Source: Cycloclasticus sp. (GTDB lineage: Bacteria > Pseudomonadota > Gammaproteobacteria > Methylococcales > Cycloclasticaceae). From it: DNA of 64,000 nucleotides. Position numbers and translations under genes: made by a program. Positions within the stretch are counted from its first letter, which is position 1. Each line of letters begins with the position of its first letter. Shown one piece after another: positions 1-64,000 of this stretch. Below the pieces are notes generated by a model that saw only the letters and a program-made list of their open reading frames with translations, searched no databases and had not been told where the DNA came from. The stretch covers positions 682,001-746,000 of the forward strand of contig JBFLJU010000001.1 in the NCBI GenBank assembly GCA_040743155.1, read 5' to 3'.

Positions 1-2678
1 TCTTCTGGGTGGTGCCAACGAATAAGTGCTTCAGCACCAAATACTGCACCAGTAGCCATATCAACTTTAGGCTGGTAATACAAGCTGAACTCATTGTTGG
101 CGAGTGCTTGTTGAATCTCAGTTAGGCGGAGGTGTTTTTGTACAAGTTGTTTATCATGTCGGCTATCAAAGAAGTGGTAACGGTGTTTGCCTGATTGTTT
201 AGCCAGATACATGGCGTTATCGGCATGGCGAACTAATGTATCAATATCTTCGTCATCATCCGGGTATAGAGTGACCCCGATTGAAGCAGTGATGCTATGG
301 AAGCGAGTCTTAATTAAAAAAGGCGTTGCTAGTGTATTAAGTATCCGCCCTAACGTGAGTTCACATTGGTCGTATGATTCAACATCATTCAATAGCAGGG
401 TGAACTCGTCACCGCCAAAGCGAGAAACGGTGTCTTCCTCCCTAATATTTGCCTCTATGCGTTTAGCTACTTCCATTAATAACTGGTCACCGACGTCATG
501 GCCGTAGTTGTCATTAATCGGTTTGAAATTATCTAAATCTAAGAAACAAATAGCCAGTTGAGATCTATTGCGTTTACTGTGGGCAATGGCTTGGTGGAAA
601 CGATCTGTGAACAAGGCGCGGTTAGGTAGCCCTGTTAGTACATCGTAGTGCGCCATTAGGGCCAGCTCTTCTTGTTGTTTTTTATTGTCAGTAATATCCG
701 TAAACACACCGACATAGTTAATAATCTGACCATTGTTATCTAACAAGGTGGAAATAGTCAGCATCTCAGCGTAGAACTCCCCATTTTTTTTACGGTTCCA
801 AACTTCGCCTTGCCAATGACCAGAGTCATGAATGACTCTCCACATGTTATTATAAAATTCACGGCTCTGCTTGCCAGAGCTTAAGATGCTAGGGTTTTGA
901 CCGATGACCTCTTCTTGATGATAGCCGGTTATTTTGCTAAAGGCGGGGTTAACATTGACTATTAAAGAGTTAGCATCTGTAATCATAATGCCTTCGTGGG
1001 CTTCGCTGAAGACACGGGCCGAGAGTTGCAGTTTTTGTTCCGCTATCTTTTGAGCAGAAATATCCATATGGGTGCCAATCATCCGTAAAGGCCGTAGTTC
1101 ATCAGACCATGAAGTAACTTTACCTCGAGCTAGTCGCCACCTATAAACGCCGTCTTTGCACAGTACACGGTGCTCGTTGGTGAAGTAAGGAGCCTCTTTA
1201 TTGAGGCACTTACTTAAATCAACGTGGACTTTTTCTTTATCATCAGGGTGGATACGTTTTTTCCACTCTTCAGGGTCATTGCCAAGTTCACCTGCTTCAT
1301 AGCCCAACATATGGTTGAACTGAGGAGAGAGGTAAACTTCGTCCTTTATAATGTCCCAGTCCCAAACACCTTCTCGATTTCCTTCTAAGGCAAATTGCCA
1401 ACGCTCTTCACTTTTGGCAAGGGCGTCTTCAGCCGCTTTTCGCTCAGTGATGTCATATAAAATAATAGGGTATTCGCTGCTATTGATATTGTCACTTGTT
1501 GCGACACTTGCTAGCGCAATGCGAGTGGATCCGTCTTTGCATCGAAAGTTAATTTCTACTGAATCAGGGGTGACTTTCGATTTTTGGGCTTGTTTAAAAT
1601 GGCGCGTCCACAATAACGTGATATGTTCTCTATAAGCGATATTGGGAATAGATTTTTTAAGCCAAGCGTCAACCGTTGGGGTCTGTTCAGGTGTGTAACC
1701 ATAGATTGCAATCAGGGATTTATTAACAAAGGTGATTTGCTGTTTCTTATTGGCTATCAAGTAAGGAACAGCAGAGCTTTCGATAAGATTTTTAAATTTT
1801 AAGGTAGCAATAGACACTTTCGTCGATGCTTTTAAAAAGGCGAATATTAAAAGAAATAGAGTGAGCGCTACCGCAAAAAGGGTAAACCTTTTGAATGAAA
1901 TGTCTTTAGGTAGTGCGTGCCAGCCGGTAGTAGGTTGAGCAACTATTTGCCATTCTTCATCGGGTAATACGATGCTTGATGTGATGTTTTCTTGATTGAA
2001 TAGAGCAGGGTCGCCAAAGATAACGTATCTTTGGCCGCTTATGGGGCTGTCGCGGCGAATAGCAATTTTTATGGGCGAATCAACGTCAAGCAGACCGCTT
2101 TGCTGATAAAGGCGCGCCTTATCAATAACTAAAGAGACAAGCCCCCAAAAGCGTTTTTTACTCTTAATATCACTAGAAAAAATTGGAGCCGTTAAGGTGA
2201 AGTCTGTTTTTCCATGGGCGAATGAAATGGGCCCTGCCAATTTTAATTGGTGTGGCTTTTTAGCTTTAAGAGCTGCGTCTAATTGAAGGGAGGTGGGATG
2301 AAGGTCCAAACCGATATGGTTTTCGTTGCCTTTTAGTGGGTGGGTGTATTGCACAACAAAGTCAGGTGCTACGCTGATGTTTTTTAACTGGGTCTGCTCA
2401 TTAGTTATTTCACGTGCAGCTAAAGCAAATTTTTGTTGAGATAAAGAGGGGTTAGCGATGAATAGGGCAAGCAAACCTTTGGTTATTTGGATGTTGTTAT
2501 AGAGGTTTAACTCAAGATGACTCTTGGTGGTATTTAAATCTCGCTCAACCTGCTGGCGAGAGTCGGCTAGGTGCTGATCAACGATAATTCGGTCTATTTG
2601 CAAGCTGGTGACAACTATTACCACGGCTATTGTTAGTAATAGGGCGTAAAACTTATATTTTAAATGGCTGATTAGCAC
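1..2678 (-). CDS. CHASE-PAS-PAS-PAS-GGDEF-EAL membrane protein (c-di-GMP turnover), 3' part missing
   Basis: Reading leftwards from a GTG at 2678 there is an open frame to the window edge, about 892 codons, so the C-terminus is missing. It begins with a membrane segment (about residues 8-25), a periplasmic CHASE-like sensor with the typical 'IGLDL' stretch, a second membrane segment (about 263-283), then three PAS regions, a GGDEF domain and the start of an EAL domain ('YYQPKVD', 'GAEALIRW'). The GGDEF motif is intact at about residue 755 (RFGGDEF) and is preceded by an intact inhibitory RxxD site (REED, 746-749), so cyclase activity with product feedback is plausible. The EAL catalytic residues lie mostly outside the window. 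The GTG start is chosen because an in-frame stop lies shortly upstream and no better start exists; no strong ribosome binding site is visible. The ligand is unknown. Confidence 0.9.
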   Translation of the reverse strand, partial: MLISHLKYKFYALLLTIAVVIVVTSLQIDRIIVDQHLADSRQQVERDLNTTKSHLELNLYNNIQITKGLLALFIANPSLSQQKFALAAREITNEQTQLKNISVAPDFVVQYTHPLKGNENHIGLDLHPTSLQLDAALKAKKPHQLKLAGPISFAHGKTDFTLTAPIFSSDIKSKKRFWGLVSLVIDKARLYQQSGLLDVDSPIKIAIRRDSPISGQRYVIFGDPALFNQENITSSIVLPDEEWQIVAQPTTGWHALPKDISFKRFTLFAVALTLFLLIFAFLKASTKVSIATLKFKNLIESSAVPYLIANKKQQITFVNKSLIAIYGYTPEQTPTVDAWLKKSIPNIAYREHITLLWTRHFKQAQKSKVTPDSVEINFRCKDGSTRIALASVATSDNINSSEYPIILYDITERKAAEDALAKSEERWQFALEGNREGVWDWDIIKDEVYLSPQFNHMLGYEAGELGNDPEEWKKRIHPDDKEKVHVDLSKCLNKEAPYFTNEHRVLCKDGVYRWRLARGKVTSWSDELRPLRMIGTHMDISAQKIAEQKLQLSARVFSEAHEGIMITDANSLIVNVNPAFSKITGYHQEEVIGQNPSILSSGKQSREFYNNMWRVIHDSGHWQGEVWNRKKNGEFYAEMLTISTLLDNNGQIINYVGVFTDITDNKKQQEELALMAHYDVLTGLPNRALFTDRFHQAIAHSKRNRSQLAICFLDLDNFKPINDNYGHDVGDQLLMEVAKRIEANIREEDTVSRFGGDEFTLLLNDVESYDQCELTLGRILNTLATPFLIKTRFHSITASIGVTLYPDDDEDIDTLVRHADNAMYLAKQSGKHRYHFFDSRHDKQLVQKHLRLTEIQQALANNEFSLYYQPKVDMATGAVFGAEALIRWHHPE

Positions 2679-3055
2679 TAAGGGTGTGAGGGGTTTTAGA
2701 TCGATTGGAAATTTTAGTATAGCTGATCTTTATTAGGAAGTGCGCTAGGCTGCAAACTTGATTTAGGTCAAGTTTTTGTGAGCAATAACTTGACCGAGTG
2801 TGGGCTAATTAGCTTGTCCGTCAGAAGGCAGCAAATTAAATTTCGTATCTGTTTATCGGTAACCATTAAAAGTGAAATGAATAGAAGTTTTGAATGCACA
2901 TATTACTGTTTTGTAGCGCAAGAGATGTCGATAATGAAATTTGATAGCAGCATTTAAGGTGTCGTTTAACAGCTGCCTATAGCGCGTTCTTTGTGGTCTT
3001 TCTAACTGATAGGTCAAAAGCTAACGGGTATATGATGCCTTAAGGTTGTTAAAAA
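2679..3055. other. Intergenic region between two c-di-GMP genes
   Basis: This 377-base stretch holds no coding sequence that I can support. It contains the upstream region of the PAS-GGDEF-EAL gene, with an FNR-like inverted repeat at 2758-2771, and the downstream region of the diguanylate cyclase gene. I see no clear stem with a T-run and no RNA gene. Confidence 0.6.
2758..2771. promoter_or_regulatory. Possible FNR/Anr box
   Basis: TTGATTTAGGTCAA matches the FNR consensus TTGAT-N4-ATCAA at 9 of 10 fixed positions. Its centre lies about 86 bases upstream of the GTG start of the PAS-GGDEF-EAL gene. An FNR homologue with all cluster cysteines is encoded at 9536-10246, so the factor is present. 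Function is inferred; one such site could occur by chance. Confidence 0.4.
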
Positions 3056-3967
3056 TTAAGCGCTAACCACCTTATTACGTCCTGTTTCTTTTCCTTTGTA
3101 GAGTGCTTCGTCGGCGCGTTTCATCATTTTTTCTAATGGTTCGTTCTGACGGTAAAGGGTGACGCCCATACTGACGGTTAGGCAAAACTGGGTAGCTTCA
3201 TAGTTGATGGTGATTGATTGGATTGCTTTGCGGAGTCTTTCGGCTAATAGTTTGGCGCCTTTTAGGTCAGTTCCATTAAGCAATATGGCGAACTCTTCGC
3301 CGCCAAATCTAAAGATATGGTCGCTTTCACGTGCGGTTTGACTAATACATTTAGTGACTTCTTTAAGTGCTTCGTCACCGGCTAGATGGCCATACTTATC
3401 ATTAATGGCTTTAAAGAAATCAATGTCTAGCATGACTAACGATAAGTTAGAATTCTGACGTTTGCTTAGAGACGCCTCTTTGTGGAAAACAGATTGTAGG
3501 GTTGAGCGATTTAAAACACCTGTCAACGGATCGGTGTGTGCTGACTGAATCGCTTGGCGGTATAGAAGGGTGTTTTTTAAAGGATACAGTAGAACACTTA
3601 GAAATTTTTCAATGGTCTCAAGTTCACCTTCATTGAAACGTTTACGACGCATAAAAGTGAGTTTTCCTAACGGCATGTTTTCAATCGCCAAGCTATATTC
3701 ACAGCTATGGTTAGTGCGTACACCATTCTTAATGGGTATGTTGAGATCGCTGTGCTCGAAAACAAACCCGCTATAGTCAACAGTTTTCAATAATTCATTG
3801 CCAAAAATAGGTAGCAATTGATCTAAGTCGATGGTTGTTTGCAGTGCGCCAACAAGATGACTTAAATTAATTGATTGCTCAGGCTGCTCTAAGGAGAAAG
3901 CTTCGTTTGTTATGCCAGTTTTAGTTCTTTTCAATTCCATAATGATCTGGTCTGTTGAGGTTGCCAT
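3056..3967 (-). CDS. Diguanylate cyclase (GGDEF domain)
   Basis: The protein has an N-terminal GAF-like region of about 150 residues without recognisable motifs, then a GGDEF domain opening with 'DPLTGVLNR'. The active-site motif is RFGGEEF, and an RxxD inhibitory site (RESD) sits five residues before GGEEF, so it should make c-di-GMP and respond to product. There is no membrane segment or signal peptide, so it is cytoplasmic. The start is placed at the ATG at 3967 (MATSTDQ), which has a GGA about 8 bases upstream; the frame stays open to an ATG at 4018, which would add 17 hydrophobic residues. It is on the same strand as the cco genes, 129 bases beyond ccoH, and might be read through from them. 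Confidence 0.88.
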   Translation of the reverse strand: MATSTDQIIMELKRTKTGITNEAFSLEQPEQSINLSHLVGALQTTIDLDQLLPIFGNELLKTVDYSGFVFEHSDLNIPIKNGVRTNHSCEYSLAIENMPLGKLTFMRRKRFNEGELETIEKFLSVLLYPLKNTLLYRQAIQSAHTDPLTGVLNRSTLQSVFHKEASLSKRQNSNLSLVMLDIDFFKAINDKYGHLAGDEALKEVTKCISQTARESDHIFRFGGEEFAILLNGTDLKGAKLLAERLRKAIQSITINYEATQFCLTVSMGVTLYRQNEPLEKMMKRADEALYKGKETGRNKVVSA

Positions 3968-4147
3968 GTTGAATCCGTTATTTTGCATACGGTAAACATA
4001 AAGCCAAAAGCATGCCAATAAATATTAATCTATTAAAAACATCAAGTTATGAATTAAAATTAGTTTTAAATTTCAATTCGGCATTAATTTGACGATTTAT
4101 TGGCGTGATTGTTTTGGCACAACTATAGATCAAGAGGGTAGAAGGTT

Positions 4148-4621
4148 TTATTTGTTGCTGAGATAAGAAACGCTTTTAATTTCCCATGTGTGAGTGGGGT
4201 CATTTATGCTGATATACCACTTACCTTGCTTGGGTAAAATGAAAGGGGATTGGTATATGCCGTCCGCTATTTTGACTAATGAAAGGGACTGGTCATGTTG
4301 ACTAATGGTTGCGTGTCTTAATTTAACCAGTATTTGAGCAGGCTGGTTTTCTAAGTTTGCAAGCTGAAGGGTAATGGCCGTGCTATTAGTGCTAATAGTG
4401 GCTGTCAGCCCCAATTTTTTAGCGGTTTCTTCTAGCTTCTTATTTGAGTTTATAGCAAGGCCTTCCTTGTAATAATTACCCGATACTAATGACGGTTTAT
4501 TATTTTGTGCGATGATGAAGGTGATGACGCTTGCAATAACGACGGTTAAAGGAAGTAGTATCAAGAACCAAGGCCAAAATTGTTTATACCAAGGTAGGGT
4601 GTCTTCAGATAAATTATGCAT
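4148..4621 (-). CDS. ccoH: FixH/CcoH family cbb3 oxidase assembly protein
   Basis: This 157-residue protein has a short cytoplasmic N-terminus (MHNLSEDTLPWYKQFWPWF), one membrane helix at about residues 13-38 and a periplasmic domain with the 'SGNYYKEGLAIN' stretch typical of FixH. FixH/CcoH is a membrane factor needed for assembly or stability of the cbb3-type oxidase. It follows ccoG with a 2-base gap on the same strand and is the last gene of the ccoNOQP-ccoG-ccoH run, the standard order in Gammaproteobacteria. Family assignment rests on this context plus the topology. Confidence 0.85.
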   Translation of the reverse strand: MHNLSEDTLPWYKQFWPWFLILLPLTVVIASVITFIIAQNNKPSLVSGNYYKEGLAINSNKKLEETAKKLGLTATISTNSTAITLQLANLENQPAQILVKLRHATISQHDQSLSLVKIADGIYQSPFILPKQGKWYISINDPTHTWEIKSVSYLSNK

Positions 4622-4623
4622 AA

Positions 4624-6015
4624 TTATGGCTCTAATGGGCCAATAAATCGACCCTCGGACTGAGTGGTTACATTAACATCATCGCTGGCTTTTAAAGTTA
4701 ATGCGATGCTTATGGATGTTTGATGAAGAGATTCTGGTTCAGCAGATAGCAATAATGGTATTTCCAGTACTTGCCCGGCCTTTACGCTGATGAGTTCTTT
4801 AATGGATGATTGCAGACCATCGATACCGCTGACGCTTAGTTGGTATTTATGGTCAACGAGGTCCATATTCAGTACTTTGATGGTATAGCTGTTACTGATT
4901 GTTCCATCATAGTTTTCACGGTACAGCGCGTTTCTGTCTCTTAGAATATTGAGTGCCACGGAATCACGCGTTTCAATTGAATAGACAACGCCAGACAAAA
5001 TGCTGACGAGTAATGCTATATAGATGATAATTCTAGGTCGTAGGAAGGAGGTTGGTTTTCCTTCCATGCTATTTTCGGTGGTGTATTTAACTAAACCACG
5101 TGGGTAGTTCATCTTATCCATCACATCGTCACAAACATCAATGCAGGCTGCGCAACCTATACATTCATACTGCAGACCATCACGTATATCAATGCCGGTA
5201 GGGCAAACCTGAACACAAAGAGTGCAATCTATACAGCTACCGAGTTGCCTTGTTTCAAAGTCGACACCTTTTTTTCTGCCGCCTCTTGGCTCACCCCGTA
5301 AGGCATCGTATGAAATCACGAGAGAGTTTTTGTCTAGCATGGCGCTCTGGAAGCGTGCATAGGGACACATGTACATGCAAACTTGTTCTCTTAACCAGCC
5401 AGCATTGCCATAGGTGGCTAGGCTATAAAAAAGGAACCAAAAGGTTTCCCATGGCCCTAACTGGAGGGACAATATGTTGGGCGCCAGTTCTCTAATTGGA
5501 GTGAAAAAACCAACGAAAGTGAAGCCTGTAAAGAGTGAGAATACGGCCCAAATGGCATGTTTTTTTGCTTTTATTGCAAATTTTGCAGAATTGTTTTCTT
5601 GTTTGTCTAATTTTATTTGTTGAGAGCGTGTGCCCTCAACTTTTCGTTCGATCCACAGAAAAACTTCTGTCCAAACGGTTTGTGGGCATGCATAACCACA
5701 CCAAAGTCTGCCTGCTAATGCTGTAAATAAGAATAAAGCAAAGGCGGCGCAGATAAGAAGTAAAGCAAGGTAGATAAAATCTTGTGGCCAGAATATCCAA
5801 TTCAGAATGTAGAATTTTCGTTCGGGCAAATCGAACAGCACAATCTGACGACCATTTAAATTAATCCAAGGTAAAAGGTAGTAGGCGCCCAGTAGGACAG
5901 CTACGCCGAGAATTCGCAAGTTGGCAAATAAACCATGAACTTCTCGAGGGTATAGCTTTTTTCGCTTTTCAAACAGTGAAGACTCTATTGAGTCATTTTT
6001 ATCATCAGTATTCAC
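4624..6015 (-). CDS. ccoG: Cytochrome c oxidase accessory protein CcoG (FixG/RdxA)
   Basis: The 463-residue polyferredoxin membrane protein has several hydrophobic helices in the first 220 residues, a dicluster 4Fe-4S ferredoxin region and a further helix at about 330-345 followed by a C-terminal Ig-like domain. Visible cysteine motifs are C106xxxC110P, C213xxxC217P and the ferredoxin pair C261-C264-C267-C271P with C285-C288-C291-C295. In other bacteria CcoG reduces Cu(II) to Cu(I) for delivery to the CuB site of cbb3 oxidase. It lies 6 bases beyond the small gene ending at 6022 and 2 bases before ccoH, clearly in one operon. Confidence 0.95.
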   Translation of the reverse strand: MNTDDKNDSIESSLFEKRKKLYPREVHGLFANLRILGVAVLLGAYYLLPWINLNGRQIVLFDLPERKFYILNWIFWPQDFIYLALLLICAAFALFLFTALAGRLWCGYACPQTVWTEVFLWIERKVEGTRSQQIKLDKQENNSAKFAIKAKKHAIWAVFSLFTGFTFVGFFTPIRELAPNILSLQLGPWETFWFLFYSLATYGNAGWLREQVCMYMCPYARFQSAMLDKNSLVISYDALRGEPRGGRKKGVDFETRQLGSCIDCTLCVQVCPTGIDIRDGLQYECIGCAACIDVCDDVMDKMNYPRGLVKYTTENSMEGKPTSFLRPRIIIYIALLVSILSGVVYSIETRDSVALNILRDRNALYRENYDGTISNSYTIKVLNMDLVDHKYQLSVSGIDGLQSSIKELISVKAGQVLEIPLLLSAEPESLHQTSISIALTLKASDDVNVTTQSEGRFIGPLEP

Positions 6016-6021
6016 TGTTTG

Positions 6022-6261
6022 TTACTTATTAGGTGTTGCGCGAGAAAAGATGATGGAGAAAAAACCACTCCAGGCGCAAACAATCCAGAAAAAAAGAAAG
6101 CCAATGGTATATGCGCCCAAATAAGAAATGTGATTGAAACCAATTTGAGAGGCAATGATTATTGGGTCGATGGCACTAAAAACGATGCCGCTAAGAGCAC
6201 AAGCCATCCAAAAGGATGGCCATAATGTTCCAATAATGAGTCGTTTTTTATCTAGCTCCAT
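6022..6261 (-). CDS. Small two-helix membrane protein inside the cco operon, function unknown
   Basis: This 79-residue protein sits between ccoP (6-base gap) and ccoG (6-base gap), so it is almost certainly cotranscribed with the oxidase. It has two hydrophobic stretches, about residues 9-39 and 46-73, and a short charged N-terminus; no cysteine pair, heme motif or other catalytic signature is seen. Conserved position within a cbb3 operon suggests a role in oxidase assembly or stability, but I do not recognise the family. The spacing and the hydrophobic pattern make it a real gene rather than a chance frame. Confidence 0.75.
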   Translation of the reverse strand: MELDKKRLIIGTLWPSFWMACALSGIVFSAIDPIIIASQIGFNHISYLGAYTIGFLFFWIVCAWSGFFSIIFSRATPNK

Positions 6262-6267
6262 TGTTAC

Positions 6268-7158
6268 CTAATCACTAGATAAACTGTATACGTAGGCAGC
6301 TAAGATATGCACTTTGTCTTCTCCAAGGAAGTTTTTATGCGGTGGCATTTGCCCTGTGCGACCTTTGCTAATGGACTCGATTATTTTGTTACGTGACGCG
6401 CCGTAGAGCCAAACTTTATCGGCAAGGTCGGGTGCACCCATCAATGGGTTACCTCTCGCATCAGCTTGATGACAAGTGACGCAGTAATTTGCAAAAATTG
6501 CTTTACCTCGTTGAGCATCCGTTGCTTTATGCTTTCTACCGGTAAAACTAAGTATGTGGTCTGCAAGATAACCAATTTGTACGGGAGTTAATATGGATTC
6601 CCATGCAGGCATGGTGGCATTGCGTCCGTTTAATATAGAGTGCTTGATATCAGTTGGCGCGCCACCCCAGATCCAATCGTTATCAGTTAAGTTTGGGTAA
6701 CCTCTAGAACCACCGGCATCAGAACCGTGGCATTGGGCGCAATAGTTAACAAACAGTCGTTGCCCGACAGCGTTGGCATCCTTATCTTCACTGAGCTCAA
6801 CGATAGGTGTTCCAGCGTATTTACTAAAAATAGGGCCGTAGAGTTCATCGGCTGCACGAACTTCTTCACTATATTTTTTATCTGACGTCCACTCTAATAA
6901 CCCTGGGTAATTTGCAAAGCCAGGGTAAAGTACTAGGTATAAAAGTCCCCAAACGATACTGATATAGAACATGTATAACCACCAGCGAGGCATTGGGTTA
7001 TTTAGTTCCGTTAAGTCGTCATCCCAAACATGGCCGGTTTCTTCGCCTTGCTTTACTTCACCTTTGTTAGGTTTAGCAACCCATTTAATGAGTAAGTAAC
7101 AGCCAATAATATTTAAAAAAATAACGAGGGAAACAACAATAGACCAAAAAGCACTCAT
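6268..7158 (-). CDS. ccoP: cbb3-type cytochrome c oxidase subunit III (diheme cytochrome c)
   Basis: The 296-residue subunit has an N-terminal helix (residues 5-27), a second helix at about 60-80 and a periplasmic part with two cytochrome c heme sites, C140-AQ-CH144 and C226-VT-CH230. The distal methionine regions 'ATMPAW' and 'GQMPPH' are also visible. CcoP passes electrons from soluble cytochrome c to CcoO and CcoN. The ATG overlaps the ccoQ stop codon (ATGA), indicating translational coupling. Confidence 0.97.
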   Translation of the reverse strand: MSAFWSIVVSLVIFLNIIGCYLLIKWVAKPNKGEVKQGEETGHVWDDDLTELNNPMPRWWLYMFYISIVWGLLYLVLYPGFANYPGLLEWTSDKKYSEEVRAADELYGPIFSKYAGTPIVELSEDKDANAVGQRLFVNYCAQCHGSDAGGSRGYPNLTDNDWIWGGAPTDIKHSILNGRNATMPAWESILTPVQIGYLADHILSFTGRKHKATDAQRGKAIFANYCVTCHQADARGNPLMGAPDLADKVWLYGASRNKIIESISKGRTGQMPPHKNFLGEDKVHILAAYVYSLSSD

Positions 7159-7328
7159 TTCTTATCCCCTTGTAATGCCGCACTAATATCATCACCTTGA
7201 AAAGGCATATTTGCGGCGTCTTCAAACTCTTTTTTTCTGTCTTTGCTCCATGCCCAAACCCAAATGGCAACAAAAAGAACAAATAATAGTAATGTAAAAA
7301 TAGAGCGAAGCGTATTTAGATCAAGCAT
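7155..7328 (-). CDS. ccoQ: cbb3-type cytochrome c oxidase subunit CcoQ
   Basis: I read this short gene directly from the sequence: ATG at 7328, stop TGA at 7155-7157, 57 residues starting MLDLNTLRSI. It has one membrane helix rich in W and V ('AIWVWAWSKD') and then a short polar tail, exactly the CcoQ/FixQ pattern. The stop overlaps the ccoP start by ATGA, and ccoO ends 3 bases upstream. In characterised systems CcoQ stabilises the oxidase core. A purine-rich AAGGAGAT lies just before the ATG as a strong ribosome binding site. Confidence 0.93.
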   Translation of the reverse strand: MLDLNTLRSIFTLLLFVLFVAIWVWAWSKDRKKEFEDAANMPFQGDDISAALQGDKK

Positions 7329-7331
7329 GCT

Positions 7332-7940
7332 TTATCTCCTTGTGCTTACGTGAGTGCCGAGAACTTGCAGGTAGGCGATCAGCGCATCCATCTCGGTTTT
7401 CCCTTTTACTGACATTACTGCATTAGCGATATCTTCATCGGTATACGGCGTGTTGAGTATACGAAGAGCGCGCATTTTGTCAGCAATCAGCTCACCATCG
7501 ACCATGTTTGTTTTTAACCATGGGTACCCCGGCATATTTGATTCTGGTACGACTAGACGAGGGTTTGTTAAATGCAAGCGATGCCAGTCATCACTGTAGC
7601 GTCCGCCGACGCGTTGTAAGTCAGGTCCGGTTCTTTTTGAACCCCATTGGAAAGGTCGATCGTAAATGAACTCACCAGCCAATGAATAGTGGCCATAACG
7701 TTCAGTCTCGGCACGAAACGGGCGGATCATCTGTGAATGGCAACCAAAGCAACCTTCATGGACATAAACATCGCGCCCTGCTAACTGTAGGGAGTTGTAT
7801 GGCATTAGGCCTGATACGGGCTCTGTCGTTTTCTTTAAAAAGAACAGAGGAACAATTTCAATCAATCCGCCCACAGAGATAACGAGGACGATTAAAATCA
7901 TCATTAACCCGATATTAGTTTCAACTTTTTCGTGACTCAT
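7332..7940 (-). CDS. ccoO: cbb3-type cytochrome c oxidase subunit II (monoheme cytochrome c)
   Basis: The 202-residue subunit has one N-terminal membrane anchor (about residues 10-34) and a single c-type heme site C64-FG-CH68 in the '[10 protein letters not shown]' stretch highly typical of CcoO. The later '[16 protein letters not shown]' and 'SNMPGYPW' regions are also characteristic and include the heme-ligating methionine. It follows ccoN by 15 bases. CcoO relays electrons from CcoP to the catalytic subunit. Confidence 0.97.
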
Positions 7941-7955
7941 TTTAATCTGCTCCAG

Positions 7956-9368
7956 TTAAATGCTTTGAGGGACGACAACGTTTGCAGGCTGAGAGCCTTT
8001 TGTTGTTCTGTAGACGTTGTAAGCCATGATAAACATCCCAGATAAGAACATTGTGCCGCCTAAGAAGCGGATGAGGTAGAACGGTTGCATGCGCAATAAA
8101 GACTCTACAAAACTATAGGTAAGCGTTCCATCATCATTGATGGCACCCCACATAAGCCCTTGCATAACACCAGCTATCCACATGGATGCAACGTAGAGAA
8201 CAATCCCAATTGTGGCGACCCAGAAGTGTGTTTCAACGAGTTTCATACTGTACATATCTTTTTTGCCAAACAACTTTGGAATCAAGAAGTACAAAGAGCC
8301 AATGGTGATCATAGCAACCCAACCGAGCGCACCTGAATGAACGTGTCCGATGGTCCACTCAGTGTAATGAGATAGTGCGTTTACTGACTTTATGGCCATC
8401 ATAGGTCCTTCAAATGTTGACATGCCGTAAAAAGACAATGAAACGATTAAGAACTTAAGAATAGGGTCGTGGCGTAGTTTTTGCCATGCGCCAGATAGGG
8501 TCATGATGCCATTGATCATGCCGCCCCACGAGGGTGCCAATAAAACAATAGAGAAGGCAGCGCCTACGGATTGAATCCAATCGGGTAGGGCTGTGTAATG
8601 CAAGTGGTGAGGGCCTGCCCACATATAAATCGAAATTAATGCCCAGAAATGCACAATCGACAAACGATAAGAGTAAATAGGGCGCTCTGCTTGTTTAGGT
8701 ACAAAATAATACATCATCCCTAGAAAGCCAGCAGTTAAGAAAAAACCAACCGCATTATGCCCATACCACCATTGAACCATCGCATCCGTGGCACCAGCAT
8801 AGATGGGATAGGACTCAGTGAGACTTACTGGAATAGCCAATGAGCGCACGATGTGGAGGACGGCCACGGTGATAATGAAAGCACCGAAGAACCAGTTAGC
8901 CACATAGATGTGTTTGGTTTTACGTTTTACGATGGTGCCGAAGAAAACGATACCATAGGCAACCCATACAACAGCCAGTAGTAGGTCGATAGGCCAAATT
9001 AACTCAGCGTATTCGCTACCTTGTGATAAGCCTAAAGGAAGGGTAATTGCCGCCAGTATTATTATTAGCATCCAACCCCAAAATACAAAACTTGCTAAAG
9101 CAGTACCAAATAACCGTACTTGGCAGGTTCTTTGTACAACATATAGGGATGTTGCCATTAAGCCAGAGCCACCAAATGCAAAAATTACCGCATTAGTATG
9201 CAGGGGTCTTAAGCGACCATAGCTTAGCCAAGGGATATCAAAGTTCAGGGCAGGCCAAACAAGTTGAGCTGCGATAATAACGCCGACGAGCATGCCAACG
9301 ATGCCCCAAACAACGGTCATAATTGAAAATTGTCGAACGACAGTGTCGTTGTAGATAGTTGCACCCAT
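7956..9368 (-). CDS. ccoN: cbb3-type cytochrome c oxidase subunit I (catalytic heme-copper subunit)
   Basis: The 470-residue protein has about twelve membrane helices and the conserved histidines of heme-copper oxidases: '[13 protein letters not shown]' (low-spin heme ligand), 'YGHNAVGFF' and the pair in '[10 protein letters not shown]' (CuB side), and '[11 protein letters not shown]' (heme ligands). This is the proton-pumping, high-oxygen-affinity terminal oxidase core of the inner membrane. It is the first gene of ccoN-O-Q-P-unknown-G-H. An FNR-type box and a TATACT -10-like hexamer (9409-9414, minus strand) lie upstream, consistent with induction at low oxygen. Confidence 0.97.
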
Positions 9369-9408
9369 ACGGAAATCTCTATTATTAGTATTGATTTATA
9401 AGTGCCGG

Positions 9409-9468
9409 AGTATAGGTGCTGTGCCGCAACAAAGACAGGTAGATTGATAGAAAAATGACATATGTCAA
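9409..9468 (-). promoter_or_regulatory. Probable FNR/Anr-controlled ccoN promoter
   Basis: On the minus strand TTGACATATGTCAT (9455-9468) is a near-symmetrical relative of the FNR consensus TTGAT-N4-ATCAA. Its centre at 9461.5 lies about 93 bases upstream of the ccoN ATG. A TATACT hexamer follows at 9414-9409; if it is the -10 element, transcription would start near 9402 and the box would be centred about 60 bases upstream, a known class I FNR position. cbb3 operons are classical FNR/Anr targets; exact start is inferred. Confidence 0.6.
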
Positions 9469-9503
9469 ATTTCTATCGCCCAGGAAAAATATTGCTAGAT
9501 GTT

Positions 9504-9520
9504 ATGCATTATTAATGCAT
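9504..9520. repeat. Perfect 7-bp inverted repeat between fnr and ccoN
   Basis: ATGCATT-ATT-AATGCAT forms a perfect palindrome with a 3-base spacer. It lies 15 bases beyond the stop codon of the FNR-type gene and about 135 bases upstream of ccoN. There is no T-run, so it does not look like an intrinsic terminator; it might be an operator or chance. Confidence 0.5.
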
Positions 9521-9535
9521 AGAATTGACGGTAAC

Positions 9536-10246
9536 TTAAGCCTGCGTCATTAAGATTCTTAGGCCATCAATGTCATTAATTTTGATACGACGCTTGTTTT
9601 GTAAGGTGATGAACTCATCACGCTCAAGCTTGCGAATCCCTCTACTGACGGTTTCGGATGAGAGGTTGAGCATGCTGCCGATTTCACTACGAGATAAGTA
9701 AAGGTTGAATTCGGTATAAAAGTAACCTCGAAGCCGGTAGCGGTCTGATAAGTCTAAAAGCAGAGCGACAATCCGCTTTTCAGCGCTAGCCTTGCTAACC
9801 GAATTTCTCTGGTTTATGGATTTGCTTGCGTGTTTAAGCAATTGTTTGAAAATGCTTGGAATATTTTCATGCAGGCTATCAAGGTCTATCTCACAAACCT
9901 TACTGGTTTCGAGTGCATGAATGGAGCATTGGTATTTATCTGTTGCAATGCCGTCAAAGCCAATAATTTCGCCAGGTAGGTAGAGGCCCATTATTTCCTC
10001 ACCCGTTTCATTATTTTTAGTGATGATTTTAACGGAGCCTGATTTCAAGGCATAAAGAGATTTGAAAGGTGTATTTTGTTTGTACAGAATATCGTCAGTA
10101 TGTAAAAGCTTTGTGTGGCTTACGGAGTCGTCAAGTCTATCGATATCTTGTTGCGCTAATCCATGAGGAATACATAGCTCGCCCAAACTGCAGTCAGAAC
10201 AAGAAACTGTTAAATCACGAAATAAATTTTTAGCCAATGAGCTCAT
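9536..10246 (-). CDS. fnr: FNR/Anr-type oxygen-sensing transcription regulator
   Basis: The 236-residue protein has the N-terminal cluster cysteines C16-xx-C19-x5-C25 and a fourth candidate, C118; the 93-residue interval from C25 to C118 equals that between C29 and C122 of E. coli FNR. A CRP-type cyclic-nucleotide fold follows, then a helix-turn-helix with the recognition helix 'SSETVSR', the E-xx-SR signature of FNR that reads TTGAT. So it should bind a [4Fe-4S] cluster and act as an oxygen-sensitive activator. It lies just upstream of ccoN on the same strand and is divergent from ccoI, 70 bases away. In this setting it may be called Anr or FixK-like. Confidence 0.93.
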   Translation of the reverse strand: MSSLAKNLFRDLTVSCSDCSLGELCIPHGLAQQDIDRLDDSVSHTKLLHTDDILYKQNTPFKSLYALKSGSVKIITKNNETGEEIMGLYLPGEIIGFDGIATDKYQCSIHALETSKVCEIDLDSLHENIPSIFKQLLKHASKSINQRNSVSKASAEKRIVALLLDLSDRYRLRGYFYTEFNLYLSRSEIGSMLNLSSETVSRGIRKLERDEFITLQNKRRIKINDIDGLRILMTQA

Positions 10247-10316
10247 ACAGTCTAAGATAGCAAACTAGAGAATGTTTATATTACCGCATTTATCCTTGAA
10301 AGCCACTGTTTAGGTT

Positions 10317-12773
10317 ATGACAACTCGCACTAAAATAGAAAATGATGAGGTTTGCTTTCACTGTGGCCTTTCTGTGCCCATTGGAAAGGCTTGGGGTGTT
10401 GATTTTGATCAGCACTGGCGGCCAATGTGCTGTCCAGGTTGTGAGGCCGTTGCGCAAGCGATTATTAATAATGGTTTAGCCAGCTTTTATCAAAAGCGTA
10501 CCGCTTATTCAGTGTCGGCCAAATCGCCGATGGATGTGTTAGGAAATATTACCAGTAGCCAGCCAGAAGTTGAGAGTTCCAATGATGAGGTGGTAGAAAC
10601 ATCGCTCATTATTGAAGGTATAACGTGTTCTGCTTGTATTTGGTTGCTTGAACGACATGTTCAGCATTTAAAAGGGGTTGTGTCTTTTAAGGTTAATTAT
10701 GCGACTCGACGTGCCTTGCTGAAAACCCTCAAAGGGACTGCTCGCATTGATGATGTGTTACTCGCTATTTCATCGATAGGTTATCGAGCTTTACCTTTTG
10801 ATGCGAGTAAACAGTTTTCTAACTTACAAAAAGAACGTAAAGACTTTTTAAGTAGGGTGGGTGTTGCCGTATTTTGTGGTATGCAGGTGATGATGATCAC
10901 CCTGGGTATTTATATCGCTGGCCCGAATGAAATAGACGCGGATATGTTGCAGTTTTTAAAGTGGGTGAGTGCATTATTGACCTTGCCTGTTGTTTTGTTT
11001 TCAGCCAGGCCTTTTTTACAAGCAGCTTATCGTGATGTGAAAAATAAAATGCCGGGGATGGATGTGCCCGTTGCGTTGGGTATTAGCTTGGGCTTTCTCG
11101 CTAGCATTTTTAATACCTACAAAGGGCAGGGGGATACCTATTACGAATCGGTGTGTATGTTCGTTTTATTTCTCTTATTAGCACGTTATGTTGAGTTTCT
11201 GACGCGTTGGTACGCGATGAGTTCGAGCGAGCGCCTTACTCAAGCGGTACCGGTGATCGCTAAACGCGTGTGTGCCGATCAGAGCGTAGAAAGTATTTCT
11301 GCGAAATCTCTAATTTTAGAAGATAAAATACAAATTAATCCTGGCGAAGTTATTCCGGCTGACGCTATTGTTTTAATGGGTTCCTCACAGGTAGATGAGT
11401 CAATTTTGACAGGTGAAAATGAACCGATTTATAAACGTGTGGGTGATGCATTATTGGGGGGTAGTCACAATCTTGATAATACGCTGATAGCCCGCGTAAG
11501 TTGTGTGGGTAAAGACAGCACCTTATCTACAATCTCACGCTTGATTGATAGAGCGCATGCAGAAAAGCCGGATTGGGTGGTGGTCGCAGACCGGTTTGCC
11601 AGTGTATTTATTTCGATGGTCATTCTGGTAACAGTTGGTACGGCTGTGTTTGGTTATTTGCAAGGTCATGTAGACTGGTTTTCTACCGCGTTATCTGTGC
11701 TGGTAGTGACTTGTCCTTGTGCGCTGTCTTTAGCGACGCCCACCGCGTATACCGCGGCAATGAGTTCGCTATTTGATCGGGGTATTATCATTAGTAACGG
11801 TGTTGCACTAGAAAAATTAGCCGGCATTGAGCGGGTTATTTTTGATAAAACTGGAACGCTGACTCAAGGCGCGATGACGGTTTCTAATGAGACAATTTTT
11901 CAGGGGCAAGATAAGCAAACAATGCTCGATATTGCGATCAGCCTAGAGGGCTTTTCAGACCACCCTATAGCTCGGGCATTTAAGCAAAGAAAGGCGTTGC
12001 TAAAGCACCAAGTTATTAATGTGCAGCAGACAAATGGAGCCGGTTTGAAAGGGAAAATTCAAGGCAAATTTTACTATTTGGGTTCAGAAAGTTTTATTAG
12101 TGAATCTTTAGGCTTGAAGCCTGATATTGCTGATTTGAGCGTGACACAGGTTTATTTGGCGAGTGGCGACGGACTTCTAGCTGTTTATGAAATACACGAT
12201 GATATAAGGAACGGTGCGCAATCAATAGTGACTTGGTTGCAAGGTCAGGGTAAAAAAGTGAGCCTATTAAGTGGGGATAAACAAACGCCGGTTAAATGGT
12301 TGGCAAAAAAACTAGGTATTAAAGACGTTCAATTTGAAGCCTCGCCCAGTGATAAACTCAATGAAATAGATCGTTTGCAACTTAACGGTGATCAAGTGGC
12401 GATGGTGGGTGATGGCGTTAATGATGCGCCTATTTTAGCGAAAGCGGACGTGTCCATTTCTGTGTCTGGGGCGAGTCAGTTAGCGCGTGCATCATCAGAT
12501 ATATTACTCATGAATAATGACATGCAAAGCCTTCAAAACACGTTCCAGTTGTCAAAGAAAATGGGGGTTGCTATTAAACAAAACATGGGCTGGGCGTTAC
12601 TCTACAACGTTGGTGCATTGCCATTAGCAATAGCTGGTCACGTTGAACCTTGGCAAGCGGCACTGGGCATGTCGGTGAGTTCTTTAGTGGTTGTATTGAA
12701 TTCTTTTAGGTTGCGATTCGCCTTGCCAACGGTGAATAAAGTTGGTGCTTCAACGGGGTTACACAGTGGATAG
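10317..12773 (+). CDS. ccoI: Copper-translocating P1B-type ATPase for cbb3 oxidase assembly
   Basis: The 818-residue protein begins with a cysteine-rich zinc-finger-like region (C13, C16, C38, C39, C42) typical of FixI/CcoI, then a heavy-metal-associated domain with 'GITCSACIW', eight predicted helices, the transmembrane metal site C466-P-C468, the phosphorylation motif DKTGT (D510) and the hinge GDGVND (about D699). The 'DHPIA' nucleotide-domain motif is present. CcoI exports Cu(I) to the periplasmic side for the CuB centre of CcoN. It overlaps ccoS by 8 bases and is divergent from the FNR-type gene. Confidence 0.96.
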   Translation: MTTRTKIENDEVCFHCGLSVPIGKAWGVDFDQHWRPMCCPGCEAVAQAIINNGLASFYQKRTAYSVSAKSPMDVLGNITSSQPEVESSNDEVVETSLIIEGITCSACIWLLERHVQHLKGVVSFKVNYATRRALLKTLKGTARIDDVLLAISSIGYRALPFDASKQFSNLQKERKDFLSRVGVAVFCGMQVMMITLGIYIAGPNEIDADMLQFLKWVSALLTLPVVLFSARPFLQAAYRDVKNKMPGMDVPVALGISLGFLASIFNTYKGQGDTYYESVCMFVLFLLLARYVEFLTRWYAMSSSERLTQAVPVIAKRVCADQSVESISAKSLILEDKIQINPGEVIPADAIVLMGSSQVDESILTGENEPIYKRVGDALLGGSHNLDNTLIARVSCVGKDSTLSTISRLIDRAHAEKPDWVVVADRFASVFISMVILVTVGTAVFGYLQGHVDWFSTALSVLVVTCPCALSLATPTAYTAAMSSLFDRGIIISNGVALEKLAGIERVIFDKTGTLTQGAMTVSNETIFQGQDKQTMLDIAISLEGFSDHPIARAFKQRKALLKHQVINVQQTNGAGLKGKIQGKFYYLGSESFISESLGLKPDIADLSVTQVYLASGDGLLAVYEIHDDIRNGAQSIVTWLQGQGKKVSLLSGDKQTPVKWLAKKLGIKDVQFEASPSDKLNEIDRLQLNGDQVAMVGDGVNDAPILAKADVSISVSGASQLARASSDILLMNNDMQSLQNTFQLSKKMGVAIKQNMGWALLYNVGALPLAIAGHVEPWQAALGMSVSSLVVVLNSFRLRFALPTVNKVGASTGLHSG

Positions 12774-12963
12774 TCTCTACTTCTTAATTCCAGTGTCGGT
12801 CATTTTGGTCGGTTTAATCGCGGCTATTTTTTTGTGGGCCGTTAGGTCGGGTCAATTTGATGATTTAGATGGGCCGGCACATAGCATTTTGCATGAAGAA
12901 GAAGTGTTAGAGGAGGCCGATGAAGCGGTAGAAGAAAAGGATAAAGATAAAGAACTTGAATAA
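12766..12963 (+). CDS. ccoS: cbb3-type cytochrome oxidase assembly protein CcoS
   Basis: The start is the GTG at 12766 (reading VDSLYFLIP), overlapping the ccoI stop by 8 bases; the frame is open to an ATG at 12742, but that would add eight residues not seen in the family. The product has 65 residues: one membrane helix followed by 'WAVRSGQFDDLDGPAHSIL', the hallmark of CcoS, and an acidic tail rich in E, D and K. CcoS is needed for cofactor insertion into CcoN. It ends one base before the convergent SafE-like gene. Confidence 0.93.
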   Translation: MDSLYFLIPVSVILVGLIAAIFLWAVRSGQFDDLDGPAHSILHEEEVLEEADEAVEEKDKDKELE

Positions 12964-12964
12964 A

Positions 12965-13648
12965 TTAGTGGATATGAGAGCTGTTTGTATTCATTAAGTT
13001 AAACACGGCAAAAGCAATAATTAGATAGCCTGCTGTACGACGAACGAAAGGTGAGCTCCGTAGTTGAAGTAGTTTTTCTGAGGCTATACCCATAGTCAAT
13101 AACATGGGTAATGTCCCAAGGCCAAAACTCAGCATAATAAGGCCACCGCTAATGAAATTTGCGCTGGCCAAGCTCCATGCGAGGGCGGAGTATACGAGAC
13201 CGCACGGAAGCCAGCCCCAGATGATGCCAAGGTAAAAAGCGTCACGCTTACGTCGAATAGGTAGTAGGTGGCGACTGAGAGGTGAAATATGCTTCCATAA
13301 ACGTTGCCCCAGTCGTTCTAGGTGACTGAGAATATTTAGCCAACCCAATAAATAAAAACCAAAGGCCAGCATAAAAATAAAGGTGATTATTTGCGAAAAT
13401 AATACCAGCGAATTACGCTCTATCGGTAAGAGTGCAGCCTGACTAAAACCACCCGCTAACAGCCCAATAAAACTGTAGCTAAGGATTCGACCTACATTAT
13501 AGGACAAGGTTTTACTGATGGCTTGATGGGTAGAGCCATTTGTTTGTTGACTCAATACACCAACAATGCCGCCGCACATTGGGACGCAGTGAGTGGAACC
13601 CAAAAAACCAAAAATAAAAGCAATAAAATAAGCGCTTTCTGTCAACAT
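12965..13648 (-). CDS. SafE/UreH-like (COG2836) membrane protein linked to cbb3 assembly
   Basis: This 227-residue protein has about six membrane helices and starts with 'GFLGSTHCVPMCGGIVG', the cysteine-containing signature of the sulfite exporter TauE/SafE-like COG2836 family. The 'WGWLPCGLVYSALAWSLAS' segment is the second family hallmark. Members often sit beside ccoGHIS genes and are suspected to help copper or redox handling in oxidase maturation; the transported substrate is not established. It is convergent with ccoS with a one-base gap. Confidence 0.82.
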   Translation of the reverse strand: MLTESAYFIAFIFGFLGSTHCVPMCGGIVGVLSQQTNGSTHQAISKTLSYNVGRILSYSFIGLLAGGFSQAALLPIERNSLVLFSQIITFIFMLAFGFYLLGWLNILSHLERLGQRLWKHISPLSRHLLPIRRKRDAFYLGIIWGWLPCGLVYSALAWSLASANFISGGLIMLSFGLGTLPMLLTMGIASEKLLQLRSSPFVRRTAGYLIIAFAVFNLMNTNSSHIH

Positions 13649-13687
13649 GAAGACAGTTAGAGATGAATTTTTAGTAACGTTTTTGTG

Positions 13688-14245
13688 TTAAAGCATACCC
13701 AATTGCAGTTTAGCTGATTCAGACATCATGTTTTGATTCCAAGGTGGGTCAAGAACTACTTCTACTTCAACTGTTTCAACCCCTTCCATTCGTTTAATAC
13801 CCGACTCGATATCACCTTGAATAACAGGGCCCATACCGCAACCGGGCGCGGTGAGTGTCATTTTAACGTGCACATGATTAAGACCATCTGTTAAGGCACG
13901 TACAGTGCAGTCGTAAATTAAGCCGAGGTCTACTACGTTCACAGGTATTTCTGGGTCGTATACCGTTTTCATGAAGGTCCAACAGGCTTCACGAATCGAC
14001 TCTGGGTCGGTGCCAGTCTCATAAGCATGGATAACTTCAACTTCTTTACCTAACGCATCGGCATCTATAGCCGAAATGCGCGCAATAATACCTCTTTCAC
14101 TTGAAACGGTATAAGAGCCGCCAAGTGACTGCATAATGGTGACGACATCGTCTTTTTTAAGTTTGACGTGTACGCCAGCGGGAATAACGATGGCGTTGAC
14201 ATCTCTGACGAGTGCGATACTTTCTTGTTCAGGCATAAGTTTCAT
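13688..14245 (-). CDS. sufT: SufT-type iron-sulfur maturation protein (DUF59/MIP18 family)
   Basis: The 185-residue protein carries a C-terminal MIP18/DUF59 domain with 'PEIPVNVVDLGLIYD' and the conserved 'LTAPGCGMGPVI' cysteine motif, ending 'VVLDPPWNQNMMS'. The extra 80-residue N-terminal part is typical of stand-alone SufT. In other bacteria SufT aids Fe-S cluster maturation under high demand. No suf operon lies in the window. Starts at 14245 (MKLMPEQ) or 14236 (MPEQ) are both possible; neither has a strong ribosome binding site. Confidence 0.88.
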   Translation of the reverse strand: MKLMPEQESIALVRDVNAIVIPAGVHVKLKKDDVVTIMQSLGGSYTVSSERGIIARISAIDADALGKEVEVIHAYETGTDPESIREACWTFMKTVYDPEIPVNVVDLGLIYDCTVRALTDGLNHVHVKMTLTAPGCGMGPVIQGDIESGIKRMEGVETVEVEVVLDPPWNQNMMSESAKLQLGML

Positions 14246-14357
14246 TGTGTCTATATTGAGTACGTTAATTTTACCTTAATTTGTTTAAGAAAAGCTAAAC
14301 CTGTAGGATGTTTGCAATGAAAAAAGAACACTTATTACGTAAGTAGAGGGGCAACAG

Positions 14358-15689
14358 GTGTCAAAAAGGAAGTTTAACCTGCAAGCCAAAATCGACGCGC
14401 TACTGTGGCCTAGCGAAGCTGGCTTGTCACCGCATGCAATGCTGCTATTGAAAACCTTACGCGTTGTCTATGCATCAATTGTGGATTTAATGGCTGGCCA
14501 GCTCAGTTTACGAGCAATGAGTCTGGTGTATACCACGTTATTGTCGATTGTGCCGCTGTTGGCGCTGAGCTTTTCTGTATTAAAAGCGATGGGGGCACAT
14601 AATGAAATCGAGCCTTTTTTATTCCAATTTTTAGCGCCATTAGGTGAGCAAGGCACCGATATTGGTAAAAATATTATTGGTTTTATCGATAACATAAAAG
14701 TCGGTGTGTTGGGCTCGGTTGGTTTAGGCTTATTAATTTATACTGTTTTGTCATTGGTTCAAAAAATCGAAAATGCCTTCAATATGATTTGGCACGTTGA
14801 GTCGACACGCAGTATCGGTGAACGTTTCAGTAGTTACCTGAGTGTTATTTTGATCGGCCCAGTTATGATGGTTTCAGCGCTTGGGATGACGGCGACGGTG
14901 ATGAGCTCGTCGGTTGTTACATATTTTGCCGCTATTGAGCCGTTCGGTAGCCTGATTATATTAACGACTAAGTTACTTCCTTATGCGATGGTGATGGGGG
15001 TGTTCACGTTTATTTATATGTTTATGCCAAATACACGCGTACGCTTATCAGCCGCAATGATAGGCGCTATCGTTGCGGGTTTTTTGTGGGAAACTTCAGG
15101 CGTTTTATTTGCGACCTTTGTTGTTAGTTCAACAAAATATACGGCTATTTACTCAAGTTTTGCAGTCGTTATTATGTTGCTGATTTGGTTATATATTAGT
15201 TGGTTGATTTTACTGTTTGGTTCAAACCTTGCCTTTTATATACAAAACCCTTCGTCATTAAAGGTGAGCCGAGACGGCTTTGAAATAAGTTCTCGTGTTA
15301 AGGAACGCTTGGCATTATTGCTAATGAAGTTGATTGGCGAAACGCATTACAACGGTGATGCACCCCCCACACTCGATGGATTAACGGACAGAATATCGGC
15401 GCCACATACGGTTGTCCGATATGTGCTTATTAAACTCATCGCACAACACCTTATTGTTGAAAGTAACGAGAGTCCAGTTGGTTACTTGCCCGCTAAGTCA
15501 CTTGATGTTTTGTTGGTAGCGGATGTGATTAAGGCAGTGCGAGTTGCTGAAGAAGAGCACTTTTTAGCGGCGAATGTACTGCTACTGCCAAATGATACCT
15601 TGGATGTGGCTAATAGTATTGACCGCGCTATTGAAGAGTCGTTAGGCAGCATGAGCATACGCGATCTTGTTGTTGATAAAACACAGTAA
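14358..15689 (+). CDS. YihY/BrkB family inner-membrane protein
   Basis: The 443-residue protein has six strongly hydrophobic helices in its first 290 residues with 'YTTLLSIVPLLALSFSVLKAMG', a stretch diagnostic of the YihY (formerly ribonuclease BN) family, and a soluble C-terminal extension of about 150 residues that resembles a winged-helix fold. Function of the family is unknown; the old RNase BN assignment was an error. The start is a GTG at 14358 preceded by AGAGGGG. Confidence 0.87.
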   Translation: MSKRKFNLQAKIDALLWPSEAGLSPHAMLLLKTLRVVYASIVDLMAGQLSLRAMSLVYTTLLSIVPLLALSFSVLKAMGAHNEIEPFLFQFLAPLGEQGTDIGKNIIGFIDNIKVGVLGSVGLGLLIYTVLSLVQKIENAFNMIWHVESTRSIGERFSSYLSVILIGPVMMVSALGMTATVMSSSVVTYFAAIEPFGSLIILTTKLLPYAMVMGVFTFIYMFMPNTRVRLSAAMIGAIVAGFLWETSGVLFATFVVSSTKYTAIYSSFAVVIMLLIWLYISWLILLFGSNLAFYIQNPSSLKVSRDGFEISSRVKERLALLLMKLIGETHYNGDAPPTLDGLTDRISAPHTVVRYVLIKLIAQHLIVESNESPVGYLPAKSLDVLLVADVIKAVRVAEEEHFLAANVLLLPNDTLDVANSIDRAIEESLGSMSIRDLVVDKTQ

Positions 15690-15763
15690 CGACTTTTTAA
15701 AGACCTTACTGGTGAGATGCTTTAAAATTCGGCGCTTAAATTTAGAGTTAAGGTTTTCAGCTG

Positions 15764-17443
15764 ATGAATGATAAGAGTATCGAAGCAAGCCCGAGTAATT
15801 TTATACGTAATATTATTGATGCGGATATAGAGTCGGGTAAACACAAGCAAGTGGTTACGCGTTTTCCGCCAGAACCGAATGGCTATTTGCACATCGGACA
15901 CGCAAAATCCATTTGTCTGAATTTTGGTATTTCGCAAGATTACCCTGATGCCATCTGCCACCTACGGTTTGACGATACCAACCCAGGTAAGGAAAAATCT
16001 GAATACATTGATGCCATTAAAGAAGACGTTCGTTGGCTAGGTTTTGACTGGGGTGAGAGCCTTCATCATACTTCTGACTACTTCGGTCAATTGTATGCTT
16101 ATGCTGTTCAGTTAGTGAAGCAAGACAAAGCGTATGTCGATAGTTTGTCTGCCGAAGAGATAAGACTTTATCGCGGTAATTTAACTGAGCCAGGTAAAAA
16201 TAGTCCTTATCGAGATCGCTCAATTGAAGAAAATATAGATCTGCTTGAGCGCATGAAAAATGGTGAATTTGCCGAAGGTGAACACCTGTTGCGCGCCAAA
16301 ATTGATATGGCTGCGCCAAATATCAATATGCGTGATCCCGCTATTTATCGTATTAAAAACATGTCGCACCCGATGACCGGTGATAAATGGCATATTTACC
16401 CAATGTACGATTTTGCGCACTGCGTGTCAGATGCGATTGAAGGCATTACCCACTCGCTTTGCACACTTGAGTTCGAAGATCACCGTCCTTTATACGATTG
16501 GTTTTTGGATGAACTCAACACACCGGCGCACCCACAACAAATAGAGTTTTCGCGGTTAAACCTTGATTACACAGTGATGAGCAAACGAAAGCTACATGAA
16601 CTGGTCGAAGGGGGCTATGTAAGCGGCTGGGATGATCCTCGCTTGCCGACACTCAGTGGCATGCGTCGTCGTGGCTATACGGCGAATGCGATTCGTGATT
16701 TCTGTTCGCGAATTGGCGTGACTAAAAAAGACAATATCGTTGAGATGAGTGTGCTTGAAAACTCATTACGCGAAGATTTAGACTTAAGTTCACCCAGAGC
16801 GCTAGCGGTTCTTGATCCAATAAAGTTGATTATTGATAATTACCCTGAAGAGCAAGAAGAAATACTTCAAGGGATTAATCACCCCAAAAAACCAGAAGAA
16901 GGCAAACGTGATATTCCATTTTCTAAAGAGCTTTATATCGAACGAAGCGACTACATGGAAGGTGCCCCTAAGAAATTTTTCCGTTTAACTGAGGGGCGTG
17001 AAGTTCGGTTGCGCTTTGCTTACTACGTGACCTGTACTCATGTCGTGAAAGATGACAATGGTGAAGTAACAGAAGTGCACTGTAGTTACGATCCTGCTAC
17101 ACGCGGAGGGAAGTCTGAAGATGGCCGCAAAGTAAAAGGGACGATTCATTGGGTATCTGTAAAACATTCGATTAGTGCGGAAGTAAGGCAGTATGACCGC
17201 TTATTTACCATCGCTGCGCCAGTGTCAGAAAAAGAGCAAGACTATAAAGAATTTATCAATAAAGATTCTGTGCAAGTGCTTAAAGACTGTCAATTAGAAG
17301 CCTCACTGCTAACAGCCGGTTCAGCTGCATACCAATTTGAAAGGCAAGGTTATTTTTGCCTAGACAGCGTTGATTCTAGAGCCGAAAAGCTTGTGTTTAA
17401 CCGAATTGTCACGTTACGAGATTCTTGGGCTAAAAAGAAATAA
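15764..17443 (+). CDS. glnS: Glutaminyl-tRNA synthetase
   Basis: The 559-residue class I synthetase shows the HIGH signature in '[15 protein letters not shown]' (about residues 35-49), 'RFDDTNP', the glutamine-specific '[26 protein letters not shown]' region and a KMSKS-type loop 'VMSKRKL'. It charges tRNA-Gln directly in the cytoplasm. Length matches the E. coli enzyme. It stands alone between a YihY gene and an HD-GYP gene. Confidence 0.97.
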
Positions 17444-17541
17444 AGCACTAAACAGCGATGTAGCCCTAGTTTTTAATTTTTTTAATACTAGACTAAAAGA
17501 TTGTTAGCATATGAAAATATTCTTGGATGAGCTGTAAATAA

Positions 17542-18708
17542 ATGACAGGTATTAGAAGAATCAATCCAAGTGAAGTGAGTGTTGGTGAGTCACTACCTTG
17601 GCCTGTTTATGATATTGAAAAAGCGCTGTTACTTAAACAGGGCACTGTGGTTAGCTCAGAAAAGCAGCTGAAGGTTATTCTAGAAAAAGGCATTTATCGC
17701 GGTTTGTCAGATATAGAGGCTGTTGAAGAGAAAGAGCAGGCGGAACAGGAAAAGAAACGTAGAGTAAAGACCAAAAGCCCGTTTCAAATGAAACGGCTGT
17801 GTGCGACAGAGTTGGAACAGTTCGTGACAAAACTTATCGCTGGTGAGTCCGTTGACGTACAAGAGACGGTTGATTTTCTAACCAATAGAATTAAAGAAGA
17901 CTGTTATAACAATGCCAATGCCACGCTGGCTGCAGTGCACCTGTCTAGTGAGTTTTCTTACAGTGTACTACACCCATTGCATACGGCGATCTTGTGTGAG
18001 TTGCTAATGCGTCGTTTAAATTTTACCGATGAACAAGAAAAAACGGTTATGGCGGCAGCGTTGATGATGAATGTAGGTATGTATGAACTGCAAGATGAGC
18101 TATTCGCACAAGCTAATTCGTTGACTGAGATGCAGCGAGCTGCTATTCATGATCATCCTGAAAAGAGTGTTGCGATACTCAAAAAAGCTGGCCTGACGGA
18201 CACACATACCTTAAGCATTATTTTACAACATCATGAACGTATTGATGGGGAAGGGTATCCAGCTAAATTAAAGGGCGATAAGATTCATCAAGGCGCAAAG
18301 GTGGTTGCGCTGGCAGATATTTATGCGGCTATGATTACGCCGCGGGCGTATCGTGACCCTATTTTGGCACAAACAGCACTGAAGGAAATTTTTGTCGATA
18401 GGGGGAAATCAGTCGATGACCACTTGACACAATTATTGATTAGGGAAGTGGGTGTTTACCCACCGGGATCTTTTGTGAAATTAGCTAATGGAGACACGGC
18501 GATTGTCATAAAACGTGCGATAGTTAAAAAAGATAGAAATGCGACTGCCCCCGTTGTGGCCTGTATTATTGGCCCTCGTGGTGCTATGTACCAAAACCCC
18601 ATGATGCGCGATTCGAAACTAGATATGTACAAGATCACAGGCATGGCAACGCCAGCGTTTGAAAAGCCAATGGATTTTTCTAAGCTATGGGGCTATTCAG
18701 GTAGTTAA
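17542..18708 (+). CDS. HD-GYP domain protein with a degenerate metal site
   Basis: The 388-residue cytoplasmic protein has an N-terminal region (about 1-75) like DUF3391, a charged linker, and an HD-GYP domain (about 125-320). The GYP part is kept ('HHERIDGEGYP'), as are the first histidine region ('HPLHTAIL') and 'HDHPEKSVAIL' and 'ALADIYAAM'. But the HD dyad itself, normally 'LLHDIGK', reads 'MMNVGMY', so the metal-binding His and Asp are replaced by Met and Asn. Hydrolysis of c-di-GMP is therefore doubtful, and binding or signalling by protein contact is more likely. It is monocistronic as far as can be seen. Confidence 0.85.
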   Translation: MTGIRRINPSEVSVGESLPWPVYDIEKALLLKQGTVVSSEKQLKVILEKGIYRGLSDIEAVEEKEQAEQEKKRRVKTKSPFQMKRLCATELEQFVTKLIAGESVDVQETVDFLTNRIKEDCYNNANATLAAVHLSSEFSYSVLHPLHTAILCELLMRRLNFTDEQEKTVMAAALMMNVGMYELQDELFAQANSLTEMQRAAIHDHPEKSVAILKKAGLTDTHTLSIILQHHERIDGEGYPAKLKGDKIHQGAKVVALADIYAAMITPRAYRDPILAQTALKEIFVDRGKSVDDHLTQLLIREVGVYPPGSFVKLANGDTAIVIKRAIVKKDRNATAPVVACIIGPRGAMYQNPMMRDSKLDMYKITGMATPAFEKPMDFSKLWGYSGS

Positions 18709-18760
18709 TAAGAGATATTGTTCTATGCGAGCTTAAGGCAAATTTCAAAAAGGCTAACCA

Positions 18761-19435
18761 TCAAGGCAATGGGGAGCCGCCAAACCAACCTTGGTGAAAA
18801 TAAAGAACGCCAATAAATAAGGTAACTCCAATCAGTGCGCCCCAGATATTAAGTTCACGTAAAACAAGTTTATTACGTCCAGATATTATGGCCATAAAGG
18901 GAATATATGACGTTTGGGCAGTAAACCTATCCCAAGAATCAGCATAACGGCTACGGTATTTTCGGTCTAAATTCATCGGTGCAATAAGGCCCTCGAAAGC
19001 AATCGTTCCATACAGTAGGTGTGATGCCCAATCTCCATTGACGATAAAGTGAGCGAGTCCCCATAAACCTAGGCCAATAAGCCCAGCATGTCGGGTGATG
19101 CGAACCATGCCTCGTGCCGTTACTTCGTCAGGTGGAACTAATCCCATAAGGGTTGGATTTTTATCAAAAACACTCATGGGAAGGAGCAAAAAAGCAAACA
19201 ACATAAGTATCACGCTGATGGGTTTAAGATTGTCAGCATTGCCCCAAGTCGGTAAATAAGGGGCGGCTGAAAAGGCAATAGCCATCCACGTTAAGGCAGC
19301 AAAAATACTGAGAGAGAATAATACTTTAAATAAAGTTTCGCCCAATAAATTGACAATGTAGCTACGTAAGGGGCTACCTGATATAACCCAGTGCATTCCA
19401 AGAAAGAAAAGACAAGCTGCGATTAGCGAATTCAT
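18761..19435 (-). CDS. NnrU family membrane protein
   Basis: The protein is a six- to seven-helix membrane protein with the NnrU-type features 'GMHWVISGSPLR', 'ITRHAGLIGLGLWGLAHFIVNGD' and 'GTIAFEGLIAPMN'. NnrU is linked to denitrification in some bacteria and resembles a methyltransferase- or isomerase-like membrane fold, but its reaction is unknown. The ATG at 19435 (MNSLIAA) is preferred because GGAGAG lies about 10 bases upstream; an ATG at 19450 is in frame. No denitrification genes are in the window; the assimilatory nitrate genes are nearby. Confidence 0.82.
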   Translation of the reverse strand: MNSLIAACLFFLGMHWVISGSPLRSYIVNLLGETLFKVLFSLSIFAALTWMAIAFSAAPYLPTWGNADNLKPISVILMLFAFLLLPMSVFDKNPTLMGLVPPDEVTARGMVRITRHAGLIGLGLWGLAHFIVNGDWASHLLYGTIAFEGLIAPMNLDRKYRSRYADSWDRFTAQTSYIPFMAIISGRNKLVLRELNIWGALIGVTLFIGVLYFHQGWFGGSPLP

Positions 19436-19796
19436 CGACGTACTCTCCATATTTGGGGCGCTAACCAGTAAGGCTGAACGCAGCTATATGAACTGATTGC
19501 AGGTAAGGGGCCTAAAGGCTGTTGAATGCAAGCGGTTCGGTGCTAAACAATACCAATATTTACTGATATCTGATTTATGGTGTCAATGAATGATATGGCG
19601 TTTACTGGGTTTTCAGCGTGCTAATGATCACTTCGAGATGATTAAATTATGCGATGGGCTGATGAAGACTATCAGTCTGTTGCAGCAAAACGGTGTTGCT
19701 GCGTGACAAAGTGGAGAAATATTTGCGTGACTGATCAAGTGGTGTATTCGAGGAGGCTGGCTTAGTGTTCAGGCTATTAGCGCTCGCTTTACTGGC
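19436..19796. other. Intergenic region downstream of the kinase gene
   Basis: No gene can be supported here. It holds the upstream region of the nnrU gene and the 3' flank of the PP2C/kinase gene. One perfect 7-bp stem, GCAGCAA (19683-19689) with TTGCTGC (19696-19702), is present without a T-run, so it is not a standard terminator. Confidence 0.5.
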
Positions 19797-21500
19797 TTAT
19801 TTTAGTAATAAGATGGCAATATTCGCCAATAGGCTTAACGTTGCAAGGCCTTTCCAAAATGCCAAAGGATTACGCTGTATCAGAGGCGTGTGTGCTATTT
19901 GAGTAAATTCTTTATTGGGGTATGACAGATCGTGAATGAATTCTGATATTTCTTCGTAACGTTTTGTTGGGTTTCTTTTGACGATTTTCCTGATGGCACC
20001 GTCCACCCAAAGTGGGATATCTGAGTCGATGTCTAACATTGAAATATACTGTAGTTTACTCAGTGCTTTTTCGCCGTATTTTTCTCCGAACGGTAGTTTG
20101 CTTGTAATCATTTCGTAGCTAATAACGCCTAATGCAAAGGCATCTGAACGGTAACTCGCTGGTTGGCCTAATAGGTATTCTGGTGCAGTATAATGTTGTG
20201 TTCCCAATAAGCTTAAGCGGTGTACTGGGCTTGATATTTCTTCTACGCCAGCTACTTTGGTTGAGCCAAAATCAATAATTTTTACCGTGCCTTGCGTATC
20301 AATAATGATATTTTCGGGCTTCAAATCTTGATGAATCATTTCCTTTCGGTGAAATGCTCTTAATCCACGGGCAATTTGTCGCACAATACCTCTAACATCG
20401 TGCAAGCTAGGCTGCGGATTGTCGCTCATCCAGTGCCTAAGAGTTTGTCCTTCGATGTACTCGGTCACGTAATAGAGAAAGCGGCGAGTTCTTGTTTGTT
20501 CAATGATTTTCAGCACATGGTTGCTATCAATACGACGCCCGACCCATTCTTCTTGTACGAACATATCCAAAAACGTTGGGTCGTCGACATAATTAACGGA
20601 AGGCGTTTTAATAACGACTTGTTGGCCTGTTTCTTCATCGGTAGCAAGATAAACCTGCGTCCGATTGCTGGCGTGTAACTCACGTTCGATACGGTAACCG
20701 TCCATCAGCATGCCCGCGTTTAAGTCAGGAGGAAAGGGGAGTTCCGTTAATTTACGATAAATCTCTTGTTCGTTAACTTGGGGTAACTGATTGAACCTAA
20801 CAATTTGGCAAGTCACATTATCGTCACTGCCGTTTTCCATGGCGAGAGAGGTTATTTCTCGTGCGGCGCGATCTAAGTTGTCGGTGTTGTCAGCATACTT
20901 AGCTAGCATAACGGCATCACTCACAAACTCGTGAACGCCATCGGTCGAGAATAAAAATACATCGCCTTCTTCCAATAAGAAATTGCTGTAATCAATCTCT
21001 AAATGTAGGTCGATGCCCATGGCACGAGTTAGGTAGTTTTTTTCTTTAGAAACCCAGAAACGATGATCGTCGGTGAGAAGCTCAAGCTTGTTATCACGTA
21101 TTCGATAAATACGGGTGTCACCGATATGAAACAAATGAACGGTAGAAGACTTAACGATCAACGCGCTCATGGTTGTCGCTAAGCCTTTATGATTGACACC
21201 GCCTTGTTGCGCCATACCGAGCATCCAGCGATTGGTCGCTATTAAGACCTTTTGTACGGACGTTTTAACGGTCCAAGAATCGGGCGTACAGTAGTAATCA
21301 CCTAGTAGGCTCTTCACGCACGATTCACTGGCGAGCTTGCCAGCATCGCAACCGCTAACCCCGTCAGCAATAACAACAGCAATCCCTTTTTGCTCTAAAA
21401 CTGGGGACTCAGGAAGTAAGACGCCGTAACTGTCTTGATTTTCTTCTTTCAGGCCTTTATCTGACGATTGGCCAAGGTCTATGAGCGCTTCTGATTCCAT
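19797..21500 (-). CDS. Fused PP2C-type phosphatase and Ser/Thr protein kinase, membrane-anchored
   Basis: The N-terminal 240 residues form a PP2C phosphatase ('ADGVSG', 'HIGDTRIYR', 'FSTDGVHEFV', 'GSDDNVTCQIV'). A Hanks-type kinase follows (about 255-520) with the ATP lysine in 'QVVIKTP', catalytic loop 'HQDLKPENI' (HQD in place of HRD) and 'DFGSTK'. A single C-terminal helix anchors it. The same fusion lies beside nasA and nirBD in Pseudomonas aeruginosa (PA1782), so the association is recurrent; its substrate is unknown. The ATG at 21500 is used; a TTG at 21533 overlapping the nasA stop would add 11 residues. It is in the nasA operon and so probably under the same promoter. Confidence 0.9.
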   Translation of the reverse strand: MESEALIDLGQSSDKGLKEENQDSYGVLLPESPVLEQKGIAVVIADGVSGCDAGKLASESCVKSLLGDYYCTPDSWTVKTSVQKVLIATNRWMLGMAQQGGVNHKGLATTMSALIVKSSTVHLFHIGDTRIYRIRDNKLELLTDDHRFWVSKEKNYLTRAMGIDLHLEIDYSNFLLEEGDVFLFSTDGVHEFVSDAVMLAKYADNTDNLDRAAREITSLAMENGSDDNVTCQIVRFNQLPQVNEQEIYRKLTELPFPPDLNAGMLMDGYRIERELHASNRTQVYLATDEETGQQVVIKTPSVNYVDDPTFLDMFVQEEWVGRRIDSNHVLKIIEQTRTRRFLYYVTEYIEGQTLRHWMSDNPQPSLHDVRGIVRQIARGLRAFHRKEMIHQDLKPENIIIDTQGTVKIIDFGSTKVAGVEEISSPVHRLSLLGTQHYTAPEYLLGQPASYRSDAFALGVISYEMITSKLPFGEKYGEKALSKLQYISMLDIDSDIPLWVDGAIRKIVKRNPTKRYEEISEFIHDLSYPNKEFTQIAHTPLIQRNPLAFWKGLATLSLLANIAILLLK

Positions 21501-21519
21501 TGTATGAGCTACTAAGTGA

Positions 21520-22992
21520 TTAAGTGACGTCAATTAGTTCTACTGTACCATCTTCAAGCACTTCAGCCGTTTGCCCCTTAGGTTCTTCTAGGAAGATAAG
21601 CATGAACAGCAAAACGACGCCAGCCGTCCCGCCAATTACCATAAAGAAAATTTGTGGAGAAACAAACGAAAGGACTGTTAAGAAGGTTAAACCACCGACA
21701 TTACCGTAGGCACCAACCATGCCGGCAACTTGCCCTGTCATACGGCGTTGAATTAAGGGTACCATTGCGTAAACGGCACCTGAACCACCTTTTGAAAACA
21801 AGCCGCACAAAATGGTAGAAGCGACGACTAGAGAAACCGCCCAAGTTTCACTGACTTGACCTAATAATAAGAAGGTGAGGGTGATACCTGAAAATAAAAT
21901 AACAAGAGATTTTTTTCGGCCGATCTTATCGCTCAACATGCCGCCCCCTGGGCGGGCGACTAAATTCATTACGGGGTAAATGGCCGCTAAAAGTCCTGCT
22001 GTAATAGGGGATAAACCAAACATATCGATATAAAACAAAGGCAACATTGAAACCAATGCTAATTCAGAACCAAATGTCACCATATAAGCCAAGTCTAAAA
22101 TAGCGACTTGTTTGAACTGGTAACGAAATAAATCAGGTACTTCTTTAGTGAATATATCTTTGTTAACGCGAATGATTTGTACGACTTGGTATAGGTACAC
22201 GGCGGCAATTGAACCGTATGCAATTAATTCCATTTGCTCAGTCAGCCAACCCATACCAGTAGGTGAAAGCTTCCAAGTTAATAGGGCAAGAGCAGCATAT
22301 ATTGGCATGCTCATAAGAATATAAAGAACGAGGTCGCCCTTGCTGGTGACTTCCATGCCACCTACCTTTTTAGGTTTGAAGTAAGTAGAACCTTTAGGTG
22401 TGTCCGTCACGCTAAAGTAGTAAAAGATACCATACACAAAAGCAATAACGGCTGTAATGCTTAAAGCATAGCGCCAACCGTCTTCACCGCCCAACCATAG
22501 CGCCAACGCAGGTAGAGCCATTGCTGAAGCGGCTGAACCAAAGTTACCCCAGCCACCGTAAATACCTTGTGCTATACCTGTTTGTCTTGCAGGGAACCAT
22601 TCACCAATCATGCGAATACCCACCACAAAGCCGGCGCCAACAAAACCGAGTAAGAAACGTGCTAAGGCAAGTTGTTCAAATGTTTGCGCCCATGCAAAGA
22701 AGAGGCATAAAAAGCTGGATAGTACTAAAATTCCTGAGAACATCCGGCGTGGCCCAAAACTATCGACCATCATGCCAACGATGATGCGTGCAGGTATGGT
22801 TAAAGCGACGTTTAATATAAGGAGTACGGAAACTTCTTGGCTTGTTAAGTTGAATACGTCACGAATAACAGACATTAAAGGCGCATGGTTAAACCAGACC
22901 ATAAAACTAATAAAGAATGCGAACCAAGTCGTGTGTAGAATGCGAATATTACCTTTAAAAGATAATAACTTTAATTTTTGCGTCATTGCCAT
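21520..22992 (-). CDS. nasA: Nitrate/nitrite MFS transporter (NarK/NasA type)
   Basis: The 490-residue protein has about 12 membrane helices and the nitrate-porter signatures 'GFVGAGFVVGIRMIGEWFP' with 'GGWGNFGSA' in helix 5 and 'GNVGGLTFL' in helix 11. The substrate arginine is in 'FVVGIRM'. It imports nitrate for assimilation. The frame is open to 23109, but the ATG at 22992 has CAGGGA six bases upstream and fits the family's N-terminus. A perfect sigma54-type promoter lies about 32 bases upstream, and the PP2C/kinase gene follows with overlap or a 19-base gap. Confidence 0.93.
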   Translation of the reverse strand: MAMTQKLKLLSFKGNIRILHTTWFAFFISFMVWFNHAPLMSVIRDVFNLTSQEVSVLLILNVALTIPARIIVGMMVDSFGPRRMFSGILVLSSFLCLFFAWAQTFEQLALARFLLGFVGAGFVVGIRMIGEWFPARQTGIAQGIYGGWGNFGSAASAMALPALALWLGGEDGWRYALSITAVIAFVYGIFYYFSVTDTPKGSTYFKPKKVGGMEVTSKGDLVLYILMSMPIYAALALLTWKLSPTGMGWLTEQMELIAYGSIAAVYLYQVVQIIRVNKDIFTKEVPDLFRYQFKQVAILDLAYMVTFGSELALVSMLPLFYIDMFGLSPITAGLLAAIYPVMNLVARPGGGMLSDKIGRKKSLVILFSGITLTFLLLGQVSETWAVSLVVASTILCGLFSKGGSGAVYAMVPLIQRRMTGQVAGMVGAYGNVGGLTFLTVLSFVSPQIFFMVIGGTAGVVLLFMLIFLEEPKGQTAEVLEDGTVELIDVT

Positions 22993-23023
22993 AAATCCCT
23001 GTTGAATAGAATATTTAGTGTAA

Positions 23024-23039
23024 AGCAATAGCTGTGCCA
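23024..23039 (-). promoter_or_regulatory. Sigma54 promoter of nasA
   Basis: Read on the minus strand: TGGCAC-AGCTA-TTGCT, identical to the sigma54 -24/-12 consensus (TGGCAC-N5-TTGCW) with the required 10 bases between GG and GC. It would start transcription near 23012, about 20 bases before the nasA ATG. Together with the NtrC-like site at 23102-23118 it points to nitrogen control. Confidence 0.82.
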
Positions 23040-23101
23040 AATTCTTATCTGCTTGTTTTTCCGGAAGTTTATTCGATAATTTAGGTCGAAATTCCTCATT
23101 A

Positions 23102-23118
23102 CGCACCAAAATGTTGCG
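23102..23118. promoter_or_regulatory. NtrC-type enhancer site
   Basis: CGCACCAAAATGTTGCG matches the NtrC consensus TGCACCAAAATGGTGCA at 14 of 17 positions. It lies about 70 bases upstream of the sigma54 promoter of nasA and about 130 bases upstream of that of nirB, typical enhancer distances. A further half-site TGCACC occurs at 23133-23138. Binding is inferred from sequence. Confidence 0.72.
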
Positions 23119-23233
23119 CTGTTAATTTATACTGCACCGCAATAAGGCGAGATATTGATTGTGATGCGCGGGCGGATAAGAAGTTTTGGGTTATTAATAT
23201 ATATATCAGTATGTTATGGGTCAACGTATCTGT

Positions 23234-23249
23234 TGGCATACAACGTGCT
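23234..23249 (+). promoter_or_regulatory. Sigma54 promoter of the nirB operon
   Basis: TGGCAT-ACAAC-GTGCT matches the sigma54 consensus at 9 of 11 fixed positions and keeps the GG and GC with 10 bases between. Start of transcription would be near 23260, about 33 bases before the nirB ATG. Weaker than the nasA promoter, but the divergent arrangement around an NtrC-like site supports it. Confidence 0.65.
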
Positions 23250-23292
23250 AGAACCAAATGAAACTATGAATAAAAACTGGAAGAAATAAAGC

Positions 23293-25821
23293 ATGAGTGA
23301 TAAAAAACAATTGGTTGTTATTGGCAATGGCATGGTGGGTCATAAGTTCCTACAGTCCATGACGCAAAGTGAGGCTATGCAAGATTATGAAATTACGACT
23401 TTTTGTGAAGAGACACGTCTTGCCTATGACCGTGTTCAACTAACGTCATATTTTAATGGTAAGACTGAAGATGATTTGTCACTTGTTGAGCCTGGTTTTT
23501 TTGAAGACAACAATATTACAGTCCACATGGGTGACCGTGCTTCGACCATTGATCGCAAAAGTAAAACGGTTACATCTGAAAACGGTATCAGTATTTCTTA
23601 TGACAAAATCGTTTTAGCGACGGGTTCTTTTCCTTTTGTACCGCCGATTCCTGGCCATGAAAGAGATAATTGTTTTGTCTACCGTACGATCGATGACTTA
23701 ATTGATATCACTAAAGCCGGTGAACAATCCAAGGTGGGTGTTGTTATTGGTGGTGGTTTGTTAGGGCTGGAGGCAGCAAAAGCGCTAAAGGACCTTGGTT
23801 TGAAAACTCATGTTGTTGAGTTTGCACCTCGCTTGATGGCTGTGCAGATTGATGATGGTGCTGGAGCAGTTTTACGCAAGAAGATTGAAGAGCTAGATGT
23901 AAGCGTTCATACGCAAAAAAATACCCAAGGCATTGTTGATGGTGAAGAATGCGTTCATCGCATGAACTTTGCAGATGGCACGCACATTGAAACAGACGTT
24001 ATTTTGTTTTCAGCGGGTATTCGCCCTCGTGATGATATTGCCCGCGATTGTGGTTTAACATTGGGTGAGCGAGGCGGTATCGTTGTTGATGATAACTGCC
24101 GTACGTCGGATGAAGATATCTATGCGATCGGTGAGTGTGCCTTATGGGAGGGTAAGATCTTTGGTCTTGTAGCGCCAGGCTATCAAATGGCTCAAGTGAC
24201 AGCTGATCAGCTGTCTTCGAAAGAGAACAGTTTTACCGGTGCAGATATGAGCACCAAGTTGAAATTGATGGGTGTGGATGTGGCCAGTATTGGTGATGCA
24301 CACGCAGCAACCGAAAAAGCCAAGGTTTATACTTATGTTAACGGCGCTGACGATGTGTATAAAAAAATCGTTGTTAGTGAAGATAATACTCGTTTACTAG
24401 GTGCTGTATTGATTGGCGACACCGTCGATTATGGTAATTTATTACAACTCAAGCTGAATGATATTCCGCTACCGGAATATCCAGACGCGCTTATTTTACC
24501 GCAGCGCGACGGTTCTGGCGCAACGGGTTTAGGTGTGGAAGCCTTACCTGATGCAGCACAAATTTGTTCGTGTTTTGATGTATCAAAAGGCGCTTTGTGT
24601 CAGGCAGTATCAGACGGTGCGACGACAATGGGTGCTCTTAAAGAGTGTACTAACGCAACAACCGGTTGTGGTGGTTGTACTGCTCTAGTCGGACAAGTTC
24701 TGAACAAAGAACTAGAAAAACTAGGCATGGATGTTAACACTGACCTGTGTGAGCATTTTGCCTACACTCGTCAGGAAATGTATCACCTTGTACGTGTTGG
24801 TGGCATTAAAACGTTTGATGAAATGATTGAAAAACACGGCAAAGGTCATGGCTGCGATATTTGTAAGCCGACAACGGCGTCCATTTTGGCGTCTTGCTGG
24901 AATGATTATGTGTTAGAAACGCCTCATGCTGGTTTACAAGACACGAATGATCGTTACCTTGCTAATATTCAAAAAAATGGCACGTACTCCATTGTTCCTC
25001 GTATTGCCGGTGGTGAAATTACGCCAGACAAGTTGATCGTTTTGGGTGAAGTGGGCAAAAAATATAATTTGTACACTAAAATTACCGGCGGTCAACGTGT
25101 GGATTTATTTGGCGCTCGCCAAGAAGAGCTTCCGCTTATTTGGAAAGAACTTGTCGATGCAGGTTTTGAAACGGGTCATGCTTATGGTAAATCACTGCGT
25201 ACCGTTAAGTCATGCGTTGGTAGTACATGGTGTCGTTACGGTGTTGCTGATAGCGTTACTACCGCCATTGAATTAGAAAATCGTTACAAGGGTTTACGCT
25301 CTCCACATAAATTAAAATTTGCTGTGTCAGGTTGTACGCGTGAATGTGCCGAAGCGCAAAGTAAAGACGTGGGCATTATTGCTACTGAAAACGGCTGGAA
25401 TTTATATTTATGTGGTAACGGCGGCATGAAGCCAAGGCACGCAGACTTGTTTGCAACGGGGCTTGATTACGAGACGATGATCAAATATATCGACCGTTTC
25501 TTGATGTTTTACGTTAAAACGGCAGACCGCTTACAACGTACATCTACCTGGATGATGAATTTAGAAGGTGGCTTAGATTATCTGCGTGAAGTGGTAATCG
25601 AAGATTCACTGGGCTTGGCTGAAACCTTTGAAGATGAGATGCAAACGGTTATCGATACCTACCAATGCGAATGGAAAACAACGGTTGAAAATGAAGAGAA
25701 ATCTAAATCATTTAACGCCTTTGTAAACTCTGATAAAGGCGATAGCCAAATCGTATTTGTTCCAGAGCGTGACCAAATACGTCCTGCGCGTAAAGAAGAA
25801 ATGACAGCGCAACTAAATTAA
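23293..25821 (+). CDS. nirB: NADH-dependent assimilatory nitrite reductase, large subunit
   Basis: The 842-residue enzyme has an N-terminal FAD site ('VVIGNGMVGHKF'), an NAD site ('VVIGGGLLGLEAAKAL'), a BFD-like [2Fe-2S] region ('CSCFDVSKGALC', 'TTGCGGC') and the C-terminal siroheme/[4Fe-4S] domain with ligands C641, C647, C681 and C685 ('CVGSTWC', 'CTREC'). It reduces nitrite to ammonium in the cytoplasm with NADH. Length is normal. First gene of nirB-nirD-phzF-like-narB-dmsBC-like, reading away from nasA. Confidence 0.97.
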   Translation: MSDKKQLVVIGNGMVGHKFLQSMTQSEAMQDYEITTFCEETRLAYDRVQLTSYFNGKTEDDLSLVEPGFFEDNNITVHMGDRASTIDRKSKTVTSENGISISYDKIVLATGSFPFVPPIPGHERDNCFVYRTIDDLIDITKAGEQSKVGVVIGGGLLGLEAAKALKDLGLKTHVVEFAPRLMAVQIDDGAGAVLRKKIEELDVSVHTQKNTQGIVDGEECVHRMNFADGTHIETDVILFSAGIRPRDDIARDCGLTLGERGGIVVDDNCRTSDEDIYAIGECALWEGKIFGLVAPGYQMAQVTADQLSSKENSFTGADMSTKLKLMGVDVASIGDAHAATEKAKVYTYVNGADDVYKKIVVSEDNTRLLGAVLIGDTVDYGNLLQLKLNDIPLPEYPDALILPQRDGSGATGLGVEALPDAAQICSCFDVSKGALCQAVSDGATTMGALKECTNATTGCGGCTALVGQVLNKELEKLGMDVNTDLCEHFAYTRQEMYHLVRVGGIKTFDEMIEKHGKGHGCDICKPTTASILASCWNDYVLETPHAGLQDTNDRYLANIQKNGTYSIVPRIAGGEITPDKLIVLGEVGKKYNLYTKITGGQRVDLFGARQEELPLIWKELVDAGFETGHAYGKSLRTVKSCVGSTWCRYGVADSVTTAIELENRYKGLRSPHKLKFAVSGCTRECAEAQSKDVGIIATENGWNLYLCGNGGMKPRHADLFATGLDYETMIKYIDRFLMFYVKTADRLQRTSTWMMNLEGGLDYLREVVIEDSLGLAETFEDEMQTVIDTYQCEWKTTVENEEKSKSFNAFVNSDKGDSQIVFVPERDQIRPARKEEMTAQLN

Positions 25822-25835
25822 GCGATAACAAACGG

Positions 25836-26195
25836 ATGAATACTCAAATGGCTAATGAATTGAATAATAATGAAGTTGATGTCTGCGCGTTAACGGACCT
25901 CACCGAAAATGCAGGTACAGCGGCACTTGTGGATGACGTGCAAATCGCTTTGTTTTACGTTAAACGAACACAGCAAGTGTTTGCCTTAGACAACTATGAC
26001 CCTTTTAGTGAAGCGAATGTGATATCTCGTGGCATCATAGGCAGTGTTGGTGATGACCTTGTTGTGGCTTCACCAATCTACAAACAGCACTTCAAGCTCG
26101 AAACTGGACAGTGCATTGAAGATGAAGATGTTTCCATTGCAGCTTATAAAGCACAAATAGTAAATGGCCGAGTGATAATCGGCTTAGCAAGTTAA
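25836..26195 (+). CDS. nirD: Nitrite reductase small subunit (Rieske-like)
   Basis: The 119-residue protein has the NirD fold with 'VDDVQIALFYVKRTQQVFALDNYDPFSEANVISRGIIG' type sequence and 'PIYKQHFKLETGQC'. As usual for NirD, the cluster-binding Cys-His pairs of true Rieske proteins are missing. It is the partner of NirB, 14 bases upstream. Start may be the ATG at 25836 or at 25848 (MANELNN). Confidence 0.92.
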   Translation: MNTQMANELNNNEVDVCALTDLTENAGTAALVDDVQIALFYVKRTQQVFALDNYDPFSEANVISRGIIGSVGDDLVVASPIYKQHFKLETGQCIEDEDVSIAAYKAQIVNGRVIIGLAS

Positions 26196-26209
26196 CGAGG
26201 ATTGAGACA

Positions 26210-27124
26210 ATGACACCAATGTATTACACACTTGACGTTTTTACCGATGACATTTTTCAAGGCGCACAGATAGCGGTTTTTCCAAATGCAGAGGGGTTAT
26301 CTGAAGAAAAATTAGGCCGTATTGCCAATGAACTAAATTTGTCAGAGACGGTATTTATTTATCCACTAGACAAAAACGAAAATGAATTTAAAGTACGGAT
26401 TTTCTCACCAATGGGTGAAGTGGACTTTGCGGGTCACCCAATTTTAGCGATAGCAAATGTACTAGCAGAAACCGGACAAATTACGCTAGAGGGTGCTTAT
26501 ACCAGCATGCTTCTAAAGCAAAACAATCAAGATGTTGTAGCTAATATTTCAATGGATGACGAAGGGAAACGTTTTGTTCAGTTCACACTTCAAAGTACGC
26601 CAGTAGTTGACCGCTTTACACCGCCAGGTAGCGAATTGGCTAATTTATTGTCAATTGATGAAAGAGATATTGACCATACGCAGTACCATACTCGTTTAGT
26701 TTCCAGTGGTTTGCCTTATTTAATTGTCCCACTAAAGTCACAAGAAGCCGTTCGCAAAGCTCGTTTTGATGTTAAAGCATGGGGTGAATCCAGTGCACCT
26801 GCTATGGCAGCACAAGAAATTTTTGTTTTCAGTGCAAAAACTGATTCAAGTGATAGTAACTTCCATGGACGTTTACTTGGCCCAAGTGTTGGTGACCATG
26901 AAGATCCTCCAATTGGCTCAGTAATGCCTGCATTTACTGGCTATTTAGCATCGCACGAGCACGTGAGAGAAGGTACGTACAGTTTTGCTATTGATCGAGG
27001 TACGTTAGAAACGCGTAGAAGCCTTCTACATATTGAGATGGACAAACGAACAGGGCGACCAATAACACTTAGGGTTGGTGGTGATTCAGTATTCGTTAGC
27101 AAAAATGAATTATTAATGAGTTAA
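26210..27124 (+). CDS. PhzF family isomerase-like protein in the nitrate operon
   Basis: The 304-residue protein matches the PhzF/YddE fold: 'YTLDVFTDDIFQGAQIAVFPNAEGL', 'NLSETVFI' with the catalytic-type glutamate, 'FSPMGEVDFAGHPILAIANVL' and 'FTGYLASHE'. Relatives isomerise or epimerise small acids, but most have no known substrate. It lies 14 bases after nirD and 13 bases before narB with good spacing, so it is part of the nitrate operon. I have no established role for it there. Confidence 0.87.
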   Translation: MTPMYYTLDVFTDDIFQGAQIAVFPNAEGLSEEKLGRIANELNLSETVFIYPLDKNENEFKVRIFSPMGEVDFAGHPILAIANVLAETGQITLEGAYTSMLLKQNNQDVVANISMDDEGKRFVQFTLQSTPVVDRFTPPGSELANLLSIDERDIDHTQYHTRLVSSGLPYLIVPLKSQEAVRKARFDVKAWGESSAPAMAAQEIFVFSAKTDSSDSNFHGRLLGPSVGDHEDPPIGSVMPAFTGYLASHEHVREGTYSFAIDRGTLETRRSLLHIEMDKRTGRPITLRVGGDSVFVSKNELLMS

Positions 27125-27137
27125 GTGGAACTCAAAT

Positions 27138-29342
27138 ATGCTATTCGGACGTCACAAAAAGAACCCTATCAAGATGGTCGACAAAAAAGTCGACAAATGG
27201 ACCTATGCGACATGTGGTTATTGCTCAGTAGGTTGTTCAATTGAAATAGGTACAAATGCCGACGGTAAAGTTGTCGGTTCAAGAGGAGTTGGTGGAGCAG
27301 ATGTTAATCGCGGCAAACTTTGCGTAAAAGGCATATTCGAACACGAGGTTTTTGGCTCATCGGGCAGGGGTGATGAACCGCTCATTCGCGATAGTATTCA
27401 AGAAGATTACCGTAAAACTGATTGGGATAATGCTGCCACTGTGATGGCTAGCAATATCAACCGTATTCAAGAAACACATGGTCGCGACTCGTTTGCAGTT
27501 GTATCAACCGGCCAGTTGTTAACAGAAGAATTTTATACCTTAGGTAAATTAACCCGAGGTGTTATCGGCACAAATAATTACGATGGCAACACAACCTTGT
27601 GTATGGCATCGGCTGTATCAGGTTATAAGCGCTCATTTGGTTCAGATGGCCCACCGGGCTGTTACGAAGATTTTGAATACACCGAGTGTCTGATGGCTTG
27701 GGGTTCGAACTTGCCTGAACAACATCCCATTATTTATTGGCGCTTACAAGAAGCGCGCGAAAAACGTGATTTCCCGTTAATTGTTGTTGATCCACGTGTC
27801 ACCATGCTGGCACAAAAAGCCGATATACACTTGGCGATCACACCGGGTACGGACGTGGTGCTTCAGAATGCCTTAATGTATGTTATTTTGACCGAAGGCC
27901 TAGAAGACCGTCATTACATTGATGCAAATACGGTAGGGCTGGAAGAGCTAGAAGCAGAAGTACAGAATTTTGATCCAACGACTGCGGCGGCCATTTGTGG
28001 TATTGATGAAGATACCATCCGTAGCGTTGCACGTATTTATGCAAAAGCCGGTTCTGCGATGAGTATTTGGACGATGGGTATTAACCAAAGTACACACGGC
28101 TCAGACGGCGTTGTCGGTATTAATAATTTAAATTTGATTACTGGCAATGTGGGTAAAAAAGGCGGTACAAGCTTGTCTATTACCGGACAGTGCAATGCCA
28201 TGGGCACGCGTGAATGGTCATCATGTTCCGGTTTGCCCGGTTACCGTGCCCTTGAAAAAGAAGAAGACCGCAAAGAAATAGGTGAGTTTTGGAATGTAGA
28301 CCCGGACTTTTTTCCGACGAAAAGAGGCCTTGCTCAAACCGATATATTTTCTGCGATAGAAACCGGTCAAATCAAAGGGATGTGGTTGGTGGCGACGAAC
28401 CCAATGACATCAATGCCCAATACCGAGCGTACTCGTAAAATACTTGAAAAGCTCGACTTCTTAGTGGTTCAAGACAGCTACGCTGATGTCGAAACGACGC
28501 AATATGCTCATCTTTACCTTCCAGCGGCAACGTGGGCGGAAAAAGAGGGTGTTTTTACTAATACAGAGCGCCGTGTGAATATTGTTCGTAAAGCAACGAA
28601 GACGTACGGTAATTCGAAATCAGATTTTGATATATTTAACCTATTGGCGAAGCACTTTGCAGCTAGCGAAAAGATGAATTTCCCAGATAAGCCGGCAGAT
28701 GCTTTTGAAGAAATGAAAGCGCTTTCTAAAGGACGCTTAGTTGATATTTCAGGTATGAATCACGATCTAATTGAAAAGCAACGTGGTATCCAGTGGCCTT
28801 ACACAGAAGAGCAAGCCAATAAAGGCGAGGTGCCGCCCAAAGGTGGGAAGCGTTTATATACAGAGCCCGCTACATTCCGTCATGCTGATGGTATGGCAAA
28901 GCTGATACCGTTGCCCTTTATTAATAATAACGAAGTGCCGGATGAGAAGTTCCCCTTTTGGCTAAATACAGGCCGTTTGGTAGAGCACTTCCACACGCGC
29001 ACTAAAACAGGCAAATTAAGTAATACGAATAAGTACAGCCCCATTCCGTTTATGGAAATAAACCCTGATGCCGCGAGCGATCTTGGGATCAGGCAAGGGG
29101 AGTATGTTCGCTGTATATCACGGCGCGGTGACGCGGTAGTGATGGCTATGTTAACGCAGCGCGTACCCAGGAATATGGTGTTTATTCCATTCCATTATTT
29201 TGACTGTGTCAATCGCTTAACACTTGGGCTGTTAGACCCACATTCGCGCCAACCAGCGTATAAACAATCTGCCATTACGATTGAAAGATTAGAAGATCAA
29301 CAAGCAGCTGCGCAGCTTAATATGGAAATGCGCAGCTTTTAA
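27138..29342 (+). CDS. narB: Assimilatory nitrate reductase catalytic subunit (NarB/NasC type, Mo-bis-MGD)
   Basis: The 734-residue enzyme has an N-terminal [4Fe-4S] site (C26, C29, C33, C62) with the electron-transfer lysine K64, and the molybdenum ligand Cys155 in 'LCMASAV', followed by 'GPPGCYEDFEYTECL' as in cyanobacterial NarB and bacterial NasA/NasC. It ends soon after the 'FHYFDC...LDPHSRQP' motif and lacks the C-terminal [2Fe-2S] extension of Klebsiella NasA, matching NarB length (about 730). No Tat signal is present, so it works in the cytoplasm. Its partner seems to be the next gene. The ATG at 27138 or at 27174 (MVDKKVDK) could be the start. Confidence 0.92.
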   Translation: MLFGRHKKNPIKMVDKKVDKWTYATCGYCSVGCSIEIGTNADGKVVGSRGVGGADVNRGKLCVKGIFEHEVFGSSGRGDEPLIRDSIQEDYRKTDWDNAATVMASNINRIQETHGRDSFAVVSTGQLLTEEFYTLGKLTRGVIGTNNYDGNTTLCMASAVSGYKRSFGSDGPPGCYEDFEYTECLMAWGSNLPEQHPIIYWRLQEAREKRDFPLIVVDPRVTMLAQKADIHLAITPGTDVVLQNALMYVILTEGLEDRHYIDANTVGLEELEAEVQNFDPTTAAAICGIDEDTIRSVARIYAKAGSAMSIWTMGINQSTHGSDGVVGINNLNLITGNVGKKGGTSLSITGQCNAMGTREWSSCSGLPGYRALEKEEDRKEIGEFWNVDPDFFPTKRGLAQTDIFSAIETGQIKGMWLVATNPMTSMPNTERTRKILEKLDFLVVQDSYADVETTQYAHLYLPAATWAEKEGVFTNTERRVNIVRKATKTYGNSKSDFDIFNLLAKHFAASEKMNFPDKPADAFEEMKALSKGRLVDISGMNHDLIEKQRGIQWPYTEEQANKGEVPPKGGKRLYTEPATFRHADGMAKLIPLPFINNNEVPDEKFPFWLNTGRLVEHFHTRTKTGKLSNTNKYSPIPFMEINPDAASDLGIRQGEYVRCISRRGDAVVMAMLTQRVPRNMVFIPFHYFDCVNRLTLGLLDPHSRQPAYKQSAITIERLEDQQAAAQLNMEMRSF

Positions 29343-29368
29343 TAGCTAGGTAAAAAACCAATACCCTT

Positions 29369-31258
29369 ATGTTTGAAGTTAGAAGTGATGAACCAAAGTA
29401 TGCGTTTCTTTGGGATAAAGAGACGAAAGCAAAAAACCTATATGGCGACTCCATTGAGTTAACGTCAGATGAGGACGATTTGCATGGCGTTAGTTTAAAT
29501 ATCAATGGCGATGCAGCCTTAGGTGAAAATCCAAATCGCTATAAGCAGCATGGTTTTTACCTAAATGCTGATAATTGCATTGGTTGCCACGCTTGTGAAG
29601 CAGCCTGTAGTGAAAAAAATGACAACCCCGGGCATATTGCGTTTCGTTCCGTAGGTTATGTAGAAGGTGGTACCTATCCAGAGTATCAGCGTCTGAATAT
29701 ATCAATGGCGTGTAACCATTGTGACGACCCTGTTTGCTTAAAAGGCTGCCCAACGCGCGCGTATACAAAATATGCCGAGTATGGCGCGGTACTGCAAGAC
29801 CCAGATATTTGTTTTGGTTGTGGTTATTGCACATGGGTTTGTCCATACAACGCACCGCAACTTGACCCTGTTAAGGGTGAGGTCAGCAAATGTAATATGT
29901 GTGTAGATCGTTTGGAAGTAGGACTCAAACCCGCTTGTGTATCGGCCTGCTTGGGTAACGCACTTGACTTTGGTGTGATCGAAAATGTGCCAGAAAACCG
30001 TGCCGAGTGCAAAACAGAAATCCCTGGATTTCCAACGACAGACATCACGCACCCAAACATTCGTTTTCAGCAATCACGCCAAAATAAGCGTGAAATGACA
30101 CGCACGGATTCAATGCCACTTAAGTATCACAAAGATGAAGAGGCGGGCAAATACAAACCGGTAGTTGACGAAAAGCACGGGCTTGAAAAGCAGTGGAACT
30201 GGCGAGCTTTGTTGATGACGCATGAAAGCTCCCACGTGATTTTTACACTCGCAACGCAGGCTATTTTAGGTGCATTTTTGATGTTGGTGTTGGGTCATAT
30301 GACAGGTTCTGACGCCGTATTAGCAATTCAATCATCCAGTGCCTATATGCCATTATTGGTTGTTATGACTATAGTGCTGACGGTTGGGCTTTATAAATTG
30401 AATATGCATTTAGGTAAACCGCATCGTTTTTATCGTGGCTTTTACAACTTACGTCATTCACCAGTAAGCCGTGAGATTGCGGGTGTCAGCCTGTTTTATA
30501 CCAGTTTGCTAGGGTTTGTTTTTTTTAGCTTTTTTGAAGTCGATATATTCATCGCTTTATTCGCTATATTAGGTGTGGTCAGTGGACCATTAGGTTTGTT
30601 TTATATGTACAAACTTTACCGCATTAAAGCGCGACCTTTTTGGGATCACTGGCAAACAGCAACTTCTTTTGTCGGCACTTGTTTTAGTTTAGGTGCTCTG
30701 GTTATTGGATTAGTGGTGCTGGTTGATGGCTCGCTTGTGGACTCATTTTATACAAGCTTAGTCGTATTGCTATTAGTGGGGCTTTCACTCGAAGCTATTG
30801 GACACATCGCCCACGCGAATGACCTTCAAGGAGGCGAAGGCGAAGGCAGTGCTTCTTGGTATTTACAAACAACGCGATTTGCATGGCCGTACATTATCAG
30901 TAATGTATTACTGGGCGTATCCATTGTGGCGACTTGTTTCTTAATTGACTCGCCATCGTCAGTCATTGGCTGGGGTATGCTGACGGTATCCTTATTAGCA
31001 ACGGCGGTTATCAGGCGTTCATTGTTTTTTGCATTGGTAATTCCAACCACCATGCCTGGTGCATTCTTTTGGAAAAATAAAGGTTTCGAGGAACATGCGA
31101 AGGAAACGGGTTTAGCCAATATGCAACAGGTAGGCGTTCAATATGAGCAGCACCGTAGTTTCAAGCTTGGTGAATTAATAGAAACCATTAAAACAACCAC
31201 AGCTAAAGAAGCGATTGACCAAGTGAAAGGGATTTTTGATTGGAAATCTGTTAAATAG
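29369..31258 (+). CDS. Fused DmsB-like ferredoxin and DmsC-like quinol-oxidising membrane anchor
   Basis: The 629-residue protein joins two subunits that are separate in DMSO reductase. Residues about 60-240 hold sixteen cysteines for four [4Fe-4S] clusters: 70/73/76/80, 115/118/123/127, 148/151/154/158 and 175/178/190/194, in the DmsB/NrfC order. Residues about 280-600 form some eight membrane helices of DmsC type ('LGKPHRFYRGFYNLRHSPVSREI' is typical). There is no signal peptide, so the ferredoxin part should be cytoplasmic, on the side of NarB and NirBD. It lies 26 bases after narB. The likely role is to pass electrons from quinol to the nitrate reductase; this is inference from context. 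Confidence 0.88.
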   Translation: MFEVRSDEPKYAFLWDKETKAKNLYGDSIELTSDEDDLHGVSLNINGDAALGENPNRYKQHGFYLNADNCIGCHACEAACSEKNDNPGHIAFRSVGYVEGGTYPEYQRLNISMACNHCDDPVCLKGCPTRAYTKYAEYGAVLQDPDICFGCGYCTWVCPYNAPQLDPVKGEVSKCNMCVDRLEVGLKPACVSACLGNALDFGVIENVPENRAECKTEIPGFPTTDITHPNIRFQQSRQNKREMTRTDSMPLKYHKDEEAGKYKPVVDEKHGLEKQWNWRALLMTHESSHVIFTLATQAILGAFLMLVLGHMTGSDAVLAIQSSSAYMPLLVVMTIVLTVGLYKLNMHLGKPHRFYRGFYNLRHSPVSREIAGVSLFYTSLLGFVFFSFFEVDIFIALFAILGVVSGPLGLFYMYKLYRIKARPFWDHWQTATSFVGTCFSLGALVIGLVVLVDGSLVDSFYTSLVVLLLVGLSLEAIGHIAHANDLQGGEGEGSASWYLQTTRFAWPYIISNVLLGVSIVATCFLIDSPSSVIGWGMLTVSLLATAVIRRSLFFALVIPTTMPGAFFWKNKGFEEHAKETGLANMQQVGVQYEQHRSFKLGELIETIKTTTAKEAIDQVKGIFDWKSVK

Positions 31259-31554
31259 GGTAAAAGCTTTAATGTATTTCTAATACGCTTACTGGGTATT
31301 TCCCTGTGTTAGAGACGAATAATTGTAAGCGACTTAAACGAGAAACAATATAACGCACAATAGGTTATTACTAGCGTGCAAACTTTTTAAATCCGACTAT
31401 CAAGCTTAGTCGGAGTCTTGTTTTTTTGTAATCCGTCGAGCGGTTGTCGTTGCCTTAAACTTGGTTTTTTTTGCTATAAACTTATTAAATAAGTTGAACT
31501 TACATTTAGATTTCTTGCCGAACGAGCACATTAACAAGCTTTAGGAGGTGTCTC
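31259..31554. other. Intergenic region after the nitrate operon
   Basis: This 296-base stretch has no supported gene. It contains the terminator at 31392-31427 and the promoter region for the small membrane gene at 31555, whose ribosome binding site AGGAGG lies at about 31542. Confidence 0.6.
31392..31427 (+). terminator. Intrinsic terminator of the nirB-narB operon
   Basis: TCCGACTA (31392-31399) pairs with TAGTCGGA (31407-31414) over a 7-base loop, an 8-bp stem, and is followed by GTCTTGTTTTTTT. It stands 134 bases after the last gene of the nitrate operon. Confidence 0.8.
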
Positions 31555-32004
31555 ATGGGTACCACAGTGGAGCGTCATACTCATCCACATGTTGAAGAAG
31601 GGGTTAGTCATTTTTGGGAGAATCACCATAGGGTGAATATTGAATTCGCCAAATATGCCGGGTTTGCTCTGGTTGCTTTGGGTGTAATCGGTATACCTTA
31701 TGCTGGCGAACAGTTCCTCATGTTTGTCTTAACACCCTTACAAAATGCAGGTCATATAGTGGCAGGTATGGTGCTAATCGGCTCAGTTGTATTGTTTGAT
31801 AGTTCATTCGCACGATTGGCAAACCAAGTGGTTGGACCACTTTGCATGATTTTGGCTGCATATGGTTTATCTGGAATGACTCCTGCTACAGAGTTATTAA
31901 ATTTAAATATGGGTGAAATCTTATTTTACATGTTTTTTGGTCTATTAACGGCATACATTGGCTGGGGTAAAGACCTATCCCATTTAAAACATTGGTGGCC
32001 ATAG
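31555..32004 (+). CDS. Unknown four-helix membrane protein with His-rich N-terminus
   Basis: I do not recognise this 149-residue protein. Its first 27 residues are soluble and contain seven histidines ('ERHTHPHVEEG', 'ENHHR'); four hydrophobic segments follow (about 34-52, 59-82, 93-107 and 118-138), and it ends 'HLKHWWP'. A strong AGGAGG lies eight bases before the ATG, so it is probably well translated. It is a single-gene unit, between the nitrate operon terminator and a terminator at its own 3' end. Metal binding by the histidines is only a thought. Confidence 0.75.
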   Translation: MGTTVERHTHPHVEEGVSHFWENHHRVNIEFAKYAGFALVALGVIGIPYAGEQFLMFVLTPLQNAGHIVAGMVLIGSVVLFDSSFARLANQVVGPLCMILAAYGLSGMTPATELLNLNMGEILFYMFFGLLTAYIGWGKDLSHLKHWWP

Positions 32005-32030
32005 AGTAAAAAAATAACTGTAAATACTAA

Positions 32031-34400
32031 TCAAGCCCCTTGTTTTTCAAGGGGCTTTTTTAATGAATTGAGAACACTATCTGCTAGCCCCAATAGTGTT
32101 TCTATATTGAGACAAAATTCCTTATGTGCAAGAGGGATGTCTTTCATATCACCCATCCGGAGAGATATTTCAAGTTGTTTTGACGATAATTTAAGTAACG
32201 GTGTTCCACAATATGCGGCAGATCCATGTACTTTATGAACAATCTCGGCAGCATCTTTATAGCTACTTTGTTTAACCAATTTAGAAACGCTATCGTTTTG
32301 TTTAGCCAATTCACTGAAAAATTTCTCAAGCATTAGGAGCATGAATACGGGGTCTGCATTCATGCTAGCTTTAGCTATGTCATAATCAAAAGGTTTGTTT
32401 GACAGACATGAGCGACTATTTTTTTGTGAGGATACGAAGGGTTGCGTTTCGCGATCGTGTTCATTGAGAAGCTGCTCAATCAATGTAAAAAATTGAACTT
32501 GGTCAATGGGCTTTATTAGATAGCCATCAAATGAGCTTATGTGGTGTGCTTTTTCTTCCCCTGATGTAATGTGAGCAGTGATAGCGACGGCGGGCGTTTT
32601 ATAGTTCGGTTTTGTCGGTTTGTTGCGAATCTCAAACAACACTTCATTGCCCATTTTTAAGGGCATTCTTAAGTCCAATAGCATTAAGTCAAAGTCCTGC
32701 TGGTTAGCTAAATCAAGGGCTTGTTGCCCATCATTTACACAAGTAACGTTGGCATGTTGACGTTCTAATAAATTACTTAGTAACAAGCGGTTTATTTCAT
32801 TGTCATCAGCAACTAATATTTTCTTTGCTGTTAAGTCAGGTAAGGGTGCAATATAGCTGCTAGGCCGACTCATTATGCTATAGCTGTCTTTAACATTAGT
32901 GAACGGTAAGGTAAACGTAAAGGTAGATCCTTGGCCTATTTTACTTTTGACATCAATTGTTCCATGAAGAGCATCAATAATTCGTTTGGTAATGACGAGC
33001 CCTAAACCTGTGCCTTGCCCACTGGTGAGGTTGCTGAGTTGAGAATACTCTTTGAAAAGTTGTTGGATATTCTCTTCAGTGATTCCAATACCACGATCGC
33101 AAATACTTATTTCTAGCTGATTGTTTTTTATTGGGCTAATCTTCAACAGGATAGTGACAGTCGAATGCTGACTGAATTTGATAGCATTGCCAATAAGGTT
33201 GGTGAGTATTTGGCCAAACTTTACGCAATCTTGGTTAATAAAATCAGGTGCATTATTATCATGTTGGTAGTCAAGTGTTACCCCGTTTTGATCAGCCTGA
33301 GTAGATAAAAGTAGTAAGGTATCTTCGATGGTTTTTTTGAGTTGGAAATTACTTTTATTGATAATAATTTTACCGGCTTCAAGTTGGGCAAAATCAAGTA
33401 CTTCATTGATGATAGTGTGCAGGTTCTTTGATGAAAGATGTGAGGCGTTAACTAACTTAATTTGATCGTTATCGAGTTCAGTTTTTTGAATAATTTCGAG
33501 AAAGCCGATGATCCCATTTAATGGAGTGCGTATTTCGTGACTGATATGTGAAATAAAACGTGACTTTGCCTCAACTGATTTAACAATCTCTGCTTGAGCA
33601 GAAAAGAGTTTATCGTTTTGTAGTCGTAATTCGTGGGTAGCCTCTCGAACTTTTTTCTCCTGTATTTGTTGGTGCCCTTTGATTTGGTGGGCCATTTTAT
33701 GAACACCGTTTGCAAGAATGGCAATCTCATCTTTTTTGCTGCTGATGGTACTGATTCTGGGAGGCGTGTAATTACCGTGGGTAATATGATTAACATCAGT
33801 TGTTAATTGAAGAATCGGTCGGGCAATAGTAGTACTGATGAATTTTGCTATAAACCCGATAATAATTAGTAGGAGCAAAGTGATGTAACAGGTGTTTAAT
33901 AAAATATCTAGTTGGCGCTGTTGGATGGCGTTGTATGAGAAAGTGAGGGTTACATAACCAATAGTTTCGTCTGTTTCTGTAAGCCGACCAACCAATAAAT
34001 CATCGAACTCATCAGCATGGCTTATGGGTTTAAGCTGGATGGATTGGACGATTTTTTTAGATGGTTTTGAAATCAACGTTGGTGTAGCGATTTCGCTGGT
34101 TGCGTACGCTAGAGTAGTGCCTCGTTTACTCGTTATGCTAATGGATATGAGGTCTGGTTCATTAATAGCGGCGCTAATGATGTTGTTCAGAGCGTCTAAA
34201 TCACCAGAGAAGACACCATTAACACTGGATTCAGCGACTGAATTTGCTAAGTTCTCATTTGTTTTATGTAATAAATCATACATATCAGTTAAACGAGTAG
34301 AGGTCAGGTAAGTCGCGAGAATAACAGCGAGTGCGGCGGCGGGGATGACCCCTAAAAGTAGTAATTTATTTTTTAACTGGAACCTATCGAGTAGACTCAT
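32031..34400 (-). CDS. BarA-like tripartite hybrid sensor histidine kinase (HAMP-HisKA-HATPase-REC-HPt)
   Basis: The 789-residue protein has a membrane helix (about 13-34), a periplasmic sensor of about 135 residues, a second helix (168-188), HAMP, a coiled segment, HisKA with phospho-acceptor H288 ('SHEIRTPLNG'), HATPase ('NLIGNAIKFS', 'DRGIGI', 'GTGLGL'), a receiver with D576 ('LLDLRMP') and a C-terminal HPt with H722 ('VHKVHGSAAYCG'). This is the BarA/ArcB-type phosphorelay layout. The periplasmic part does not let me name a ligand. It overlaps the preceding binding-protein gene by 17 bases, suggesting that protein may feed it its signal. No response regulator is adjacent. Confidence 0.92.
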   Translation of the reverse strand: MSLLDRFQLKNKLLLLGVIPAAALAVILATYLTSTRLTDMYDLLHKTNENLANSVAESSVNGVFSGDLDALNNIISAAINEPDLISISITSKRGTTLAYATSEIATPTLISKPSKKIVQSIQLKPISHADEFDDLLVGRLTETDETIGYVTLTFSYNAIQQRQLDILLNTCYITLLLLIIIGFIAKFISTTIARPILQLTTDVNHITHGNYTPPRISTISSKKDEIAILANGVHKMAHQIKGHQQIQEKKVREATHELRLQNDKLFSAQAEIVKSVEAKSRFISHISHEIRTPLNGIIGFLEIIQKTELDNDQIKLVNASHLSSKNLHTIINEVLDFAQLEAGKIIINKSNFQLKKTIEDTLLLLSTQADQNGVTLDYQHDNNAPDFINQDCVKFGQILTNLIGNAIKFSQHSTVTILLKISPIKNNQLEISICDRGIGITEENIQQLFKEYSQLSNLTSGQGTGLGLVITKRIIDALHGTIDVKSKIGQGSTFTFTLPFTNVKDSYSIMSRPSSYIAPLPDLTAKKILVADDNEINRLLLSNLLERQHANVTCVNDGQQALDLANQQDFDLMLLDLRMPLKMGNEVLFEIRNKPTKPNYKTPAVAITAHITSGEEKAHHISSFDGYLIKPIDQVQFFTLIEQLLNEHDRETQPFVSSQKNSRSCLSNKPFDYDIAKASMNADPVFMLLMLEKFFSELAKQNDSVSKLVKQSSYKDAAEIVHKVHGSAAYCGTPLLKLSSKQLEISLRMGDMKDIPLAHKEFCLNIETLLGLADSVLNSLKKPLEKQGA
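32033..32061. terminator. Terminator overlapping the 3' end of the hybrid kinase gene
   Basis: AAGCCCCTTG (32033-32042) pairs with CAAGGGGCTT (32048-32057), a 10-bp stem with a T-rich loop, followed on the plus strand by a T-run. It serves the unknown gene ending at 32004. The left part of the stem also encodes the last codons of the kinase gene on the opposite strand, so the two features share sequence. Confidence 0.85.
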
Positions 34401-35340
34401 AAGTCATCAGTTGTTCTTTTAATTCGTTGTCACGCGGAAAGTGCAAGTTTAAACTTTTGGCAACATTTCTGTTGCTGATAACATCAAAATACTTTGGATA
34501 AATAACGTTGTTAGTGTTGGGCGAATGAGCATTATCTAAGTGTAGTATGCTTTCAGCTAGATGACGAGAAAGTTGTTCTAAACTGCTGACTGTGCCAGCG
34601 ATAGCCCCAGCCTTTATAAAACCCTTTGAAAAACCGAGGATTGGCGTTCCATAGCGGTAGCTGGTTAACAGAATTTGCGGGAGAGAAGCCGCGTTATAAA
34701 TTTTGGTGTCAGCGATCGCTAAAATGATATCAGATGATTTTGAAACGTCAGCTATTTGATAGCGAACATTTTCAGAGCTCGTCATGAACTCGTTAATTAT
34801 TAATTGCGTGCCATTAGCGATGTTCTTTAATGGTTGTAGGTGCGTTTCTGATTGCTTAGTGATGATGACGCCAATATTCTTAAACGCAGGGTTTATTAAT
34901 TTTATTAAGTTTAGCTGTCTCGTTGGCGGTTGGTCTAAGACAAAGAAACGGTGTTTAGCTAGGCTTTCCGTGCAGTGTGGTAGACACGGGGCAAAGTTTC
35001 TAGAGTGCGATAATGTGGTTAATGTGTGAAAAGTTGTTGTCTGTATGTTAGATGCTATTATCGTCCTAGCAGTACTATTGTCTAGGTTCACGATAAGGTC
35101 TGGCTGTTTTTTAGTAAGCGTAGGTATGGATAAGGAGCTTGCTGCTATTCTGCTTAAACTAAGATCAGGATCAATGGCTAGTTGCTTGGAGAGCAGATTG
35201 GCAAAAGTAGTTTGATAGTTACTATCCTTATCGTAAATAAGCACAACGTTTTGTGCCAATGAAAGTGCTGGCATACCTAATAACGTAACGCTCAATAAAA
35301 CGTTTTGTATTATTATTCTAACGGATGAGTTAATTAGCAC
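34384..35340 (-). CDS. Periplasmic ABC_sub_bind-type solute-binding protein
   Basis: The 318-residue protein has a signal peptide ('NVLLSVTLLGMPALSLAQ') and a two-lobed binding fold with 'VVLIYDKDSNYQTTFANLL', 'NPAFKNIGVI', 'ILLTSYRYGTPILGFSKGFIKAGAIAGTVSSLEQLSRHLAE' spread along it and the closing 'VISNRNVAKSLNLHFP', which resembles the PF04392 family. No permease or ATPase gene is near. It overlaps the TonB receptor gene (35330) by 11 bases and the kinase gene by 17, so it is translated together with them. A sensory role rather than transport is inferred. Confidence 0.8.
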   Translation of the reverse strand: MLINSSVRIIIQNVLLSVTLLGMPALSLAQNVVLIYDKDSNYQTTFANLLSKQLAIDPDLSLSRIAASSLSIPTLTKKQPDLIVNLDNSTARTIIASNIQTTTFHTLTTLSHSRNFAPCLPHCTESLAKHRFFVLDQPPTRQLNLIKLINPAFKNIGVIITKQSETHLQPLKNIANGTQLIINEFMTSSENVRYQIADVSKSSDIILAIADTKIYNAASLPQILLTSYRYGTPILGFSKGFIKAGAIAGTVSSLEQLSRHLAESILHLDNAHSPNTNNVIYPKYFDVISNRNVAKSLNLHFPRDNELKEQLMTYESTR

Positions 35341-37246
35341 GGTATTCCACCTTGAAATAAATTAGGTTATCGGCTGTAGCAAGTTGGTGAAAGTCGCTGT
35401 TTCTATTGAGTGCTAATTGGAAGTCTAAGCTAATATCAATGGATTGTTTGTTAGCAAGTTTAATCAGTTTACCCGCTGAAAGGTCGATACGTTGGAATGA
35501 AGTTTGCGGGTCATTTTGTCCGCCCAAATATTGCATTTCACTCATGTAGTAATATTCAAACCCACTGTACCAACCGTTGTTATATTGGTGTGAAAATAAC
35601 AGGTTGAAGTTGTGCTCAGGTATAGACTTTTTTAAACGCTGATTGGTTGCTTGATGAACGTGTGTGAAGGCGTAACCTAAATGGAGAATGTTATTGCGAT
35701 GAGGTCGGTAGTTTATCTCAAGTTCTGCGCCGACTGTTTTGGCGCTATCTGTATTATCTAAGACGGCAATAGTGTTGTCTGAATTAGTATCGATTAATTG
35801 TTTATAGTGGTTCCTGAATAGCTTTACATCGGTATTAAACGTGTTTAGCCAATACACGCCATGATAACCCGCTTCAATGGAGGTGACAGTTTCGGGCCCT
35901 AAGTTGTCCGCAGAAACCTGCATTGCTGTGTCAAAAAAGATGATATCGTGCTCTTCAGTAATTACTGGGATCCTAAATGCTTTTGTAGCGGTTAATCGAT
36001 AGGAATGGTGAGGAGATGTTAAATAATTAAATGAAATTCGCGGGGAAGAATGAGTGCCTGATAATTGATCACTTTCAATCAGTGCACCGCTGTTGAGAAT
36101 GAGTTTGTTGGTTAGTTGTGTTTCCAAATTACCAAATAAACGCATGCGTGTATTGCTCTTTGTACTAGTTGAGTTAAGTCTAAAAGGCACGTAAACAGAT
36201 TCATGTATAGCTGCAACCCCCCAAACTAAACGCTGTGTATCGTTTAACGTTAAAAGGTGTTCAACGTCAAGGTTCCAAGTTGTAGACTCGCTCGTGGCGT
36301 CAAGTATTCCTAAAACGGTATTGTATTTGTCTTTTCCGTCAAAATGATGAAAGGAAAGGCGGGTGCTAATTAGTTGTTCATCATATGTTTGATGCTCCCA
36401 AAAAAGTTGGGCGAAATGAGTTGATTCATTACGGTCACGTTTGGGGTCGAAAGCTAGAGCGGGTGAAAGTGGCTCTGGGTTTTGCGTTTGGCGAATGGAG
36501 TCCAGTGCCGAAAAGTTAAGTTGTAAGGTGTTGCGTGAATCTACACGTAAATCGACGCGAGCGTACAGAGCATCTTTACTAAAATCATCAGCAAGGTTCT
36601 TATAGCCTTCGCTTTTCTCCGTCGATAAACTCACCCGGTAATATAATTTGCCATCGGGTTGTGAGCCTGCATAACGAAAAAAAGCTTGTTCAGATTGGTT
36701 GTTATTTAGTCTAAAGCGTGTCGTTAAACTAGGTGCTTGCGATGCATGGATCGTTGTTATGTTGATAACGCCTTGAAATGCATTGGCGCCAAATGAAGCG
36801 TTATTGGGACCTCTAACAATTTCAATTCGTTCAATATCGTCAAGTGATATGGGCAGGGCGCTCCAAATAACACCGCCAAATATCGGTGAATAAACAGAGC
36901 TCCCATCAATAACAACTTGCACACCCTGTGGGAATTCAGAAGTAAGCCCTTGGTAAGCAACAACGGGAAAGTTACCACGAGAATTGCCGACCTGCATGCC
37001 AGGTACGAGTCTGAATATTTCTGATACTTGAGTCGCGCCAGAAGCCTTAATTAACGCGCGGTCGATAACGGTAATGCTTGCTGGTGCCTCTGCCTGTAGT
37101 TGGGGTAACTTAGACGCCGATAACACAATAGGCATAATTTGGCTGTCGAAAAGAATACCTTCTTGCACTGGAGAGAAAGCGCTCGAAATGCTTACTGATA
37201 GGCTCAGTAATATAAAGGTTAAAAGTTTTGTTTTAGAGCTATCCAT
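35330..37246 (-). CDS. TonB-dependent outer-membrane receptor, copy 3 (most diverged)
   Basis: The 638-residue protein has a signal peptide, the plug start 'PIVLSASKLPQLQAEAPASITVIDR', 'FRLVPGMQVG', 'DDIERIEIVRGPNNASFGANAFQGVINI' and a beta-barrel ending 'IYFKVEYRAN', with alternating aromatic strand pattern to the end. It is clearly related to the two genes to its right but differs more than those two do from each other. The substrate is unknown; 'QGVQVVIDGSSVYSPIFGG' is plug-typical. It overlaps the binding-protein gene by 11 bases. Confidence 0.9.
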   Translation of the reverse strand: MDSSKTKLLTFILLSLSVSISSAFSPVQEGILFDSQIMPIVLSASKLPQLQAEAPASITVIDRALIKASGATQVSEIFRLVPGMQVGNSRGNFPVVAYQGLTSEFPQGVQVVIDGSSVYSPIFGGVIWSALPISLDDIERIEIVRGPNNASFGANAFQGVINITTIHASQAPSLTTRFRLNNNQSEQAFFRYAGSQPDGKLYYRVSLSTEKSEGYKNLADDFSKDALYARVDLRVDSRNTLQLNFSALDSIRQTQNPEPLSPALAFDPKRDRNESTHFAQLFWEHQTYDEQLISTRLSFHHFDGKDKYNTVLGILDATSESTTWNLDVEHLLTLNDTQRLVWGVAAIHESVYVPFRLNSTSTKSNTRMRLFGNLETQLTNKLILNSGALIESDQLSGTHSSPRISFNYLTSPHHSYRLTATKAFRIPVITEEHDIIFFDTAMQVSADNLGPETVTSIEAGYHGVYWLNTFNTDVKLFRNHYKQLIDTNSDNTIAVLDNTDSAKTVGAELEINYRPHRNNILHLGYAFTHVHQATNQRLKKSIPEHNFNLLFSHQYNNGWYSGFEYYYMSEMQYLGGQNDPQTSFQRIDLSAGKLIKLANKQSIDISLDFQLALNRNSDFHQLATADNLIYFKVEYRAN

Positions 37247-37272
37247 GACTGCTAAATAATAGAAACATCCTG

Positions 37273-39318
37273 TTAATCGATATTATAGCTGAGTTCTATA
37301 AAGGCACGGTTGTCGAGGTTAAACTCATTAAGGAAATCTTTGTTCTTATCCAAAGCAAGTTGTAACGTTAGACTTATATCGATGCTTTGCCGTGCCGCAA
37401 CTGCAATGCTTTTTCCCATATTAAAATCTAAACGTCTCATTGGCCCTTGTGGGTTACCTGAATCTAAATACTCCATGTTACCCGTGTAATAGAAAGCGGC
37501 ACTAGCCCATATTTCATTATTAAAAGTGTGAGCAGCTAAGATATTAAATACATCTTTGGGTATGGAAATAAGAACGTTTTTAATGTCGTTGTTACTGACT
37601 CTTCCAACGTTGGTGTGGTTATAAGCATATCCAACGTGTACTAAACTGTTTTCATCGGGGCGGTAGTTAATTTCAACTTCATAGCCATTAACGTTAGCAT
37701 GATGGAGGTTGCTGAACGTTTTAACCTCATTACCAATATCAATAGAAGACTGAAAGAGTCCAAATAAAGTAATGTCTGCGTCAGTATCTTGATCTGTGGC
37801 ATCTATAAGCTTGTCGTACTCATTGCGAAATAACTTGATATCTAGCGTTAACGCATTATTGAAAAATAAACCGTGGTAGCCTAATTCAAATGAACCAACA
37901 GTTTCCGGATCAAGACCTGACTCACTACGCAGTAAAGCTTGAGTTAAGACAAGACCCGGTGTATCTAAGGATTCTAATGAAATATTAGTGCTGAATTTAT
38001 TTTCAGCCAATATGGGTGCTCTAATGGCGCTGGAAACGGATGCCCTAATACTTTGTGTGGGCGTGAGTAGATAGTTCAATGCCAACCTTGGCGATACGTC
38101 ATCACCTGACAGTTGGCTGTGTTCCCAGAGAGCACCAGCATTGATAATTAGTTTGTCACTGGGGCGCCATTCGAAATTGCTGAATATTCGTTGTATGGAG
38201 TTATCGAACTTTTGCTTTGAGTCCATCCAATAAGGTTGATAAACACGATCATTCCGGCTTCCTAGCCCCCAAGAGATACGTAATTGATCGGTAGGTTGTA
38301 GTTGGTGTTCAAATTCAATGTCATACCGGTCGTAGTAATTTGTGTAATCGATATTAGTAACGACATTACCTAGAAAATCTAAGCCAAGATCAGTTGCATC
38401 AAAGAATGTGGCGACTCTGTCTTTTCTTAAATGCCGAGTGTAAGAGGCTTGTGTAATAAAGAGTTGAGTATCGGTTGTTGAATGTTCCCATTTCGCATGA
38501 AAGGAGTAGTTGGATTCATCCACATACCTAGGCGGGTCGAAGGGGTCCATCAGTGTGCCTGGTGTATGGGTTTCTTTAACGGTATTAACAGCACCAAAAT
38601 TAAACTGTAAGTTATCTTGACTTGTTGCTTGATAGTCTAAACGTCCATTGAATGAATCTTGCCGAGTATCATCGTCATTTTTGGCATAACCGTTATCATC
38701 AGTATGTGACCCTGTGATTCGAAAATCGACGTCCTCAAATGAGTAGCCGCCTCTTAATAAGGTGCGTTGGTAACCCCTTTCACCGACAGTAGATTTTATT
38801 TGAAAGCCGTTGAGTTGGACTGAATGAGAGGTTGTGATGTTGATGACCGCTTGGAATGCATTGGAACCGAAAGATGACCCGTTGGCGCCTCGTATGACTT
38901 CAATTCTTTCGATATCCTCAATGGCCAAGGGGATGCTAGACCAATCAACTCCACCAAATAACGGGCTATAGACAGAGCGACCATCTATTAGTACCTGCAC
39001 ACCTTGTGGGAATTCGCTGCTGAGTCCTTGATAAGCAACAACAGCTCTGTTGCCTCGAAAATGCGCAACATGCATACCAGGTACCAGTCGAAATAACTCG
39101 GGTATTTCTTTAGCGCCAGACAGTTTGATCATCTGCCTGTCGATAATGGTTATGCTAGCTGGGGCCTCCGTTTGTGGTTGTGCTAAACGGGTGGCTGATA
39201 AGACGATGGGAATGTCATCGTTAAATAAGGAGAGCTCATTAGCTGAGGCTTGAAGTGAAATGCTTAAGACAACACCCATCAGGCAAAGTGATGCGAAGGA
39301 ATAACTTCTGTAATGCAT
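37273..39318 (-). CDS. TonB-dependent outer-membrane receptor, copy 2
   Basis: The 681-residue receptor has a signal peptide ending near 'LQASANE', the possible TonB box region 'DDIPIVLSATR', a plug ('IIDRQMIKLSGAKEIPELFRLVPG', 'VLIDGRSVYSPLFGG') and a C-terminal barrel ending in an aromatic-rich strand ('AFIELSYNID'). It is strikingly similar to the next receptor, with long near-identical stretches in the plug. The gap to the next receptor gene in the operon is 26 bases. Substrate unknown. Confidence 0.92.
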   Translation of the reverse strand: MHYRSYSFASLCLMGVVLSISLQASANELSLFNDDIPIVLSATRLAQPQTEAPASITIIDRQMIKLSGAKEIPELFRLVPGMHVAHFRGNRAVVAYQGLSSEFPQGVQVLIDGRSVYSPLFGGVDWSSIPLAIEDIERIEVIRGANGSSFGSNAFQAVINITTSHSVQLNGFQIKSTVGERGYQRTLLRGGYSFEDVDFRITGSHTDDNGYAKNDDDTRQDSFNGRLDYQATSQDNLQFNFGAVNTVKETHTPGTLMDPFDPPRYVDESNYSFHAKWEHSTTDTQLFITQASYTRHLRKDRVATFFDATDLGLDFLGNVVTNIDYTNYYDRYDIEFEHQLQPTDQLRISWGLGSRNDRVYQPYWMDSKQKFDNSIQRIFSNFEWRPSDKLIINAGALWEHSQLSGDDVSPRLALNYLLTPTQSIRASVSSAIRAPILAENKFSTNISLESLDTPGLVLTQALLRSESGLDPETVGSFELGYHGLFFNNALTLDIKLFRNEYDKLIDATDQDTDADITLFGLFQSSIDIGNEVKTFSNLHHANVNGYEVEINYRPDENSLVHVGYAYNHTNVGRVSNNDIKNVLISIPKDVFNILAAHTFNNEIWASAAFYYTGNMEYLDSGNPQGPMRRLDFNMGKSIAVAARQSIDISLTLQLALDKNKDFLNEFNLDNRAFIELSYNID

Positions 39319-39380
39319 TACGAATCTCTTCTTTTGGATTTTTTCAATATTAGCATGATGTTAAGGAAATACTGTATTAA

Positions 39381-41402
39381 CTAATTGAATGAATAATTGG
39401 CTTCGACAAAGAAGCGGTTATCTAGGTTAAAGCCATTGATAAGGTCTGCGTTTTTATCAAGCGCGAGTTGTAAATTCACGTTGATCTCGAGAGTCTGCTG
39501 GTCAGCGACGTTGAAGCTTTTTCCAGCATTTAGATCAAAACGCCTCATCGGGCCTAACGCATCACCCGAACCCAAATTATCCATGCTGCCGGTGTGATAA
39601 TAAGCAAAGCTAGCCCAGTAATTGCTCATGAAGCTGTGTCCAAGCAGTAGATTAAATGTTTCTCGGGGTACCGATTGTTTGATAAGTGCATTGCTGTTGC
39701 TGTGATTGTAAGCGTAACCGATATGGAGGAAGCTTTTACGGGTTGGCTTGTAGTTTATTTCTACCTCATAACCGTTAATGTCTGCGCTATACAAATTATC
39801 AAGGGTCTGTACGATAGGTAGCGCAGGGATTTGAGCTGAAGGGAAACCATTCAACGTTGTGGCGTCACAGACAGTGCAGACAAGGGTTTCGATGATGTGT
39901 TTGTATTCATTTCTAAATAGCTTGAGATCCAGCGTTAGCGCGTTATCAAAATATAATCCGTGATAACCCAGTTCAAGCGAGTCGACAGTTTCTGGCTCTA
40001 GGTTTGAGATATTTCTAAAGTAAGGTGAGCGAAGTTCACCGCCGCCTGTTTCGAATACTAAATCTGTTTCAAAGTTATTTTCGACAATGACCGGTGACCT
40101 AAAAGCGTGGGAGGCAACAAAACGAATACTTTGCTGAGGGGTGAGAAGGTAGTTGAGAGCGACACGTGGTGAAAAATCATCACCCGCCAGTTGGCTGTGT
40201 TCCCATAGTCCGCCAATGTTGAAAATAAGGGCATCCGTTGGACGCCACTCAAGATTACTAAACAAACGTTGAAGTGAATTGTCGTGTTTGCTATCTGTTC
40301 CAGTCCAGAAGGGCAAGGTGATGCGATCAGCCCGTAGTCCGATACCCCAGGTGCCGCGCATACTATTTGAAAGTTTTAGTTGGTGTTCAAATTCAAAATC
40401 CCAGCGGTCGTAGGTAGCCGTATAGTCCGCGGAGTAAGTAACTGCGCCATGTGGAGGAAGGATTAAGTTAGAAGTGACATTATCTTTACTATTAAAACGT
40501 GTGTAAGAAAGTTGAGTGACAAACAATTGATCAGTATGAGAGTTATGTTCCCATTTTCCATGCAAAGAAAAGTGCGTTTCGTCTTGCTGTCGCCGGGGGT
40601 CTAATGGGTTTAATGTATTACTGGGGTCGGCGGTTTCTCGTAAGGTGTTAACGGCAGCAGCATTGAGCTGAAGTGTGTTGTGAGTGTTGATGCGATAATC
40701 AAGTCGGGAACTAAAGAGGTCTTGTCGACGGTCATCAAATTTATGTTGATAGCCATTATTATCCGTATGCGAAGCGCTAACACGGATATCTAAGTCTGAA
40801 AAAGAATACCCACTTTTAAGAAATGTGCGCTGGTAGCCTCGCTCGCCGAGAGTTGATTTGGCTTGAAAACCATTAGATTGGTTGGCGTGTGATGTGGTGA
40901 TGTTAATGACACTTTGGAAAGCATTTGAACCGAAAGAGGTACTATTGGCACCGCGGATAACTTCGATACGTTCAATATCTTCAATGGTGAGTGGGAAGTT
41001 TGCCCAATCAATACCGCCAAATGAAGGGTTGTATACGGATCGACCATCAATAAGGACTTGTACGCCTTGCGGGTATTCGCTGTTGATGCCCTGGTACCCA
41101 ACAACCGCACGATTGCCGCGAAAATAGTTCACGTGCATGCCGGGTACGAGTCTAAAAATTTCAGGGATTTCTTTGGCACCAGACAGTTTAATCATCTGCC
41201 TATCGATAATGGTAATGGTCGCCGGTGCCTCTGTTTGTGGTTGTGCTAAACGTGTAGCTGATAAGACGATGGGGATCTCATTGTTAAAGAAACCCACGCT
41301 GTCATCTTCGTAATCGGCATGAGCGATGTTAGGCATGCTAAACAGGATGCTGCCCATGAAAAAGGCTAAAGCCTGACAGTAAAGAATTTGTTTGCTCCCC
41401 AC
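39381..41402 (-). CDS. TonB-dependent outer-membrane receptor, copy 1 (operon-leading)
   Basis: The 673-residue receptor has a signal peptide ending at about 'IAHADYEDD', the same plug layout as copy 2 ('EIPIVLSATRLAQPQTEAPA') and ends 'FFVEANYSFN'. It leads the minus-strand set receptor-receptor-receptor-binding protein-kinase, 62 bases before copy 2. A cysteine pair 'LVCTVCDA' in an extracellular loop is peculiar to this copy. Gene is divergent from cysM. The start codon appears to be GTG at 41402 (gtgggg). Confidence 0.92.
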   Translation of the reverse strand: MGSKQILYCQALAFFMGSILFSMPNIAHADYEDDSVGFFNNEIPIVLSATRLAQPQTEAPATITIIDRQMIKLSGAKEIPEIFRLVPGMHVNYFRGNRAVVGYQGINSEYPQGVQVLIDGRSVYNPSFGGIDWANFPLTIEDIERIEVIRGANSTSFGSNAFQSVINITTSHANQSNGFQAKSTLGERGYQRTFLKSGYSFSDLDIRVSASHTDNNGYQHKFDDRRQDLFSSRLDYRINTHNTLQLNAAAVNTLRETADPSNTLNPLDPRRQQDETHFSLHGKWEHNSHTDQLFVTQLSYTRFNSKDNVTSNLILPPHGAVTYSADYTATYDRWDFEFEHQLKLSNSMRGTWGIGLRADRITLPFWTGTDSKHDNSLQRLFSNLEWRPTDALIFNIGGLWEHSQLAGDDFSPRVALNYLLTPQQSIRFVASHAFRSPVIVENNFETDLVFETGGGELRSPYFRNISNLEPETVDSLELGYHGLYFDNALTLDLKLFRNEYKHIIETLVCTVCDATTLNGFPSAQIPALPIVQTLDNLYSADINGYEVEINYKPTRKSFLHIGYAYNHSNSNALIKQSVPRETFNLLLGHSFMSNYWASFAYYHTGSMDNLGSGDALGPMRRFDLNAGKSFNVADQQTLEINVNLQLALDKNADLINGFNLDNRFFVEANYSFN

Positions 41403-41540
41403 GATGCAACCTTATATTTTTCTTCAATACTAGCATATGCTGTGCTTCATATTTGAGTACTTACAATATAAGAAAAAGAAAGGAATGTAATGATTGTGGC
41501 TAAGCACATAACCTAAAACCATTAAGAAGGAGTTGAATTT

Positions 41541-41585
41541 ATGATACCTTTGCGCACTTATTTGAGTTCGCGTGAGAGAAAATGA
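41541..41585 (+). CDS. Possible 14-residue leader ORF overlapping cysM
   Basis: Reading ATG ATA CCT ... AAA TGA gives the peptide MIPLRTYLSSRERK. It has a near-perfect ribosome binding site, AAGGAG, eight bases before its ATG at 41541, and its TGA stop overlaps the cysM ATG as ATGA. So ribosomes may reach cysM by translational coupling. The peptide has no cysteine, so an attenuation link to cysteine is not apparent. It may be only an unused frame; a conserved position in related genomes would decide. Confidence 0.45.
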   Translation: MIPLRTYLSSRERK

Positions 41586-42469
41586 ATTACCCTACTATTG
41601 AAGACTTTGTTGGCAACACGCCCTTGGTCAAACTGCAACGCTTAGATTCTTCAAGCAATAATATTTTATTAAAACTTGAAGGGAATAACCCAGCCGGTTC
41701 GGTTAAAGACAGGCCTGCCATCAGCATGATTCAGCAAGCTGAATTACGTGGCGATATTAAGCCGGGTGATTGTTTAATAGAAGCGACCAGCGGTAATACC
41801 GGTATTGCCCTTGCGATGGCGGCGGCAATAAAAGGTTACAAAATGCTGCTAATTATGCCCGACAATATGAGCGCCGAACGCAGAGCCTCGATGAAAGCTT
41901 ATGGTGCGGAAATTATATTAACGCCGGCAGCAGGCAGTATGGAAGCGGCGATTGATATGGCGCGAAAAATGGAAGCTAACGGCGAAGGAAAGATATTAGA
42001 TCAATTCGCAAATGCCGATAACCCTTTATCACATTACAAAGGAACAGGGCCCGAAATTTGGCGTGACACAGAAGGCGAAGTTACACACTTTGTCAGTTCG
42101 ATGGGTACCACGGGCACCATAATGGGTACCTCGATGTTCCTAAAGGAGAAAAATTCTGATATTCAGATTATTGGTGTTCAGCCAGAAGGTGACTCAAAAA
42201 TCCCGGGTATTCGACGTTGGCCTGAGGAATACTTGCCAAAAATATACGACCGTACGCGGGTTGATGACATTCTAGAGGTGAGTCAACAGCAAGCCGAAGA
42301 CATGACCCGTTTGCTGGCTGAAAAAGAAGGGATATTTTGTGGAGTGTCTTCTGGCGGTGCAACCTATGTTGCCTTGGAGCTTTCTAAGCGTTTAAAAAAC
42401 GCAACAATCGTGGTTGTTATTTGTGACCGAGGTGATCGATATATTTCAACTGGTATTTTTCCAGATTAA
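41582..42469 (+). CDS. cysM: Cysteine synthase B
   Basis: The 295-residue PLP enzyme shows 'NTPLVKLQRL', the PLP lysine in 'GSVKDRPA', the phosphate-binding 'TSGNTGIALA' and 'GTTGTIMG'. The short N-terminus and length (about 295-303) fit CysM rather than CysK. It makes L-cysteine from O-acetylserine and sulfide (or thiosulfate). The ATG overlaps the stop of the 14-codon upstream ORF. It is divergent from the TonB receptor operon, with 179 bases between. Confidence 0.94.
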   Translation: MNYPTIEDFVGNTPLVKLQRLDSSSNNILLKLEGNNPAGSVKDRPAISMIQQAELRGDIKPGDCLIEATSGNTGIALAMAAAIKGYKMLLIMPDNMSAERRASMKAYGAEIILTPAAGSMEAAIDMARKMEANGEGKILDQFANADNPLSHYKGTGPEIWRDTEGEVTHFVSSMGTTGTIMGTSMFLKEKNSDIQIIGVQPEGDSKIPGIRRWPEEYLPKIYDRTRVDDILEVSQQQAEDMTRLLAEKEGIFCGVSSGGATYVALELSKRLKNATIVVVICDRGDRYISTGIFPD

Positions 42470-42529
42470 ATTTGCGTAAGCGTTTAAAATATCGCCCAAT
42501 AATGATTGATAGGCGATATATAAAAGACC

Positions 42530-43858
42530 ATGGCAAGACGTAGAAATAGACGCAAAAATTTACCACCAGAAACAGCAAACGCTAGCATTGAGTCCTTAGC
42601 GCACGACGGCAAAGGGGTCGCGCACATAGAGGGCAAAGCAGTATTTATTGCTGGCGCTTTACCCGGTGAAGAGGTGGTGTTTGAATACACTAAAAAGAAA
42701 AAAGATATTGCTGAGGGACGGGTCACAGAAGTTTTAAAAGCATCTGAGGATCGCGTTGAGCCGGGTTGTCAGCATTACGATATTTGTGGTGGTTGTAGTT
42801 TTCAGCACCTCGACCCTGAAAAACAAATCTTAGCCAAACAAGGCATCTTGATTGACCAGTTTAAAAGTATCGGTAAATTACAAGATTTTGAGCTATGGCC
42901 TGCGTTAACGGGCCCTTTTTGGGGTTATAGACATAGGGCGCGCTTAGGCGTTAAGGATGTTGTTAAAAAAGGCCGTGTTTTAGTTGGTTTTAGGGAAAAG
43001 GCAAGTCCTTTTCTAGCGGAAATTGAATTGTGCGAAGTGCTGCATCCATCGGTGGGTAAACGCCTAATGGATTTATCGGCACTGATTGGCGGCTTGTCGA
43101 TTAAGGATAAAATCCCACAAATTGAAGTCTCCATTTGTGATAACCGCACTGCTTTGGTTTTTAGGGTGTTAGAGCCCTTAAGCTCGCAAGACGAAGAGAT
43201 TTTAAAAGTCTTCGAAGTATCGGCTGATGTGGATATTTATACACAATCAAAAGGCCCGGATACCATCACCCCTTTAAGCGGTGAGAAGCCAGCGTTAAGT
43301 TACCAATTACCTAACGATGTTACGTTATATTTTGGCCCGAGTGACTTTGTTCAAGTGAATGTGGAGATTAATCGTAAAATGATTAACCGCGCATTAGATA
43401 CCTTGGACTTCAATGAAAATGATAATGTGCTTGATCTGTTTTGCGGCTTAGGAAATTTCACCTTGCCAATGGCGAAAGTAGCGGGCCACGTCACCGGGGT
43501 TGAAGGCAGTGATGAGCTGATCCAGCGCGCTAAAGAGAATGCAAGTAAAAACAAATTACAAAATGTAGACTTTTATACCGCGAACCTTATGGACGAGGTG
43601 ATTAATGAACCTTGGGCAAAGAAAAAATACAATAAAGTGCTGATTGACCCGCCGCGCTTAGGTGCAAAAGAAATTTTGCATCATTTGCCAAAATGGGGCG
43701 CAGAACAGGTGTTATATATTTCATGCAACCCATCGACTTTGGCGCGTGATGCAGCCATTTTAGTCAATGAATTGGGTTATACAATGAAACGAGCGGGGGT
43801 GATGGATATGTTTCCGCACACCTCTCACGTTGAATCGATTGCCTTGTTTGAAAAATAA
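42530..43858 (+). CDS. rlmD: 23S rRNA (uracil-1939-C5)-methyltransferase
   Basis: The 442-residue enzyme has an N-terminal TRAM domain, a [4Fe-4S] site with C80, C86, C89 and C168 ('CQHYDICGGC', 'LCEV'), an SAM motif 'DLFCGLGNFTLP' and the catalytic 'SCNPSTLARD' cysteine. It methylates U1939 of 23S rRNA using SAM. Length matches E. coli RumA (433). It follows cysM by 60 bases and abuts the L,D-transpeptidase start directly. Confidence 0.95.
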   Translation: MARRRNRRKNLPPETANASIESLAHDGKGVAHIEGKAVFIAGALPGEEVVFEYTKKKKDIAEGRVTEVLKASEDRVEPGCQHYDICGGCSFQHLDPEKQILAKQGILIDQFKSIGKLQDFELWPALTGPFWGYRHRARLGVKDVVKKGRVLVGFREKASPFLAEIELCEVLHPSVGKRLMDLSALIGGLSIKDKIPQIEVSICDNRTALVFRVLEPLSSQDEEILKVFEVSADVDIYTQSKGPDTITPLSGEKPALSYQLPNDVTLYFGPSDFVQVNVEINRKMINRALDTLDFNENDNVLDLFCGLGNFTLPMAKVAGHVTGVEGSDELIQRAKENASKNKLQNVDFYTANLMDEVINEPWAKKKYNKVLIDPPRLGAKEILHHLPKWGAEQVLYISCNPSTLARDAAILVNELGYTMKRAGVMDMFPHTSHVESIALFEK

Positions 43859-44350
43859 ATGAAAGCGCTGAAACTCACCATAACCGTTAGCATTAGCAAA
43901 CAGTTGTTGAGTTTATACGACGGCCAAAAATTGGCTAAAACGTACCGTATTTGCAGCGCAAAGAATGGGGTAGGTGAGCAATTCGGTAGTGAATGTACGC
44001 CACGAGGCGAGCACATTATTCGAGCAAAAATCGGCGAAGGCGTTGAGTTGGGTAGCGTGTTTTCTGGTCGCCGTTTAACGGGTGAAATATTTCAACCGGA
44101 ACAGGCAGAGCGACAACCGAATAGGGATTGGATCTTAACGCGTATTTTATGGTTATCTGGTCTGGAAAAAGGTAAAAATAGGCTAGGGGAGGTCGATACC
44201 ATGCGACGCTTTATTTACATTCATGGCGCTCCAGATCAACTGGTACTGGAGACACCTTCATCGCATGGCTGTATTAGAATGCTAAATGAAGACGTGATCG
44301 ACCTTTTTGCGCGTGTGCTCGTTGGTACGAAAATTTTAATTAACGAATAG
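43859..44350 (+). CDS. L,D-transpeptidase (YkuD) family protein without a visible signal peptide
   Basis: The 163-residue protein is nearly all YkuD domain: 'TPRGEH', then H122 ('IHGAPDQ') and the active-site 'SSHGCIRM' with C138. Such enzymes link peptidoglycan peptides through L,D-bonds or attach lipoproteins. There is no N-terminal signal peptide or helix; the first residues are already the first strand ('KLTITVSISKQLLSLYDG'). The ATG directly follows the rlmD stop codon. It converges on the FliL-like gene, one base apart. Confidence 0.88.
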   Translation: MKALKLTITVSISKQLLSLYDGQKLAKTYRICSAKNGVGEQFGSECTPRGEHIIRAKIGEGVELGSVFSGRRLTGEIFQPEQAERQPNRDWILTRILWLSGLEKGKNRLGEVDTMRRFIYIHGAPDQLVLETPSSHGCIRMLNEDVIDLFARVLVGTKILINE

Positions 44351-44351
44351 T

Positions 44352-44753
44352 TTACTGTGAAACAAACTCAGTAAAGAACACGGCATCGACACCACTTTTT
44401 TTGGCGTATTTTTTTAGCGTTTTGTTCAGTGTTTCAACAGCTTTATCTTGAAGCTCCATTTTTCCTGCTCCAGTAGAAATATTTTCCACATAATTATCAC
44501 TTAACAATACAATAAGTGCGTGTCGAATAGCGGGGCCATTGGCTTCAATGGCTTCTTTCGTTTCATCGTCTGCCAGCTGTAACTGGATAGTGGTGCGTAA
44601 ATAATGCTTGTCACCCAGTAGGTTGACGGTGAATTGTGGCGTCAACGGCATATAGATAACCTCTGGAGCGGCTTCTTCTATTTCTTCGCCTTCTTCAGCG
44701 AAAGCCATGGGTGTAAGAAGGAATAGACCACAAAGTAAAACAACTAAACGCAT
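44352..44753 (-). CDS. FliL-like protein with a cleavable signal peptide
   Basis: The 133-residue protein has a signal peptide ('LVVLLCGLFLLTPMAFA'), an acidic linker and a FliL-like domain ('YMPLTPQFTVNL', 'YLRTTIQLQLADDETKEAIEANGPAIRHALIVLLSD' across it, 'KTLKKYAKKSGVDAVFFTEFVSQ'). Normal FliL is anchored by one helix at the flagellar stator; this orphan copy is not in a flagellar cluster. A periplasmic role is inferred. It is convergent with the transpeptidase gene and divergent from nagZ. Confidence 0.8.
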   Translation of the reverse strand: MRLVVLLCGLFLLTPMAFAEEGEEIEEAAPEVIYMPLTPQFTVNLLGDKHYLRTTIQLQLADDETKEAIEANGPAIRHALIVLLSDNYVENISTGAGKMELQDKAVETLNKTLKKYAKKSGVDAVFFTEFVSQ

Positions 44754-44815
44754 AACAACTCTCCAGCAGCGGTGTGTTTGATTAGAAATATTATGGATAA
44801 GGATAGACTAAAAAA

Positions 44816-45850
44816 ATGAAATCGCCTATGCCTCTTGGCCCTTTAATGATTGATATTGAAGGCGTTGAACTTTCACAAGTTGATCAAGATATTTTAAGAC
44901 ACCCGCTGGTAGGTGGGTTGATTCTTTTTTCTAGAAATTACGAGTCGACAGAACAAGTATCTGTTTTATGTAACGAGGTTCATCATTTAAGAGAAGAGCC
45001 CTTGTTGATAGCGGTTGATCACGAAGGTGGCCGAGTTCAGCGGTTTAGAGACGGTTTTACGCGCATTCCTTGCATGCAATCTTTAGGGCAGGTTTATGCT
45101 GAAGATCAACAGCAAGGCTTAATGCAAGCGCAAAGCGTTGCTTGGTTAATGGCAATGGAGTTACGAAAAGTGGGTGTGGATTTTAGTTTCGCACCGGTGC
45201 TTGACCTTGACTACGGTTGCAGTGAGATTATTGGTGATCGAGCGTTTTCAGATGATAGGCAGGCGGTGGCTGAGGTGGCCGAGGCTTTTCAGCGAGGCCT
45301 AGCCGATGCCGGTATGGCCAGTATTGGTAAGCATTTTCCCGGACACGGTGCGGTGGCACCGGATTCGCATATCGCGATACCTGTTGATGAACGGCCATTG
45401 GAAGAGATTATGGAGCAGGATATTTTTCCCTTTAAGCAACTGATTCAGGCTGGAATGAAAGGTATTATGCCGGCGCACGTTATTTATAAACAAATGGATG
45501 ATATGCCTGCAGGTTTTTCGACGTTCTGGCTACAAACCATATTACGGCAACAGCTAGGTTTTGGTGGGGCTATTTTTAGTGATGATCTTAGTATGCAAGG
45601 AGCAAGCGTGGTGGGTGATTATGTGCAACGCGCTAAACAGGCGCTAAAAGCAGGTGGTGATATGGCCTTAATTTGTAATGATCGATTAGGCGCTGAGCAG
45701 GTGATTGATGGCTTAAGTGGTGTTGAAATAAAGCCAGAATCAATACAACGTTTAAAAAATATGCGTCCTACGCAAGGGCTAGTATTACCAGAAACCGAGC
45801 TACAGACTAAATGGAATGATTGCAAAAAGGTGATTGATGGGCTTTTCTAA
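44816..45850 (+). CDS. nagZ: Beta-N-acetylglucosaminidase NagZ
   Basis: The 344-residue family 3 glycosidase shows 'LIAVDHEGGRVQR', the catalytic-loop motif 'KHFPGHGAVAPDSH' and the nucleophile in 'FSDDLSMQGA'. It removes GlcNAc from muropeptides in the cytoplasm during cell-wall recycling. Its 3' end overlaps the hpt gene by 17 bases, and the nagZ-hpt-mtiP order has parallels in pseudomonads (nagZ beside PA3004). Confidence 0.95.
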   Translation: MKSPMPLGPLMIDIEGVELSQVDQDILRHPLVGGLILFSRNYESTEQVSVLCNEVHHLREEPLLIAVDHEGGRVQRFRDGFTRIPCMQSLGQVYAEDQQQGLMQAQSVAWLMAMELRKVGVDFSFAPVLDLDYGCSEIIGDRAFSDDRQAVAEVAEAFQRGLADAGMASIGKHFPGHGAVAPDSHIAIPVDERPLEEIMEQDIFPFKQLIQAGMKGIMPAHVIYKQMDDMPAGFSTFWLQTILRQQLGFGGAIFSDDLSMQGASVVGDYVQRAKQALKAGGDMALICNDRLGAEQVIDGLSGVEIKPESIQRLKNMRPTQGLVLPETELQTKWNDCKKVIDGLF

Positions 45851-46427
45851 CGTGGATATTTCTAAGGCTGAGTTGGATTGCGTAGTTGATAATAGTCGTT
45901 GTCTGTTAGATGAGTCAGCGGTCCAAGTTATGTTTAATCAATTAGCCGACGATATTAGCGAGGAATGTCAGCACCAAAACCCTGTTATCCTCTGTGTCAT
46001 GACGGGTGCTGTTGTAGCGGTTGGCATGTTGCTACCAAAACTACAATTTCCGTTAGAGGTTGATTATATTCATGCGACACGCTACCAAGGTAATCTTGTT
46101 GGCAGCGAGTTGGTGTGGAAACAATTACCGACAATATCGTTGAAAAATCGAACGGTGATTCTGGTTGATGATGTACTTGATGAAGGGATTACAATGCTCA
46201 AGTTAAAAGATTATTGTGAGGAGCAAGGCGCTAAACGCTGTTATACCGCAGTACTGGTGGATAAAATGCTGAATCAAGAAAAGCCAGTCGTTGCTGATTT
46301 TGTCGGTTTTCAGACAGGTGATCATTATCTTTTTGGCTTAGGTATGGATTACAAGGGTTACCTACGAAATATGAACGGCATATACGCTTGCCCAAAGAAT
46401 TTAGAGGAACTGTTATGTCAAGATTAG
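45834..46427 (+). CDS. hpt: Hypoxanthine-guanine phosphoribosyltransferase
   Basis: The 197-residue enzyme has the PRPP-binding motif 'VILVDDVLDEGIT' (about residues 102-114) and the type I PRTase fold ('VILCVMTGAVVA'). It salvages hypoxanthine and guanine. It overlaps nagZ at its start and the MTIP gene at its end (13 bases). Together with the next gene, which releases hypoxanthine from methylthioinosine, it forms a plausible salvage pair. Confidence 0.88.
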   Translation: MMGFSNVDISKAELDCVVDNSRCLLDESAVQVMFNQLADDISEECQHQNPVILCVMTGAVVAVGMLLPKLQFPLEVDYIHATRYQGNLVGSELVWKQLPTISLKNRTVILVDDVLDEGITMLKLKDYCEEQGAKRCYTAVLVDKMLNQEKPVVADFVGFQTGDHYLFGLGMDYKGYLRNMNGIYACPKNLEELLCQD

Positions 46428-47149
46428 CCGTTATTGGTGGCACTGGACTAAATAAATTAGTCGACTTAAAAGATGTCTATAAACGGGTTATAAAAACGCC
46501 GTATGGTGAACCATCATCACCGTTAACATTTGGCAAGCTAAACGGTATCGACCTTGTTTTTATGGCGCGTCACGGCTATGGACATACGATTCCACCCCAT
46601 CGCATTAATTATCGAGCAAATATGTGGGCACTCAAAGATGCAGGTGCCACCGATATTGTTGCTGTGGCGGCGGTTGGTAGCCTAAATATTGAGATGGAGC
46701 CGGGCAGTATCGTGTTACCGGACCAGTTGATAGACTATACGTGGGGCCGTGAATCGACATACTTTGAAGACGATTTAGAGCAGGTCACACATATCGATTT
46801 TACCTTTCCTTATTCACCCAAACTTGTGGCAGAGTTGAGGATGGCGATGGTGACAGCGGGTTTGCCCGTTTTAGATAATGCCGTTTATGGTTGTACGCAA
46901 GGCCCGAGGCTTGAAACAGCGGCCGAAATTCGCAAACTCGGTCGTGATGGTTGTGATTTGGTTGGAATGACGGGTATGCCTGAGGCGGCGCTGGCTCGTG
47001 AGCTAAAATTAAATTATGCCTGTTGTGCTACCGTCGTAAATTGGGCGGCCGGTTTAAACGGCAATGAAATCAGCATGGCGGATATTGAGGTACATGCTAA
47101 AAAAGGAATGCTACAACTGGATCAGCTTTTAAAAGCACTCATTAAGTAG
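46415..47149 (+). CDS. S-methyl-5'-thioinosine phosphorylase (MTAP family)
   Basis: The 244-residue enzyme starts 'MSRLAVIGGTGL' at the ATG at 46415, preceded by AGAGGAAC; the frame is open to 46388. It has the PNP/MTAP signature 'VAAVGSLN' and 'YGCTQGPRLETAAEI' and the C-terminal 'VVNWAAGLNG', where adenosine-type MTAPs have a different, Asp-containing loop. The pairing with hpt and the PA3004-like pattern favour MTIP: methylthioinosine plus phosphate gives hypoxanthine and methylthioribose-1-phosphate. MTAP activity cannot be ruled out. Confidence 0.85.
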   Translation: MSRLAVIGGTGLNKLVDLKDVYKRVIKTPYGEPSSPLTFGKLNGIDLVFMARHGYGHTIPPHRINYRANMWALKDAGATDIVAVAAVGSLNIEMEPGSIVLPDQLIDYTWGRESTYFEDDLEQVTHIDFTFPYSPKLVAELRMAMVTAGLPVLDNAVYGCTQGPRLETAAEIRKLGRDGCDLVGMTGMPEAALARELKLNYACCATVVNWAAGLNGNEISMADIEVHAKKGMLQLDQLLKALIK

Positions 47150-47223
47150 GCATGATCCAATAATATGAAAAAAATAACAAGCTAACGTATAATTTTAGCT
47201 TCAATAAGGACATAAGCGAAACG

Positions 47224-47931
47224 ATGAATTTAAAACAGTTTTACAGCGTAAAAGATCAGCAGGTCAGTATTAATCGTGAGCAGGCGAGTTTGTTTGCCAA
47301 ATCTATCGCGGGTGACTTTAATCCGTTACACGACATTGATGCGAAGCGTTTTTGCGTACCCGGTGATTTATTGTTTGCTGTGGCTTTAACTGAACTAGGC
47401 GTCAGTCAGTCGATGCGATTTGATTTTGAAAGCATGGTGACCGAGCAATCGATGGTGACCTTGCCGGAGCAGCTCACTGCAGAATTCAGTTTGCGAGATC
47501 AAAATGATAAGTCAATGATGACGATTCATAGTTCAGGTGAGGCAAGCGACAATGCTACTTTTATTTCTAGTTTGATTGAAAAATATGTTCAATTTTCCGG
47601 TAGAACATTTCCAGAAATTCTCATTGATTTAATGAAAAAGAATAACGTGATGATCAACCCAGCGCGGCCGCTAATTATTTATAAAGACATGGCGATAGAA
47701 ATTGATCAGTTTACTGGCAGTTTGTCAGCCCTTGAGTTTTCGGGTGCGTCGATGATGGTGGATGGAAAAAAAGGTAGTGTAAAACTCGAATTTGATCTGC
47801 TTGTCGATGGGCAAAAAATTGGGCACGGCACAAAAGACATGGTTGTTAGCGGCTTACGACCTTATGAACAGCCGGCGATTGATAAGATTGTTGATGATTA
47901 CAATGCGACAAAAAAGGCTTATTTAACCTAA
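47224..47931 (+). CDS. DUF3581 family protein
   Basis: The 235-residue cytoplasmic protein resembles the DUF3581 family: 'NREQASLFAKSIAGDFNPLHDIDAKRFCVPGDLLF' is spread over its N-terminus and looks like the hotdog-type dehydratase motif. Function is unknown. A TATAAT hexamer at 47188-47193 lies 30 bases upstream and could be its -10 element. It converges on csiV with a 4-base overlap. Confidence 0.8.
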   Translation: MNLKQFYSVKDQQVSINREQASLFAKSIAGDFNPLHDIDAKRFCVPGDLLFAVALTELGVSQSMRFDFESMVTEQSMVTLPEQLTAEFSLRDQNDKSMMTIHSSGEASDNATFISSLIEKYVQFSGRTFPEILIDLMKKNNVMINPARPLIIYKDMAIEIDQFTGSLSALEFSGASMMVDGKKGSVKLEFDLLVDGQKIGHGTKDMVVSGLRPYEQPAIDKIVDDYNATKKAYLT

Positions 47932-48665
47932 TTGTCGTTAAGCGGTACCGCTAGATTGGGTTTTTGTCGTTCTAGGCTGTCAATTTCAAAGGTGTCTTCT
48001 TCGATGAGCTCTGTGCTAGAAACAGTCGCGACGGGCGAGTCGATTTTCTCTACGATCGTTAATACACCAAAACGTGGATGGTCAAAATAATTCGTTTCAC
48101 TGGTTCTGATTCGTCGAGTTTCTGTTAGTCGATAGAGGTTGCTGGTTTGGATGATCGAATTGCTAAGATAGTCATCCTCAATCGCTGAAGGAATCATGTC
48201 GCTTAATTGCAAGTCAACGTCTAGGTGTAAATATCGCCCACGATGAAACGTTAGAATGCCTTCTATTTGGATATTGTCAGCCTGGTGAATAATTTGAATG
48301 GCGTGGCGTTTTTCTTTTTCTTTTAGTGGTTGCAACCATCCGCCGTGCGCAATGGGGGTGTACGATGAAAGTCTTTCTAAGCGTTCGTTTACCGCATGGA
48401 GCTGCTGTTGATTGATGTTTAACGGGCTGAATGCTTTTGCCTCAGATAAAGCGTCTAATGCAATCGCATCAACAGGCATTTGAAACGGCTGCTTAGTCCA
48501 AGGCTCTAACGCTTGATTACTTAATGGTTTGTTTTCAAAGAGGATATATTCAACGCTGTACCAAACGGCTTCTTCGGGCTGGGTTTTATTTTCAGCGTAA
48601 GAAACGGTGCTACTGAACAGAAAAAAAAGAGCGGTGAAATGACTAAGCAATCGTGTTTGCATCAT
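47928..48665 (-). CDS. csiV: CsiV-like periplasmic protein
   Basis: The 245-residue protein has a signal peptide ('LLSHFTALFFLFSSTVSYA') and the CsiV-type pattern 'WYSVEYILFENKP' near the N-terminus, then 'HGGWLQPL' and 'HRGRYLHLDVDLQL'. CsiV is a small periplasmic peptidoglycan-binding protein needed for D-amino-acid response in Vibrio. It follows mfd by 3 bases on the same strand, the usual gammaproteobacterial neighbourhood. Confidence 0.85.
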   Translation of the reverse strand: MMQTRLLSHFTALFFLFSSTVSYAENKTQPEEAVWYSVEYILFENKPLSNQALEPWTKQPFQMPVDAIALDALSEAKAFSPLNINQQQLHAVNERLERLSSYTPIAHGGWLQPLKEKEKRHAIQIIHQADNIQIEGILTFHRGRYLHLDVDLQLSDMIPSAIEDDYLSNSIIQTSNLYRLTETRRIRTSETNYFDHPRFGVLTIVEKIDSPVATVSSTELIEEDTFEIDSLERQKPNLAVPLNDN

Positions 48666-48668
48666 AGA

Positions 48669-51600
48669 TTAGTGTTTGTTCAATGCTATTGAGTTAATTA
48701 GGCTGAGTATAAACTCTACTTTCTCTTCGGTGCTATCAAGTTTTTGAGTGAAGCGTAATTTTTGTGGGCCATCTAGTTGAAAGATTTGTGGCTGTGTTTG
48801 AATAAGCTCAATAATTTTTGCCGGATCAATATTGGGTTCGTTCGAGAACTGCACGCGACCGTTTGATTTAGCAAAATCGATTTTATCAATACCGGCGTCG
48901 CTTGCTTGTTGTTTTATTTCACTGATGCCAAATAAACATTTTGTACTATCGGGAAGTAAACCAAATCGGTCAATCATTTCTATTTGTAAATCGCGAAGTT
49001 CCTCGGCGTTATCGGCACTGGCAATCCGCTTGTACAAGACTAGGCGAGTATGCACGTCGGGTAGGTAGTCATCCGGTATCAACGCGCTGGCGTGTAGGTC
49101 AATTTCTGGCCCGGTATCAATACGTTGTTCTAACTCGGGTTGCTTGCCCGATTTTATGGCGGCAACAGCGTTATCCAATAATTCTGTGTACAGGGTGAAG
49201 CCAATTTCTTGAATTTCACCACTTTGGTTGTCACCGAGTAGTTCGCCAGCACCGCGTATTTCCATATCGTGAGTCGATAAGCTGAAACCTGCGCCTAAGT
49301 CAGCGCTACTTTGAATCGCATCAATACGTTTTTTTGCGTCTTTAGTCATGATGCCGTCAGGCGGTACGATCATGTAGGCGTATGCTCGGTGGTGTGAGCG
49401 ACCTACGCGACCGCGTAACTGATGTAGTTGTGACAAACCGAGTTTGTCCGCACGGTTAATGATAATGGTGTTGGCGTTTGGTAAATCAATGCCATTTTCA
49501 ATAATGGTTGTCGATACGAGTACGTTGAAACGCGCGTGATAGAAGTCCAACATGATATTTTCGAGTTCGCTTTCGCGCATTTGTCCGTGTGCTTTTTGTA
49601 TTTGAGCGTCCGGCACCAACTCCTCGATATCTCGAATAACTCGGTCCATTGTTGCAATATCGTTGTGCAGAATAAACAGTTGTCCACCACGCCTTATTTC
49701 ACGTTGGCAAGCCTCTTGGATTAAGCCGCCGTTCCACTCCGATACAAACGTTTCGATGGCGTGTCGGTTAGGTGGTGGTGTGGCAATGATGGATATGTCA
49801 CGTAACCCCGACATAGCCTGGTTGAGTGTTCTTGGTATTGGGGTGGCGGTGAGGGTGAGCATATCAACCTCAGAGCGCATAGATTTAAAGTGCTCTTTAT
49901 GGCGTACGCCAAAACGTTGCTCTTCATCAATAATGACTAAACCAAGGTCCTTATAGGCGACCGATTTTTGTAAAAGTTTGTGTGTCCCAATAAGAATATC
50001 GACTTTGCCAGCGGCAGTATCGGCAATAATTTGGTTTTGCTTTTTTGTACTAACGAAACGAGATAACACTTCAACTCGAATAGGCCAGTCAGCAAAACGA
50101 TCCGAAAAGTTTTGGTAGTGTTGCTGAGCGAGAAGCGTCGTTGGCACTAAAATAGCGGTTTGGAAATGGTTGCTAGCGGCGGTAAAAGCGGCGCGCATGG
50201 CGACTTCTGTTTTACCAAAACCGACGTCACCACAGACAACACGGTCCATTGGCTTGGCCAAACTCATGTCGTGTAAAGTCTGTTCGATAGTGGTGGCCTG
50301 ATCTTCAGTTTCTTCGAAAGGAAAGGCGCGGGAAAAAGTGTCGTATTCAGTTGAATCAATGACCATTGGCCTACCCGGTTTAGCGGCACGTCGGGCGTGA
50401 ATGTCTAGTAATTCAGCCGCTACATCACGTGCTCGCTTGAGTGCTTTTTTACGCGCTTTTTCCCACTGATCGCTGCCTAATCGGTGTAGTGGTGCGGTAT
50501 CGCCTTGTGTGCCCATGTAGCGGCCAATTAAATTAAGCGACGAAACGGGAACGTAAAGTTTGTCGTTATTGGCGTATTCTAAGGTTAGAAATTCTGTCTC
50601 TATATTGTCAACAACGAGGTGCTTTAAACCGATGTAACGGCCGACCCCGTGTTCTTGGTGTACCACGGGTGAGCCAATTTCAAGATCAGCTAGGCTGTTG
50701 AATACATTTTCGAGACGTTGGCTAGATGAGGAGCGCCGGCGTCTTCGTTGTTGAACGCGTGTGCCAAACAGGTTGTTTTCGGTGATAAGGCTGACGTTTG
50801 GTAGACTGAGGCCTTCATCGATCGGGGCGACAACGATGCACGGTGAAACGTCGTTTTGAATAAATTGCGCCCAACTTTCTACCACCGCTGGGCGGATATT
50901 TAATTTTTGTAGTTGTTGAAGCATAGATTCGCGATGTCCTGCAGATTCTGCAACGAATAATGTTTTGTGTTTGTCTTGCTTTAACAGGCCTATTATTGGC
51001 TGTTCTTTATCTTCGTTAGAGGGGCTGATTAAAGCTTTTTTTTCTATCTCATGAATGCTGCTTTGTAATGAAACGGATGGGTAATCAGCAATGCGCTGTT
51101 TAAAGCTTTCTATGTCATGAAACAATAATTCAGGCCGTAAAGCAGGGCGGTCTATATCGCGCTGTCGATGTTCAAAGCGCTCGATAACTTGAGTTGCAAA
51201 TACCTCGCCGGCGTCATCGATGTCACCATGTAAAATCAATGTTGCATTTGGAATGTAATCAAAAAATGATTCAGTGTGTTCAACAAATAATGGCAGATAG
51301 TTCTCTATGCCATTAGGGATGTTGCCTTTAGAAACTTGCTGATATAAAGGGTTTTTGTCGGATACAGACGGAAAAGTTTCTCTAAACTGCTGACGAAACA
51401 ATTGAATGCTTTTGTCATTGATGGGGAATTCGCGCGCTGGGAATAATTGAACGGAGTCGACCTTATCGCTAGAACGTTGGCTTTCGGTATCAAAGGTTCT
51501 AATAGATTCTACCTCGTCATCAAAGAGGTCGATTCTGTACGGTTTTTTGCTGCCCATTGGGAACATATCTAAGATAGAGCCACGCACTGAATATTCACCA

Positions 51601-52079
51601 TATTCTTGGACTGAATGTACGTTCTGATAACCCAACTTATCGAGGTTTAAACGGGTCTGCTCAATATTTAATGTGTCGCCAGTAGATAATGAAAAGCAGG
51701 CACTAAGAAGTTGCTCACGGGGCGCTAAGCGCTGGAGTAAGCAAGCAGCTGTTATGATGAGAATGCCGTGCTTTAGGCTTTGCAGGTTATATAGCGTGGC
51801 GAGCCTTTCAGAAATGGTTTCGCCTAACGGAGAGAAGCTGTCGTAAGGAAGCACTTCCCAATCAGGAAAGTAAATAACAGGAATTTCTTTTGTTAGGAAG
51901 AAAGGGACCTCACGCTCTAATCGAAGTGCGGATTGAGTGTCTGTGCAAATGACCAAAAGAAGTTGCTCAGAACTTAGCGCCGCATTCGAGATAGTTAGCG
52001 CATCGGCACAGCCATCAAACTGCCCCCAATTGAGTGATTGTTTTTTGTTTTTTGGAAGCTCTTGCTTGATCAGGGACAT
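48669..52079 (-). CDS. mfd: Transcription-repair coupling factor
   Basis: The 1136-residue protein has the UvrB-like N-terminal part, the RNA polymerase-interacting domain ('GSPVVHQEHGVGRYIGL'), and an RecG-like translocase with Walker A 'GDVGFGKTEVA', 'DEEQRFGV', 'TATPIPRT' and 'LRGRVGRS', then the C-terminal TRCF domain. It removes stalled RNA polymerase and recruits UvrA. The ATG at 52079 (MSLIKQ) is preferred over a TTG at 52091. Length is close to E. coli Mfd (1148). Confidence 0.97.
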   Translation of the reverse strand: MSLIKQELPKNKKQSLNWGQFDGCADALTISNAALSSEQLLLVICTDTQSALRLEREVPFFLTKEIPVIYFPDWEVLPYDSFSPLGETISERLATLYNLQSLKHGILIITAACLLQRLAPREQLLSACFSLSTGDTLNIEQTRLNLDKLGYQNVHSVQEYGEYSVRGSILDMFPMGSKKPYRIDLFDDEVESIRTFDTESQRSSDKVDSVQLFPAREFPINDKSIQLFRQQFRETFPSVSDKNPLYQQVSKGNIPNGIENYLPLFVEHTESFFDYIPNATLILHGDIDDAGEVFATQVIERFEHRQRDIDRPALRPELLFHDIESFKQRIADYPSVSLQSSIHEIEKKALISPSNEDKEQPIIGLLKQDKHKTLFVAESAGHRESMLQQLQKLNIRPAVVESWAQFIQNDVSPCIVVAPIDEGLSLPNVSLITENNLFGTRVQQRRRRRSSSSQRLENVFNSLADLEIGSPVVHQEHGVGRYIGLKHLVVDNIETEFLTLEYANNDKLYVPVSSLNLIGRYMGTQGDTAPLHRLGSDQWEKARKKALKRARDVAAELLDIHARRAAKPGRPMVIDSTEYDTFSRAFPFEETEDQATTIEQTLHDMSLAKPMDRVVCGDVGFGKTEVAMRAAFTAASNHFQTAILVPTTLLAQQHYQNFSDRFADWPIRVEVLSRFVSTKKQNQIIADTAAGKVDILIGTHKLLQKSVAYKDLGLVIIDEEQRFGVRHKEHFKSMRSEVDMLTLTATPIPRTLNQAMSGLRDISIIATPPPNRHAIETFVSEWNGGLIQEACQREIRRGGQLFILHNDIATMDRVIRDIEELVPDAQIQKAHGQMRESELENIMLDFYHARFNVLVSTTIIENGIDLPNANTIIINRADKLGLSQLHQLRGRVGRSHHRAYAYMIVPPDGIMTKDAKKRIDAIQSSADLGAGFSLSTHDMEIRGAGELLGDNQSGEIQEIGFTLYTELLDNAVAAIKSGKQPELEQRIDTGPEIDLHASALIPDDYLPDVHTRLVLYKRIASADNAEELRDLQIEMIDRFGLLPDSTKCLFGISEIKQQASDAGIDKIDFAKSNGRVQFSNEPNIDPAKIIELIQTQPQIFQLDGPQKLRFTQKLDSTEEKVEFILSLINSIALNKH

Positions 52080-52156
52080 GCTGTAAATCAAAAATTATGG
52101 AAGGCTTATTTTCTCATAAACGAAACGCAGGGTGTGTTTCAATTGGGTGAAATAAA

Positions 52157-52188
52157 AAAGGCCTGACTAGGATGCTAATCAGGCCTTT
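52157..52188 (-). terminator. Intrinsic terminator after the rhodanese gene
   Basis: AAAGGCCTGA (52157-52166) pairs with TCAGGCCTTT (52179-52188), a 10-bp stem. On the minus strand it is followed by TTTTTATTT, 21 bases after the rhodanese stop codon, so it ends that transcript before mfd. Confidence 0.85.
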
Positions 52189-52208
52189 AACGCTTATATC
52201 AAAGTGAC

Positions 52209-52862
52209 TTAATTGGGTTTAACCGTTGATAAACCCAGAACATGCCAAGTTTGCATACCACCGCGATACCATTTCAACTTATCAGCAGGGTAGCCTAATT
52301 TAAGTAACGAGTAGATGTTTCTGGGTGATTGGCCACACCACATGCCATTACAGAAAAGAACCAGCGTTTTGGCGTTAGAAAAGTCCCATTTGTCGTCTTC
52401 GTATGTTGCGCCAAATTCATCAACAACGATTAATTCAATATCAAGTTCCGTTGCGCCTTTTTTCGCGTCTAAATTTGTCCACGGGATATTAACGGCGCCA
52501 GCAATGGTTCCCCTAGCAACCCAATCTGGCGTACGTGAGTCAATCACCATAATGTTGGCATCGCTACCTAATTTTTTAAGGTATTCCAGTAGCTCTAACT
52601 CAGCGATTGTTTCCACGCCGGGTGCTAGTGACATTGGACGAATACAAAATGGAGGGCAATTACGTGAAGTTTTAGCGTAGTTTGGGTCGATGGTGTTATT
52701 GCTATCTTGATGACGCTGAATGATTACTTTTTTGCCGTTATGAAGGACCTCAATACTACCAATATCAGGTGTGATTTTAACTTTTCTTTCGGCTGCTGCG
52801 TTAAAACTGATCAGGCTAAGTAGTGCAATACTTAAAATAGAAAGTAACTTTATAGTTTTCAT
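52209..52862 (-). CDS. Periplasmic rhodanese-like protein
   Basis: The protein starts at the ATG at 52862 (MKTIKLLS) with GGAG about 8 bases upstream; an ATG four codons earlier is in frame. A signal peptide ('LLSILSIALLSLISFNAAA') precedes a short domain with 'RNCPPFCIRPM' and a rhodanese domain ('VIDSRTPDWVARGTIAGAVNIPW', 'LFCNGMWCGQSPRN'). The candidate active cysteine is in 'FCNGMWCGQ'. Sulfur transfer or thiol chemistry in the periplasm is possible; the substrate is unknown. Confidence 0.85.
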   Translation of the reverse strand: MKTIKLLSILSIALLSLISFNAAAERKVKITPDIGSIEVLHNGKKVIIQRHQDSNNTIDPNYAKTSRNCPPFCIRPMSLAPGVETIAELELLEYLKKLGSDANIMVIDSRTPDWVARGTIAGAVNIPWTNLDAKKGATELDIELIVVDEFGATYEDDKWDFSNAKTLVLFCNGMWCGQSPRNIYSLLKLGYPADKLKWYRGGMQTWHVLGLSTVKPN

Positions 52863-52961
52863 TGGTTTCTCCATAAGCTAGGTGAAGAACTTCAAATTGT
52901 AATCCGTTATAGGCTTATTGCTAGCCTTAATTCGTTTGTGTTTTATAAATTTTATCTTACA

Positions 52962-53264
52962 TTAAGGAGCTTTTTTGGGCTTGTTAACGACACTATGAAT
53001 AACAAGTTGATGTTCAAAATAAACAGAAAATTTGGCATAATTCCAACGTGTAATAGGTGGTTCGCCGATGGTAGGGTAAATCTTGCTGGGGTCACCGAAC
53101 TGAGCCGTGACTTGATCCATTGACTGACCATTTTTTGGTCTCAATAACCCAGCGACATTGTTTGCCGGTTCTTTACTGATAACGTCTATAAGTAAAATGT
53201 CTGCATTGGCAGTCAGCGATACTAGGCAGAGCATGCTTGCTAAAATGATACTATTAATTCTCAT
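52962..53264 (-). CDS. Small conserved periplasmic protein
   Basis: The 100-residue protein (starting MRINSI) has a signal peptide ending 'SLTANA' and a conserved core 'RPKNGQSMDQVTAQFGDP' and 'GEPPITRWNYAKFSVYFE', a pattern like small SmpA/OmlA-type folds in many Gammaproteobacteria. Function is unknown. An ATG four codons earlier (53276) is in frame. It is divergent from lolC by 114 bases. Confidence 0.8.
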   Translation of the reverse strand: MRINSIILASMLCLVSLTANADILLIDVISKEPANNVAGLLRPKNGQSMDQVTAQFGDPSKIYPTIGEPPITRWNYAKFSVYFEHQLVIHSVVNKPKKAP

Positions 53265-53378
53265 GTTGATGTCCATATATGTTGTCTCTAGTCAATATAG
53301 CACCTCTGTGTTAATTATTGATAATTCTCTGTACGGTAAATCGGCTAAGCGTACTAAATTATGATCTAATTCCGGACT

Positions 53379-54626
53379 ATGTTTAAACCACTCGAAATTT
53401 ATATTGGTCTGCGCTATACGAGGACTAAACAGCGCTCGGGCTTCATATCCTTTATCAGCATGACCTCAATGCTGGGCGTTGCCTTGGGGGTAATGGCCTT
53501 GATTACCGTGCTGTCCGTGATGAATGGCTTCGAAGCTCAACTTCGCGAGAAGATTTTGGGCATGGCGTCGCACGTTACTATTACTGAATACCACAATGCG
53601 TTGCATGACTGGCGTGAGCTGGGTGATAACTTAAGTAAGACTGAAGATGTTATCGGCTGGGCGCCTTTTGTTAAGGCAGAAGTGATGTTGAGTGCTAATC
53701 AACAAGTTAGTGGTAGTTTGTTACGAGGCATTCTTCCCGAACAAGAGGGGGCAGTGTCCGATATTGCCGATAAAATGCTTGGAGGCCATTTAGGCTTATT
53801 AGAGTCTAAGGGGTTTGGCATTATTTTAGGCTCAGAATTAGCGCGCTATTTACGCGTTGGTGTTGGCGATAGGGTGACGGTTATAACGCCTCAGGTGACG
53901 CCAACGCCAGCAGGTATTTTGCCAAGACTTCGCCGCTTTACTGTAATAGGTTTGTTTGAAGTGGGTATGTATGAATATGACCGTAATTTAGCGCTTATAC
54001 ACATTAACGATGGCTCTAAATTATTGCGTTTAAACAACGGCGTTACCGGTGTGCGGGTTAAGTTAGCGGATATGTTCAGAGCGCCGTATGTGACGCGTGA
54101 GATTGCAAAAGTACTGACGCCGAATTACAGCATTTCCAATTGGACAATGGAGCACAGTAATTTTTTCAAAGCGATTAAAACGGAAAAGCGCGTCATGTTT
54201 ATTATTTTGATGCTAATCGTTGCTGTTGCTGCGTTTAATATCGTCTCTACATTGGTGATGGTGGTAACAGATAAGCGGTCAGAAATTGCTATTTTGAGAA
54301 CGTTGGGTTTTACGCCGCGTTCCGTGATGGGGGTTTTTATGGTGCAAGGCACATTGATCGGCCTAATTGGAACGGTATTTGGTGTTTTAGCAGGTGTGGC
54401 GTTGGCGCTTAATGTTGAAACGATTGTGCCAGCCATAGAACGGTTTTTTCAAGTGCAATTTTTACCGGCGGAGATTTACTATATCAGTGATTTGCCTTCA
54501 AAACTGGTGTGGTCTGATGTCACCACGATAGCGACTTACTCATTTTTGTTATCATTTATTTCAACGATTTACCCTGCTTGGCAGGCATCGCGCGTTAACC
54601 CAGCGGAGGCGTTACGCTATGAATAA
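53379..54626 (+). CDS. lolC: Lipoprotein-releasing ABC transporter permease LolC/LolE
   Basis: The 415-residue permease has four helices (about 25-48, 270-295, 318-345 and 378-400) and a large periplasmic domain between the first two. The start '[15 protein letters not shown]'-type N-terminus and the end '[16 protein letters not shown]' are hallmarks of LolC/E. It moves outer-membrane lipoproteins off the inner membrane onto LolA. Its stop overlaps the lolD start by 8 bases. One permease gene only is present, so the complex may be LolF2D2-like. Confidence 0.94.
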
Positions 54627-55299
54627 TGCATCCTTTTTAAGTTGTTCGGGGCTGACCAAAACGTTTGGCGAAAAAGACCTGGTGGTGCCAGTATTGAAGG
54701 GCATTGATTTAACGTTAAATCAAGGTGACCGATTGGCTATTATGGGCACGTCTGGTTCAGGAAAAAGTACGCTCTTACATTTACTAGGCGGATTGGATCA
54801 ACCAACTTCCGGCTCTGTGATGATGAACGGGAAAAACATCAATGAGTTGAAGGAAGCAGAGCGTTCGCGATTAAGGAATAAAAGCTTAGGTTTTGTTTAT
54901 CAATTCCACCATTTGTTGGGTGAATTTAGTGCATTGGAAAACGTGGCGATGCCCTTGTTGATCGGTGGCGAGTCAGTTGAGTCGGCTAGAGAGCAAGCCT
55001 TTAACATGTTGCAACAAGTGGGTTTGGAAAAGAGAATAGAACACCGTTATGGTGAACTGTCCGGTGGCGAGAGGCAACGAGTTGCGATAGCAAGAGCCTT
55101 AGTTACCCGACCAAAATGTGTGCTGGCCGACGAGCCGACAGGCAACTTGGATAGAAAAACGGCAGAACAAATTTATGAATTAATGTTGGAGTTGAATCAA
55201 CGCTTAAATATTAGTTTATTGTTAGTGACGCACGATAGCGCTTTAGCTAACAAAATGGATAGGGTGTTAACGCTTGATGATGGTCTTTTGACGGGCTAA
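54619..55299 (+). CDS. lolD: Lipoprotein-releasing ABC transporter ATPase LolD
   Basis: The 226-residue ATPase has Walker A 'GTSGSGKS' (residues 43-50), the family signature 'LSGGERQR', Walker B '[12 protein letters not shown]' and the LolD-type '[12 protein letters not shown]' motif. It powers LolC/E. The 3' end overlaps the convergent DUF2062 gene by 33 bases. Confidence 0.96.
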
Positions 55300-55788
55300 C
55301 CATTTTCTAATAACGATCCACCTCCAAATGCCGCGAGCAAGTACATAGCCAAGGGTTGCTGCGGCCGAACCGAGAACAAGGCAACCTAATAAAAAGGGCT
55401 TCCAACTTGCGCCTAGGCTGTCGATAAGAGCGTCGACAGAAAATGCAAAGTCTCCTGCATTCAGAGGAATATTCATCAGTGTTGCACCAACCCAGTAGGC
55501 AGCATAAAACATAGGTGTCATAGTGAGAGGGTTGGTAATCCAAACGGTTGCGACTGCAACAGGTAAGTTAACGTGTAAAACAATAGCCGTTGCAGCAGCG
55601 ATGATCATTTGAGTCGGAAGGGGGATAAAGGCGATAAATAAGCCCACAGCAATGGCACCAGCAAAGGACCTGCGGTTTAAATGCCAAAGGTTTTGATTGT
55701 GTAATAGGGTGCCAAAAACTTTTAGATGTTTGTGTTCCTTGATTGTTTTACTGTCAGGGAAATACTTTTTAACGATTCTTCTTGGCAT
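55267..55788 (-). CDS. DUF2062 family membrane protein
   Basis: The 173-residue protein has the '[22 protein letters not shown]' segment, '[20 protein letters not shown]' and a last helix, all typical of DUF2062. Function is unknown. It converges with lolD and shares 33 bases of coding overlap with it. The genes on both sides are read in the plus direction. Confidence 0.85.
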
Positions 55789-55927
55789 GTAACTCGTATT
55801 AACGTTTTAATAAGGTACGGTTGCTGGACATAAATTTATACCCAAAGCGTGACACTCAGCAGTAATTGAGTATTTGTTGTTTTATGTAACATACTCCACA
55901 AGTGTAGCAGAGCATGGATGCGGCTAA

Positions 55928-58219
55928 ATGAATAATTTTCAACAAAAGGCGTTGTTGTTCTGCGTGGGCGTTGTATCCATTCAATTGTTACCAACACTAC
56001 CGCCAATTTATTATCTTATTTTTTTGGGAATACTTGCTTTAGCCTTTTATAAGTGGGCTAAGGGGTTAAGTCTTTGTGTGTTGGGTTTTGTGTGGGCGGC
56101 CTCTTATGCTGTGTCGATACAGCATAACCAATTACCGAGGATGTTAGAATCTCAGGAAATTCTTATCAGAGGCAAAGTCGTTGACTTGCCTGTGCAAGAG
56201 TCACATTCAATCAGGTTTTTATTTGATGTGGAGACGGTGGTTGCGCCTGCGGTTCAACACTCGTTTCCAAGTCGTATTCGGCTTAGCTGGTATGGTCGTG
56301 GTAAAGAGTTTAAGTCCGGTGAAAAGTGGCAGCTTTTAGTTAAATTAAAACGCCCTCATGGCTTGTTAAACCCACATGGGTTTGATTACGAAAAGTGGCT
56401 TTTCCAACAGAACATTGGGGCCACAGGCTATATACGAAAAAGTAGTGACAATCAGCGTTTAAGCCAAGCATCGTTATGGGATGTTGGGCGCTGGCGAGAG
56501 TCACTAAAGGGCTATTTAGAGTCGGCACTTGTAGGTAGTGAGTATATTGGTGTGATCAAGGCTTTGGTGTTGGGCGATCGAAGCGATATTAGCGCAGTTC
56601 AATGGGAGGTGTTTCGTAAAACAGGAACGTCGCACCTTATTGCGATTTCTGGCTTACATATTGGTTTGGTTAGTGCGCTAGTTTTTGCGGTTTTTCGTTA
56701 CTTAGGGCTTAGGTTGACGATTCTAAACCGAGGTGCAACACAGTATGCGATATTAGCAAGTTTGTTGGCGGCCGTGCTATATGCGGCGTTGGCTGGTTTT
56801 TCAATACCTACTCAGCGAGCATTGGTCATGTTAGTAGTGGTATTGGGCGGTGTCTATTGGCAGCGTCACTATAAACCATTCCATATTATTTTAGTAGCCC
56901 TGTTAGCCATATTGATGTTTGACCCTTTAGCGCCGATGTCGGTTGGTTTTTGGCTATCGTTTGGGGCGGTCGCGGTTATTTTGTATGGCGCTGTCGGTCG
57001 AATAAAGAAACAAAAACGGTTAAGGCAACTCGTCGATGTCCAATGCTGGGTTTCTGTGGGTCTTATGCCGATGGTGCTGTATTTCTTTCAGCAGGTGTCG
57101 TTGGTCGCCCCCTTGGCTAATATTTTAGCGGTGCCGTTTGTCAGTCTTGCTGTTGTTCCTTTGTTAATGATCGCGCTGCTACTAACGGTGTTGGATGAAA
57201 GCTTGGGTGTTCAAGTTCTTGAGCTAGTGAATGTTCTTGTCGCCCTTCTTTGGCAGTTTTTAGAGGCAACAGCTGAAGTAGAATTTTCTGCTTTAGCATT
57301 ATCAAATGTTTCATTATTGGCCTGTTTAATAGCCATGGCGGGGGTTGCATTACTGCTGTTACCAAAGGGGTTGCTACCGAAGCCAGTGGCTTGTCTGCTT
57401 TTTTTACCACTGTTGTTCCCCGTCAGAAATGAGGGGCTAGGACATGCCGAGTTTAAATTAGTATTGTTGGATGTTGGGCAAGGTTTATCTGCTGTTATTC
57501 ATACGGCCGAGCACACGCTGGTATTTGATACGGGCGCTAAATACAGTGATAAAAGTGACCTAGCAACGACGGTTATTATCCCTTATTTACAAGGCGAGGG
57601 CATTCAGCAGGTGGATACGCTGGTTATCAGTCACGGTGATAATGATCATGCTGGTGGTGCAAAAACATTGTTAAGTAAGATGCCGGTGAAGAGTCTATTG
57701 ACGAGTGTTCCACCACTTTTTTCTGAATATCAGCCGATACGCTGCGAGGAGGGCAGTAGTTGGACTTTAGAGGGTGTTAGCTTCGAGTTTTTGAGCCCAA
57801 GCCGTTATAGCTTATTTGAAGGCAATAACGCATCGTGCGTGTTAAAGGTAAGTTCAGTGAATGGTAGCGTTTTATTGACCGGCGATATTGAAAAAAATAC
57901 TGAACAATCTTTGAGTCAATATAAACCGGATCAGCTTAAATCAGATGTATTGATAGCCCCACATCATGGGAGCTCAACATCGTCTACGAAAGAGTTTATT
58001 CGAGATGTAAACCCAGATTATGTGTTGTTTCCAGTGGGCTATAAAAATCGTTTTGGATTTCCGAAAGAAAAGGTTGTCGATCGCTATAAAAAACAAGGTA
58101 TTAATAGTTTTGATACGGCTCGTCATGGTGCAATAACAGTCCGCTTTTCTGGCGATTCATTTGCTGACCTTAAAAGCCTTCGAGAGGAGTCTTCTCAGTT
58201 TTGGAATTGGCGACCATAA
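55928..58219 (+). CDS. comEC: DNA internalisation protein ComEC/Rec2
   Basis: The 763-residue protein has N-terminal helices with an OB-like domain, the competence domain ('LGDRSDISAVQWEVFRKTGTSHLIAISGLHIGLVSA' region) with many helices, and a C-terminal metallo-beta-lactamase domain with 'ISHGDNDHAGG' and 'APHHGSSTSS'. It forms the inner-membrane channel for single-stranded DNA in transformation. Length is typical (about 750). It leads the exbB-exbD-lpxK block in the plus direction. Confidence 0.95.
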   Translation: MNNFQQKALLFCVGVVSIQLLPTLPPIYYLIFLGILALAFYKWAKGLSLCVLGFVWAASYAVSIQHNQLPRMLESQEILIRGKVVDLPVQESHSIRFLFDVETVVAPAVQHSFPSRIRLSWYGRGKEFKSGEKWQLLVKLKRPHGLLNPHGFDYEKWLFQQNIGATGYIRKSSDNQRLSQASLWDVGRWRESLKGYLESALVGSEYIGVIKALVLGDRSDISAVQWEVFRKTGTSHLIAISGLHIGLVSALVFAVFRYLGLRLTILNRGATQYAILASLLAAVLYAALAGFSIPTQRALVMLVVVLGGVYWQRHYKPFHIILVALLAILMFDPLAPMSVGFWLSFGAVAVILYGAVGRIKKQKRLRQLVDVQCWVSVGLMPMVLYFFQQVSLVAPLANILAVPFVSLAVVPLLMIALLLTVLDESLGVQVLELVNVLVALLWQFLEATAEVEFSALALSNVSLLACLIAMAGVALLLLPKGLLPKPVACLLFLPLLFPVRNEGLGHAEFKLVLLDVGQGLSAVIHTAEHTLVFDTGAKYSDKSDLATTVIIPYLQGEGIQQVDTLVISHGDNDHAGGAKTLLSKMPVKSLLTSVPPLFSEYQPIRCEEGSSWTLEGVSFEFLSPSRYSLFEGNNASCVLKVSSVNGSVLLTGDIEKNTEQSLSQYKPDQLKSDVLIAPHHGSSTSSTKEFIRDVNPDYVLFPVGYKNRFGFPKEKVVDRYKKQGINSFDTARHGAITVRFSGDSFADLKSLREESSQFWNWRP

Positions 58220-58308
58220 ATATGATTTTAACGGTGTGCAGAGGTGCTTAGCGCCTAAAAATAAAGTAATATGGGCGTTGTATTTAATTATTTGAAGCAG
58301 AGGGTGTT

Positions 58309-58917
58309 GTGCTGGAAATCTTAATATCAGGTGGTTGGTTGATGGTGCCTATTATCGCGTGCTCAGTTATTTCGTTGGCGATTATAGGAGAGCGATTTTG
58401 GTCGTTAAATAGTGAAAAAATCATCCCTAGTGATTTAGTTGCCTCAGTATGGAAATTACATAAAGCGGATCAATTAGGTAGGGGCAAAGTGCAAAGCCTA
58501 TCGATTAGCTCACCACTTGGGCGTATTCTTGCTGCCGGTATTGTGAATCAATCTCATGGTCGTGAGATTATGAAAGAGAGCATTGAAGAAGTGGGGCGTC
58601 AGGTTGCGCATGAACTCGAAAAGTATTTGAATTCTTTGGGTACAATTGCTTCGATAACGCCTTTGTTGGGTTTGCTCGGTACGGTCATCGGCATGATCAC
58701 GGTGTTCGCTTCGATAATGGAGCATGGTGTAGGCGACCCTAGCGTGTTGGCTGGCGGCATCTCGCAAGCGCTGATAACAACGGCGTCAGGTATGTCTGTC
58801 GCGATTCCATCACTGATGTTCTATCGATATTTTAGAGGCAAGGTTGACGAGCTGGTGATAAGAATGGAAAGTGAGGCGCTTAAATTGGTTGAAATGATGC
58901 ATGGAGAGCGTGAGTAA
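58309..58917 (+). CDS. exbB: ExbB/TolQ/MotA family proton channel protein
   Basis: The 202-residue protein begins with GTG at 58309 and has three helices, with 'ITPLLGLLGTVIGMITVF' and 'GISQALITTASGMSVAIPSLMFYRYF' as family hallmarks. With ExbD it powers TonB or a related trans-envelope process from the proton gradient. It follows comEC and precedes exbD by 5 bases. No tonB gene is in the window. Confidence 0.92.
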   Translation: MLEILISGGWLMVPIIACSVISLAIIGERFWSLNSEKIIPSDLVASVWKLHKADQLGRGKVQSLSISSPLGRILAAGIVNQSHGREIMKESIEEVGRQVAHELEKYLNSLGTIASITPLLGLLGTVIGMITVFASIMEHGVGDPSVLAGGISQALITTASGMSVAIPSLMFYRYFRGKVDELVIRMESEALKLVEMMHGERE

Positions 58918-58922
58918 TCTCG

Positions 58923-59342
58923 ATGAATTTCAAACGTAAAAACAATGAAGAATTCGACTTGAATCTAACACCGTTAATTGACGTGGTTTTTTTGCTGCTA
59001 ATTTTCTTCATGGTCACGACAACGTTTGATCGCGAAACGCAATTAAAAATAGAGTTGCCGCAAGCGTCAGGTGAACATAAAAAAGCAGAAAAGTCGTTAG
59101 AGGTCAGTATTGATTCAAAAAGTCGATTTTTTATCAATCAAAAAGAAGTGGTTAACTCTGGATTAGAAACAATCAAAAAAGCGTTGAAACAAGCTGCAGG
59201 AGATCAAAAAAGCCCGCCTTTATTGATTAGTGCAGACGGCCAAGCGACGCACCAATCAGTGATCACAGTGTTGGATGCTGCTGGGCAATTAGGTTTTGTT
59301 AATATTACCTTCGCGGCGAATCAGCCGAAGACTGAAAAATAA
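58923..59342 (+). CDS. exbD: ExbD/TolR family protein
   Basis: The 139-residue protein has a short cytoplasmic start ('NEEFDLNLTPLIDVVFLLLIFFM') including the membrane aspartate of the proton path and a periplasmic domain. It pairs with ExbB. It is followed by lpxK; the gene order exbB-exbD-lpxK-ycaR-kdsB is common in Gammaproteobacteria, but msbA, often between exbD and lpxK, is missing here. Confidence 0.94.
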   Translation: MNFKRKNNEEFDLNLTPLIDVVFLLLIFFMVTTTFDRETQLKIELPQASGEHKKAEKSLEVSIDSKSRFFINQKEVVNSGLETIKKALKQAAGDQKSPPLLISADGQATHQSVITVLDAAGQLGFVNITFAANQPKTEK

Positions 59343-59360
59343 GGCAGCGCCGACAGTTTA

Positions 59361-60359
59361 ATGAGTCAAAAAATGAGCCGATTTTTCGATAGCATGTGGT
59401 ATGGGCAGCGCCCAGTGGCCTTGCTATTTGCTCCCTTATCTTGGGTGTTTGGGCGTATTGTTTGGTTACGCTCGTTTATGTTTAAAAAAGGTTGGCTTGC
59501 TTCTACACGATTAAATGTCCCGGTCATCATTGTTGGAAATATTACAGTGGGAGGGACAGGCAAAACCCCCGTTGTTATTTGGGTGGCTGAGCTTCTTAAA
59601 TCGGCAGGTTATACCCCTGGGGTTATTAGTCGTGGTTACGGTGGCATTGCTTCAAGCTGGCCGCAACAGGTTCGAAAAGACAGTGATTCAAGAGTTGTGG
59701 GTGATGAGGCCAAAATTTTAGCGCGGCGAACAGGCTGCCCTGTTGCGGTTGGGCCTATTCGTGCTGACAGCGCGCAAGCATTGATTGATCACCACGATTG
59801 TGATGTTATTATTTCGGATGATGGCCTTCAACATTACGCGTTACAACGTGATATTGAAATTGCGCTAGTGGACGGAGAGCGCCGCTCTGGTAATGGTTAT
59901 TTGCTGCCAGCAGGGCCATTGCGTGAACCCGTTGAAAGGTTGAAAGGCGTTGATTTTATTATTTGTAATGGTTTGGCAAATGCCAATGAATACCCACTGA
60001 AAGTTGAAGGTAACGAGGCGATTAAGTTGCTGGATGAGTCACAGCGGTGTGGGTTAGAAAGTTTTAGCGCGACGCCTTGCCATGCGGTTGCAGGTTTAGG
60101 GAATCCCGCTCGTTTTTTTTCACATTTAAAGAAATTTAATATTTCTTTTAAATCACATATTTTCCCTGATCACTTTAAGTATGCCGAGAAGGATATAAAT
60201 TTCAATGACGATAATCCAGTGTTGATGACCGAAAAAGACGCCGTTAAGTGTACGTTTATGGCGAACGAAAAGCATTGGTACGTGCCCATTAAGGCGAAAA
60301 TGACAGAAAAATTTGGACTAACATTATTATCAATGATGAAAGAGAAAATAAATGGATAA
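59361..60359 (+). CDS. lpxK: Tetraacyldisaccharide 4'-kinase
   Basis: The 332-residue kinase shows the Walker A motif in 'GNITVGGTGKTPVV', 'SRGYGG', 'GDEAKILARRTGCPVAVG' and 'ISDDGLQHYALQRDIEI'. It adds the 4'-phosphate of lipid A at the inner membrane. Its stop overlaps the next gene by 8 bases. Confidence 0.95.
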   Translation: MSQKMSRFFDSMWYGQRPVALLFAPLSWVFGRIVWLRSFMFKKGWLASTRLNVPVIIVGNITVGGTGKTPVVIWVAELLKSAGYTPGVISRGYGGIASSWPQQVRKDSDSRVVGDEAKILARRTGCPVAVGPIRADSAQALIDHHDCDVIISDDGLQHYALQRDIEIALVDGERRSGNGYLLPAGPLREPVERLKGVDFIICNGLANANEYPLKVEGNEAIKLLDESQRCGLESFSATPCHAVAGLGNPARFFSHLKKFNISFKSHIFPDHFKYAEKDINFNDDNPVLMTEKDAVKCTFMANEKHWYVPIKAKMTEKFGLTLLSMMKEKING

Positions 60360-60540
60360 GAAACTACTAGATATACTGGCTTGCCCTTCTTGCAAGTCTG
60401 GACTGAAATATTTAAAAGAAGAGCAAGAATTGGTGTGCGTACCTTGCCGGCTTGCTTATGCAGTTCGAGATGATATTCCGATCATGCTAATCGATGAGGC
60501 AAGACAGTTGACTGCTGACGAGGCTGAAGAGCTGCGGTAA
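60352..60540 (+). CDS. Trm112/YcaR family zinc-ribbon protein
   Basis: The 62-residue protein has two Cys pairs, 'LACPSCKSGL' and 'CVPCRLAYAV', and 'DDIPIMLIDEAR', the YcaR pattern. It lies between lpxK and kdsB as in E. coli. Trm112 homologues help methyltransferases in other organisms; the bacterial role is open. Confidence 0.92.
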   Translation: MDKKLLDILACPSCKSGLKYLKEEQELVCVPCRLAYAVRDDIPIMLIDEARQLTADEAEELR

Positions 60541-60544
60541 AAGT

Positions 60545-61303
60545 ATGGCTAATACATTTAAAGTTGTTATTCCTGCGCGCTATGCATCATCTAGGTTGCC
60601 AGGTAAACCACTGCTTAAAATTGCGGGTAAAGAGATGATCTTGCATGTGTGCGCAAAGGCCGCGAAAGCAGGCGCACAGGAAGTCGTTGTGGCAACCGAT
60701 GATGAGCGAATTCTTGACTGTGTAAAGCAGGCTGGTTTTAATGCGGTGATGACGTTGGAGTCGCATACCAGCGGTACCGAGCGTCTGACCGAAGTGGCTA
60801 ATAAGTTAGTATGGGAAGACGATACCGTCATTGTTAATTGCCAAGGCGATGAGCCATTGATCCCACCGGAACTGATTAAAAGAGCGGCTACTGCATTAAT
60901 GGGGCAGGAAGCTGCGCAAGTCGCGAGTTTGTGCGCGCCGATTGATGATCTAGGCGAGGTGCTTAATCCAAATGCCGTTAAAGTTGTTCGGGATGCGCAA
61001 GATTACGCGCTTTATTTTAGTCGTGCTCCGATTCCTTGGGATCGAGAGGCTTTCCCAGTAAACCCATCGAATCATCAAGCAAGCCATTTCAGGCACATTG
61101 GTATCTACAGTTATACCGCCGGTTTCTTGCGCCGCTACATCACTTGGCCGACTAGCCAACTTGAGGTAATAGAATCGTTGGAGCAACTTCGCATTTTAGC
61201 TATGGGTGAAAAGATCTACGTACCATCTGTCGACCAAGTTCCAGAGGCGGGAGTAGACACTCAAGATGACTTGGATCGTGTTAATAAGGTTTTAAGTCAA
61301 TGA
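60545..61303 (+). CDS. kdsB: 3-deoxy-manno-octulosonate cytidylyltransferase
   Basis: The 252-residue enzyme starts 'FKVVIPARYASSRLPGKPL' and has 'VVATDDERI', 'MTLESHTSGTERL', 'VNCQGDEPLIPP' and 'YFSRAPIPW'. It makes CMP-Kdo for LPS core synthesis. It overlaps the phosphatase gene by 4 bases (ATGA). Confidence 0.96.
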   Translation: MANTFKVVIPARYASSRLPGKPLLKIAGKEMILHVCAKAAKAGAQEVVVATDDERILDCVKQAGFNAVMTLESHTSGTERLTEVANKLVWEDDTVIVNCQGDEPLIPPELIKRAATALMGQEAAQVASLCAPIDDLGEVLNPNAVKVVRDAQDYALYFSRAPIPWDREAFPVNPSNHQASHFRHIGIYSYTAGFLRRYITWPTSQLEVIESLEQLRILAMGEKIYVPSVDQVPEAGVDTQDDLDRVNKVLSQ

Positions 61304-61776
61304 TCAAGGTGTTATTTATCTGCATGGGTAATATCTGTAGATCACCAACGGCACACGGCATTTTCCGCCAGATGCTGGCTGCTAAAGGTTTGCAAGACCT
61401 TATAGAGGTTGATTCTGCGGGTACGCATGCTTATCACGTTGGAAAAAAGCCGGATCAACGCTCTATGCAGATGGCGACATTACGAGGGGTTGATTTAAGT
61501 GACTTAAGGGCTCGCCAGCTTGATGATTACGATTTTGAAGAGTTTGATTATTTATTAGTAGCGGATGAAGATAACTATTACTTAACCAGAGAAGCCTGTC
61601 CCTTAGAGTACCGACATAAAATTAAGTATATGTTGGACTTTGCAACGCGTAGTACGATCAAAGAAGTACCTGACCCGTATTTTGGGCAAGGTAATGGGTT
61701 TGAGCGAGTATTCGACCTTTTAGAAGATGCCTGCGAAGGCTTGTTAATTGAGTTAGAGAAAAAATTAAGCAGTTAG
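61300..61776 (+). CDS. Low-molecular-weight protein-tyrosine phosphatase
   Basis: The 158-residue enzyme has the P-loop C8-MGNIC-R14-S ('FICMGNICRSPTAHG') and the general-acid loop 'VPDPYFG'. It hydrolyses phosphotyrosine; the physiological substrate is unknown. It is coupled to kdsB by an ATGA overlap and shares four bases with the convergent YpjD-like gene. Confidence 0.93.
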   Translation: MIKVLFICMGNICRSPTAHGIFRQMLAAKGLQDLIEVDSAGTHAYHVGKKPDQRSMQMATLRGVDLSDLRARQLDDYDFEEFDYLLVADEDNYYLTREACPLEYRHKIKYMLDFATRSTIKEVPDPYFGQGNGFERVFDLLEDACEGLLIELEKKLSS

Positions 61777-62603
61777 TTTTGATTAAGTACTAGCTGTAAA
61801 ACAAACTTACTGCCGAAATAAGCGAGCATTAACGCAAGGTAACCGCCATACGTCCATTTCACCGCTTTTTGTCCGCGCCAGCCTAAGAAGTGTCTTCCCC
61901 ACAGTAGAGTCGCAAATAAAATCCAAGCCATCATAGATAGGACGGTTTTATGTGCAATGTGTTGAGCGAAAACATCATCAAGAAAAATAAAGCCGGTTGC
62001 AAGAGCAAAAGTTAATAGGAAAAGACCTAAGGACAATACACGAAACAGTAAGGCTTCCATTAACTGAAGCGGTGGCAAGAAATTTATGAGGCGGCTTGGG
62101 TGTCGGTTATGTAGTTGCTTTTCTTGAAAGGACAGGAATATGGCTTGAAACGCAGCAACGGTTAATAAGCAGTACGACAAGATAGATAGAATAATATGAG
62201 TCTGCAAGGCACCATCAAATGCGACTGAAGTGGCAACAGGTGCAGAATTATTAATATTAAGCAAAACAGCTATTGCGGATAAAGGAAATACAATAATAGC
62301 AAGAGTTTCAATGGGTTGCTTAAAAGCGCTGGCAATAAACAGTACGCTAATAACGAGAAAGACTAAAGACAGCATGCTGAAGAAATCATTAGCAATAATC
62401 TGGTTGACGTTATAGCTATGAGTGACAAGTAGTGCATGCGTGACGATGGCTGCCATTGCGCTTAACAGTACGAATTGACGAGGATTGTTGATTTTCTCAC
62501 CTTTGTTGATATGTATCGCAACAAGGGATGCGCCAATGATGTACATGAGCGCGCTAACAATAGTTAGGCCATTAAATATAGTAAGGGAAAGAAGCATGAG
62601 CAT
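61773..62603 (-). CDS. CcsA/YpjD-type membrane protein (cytochrome c assembly family)
   Basis: The 276-residue protein has about eight helices and the 'CcsA'-type C-terminus 'AHKTVLSMMAWILFATLLWGRHFLGWRGQKAVKW'-like pattern. The WWD heme-handling motif of true CcsA/CcmC is not seen. The order ypjD-divergent-ffh is standard in Gammaproteobacteria. A role near cytochrome maturation is assumed by family only. Confidence 0.87.
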   Translation of the reverse strand: MLMLLSLTIFNGLTIVSALMYIIGASLVAIHINKGEKINNPRQFVLLSAMAAIVTHALLVTHSYNVNQIIANDFFSMLSLVFLVISVLFIASAFKQPIETLAIIVFPLSAIAVLLNINNSAPVATSVAFDGALQTHIILSILSYCLLTVAAFQAIFLSFQEKQLHNRHPSRLINFLPPLQLMEALLFRVLSLGLFLLTFALATGFIFLDDVFAQHIAHKTVLSMMAWILFATLLWGRHFLGWRGQKAVKWTYGGYLALMLAYFGSKFVLQLVLNQN

Positions 62604-62742
62604 AGTGTGTCATAAAGCGCTGTGCGGTAGAAGTGCTGGGTTTTAAAATTGTTTACTTATGCTGCCTTTAAACTATAAAAATCAACTGCATCAGCTGGAA
62701 AGACGTGCGAAAATACGACAGATAACTTTTTAGGATATAACT

Positions 62743-64000
62743 ATGTTTAACAACTTAACAGACCGTTTAAGCGCTACCTTTAAAAACATTAGAGGGCAAG
62801 GGCGATTAACAGAAGACAATATTAAAGAGACCATGCGTGAAGTTAGAATGGCCTTGTTGGAAGCAGATGTTGCGCTTTCTGTTGTCAAAGCGTTTACCGA
62901 GGTTGTTAAAGAGCGTGCGCTAGGCCAGGAAGTGATGCAAAGCCTTTCACCAGGTCAAGCGATGCTCAAAATAGTTAATGACGAACTCGTTAAAACGATG
63001 GGTGAGGCAAATGAGTCCTTAGACCTATCTGCTGCGCCGCCAGTTGTTATTCTTATGGCCGGCTTACAGGGTTCTGGTAAGACAACAACAGTAGCCAAGC
63101 TGTCGCGGTTACTCATTGAGCGCCATAAAAAGTCTGTGATGGTGGTGAGTGCCGACGTGTACCGTCCAGCAGCGATAGATCAGCTGCAAACATTAGCAAC
63201 TGAAGTGGGTGCTAACTTCTTCCCAAGTAGCGTAGAACAAAAGCCGGTTGATATTGTAAAAAACGCGATAGCTGAAGCGAGCAAGCAATTTAGTGATGTG
63301 TTAATTGTTGATACAGCGGGTCGTTTACATGTTGACGATGCGATGATGGATGAAATCCGTCAAGTTCATAAGGTTGCTAATCCAGCTGAAACCTTATTTG
63401 TTGTTGATAGTATGACTGGGCAGGATGCGGCTAATACGGCGAAAGCGTTTAACGATGTGTTGCAACTGACGGGTATTGTTCTAACGAAAACAGACGGTGA
63501 TGCACGAGGTGGTGCGGCTTTATCAATACGCCAAATCACTGGTAAACCGATTAAGTTTTTAGGTGTTGGTGAAAAAACAGATGCGTTAGAGCCGTTTCAC
63601 CCAGACCGCGTTGCGTCGCGATTGTTGGGTATGGGGGACGCGTTAAGCTTAGTTGAAGAAATTGAGCGTAAAGTTGACAAAGAAAAAGCCGAAAAGTTAG
63701 CTAAAAAAATCCAAAAAGGAAAAGGGTTTGACTTAGATGACTACAGGGATCAATTAGCTCAAATGATGGATATGGGCGGTATGAGTGCGATGATGGATAA
63801 AATTCCTGGCATGTCGAATGTTCCGCAAAACGTTAAAAGCCAAGTAAATGATAAAGACTTCACTAGGCAAATTGCATTGATTAACTCAATGACAAAAAAG
63901 GAAAAAATATTCCCTAATTTAATTAACGGTTCAAGAAGAAAGCGTATTGCTGCTGGTGCAGGCTTGCAAGTTCAAGACGTCAATAAGTTGATGAAGCAAT
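62743..64000 (+). CDS. ffh: Signal recognition particle protein Ffh, 3' part missing
   Basis: The frame opens at the ATG at 62743 (TAGGAT seven bases upstream) and is open to the window end, about 419 codons. It contains the N domain, the GTPase domain with 'GLQGSGKTTTVAKL', 'DTAGRLHVDD' and 'TKTDGDARGGAAL', and most of the methionine-rich M domain. It binds 4.5S RNA and targets proteins to the membrane. The last residues lie beyond the window. Confidence 0.97.
   Translation, partial: MFNNLTDRLSATFKNIRGQGRLTEDNIKETMREVRMALLEADVALSVVKAFTEVVKERALGQEVMQSLSPGQAMLKIVNDELVKTMGEANESLDLSAAPPVVILMAGLQGSGKTTTVAKLSRLLIERHKKSVMVVSADVYRPAAIDQLQTLATEVGANFFPSSVEQKPVDIVKNAIAEASKQFSDVLIVDTAGRLHVDDAMMDEIRQVHKVANPAETLFVVDSMTGQDAANTAKAFNDVLQLTGIVLTKTDGDARGGAALSIRQITGKPIKFLGVGEKTDALEPFHPDRVASRLLGMGDALSLVEEIERKVDKEKAEKLAKKIQKGKGFDLDDYRDQLAQMMDMGGMSAMMDKIPGMSNVPQNVKSQVNDKDFTRQIALINSMTKKEKIFPNLINGSRRKRIAAGAGLQVQDVNKLMKQ

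Follow-up and report, generated by a model that had tools for sequence, protein, structure and literature searches.

Genomic context and operon organization

The locus lies in a 64,000-nucleotide stretch of DNA (hereafter the window) from a complete, Cycloclasticus-like genome of 2.56 Mb, that of a marine oil degrader. Here, two open reading frames, at positions 27138-29342 (734 aa) and 29369-31258 (629 aa), are found on the same strand with a 26-nt gap between them, just as the first-pass annotation had described for a NarB-type gene followed by a 629-residue fusion protein. These are the last two genes of an operon with the order nirB-nirD-phzF-narB-dmsBC, from which narK diverges, with a kinase/phosphatase gene on the narK side. 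The genes and protein regions, with the evidence for each, are as follows (window coordinates and strand).

19797..21533, minus: PP2C phosphatase / Ser-Thr protein kinase fusion (Pfam; recurrence)
21520..22992, minus: NarK-family nitrate/nitrite transporter (TIGR00886 above cut-off)
23293..25821, plus: NirB, large subunit of NADH-dependent nitrite reductase (NF011565, 1354 bits; TIGR02374, 1113 bits; both above cut-off)
25836..26195, plus: NirD, Rieske-type small subunit of nitrite reductase (Pfam, family models)
26210..27124, plus: PhzF-family protein (Pfam; recurrence)
27138..29342, plus: catalytic subunit, a Mo-bisPGD enzyme of 734 aa (ORF, Pfam, motifs, tree)
29369..31258, plus: DmsB-DmsC fusion of 629 aa, with electron transfer and membrane anchor on one chain (ORF, Pfam, conservation, hydropathy)
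29546..29989, plus: DmsB-like domain for four [4Fe-4S] clusters, residues 60-207 (TIGR02951 match below cut-off; 16 conserved cysteines)
30236..31042, plus: DmsC-like eight-helix membrane domain, residues 290-558 (PF04976, hydropathy, AlphaFold helices, weak Foldseek matches)
30407..30475, plus: predicted quinol site H347, S364, and E369 in a loop on the Fe-S side (invariant in 56/56; DmsC equivalence)

The narK reading frame opens at 23109, though the ATG at 22992 is the likelier start. The PhzF-family gene is placed between nirD and narB in many other loci as well, and the PP2C/kinase fusion recurs beside narK in nitrate assimilation clusters, including one from Methylocystis. An Rfam scan around the operon returned zero matches.

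Identity of the catalytic subunit

Three Pfam domains (Molybdop_Fe4S4, Molybdopterin, and Molydop_binding) make up the 734-residue protein, which is without a C-terminal BFD domain. The residues that had been listed as NarB/NasC signatures, i.e., the N-terminal [4Fe-4S] ligands C26, C29, C33, and C62 along with K64 and the Mo ligand C155, are indeed invariant in 37 orthologues, but they cannot discriminate such an enzyme from a cytoplasmic formate dehydrogenase. More telling is M156 directly after C155, as this Cys-Met pair is the form in nitrate reductases, whereas formate dehydrogenase has Cys-His, and the T-G-Q-x-N-A-M-G-x-R-E block likewise has the nitrate reductase form. Moreover, C155, M156, D170, M313, Q351, and R358 are invariant among the orthologues and align with identical residues in the NapA of D. 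desulfuricans (Cys140, Met141, Asp155, Met308, Gln346, and Arg354).

Family models are ambiguous for this protein, and none passes its own cut-off. The scores with the NasC model NF047855 (499 bits against 1100) and with NF041323 (470 bits against 1000) both fail, though the host's own canonical NasA likewise falls below the NasC cut-off, and this model is therefore narrow. The top NCBIfam score is from the formate dehydrogenase alpha model TIGR01591 (553 bits), and the best sequence match in the PDB is a formate dehydrogenase, from which the protein might be read as part of a formate:quinone oxidoreductase. We find this hardly credible, as the TIGR01591 score is under the cut-off of 666, and the His and Arg that are catalytic in formate dehydrogenases align with Met156 and Thr349 here. 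In addition, the operon neighbours are NarK and NirBD, and a formate dehydrogenase of the NAD type is encoded separately in the genome. In a maximum-likelihood tree computed without B. subtilis NasC and cyanobacterial NarB, the reductase forms its own monophyletic clade (100/99) that groups with Nas and Nap (98/95), apart from the formate dehydrogenases and not nested in NasA. Identity as a formate dehydrogenase is thus rejected in view of motifs, tree, and gene context. Because of this separate position beside Nas and Nap, the catalytic subunit is, from its sequence relationships, best called a sister family to Nas/Nap rather than a member of NarB/NasC. The Cys-Met and GQxNAMGxRE features fit a nitrate reductase, while the NarB type of the original assignment gives way to the separate clade and the low NasC score.

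The fusion protein and its predicted orientation

In the 629-residue protein, Pfam recognizes Fer4_11 and DmsC (PF04976, 64 bits against a cut-off of 22), while the curated DmsB model TIGR02951 fails (162 bits against 214). The sixteen cysteines that had been assigned to four [4Fe-4S] clusters are kept in all 56 fusion homologues (55 of 56 for C127), and the eight hydrophobic segments in the hydropathy profile of the membrane part, along with the PF04976 match, agree with the about eight DmsC-like helices proposed earlier. AlphaFold gives the membrane helices a pLDDT mostly above 90 and the Fe-S domain a low confidence (<50), and the top Foldseek matches of the membrane domain are to ActC of alternative complex III, though weak (all E > 0.001). 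As such, the contribution of the predicted structure is limited to an NrfD-like appearance of the helices.

Lysine and arginine average 11.8 in the three inner loops on the Fe-S side against 0.9 on the other side, a bias found in 56 of 56 homologues and the reverse of the charge distribution in E. coli DmsC. Furthermore, the Tat motif is absent from 71 reductase and 112 fusion proteins, in keeping with the earlier reading that neither protein has an export signal. By the positive-inside rule, which is a statistical one, these positive charges and the missing Tat motif mean that the Fe-S domain and the reductase should be cytoplasmic, and the topology prediction that had been proposed as a check thereby favours the suggested location at the inner face of the membrane.

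A link to the quinone pool had also been suggested. H347, S364, and E369 of the fusion correspond to His65, Ser82, and Glu87 of E. coli DmsC and are invariant in 56 of 56 homologues, which makes them a predicted quinol site and quinol oxidation a plausible activity. According to a review on NrfD-like proteins (PMC8076601), the three DmsC residues are among those of the quinol site, and replacement of His65 blocks quinol oxidation; a fourth residue given there, Ser62, is Leu or Ser in the fusion homologues. Many other membrane-domain residues vary among these homologues. This variability might suit an arrangement in which the fusion does no more than tether the enzyme to the membrane and relay electrons from a soluble donor (e.g., ferredoxin), with the quinol site being a relic. 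Known Nas enzymes do use soluble donors, the textbook assimilatory nitrate reductases being supplied by ferredoxin, flavodoxin, or NADH. However, H347, S364, and E369 have stayed invariant despite the divergence of the membrane domain around them, and we hold such a soluble-donor arrangement to be decidedly unlikely.

Pairing and distribution

Among 229 Gammaproteobacteria genomes, the DmsB-DmsC fusion is found in 39 (~17%, or roughly one in six) and the reductase clade in 38. All of the fusions have at least 52% identity and form a sharply bounded family, with the closest named relatives of the present one being mostly from Cycloclasticus (75-85%). The first-pass annotation had asked how often such homologues sit next to NarB rather than DmsA, and whether they might always pair with a different, periplasmic molybdoenzyme. 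In fact, 37 of the 40 fusion copies in the 229 genomes are situated 2-656 nt downstream of the reductase, and DmsA is not the partner in any locus examined. Both a chance adjacency and an identity as a DMSO reductase are therefore rejected. Contig ends are involved for two of the unpaired copies (G187 and G186), while in G015 the fusion is unlinked and the reductase lies directly behind nirB-nirD; thus, even a genome that separates both genes retains both.

In another collection of 80 loci, the reductase is just upstream of the fusion in 74 (~70-90% identity). Of the remaining six, five start right at a contig end or close to it, and in one a transposase separates the fusion from the end of the contig. 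Two full-length fusions from other classes of the phylum are also located behind the reductase, and no full-length fusion was found in plasmid records. Pairwise distances between loci for the reductase and the fusion are correlated (r = 0.79), and one genome (G009) has both kinds of reductase in one operon, nirB-nirD-nasA-narB-dmsBC. On such comparative grounds, the reductase and the fusion are an old, fixed unit with near-obligate pairing, and this unit is common and widespread rather than peculiar to the present genome.

Regulation and nitrate enzymes in the carriers

Three candidate regulatory sites are found between narK and nirB.

23234..23249, plus: sigma-54-type promoter of nirB-nirD-phzF-narB-dmsBC, TGGCATACAACGTGCT (equivalent in 27/30 loci)
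23024..23039, minus: sigma-54-type promoter of narK, TGGCACAGCTATTGCT (sole exact match in the window)
23133..23149, plus: NtrC-like site, TGCACCGCAATAAGGCG (consensus match of 9/12, weak by itself)

Of 30 loci, 27 have a sigma-54-type promoter ahead of nirB as compared with 0.5% of shuffles, and 14 have an NtrC-like site of at least 10/12 as compared with 4%, with these being consensus matches in loci that are related to one another. Since the promoter recurs in 27 of the 30 loci, the pattern is one indicating a putative nitrogen control of the operon. The host genome also encodes a canonical NirBD-NasA operon and NarGHI, and no sigma-54 promoter or NtrC-like site was found at this canonical nirB-nirD-nasA operon.

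Here, a respiratory or redox-balancing enzyme has to be weighed, in which quinol oxidation at the inner face would dump electrons at low oxygen, NirBD would clear the nitrite, and assimilation would be secondary. In its favour, the second, canonical operon of the host could cover assimilation, and the NirB of the present operon is of the E. coli type, which in that organism serves nitrite disposal. Yet it is the narB-dmsBC operon, and not the canonical nas operon, that has the sigma-54 and NtrC-like sites, many carrier genomes already have NarGHI or Nap available for respiration, and the NirB that accompanies the pair in other genomes belongs to the Nas type. Given these observations, we view a primarily respiratory role as unlikely.

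Because the canonical NirBD-NasA and NarGHI are present, the need for the pair is not obvious in the host itself, and the deletion proposed in the first-pass annotation would not be decisive there, as a narB-dmsBC knockout may have a silent phenotype. Among 20 carrier genomes examined, however, canonical NasA was not found in 13, and NarG, NapA, and NasA are all missing in four (G157, G056, G064, and G461). The pair is therefore often the sole candidate for nitrate assimilation.

Proposed function

Sequence comparison gives the domain composition, the clade, the nearly obligate pairing of the genes, the topology signal, the conserved residues, and the promoter, and from these together we infer that the pair is a two-chain, membrane-anchored quinol:nitrate oxidoreductase that faces the cytoplasm, is nitrogen-controlled, and serves nitrate assimilation (probability of about 0.8). 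Quinol would be the donor, nitrate the substrate, electrons would flow from the former to the latter, and protons would probably not be pumped. The inner-face, quinone-linked nitrate assimilation originally put forward hence finds support in the pairing, the inverted topology, the quinol-site residues, and the sigma-54 promoter.

In this mechanism, NarK would import nitrate, and quinol would give up its electrons in the DmsC-like domain, close to the cytoplasmic side, at H347, S364, and E369. Two electrons would then travel through five [4Fe-4S] clusters, four of them DmsB-like and the fifth in the catalytic subunit, before reaching the Mo ligated by C155, and nitrate would be reduced to nitrite there. 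The protons released from quinol and those consumed with nitrate would be on the same side of the membrane, and the step would therefore be electroneutral. NirBD would reduce nitrite to ammonium with NADH, in line with the earlier view that NirBD still uses this donor. For the first two of the eight electrons, one quinol would thus be spent in place of NADH.

In methane, sulfur, and hydrocarbon oxidisers, electrons enter largely at the quinone pool, and with NADH spared, nitrogen assimilation would draw directly on the respiratory chain. We lean, if only somewhat, toward the broader view that a widespread, unnamed quinol:nitrate oxidoreductase family lets these oxidisers start nitrate assimilation without an NADH cost. 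If the proposed function is right, methanotrophs, sulfur oxidisers, oil degraders, and symbionts from vents and sponges would have their nitrogen assimilation coupled to the quinone pool and would grow on nitrate at a different energy cost, and the anchor gene may often be mistaken for that of a DMSO reductase.

Comparison with known systems

In a phylogenetic survey, Wells et al. (2020) stated that, within the clade of Nas, Nap, AioA, and the cytoplasmic formate dehydrogenases, none is accompanied by a four-cluster subunit or a membrane anchor (PMC7331816), and this is contradicted by the reductase-fusion clade, present in ~17% of the sampled Gammaproteobacteria genomes. No such complex is named in the available text of the NrfD-like review (PMC8076601), and no description of the pair was found in the open-access papers searched. 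We rate the modules as known, their combination and orientation as undescribed, and the catalytic clade as distinct.

With the DMSO reductase DmsABC of E. coli, the pair shares a DmsB-type four-cluster domain, a DmsC-type eight-helix anchor, and the His65, Ser82, and Glu87 positions. In contrast, B and C are fused, the charge distribution is reversed, Tat export is absent, and the fusion has extra conserved parts at the N-terminus (~58 aa) and C-terminus (~70 aa). Its partner is a Nas-like enzyme and not the periplasm-facing DmsA with a Tat signal.

Like the predicted arrangement of the pair, the sulfite dehydrogenase SoeABC faces the cytoplasm, but it oxidises sulfite and reduces quinone, has a catalytic subunit from another family, and keeps B and C as separate chains. 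SoeABC and the pair have in common the NrfD-like group and the DmsC-type quinone residues His65 and Glu87 (PMC8076601).

With NarGHI, which is encoded separately in the host, the pair would have in common a four-cluster beta subunit and the reduction of nitrate with quinol at the cytoplasmic face. NarG, however, is an Asp-ligand enzyme, its anchor NarI carries haem b, and energy is conserved by a redox loop.

Lastly, the likeness to NasA, NarB, and NasC extends to the Mo-bisPGD, a single [4Fe-4S] cluster, the predicted cytoplasmic location, Cys-Met at the Mo, the GQxNAMGxRE block, and an operon shared with NirBD and NarK. The catalytic subunit differs from these in its long-stem separate clade, the missing BFD domain, and a score below the NasC equivalog cut-off, and, while ferredoxin, flavodoxin, or an NADH flavoprotein serves those enzymes, the partner here is a membrane protein of the quinone type.

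Nitrate reductase operons in the same genome

The complete Cycloclasticus genome holds both the window operon and a second, canonical nitrate assimilation operon, whose NasA (893 residues) carries a BFD [2Fe-2S] domain at its C-terminal end. Here, no sigma-54 promoter of the kind found at the window operon was seen in the canonical operon. A respiratory operon is also present and is followed by a PpiC-like protein.

L143:5438-10950 (genome 637437-642949), minus strand: canonical nirB-nirD-nasA operon
L145:60-6787 (genome 412059-418786): operon for the respiratory nitrate reductase NarGHJI

Exceptional loci in other genomes

The fusion and reductase are unlinked and both retained in genome G015 (L160:3901-5721 and L161:4163-9202), with the reductase placed after nirB-nirD. 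In the one-contig genome G034, an apparent frameshift splits the reductase gene (L162:4402-6596), reflecting either a sequence error or a pseudogene.

Neighboring genes

Window 19797-21533: PP2C phosphatase/Ser-Thr kinase fusion, adjoining narK
Window 26210-27124: PhzF-family protein, between nirD and narB
Window 32031-41402: three tandem TonB-dependent receptors, ABC-type substrate-binding protein, and hybrid histidine kinase with Hpt domain

The last group lies directly downstream of the window operon. The nirD, PhzF-family gene, and narB order is seen in many loci from Cycloclasticus, Methylococcales, and Porticoccaceae, and the PhzF-family protein is not known to act in nitrate assimilation. 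Possibly, nitrate uptake is under post-translational control via the phosphatase/kinase fusion, a narK neighbor that recurs in these clusters and in a Methylocystis nas plasmid cluster.
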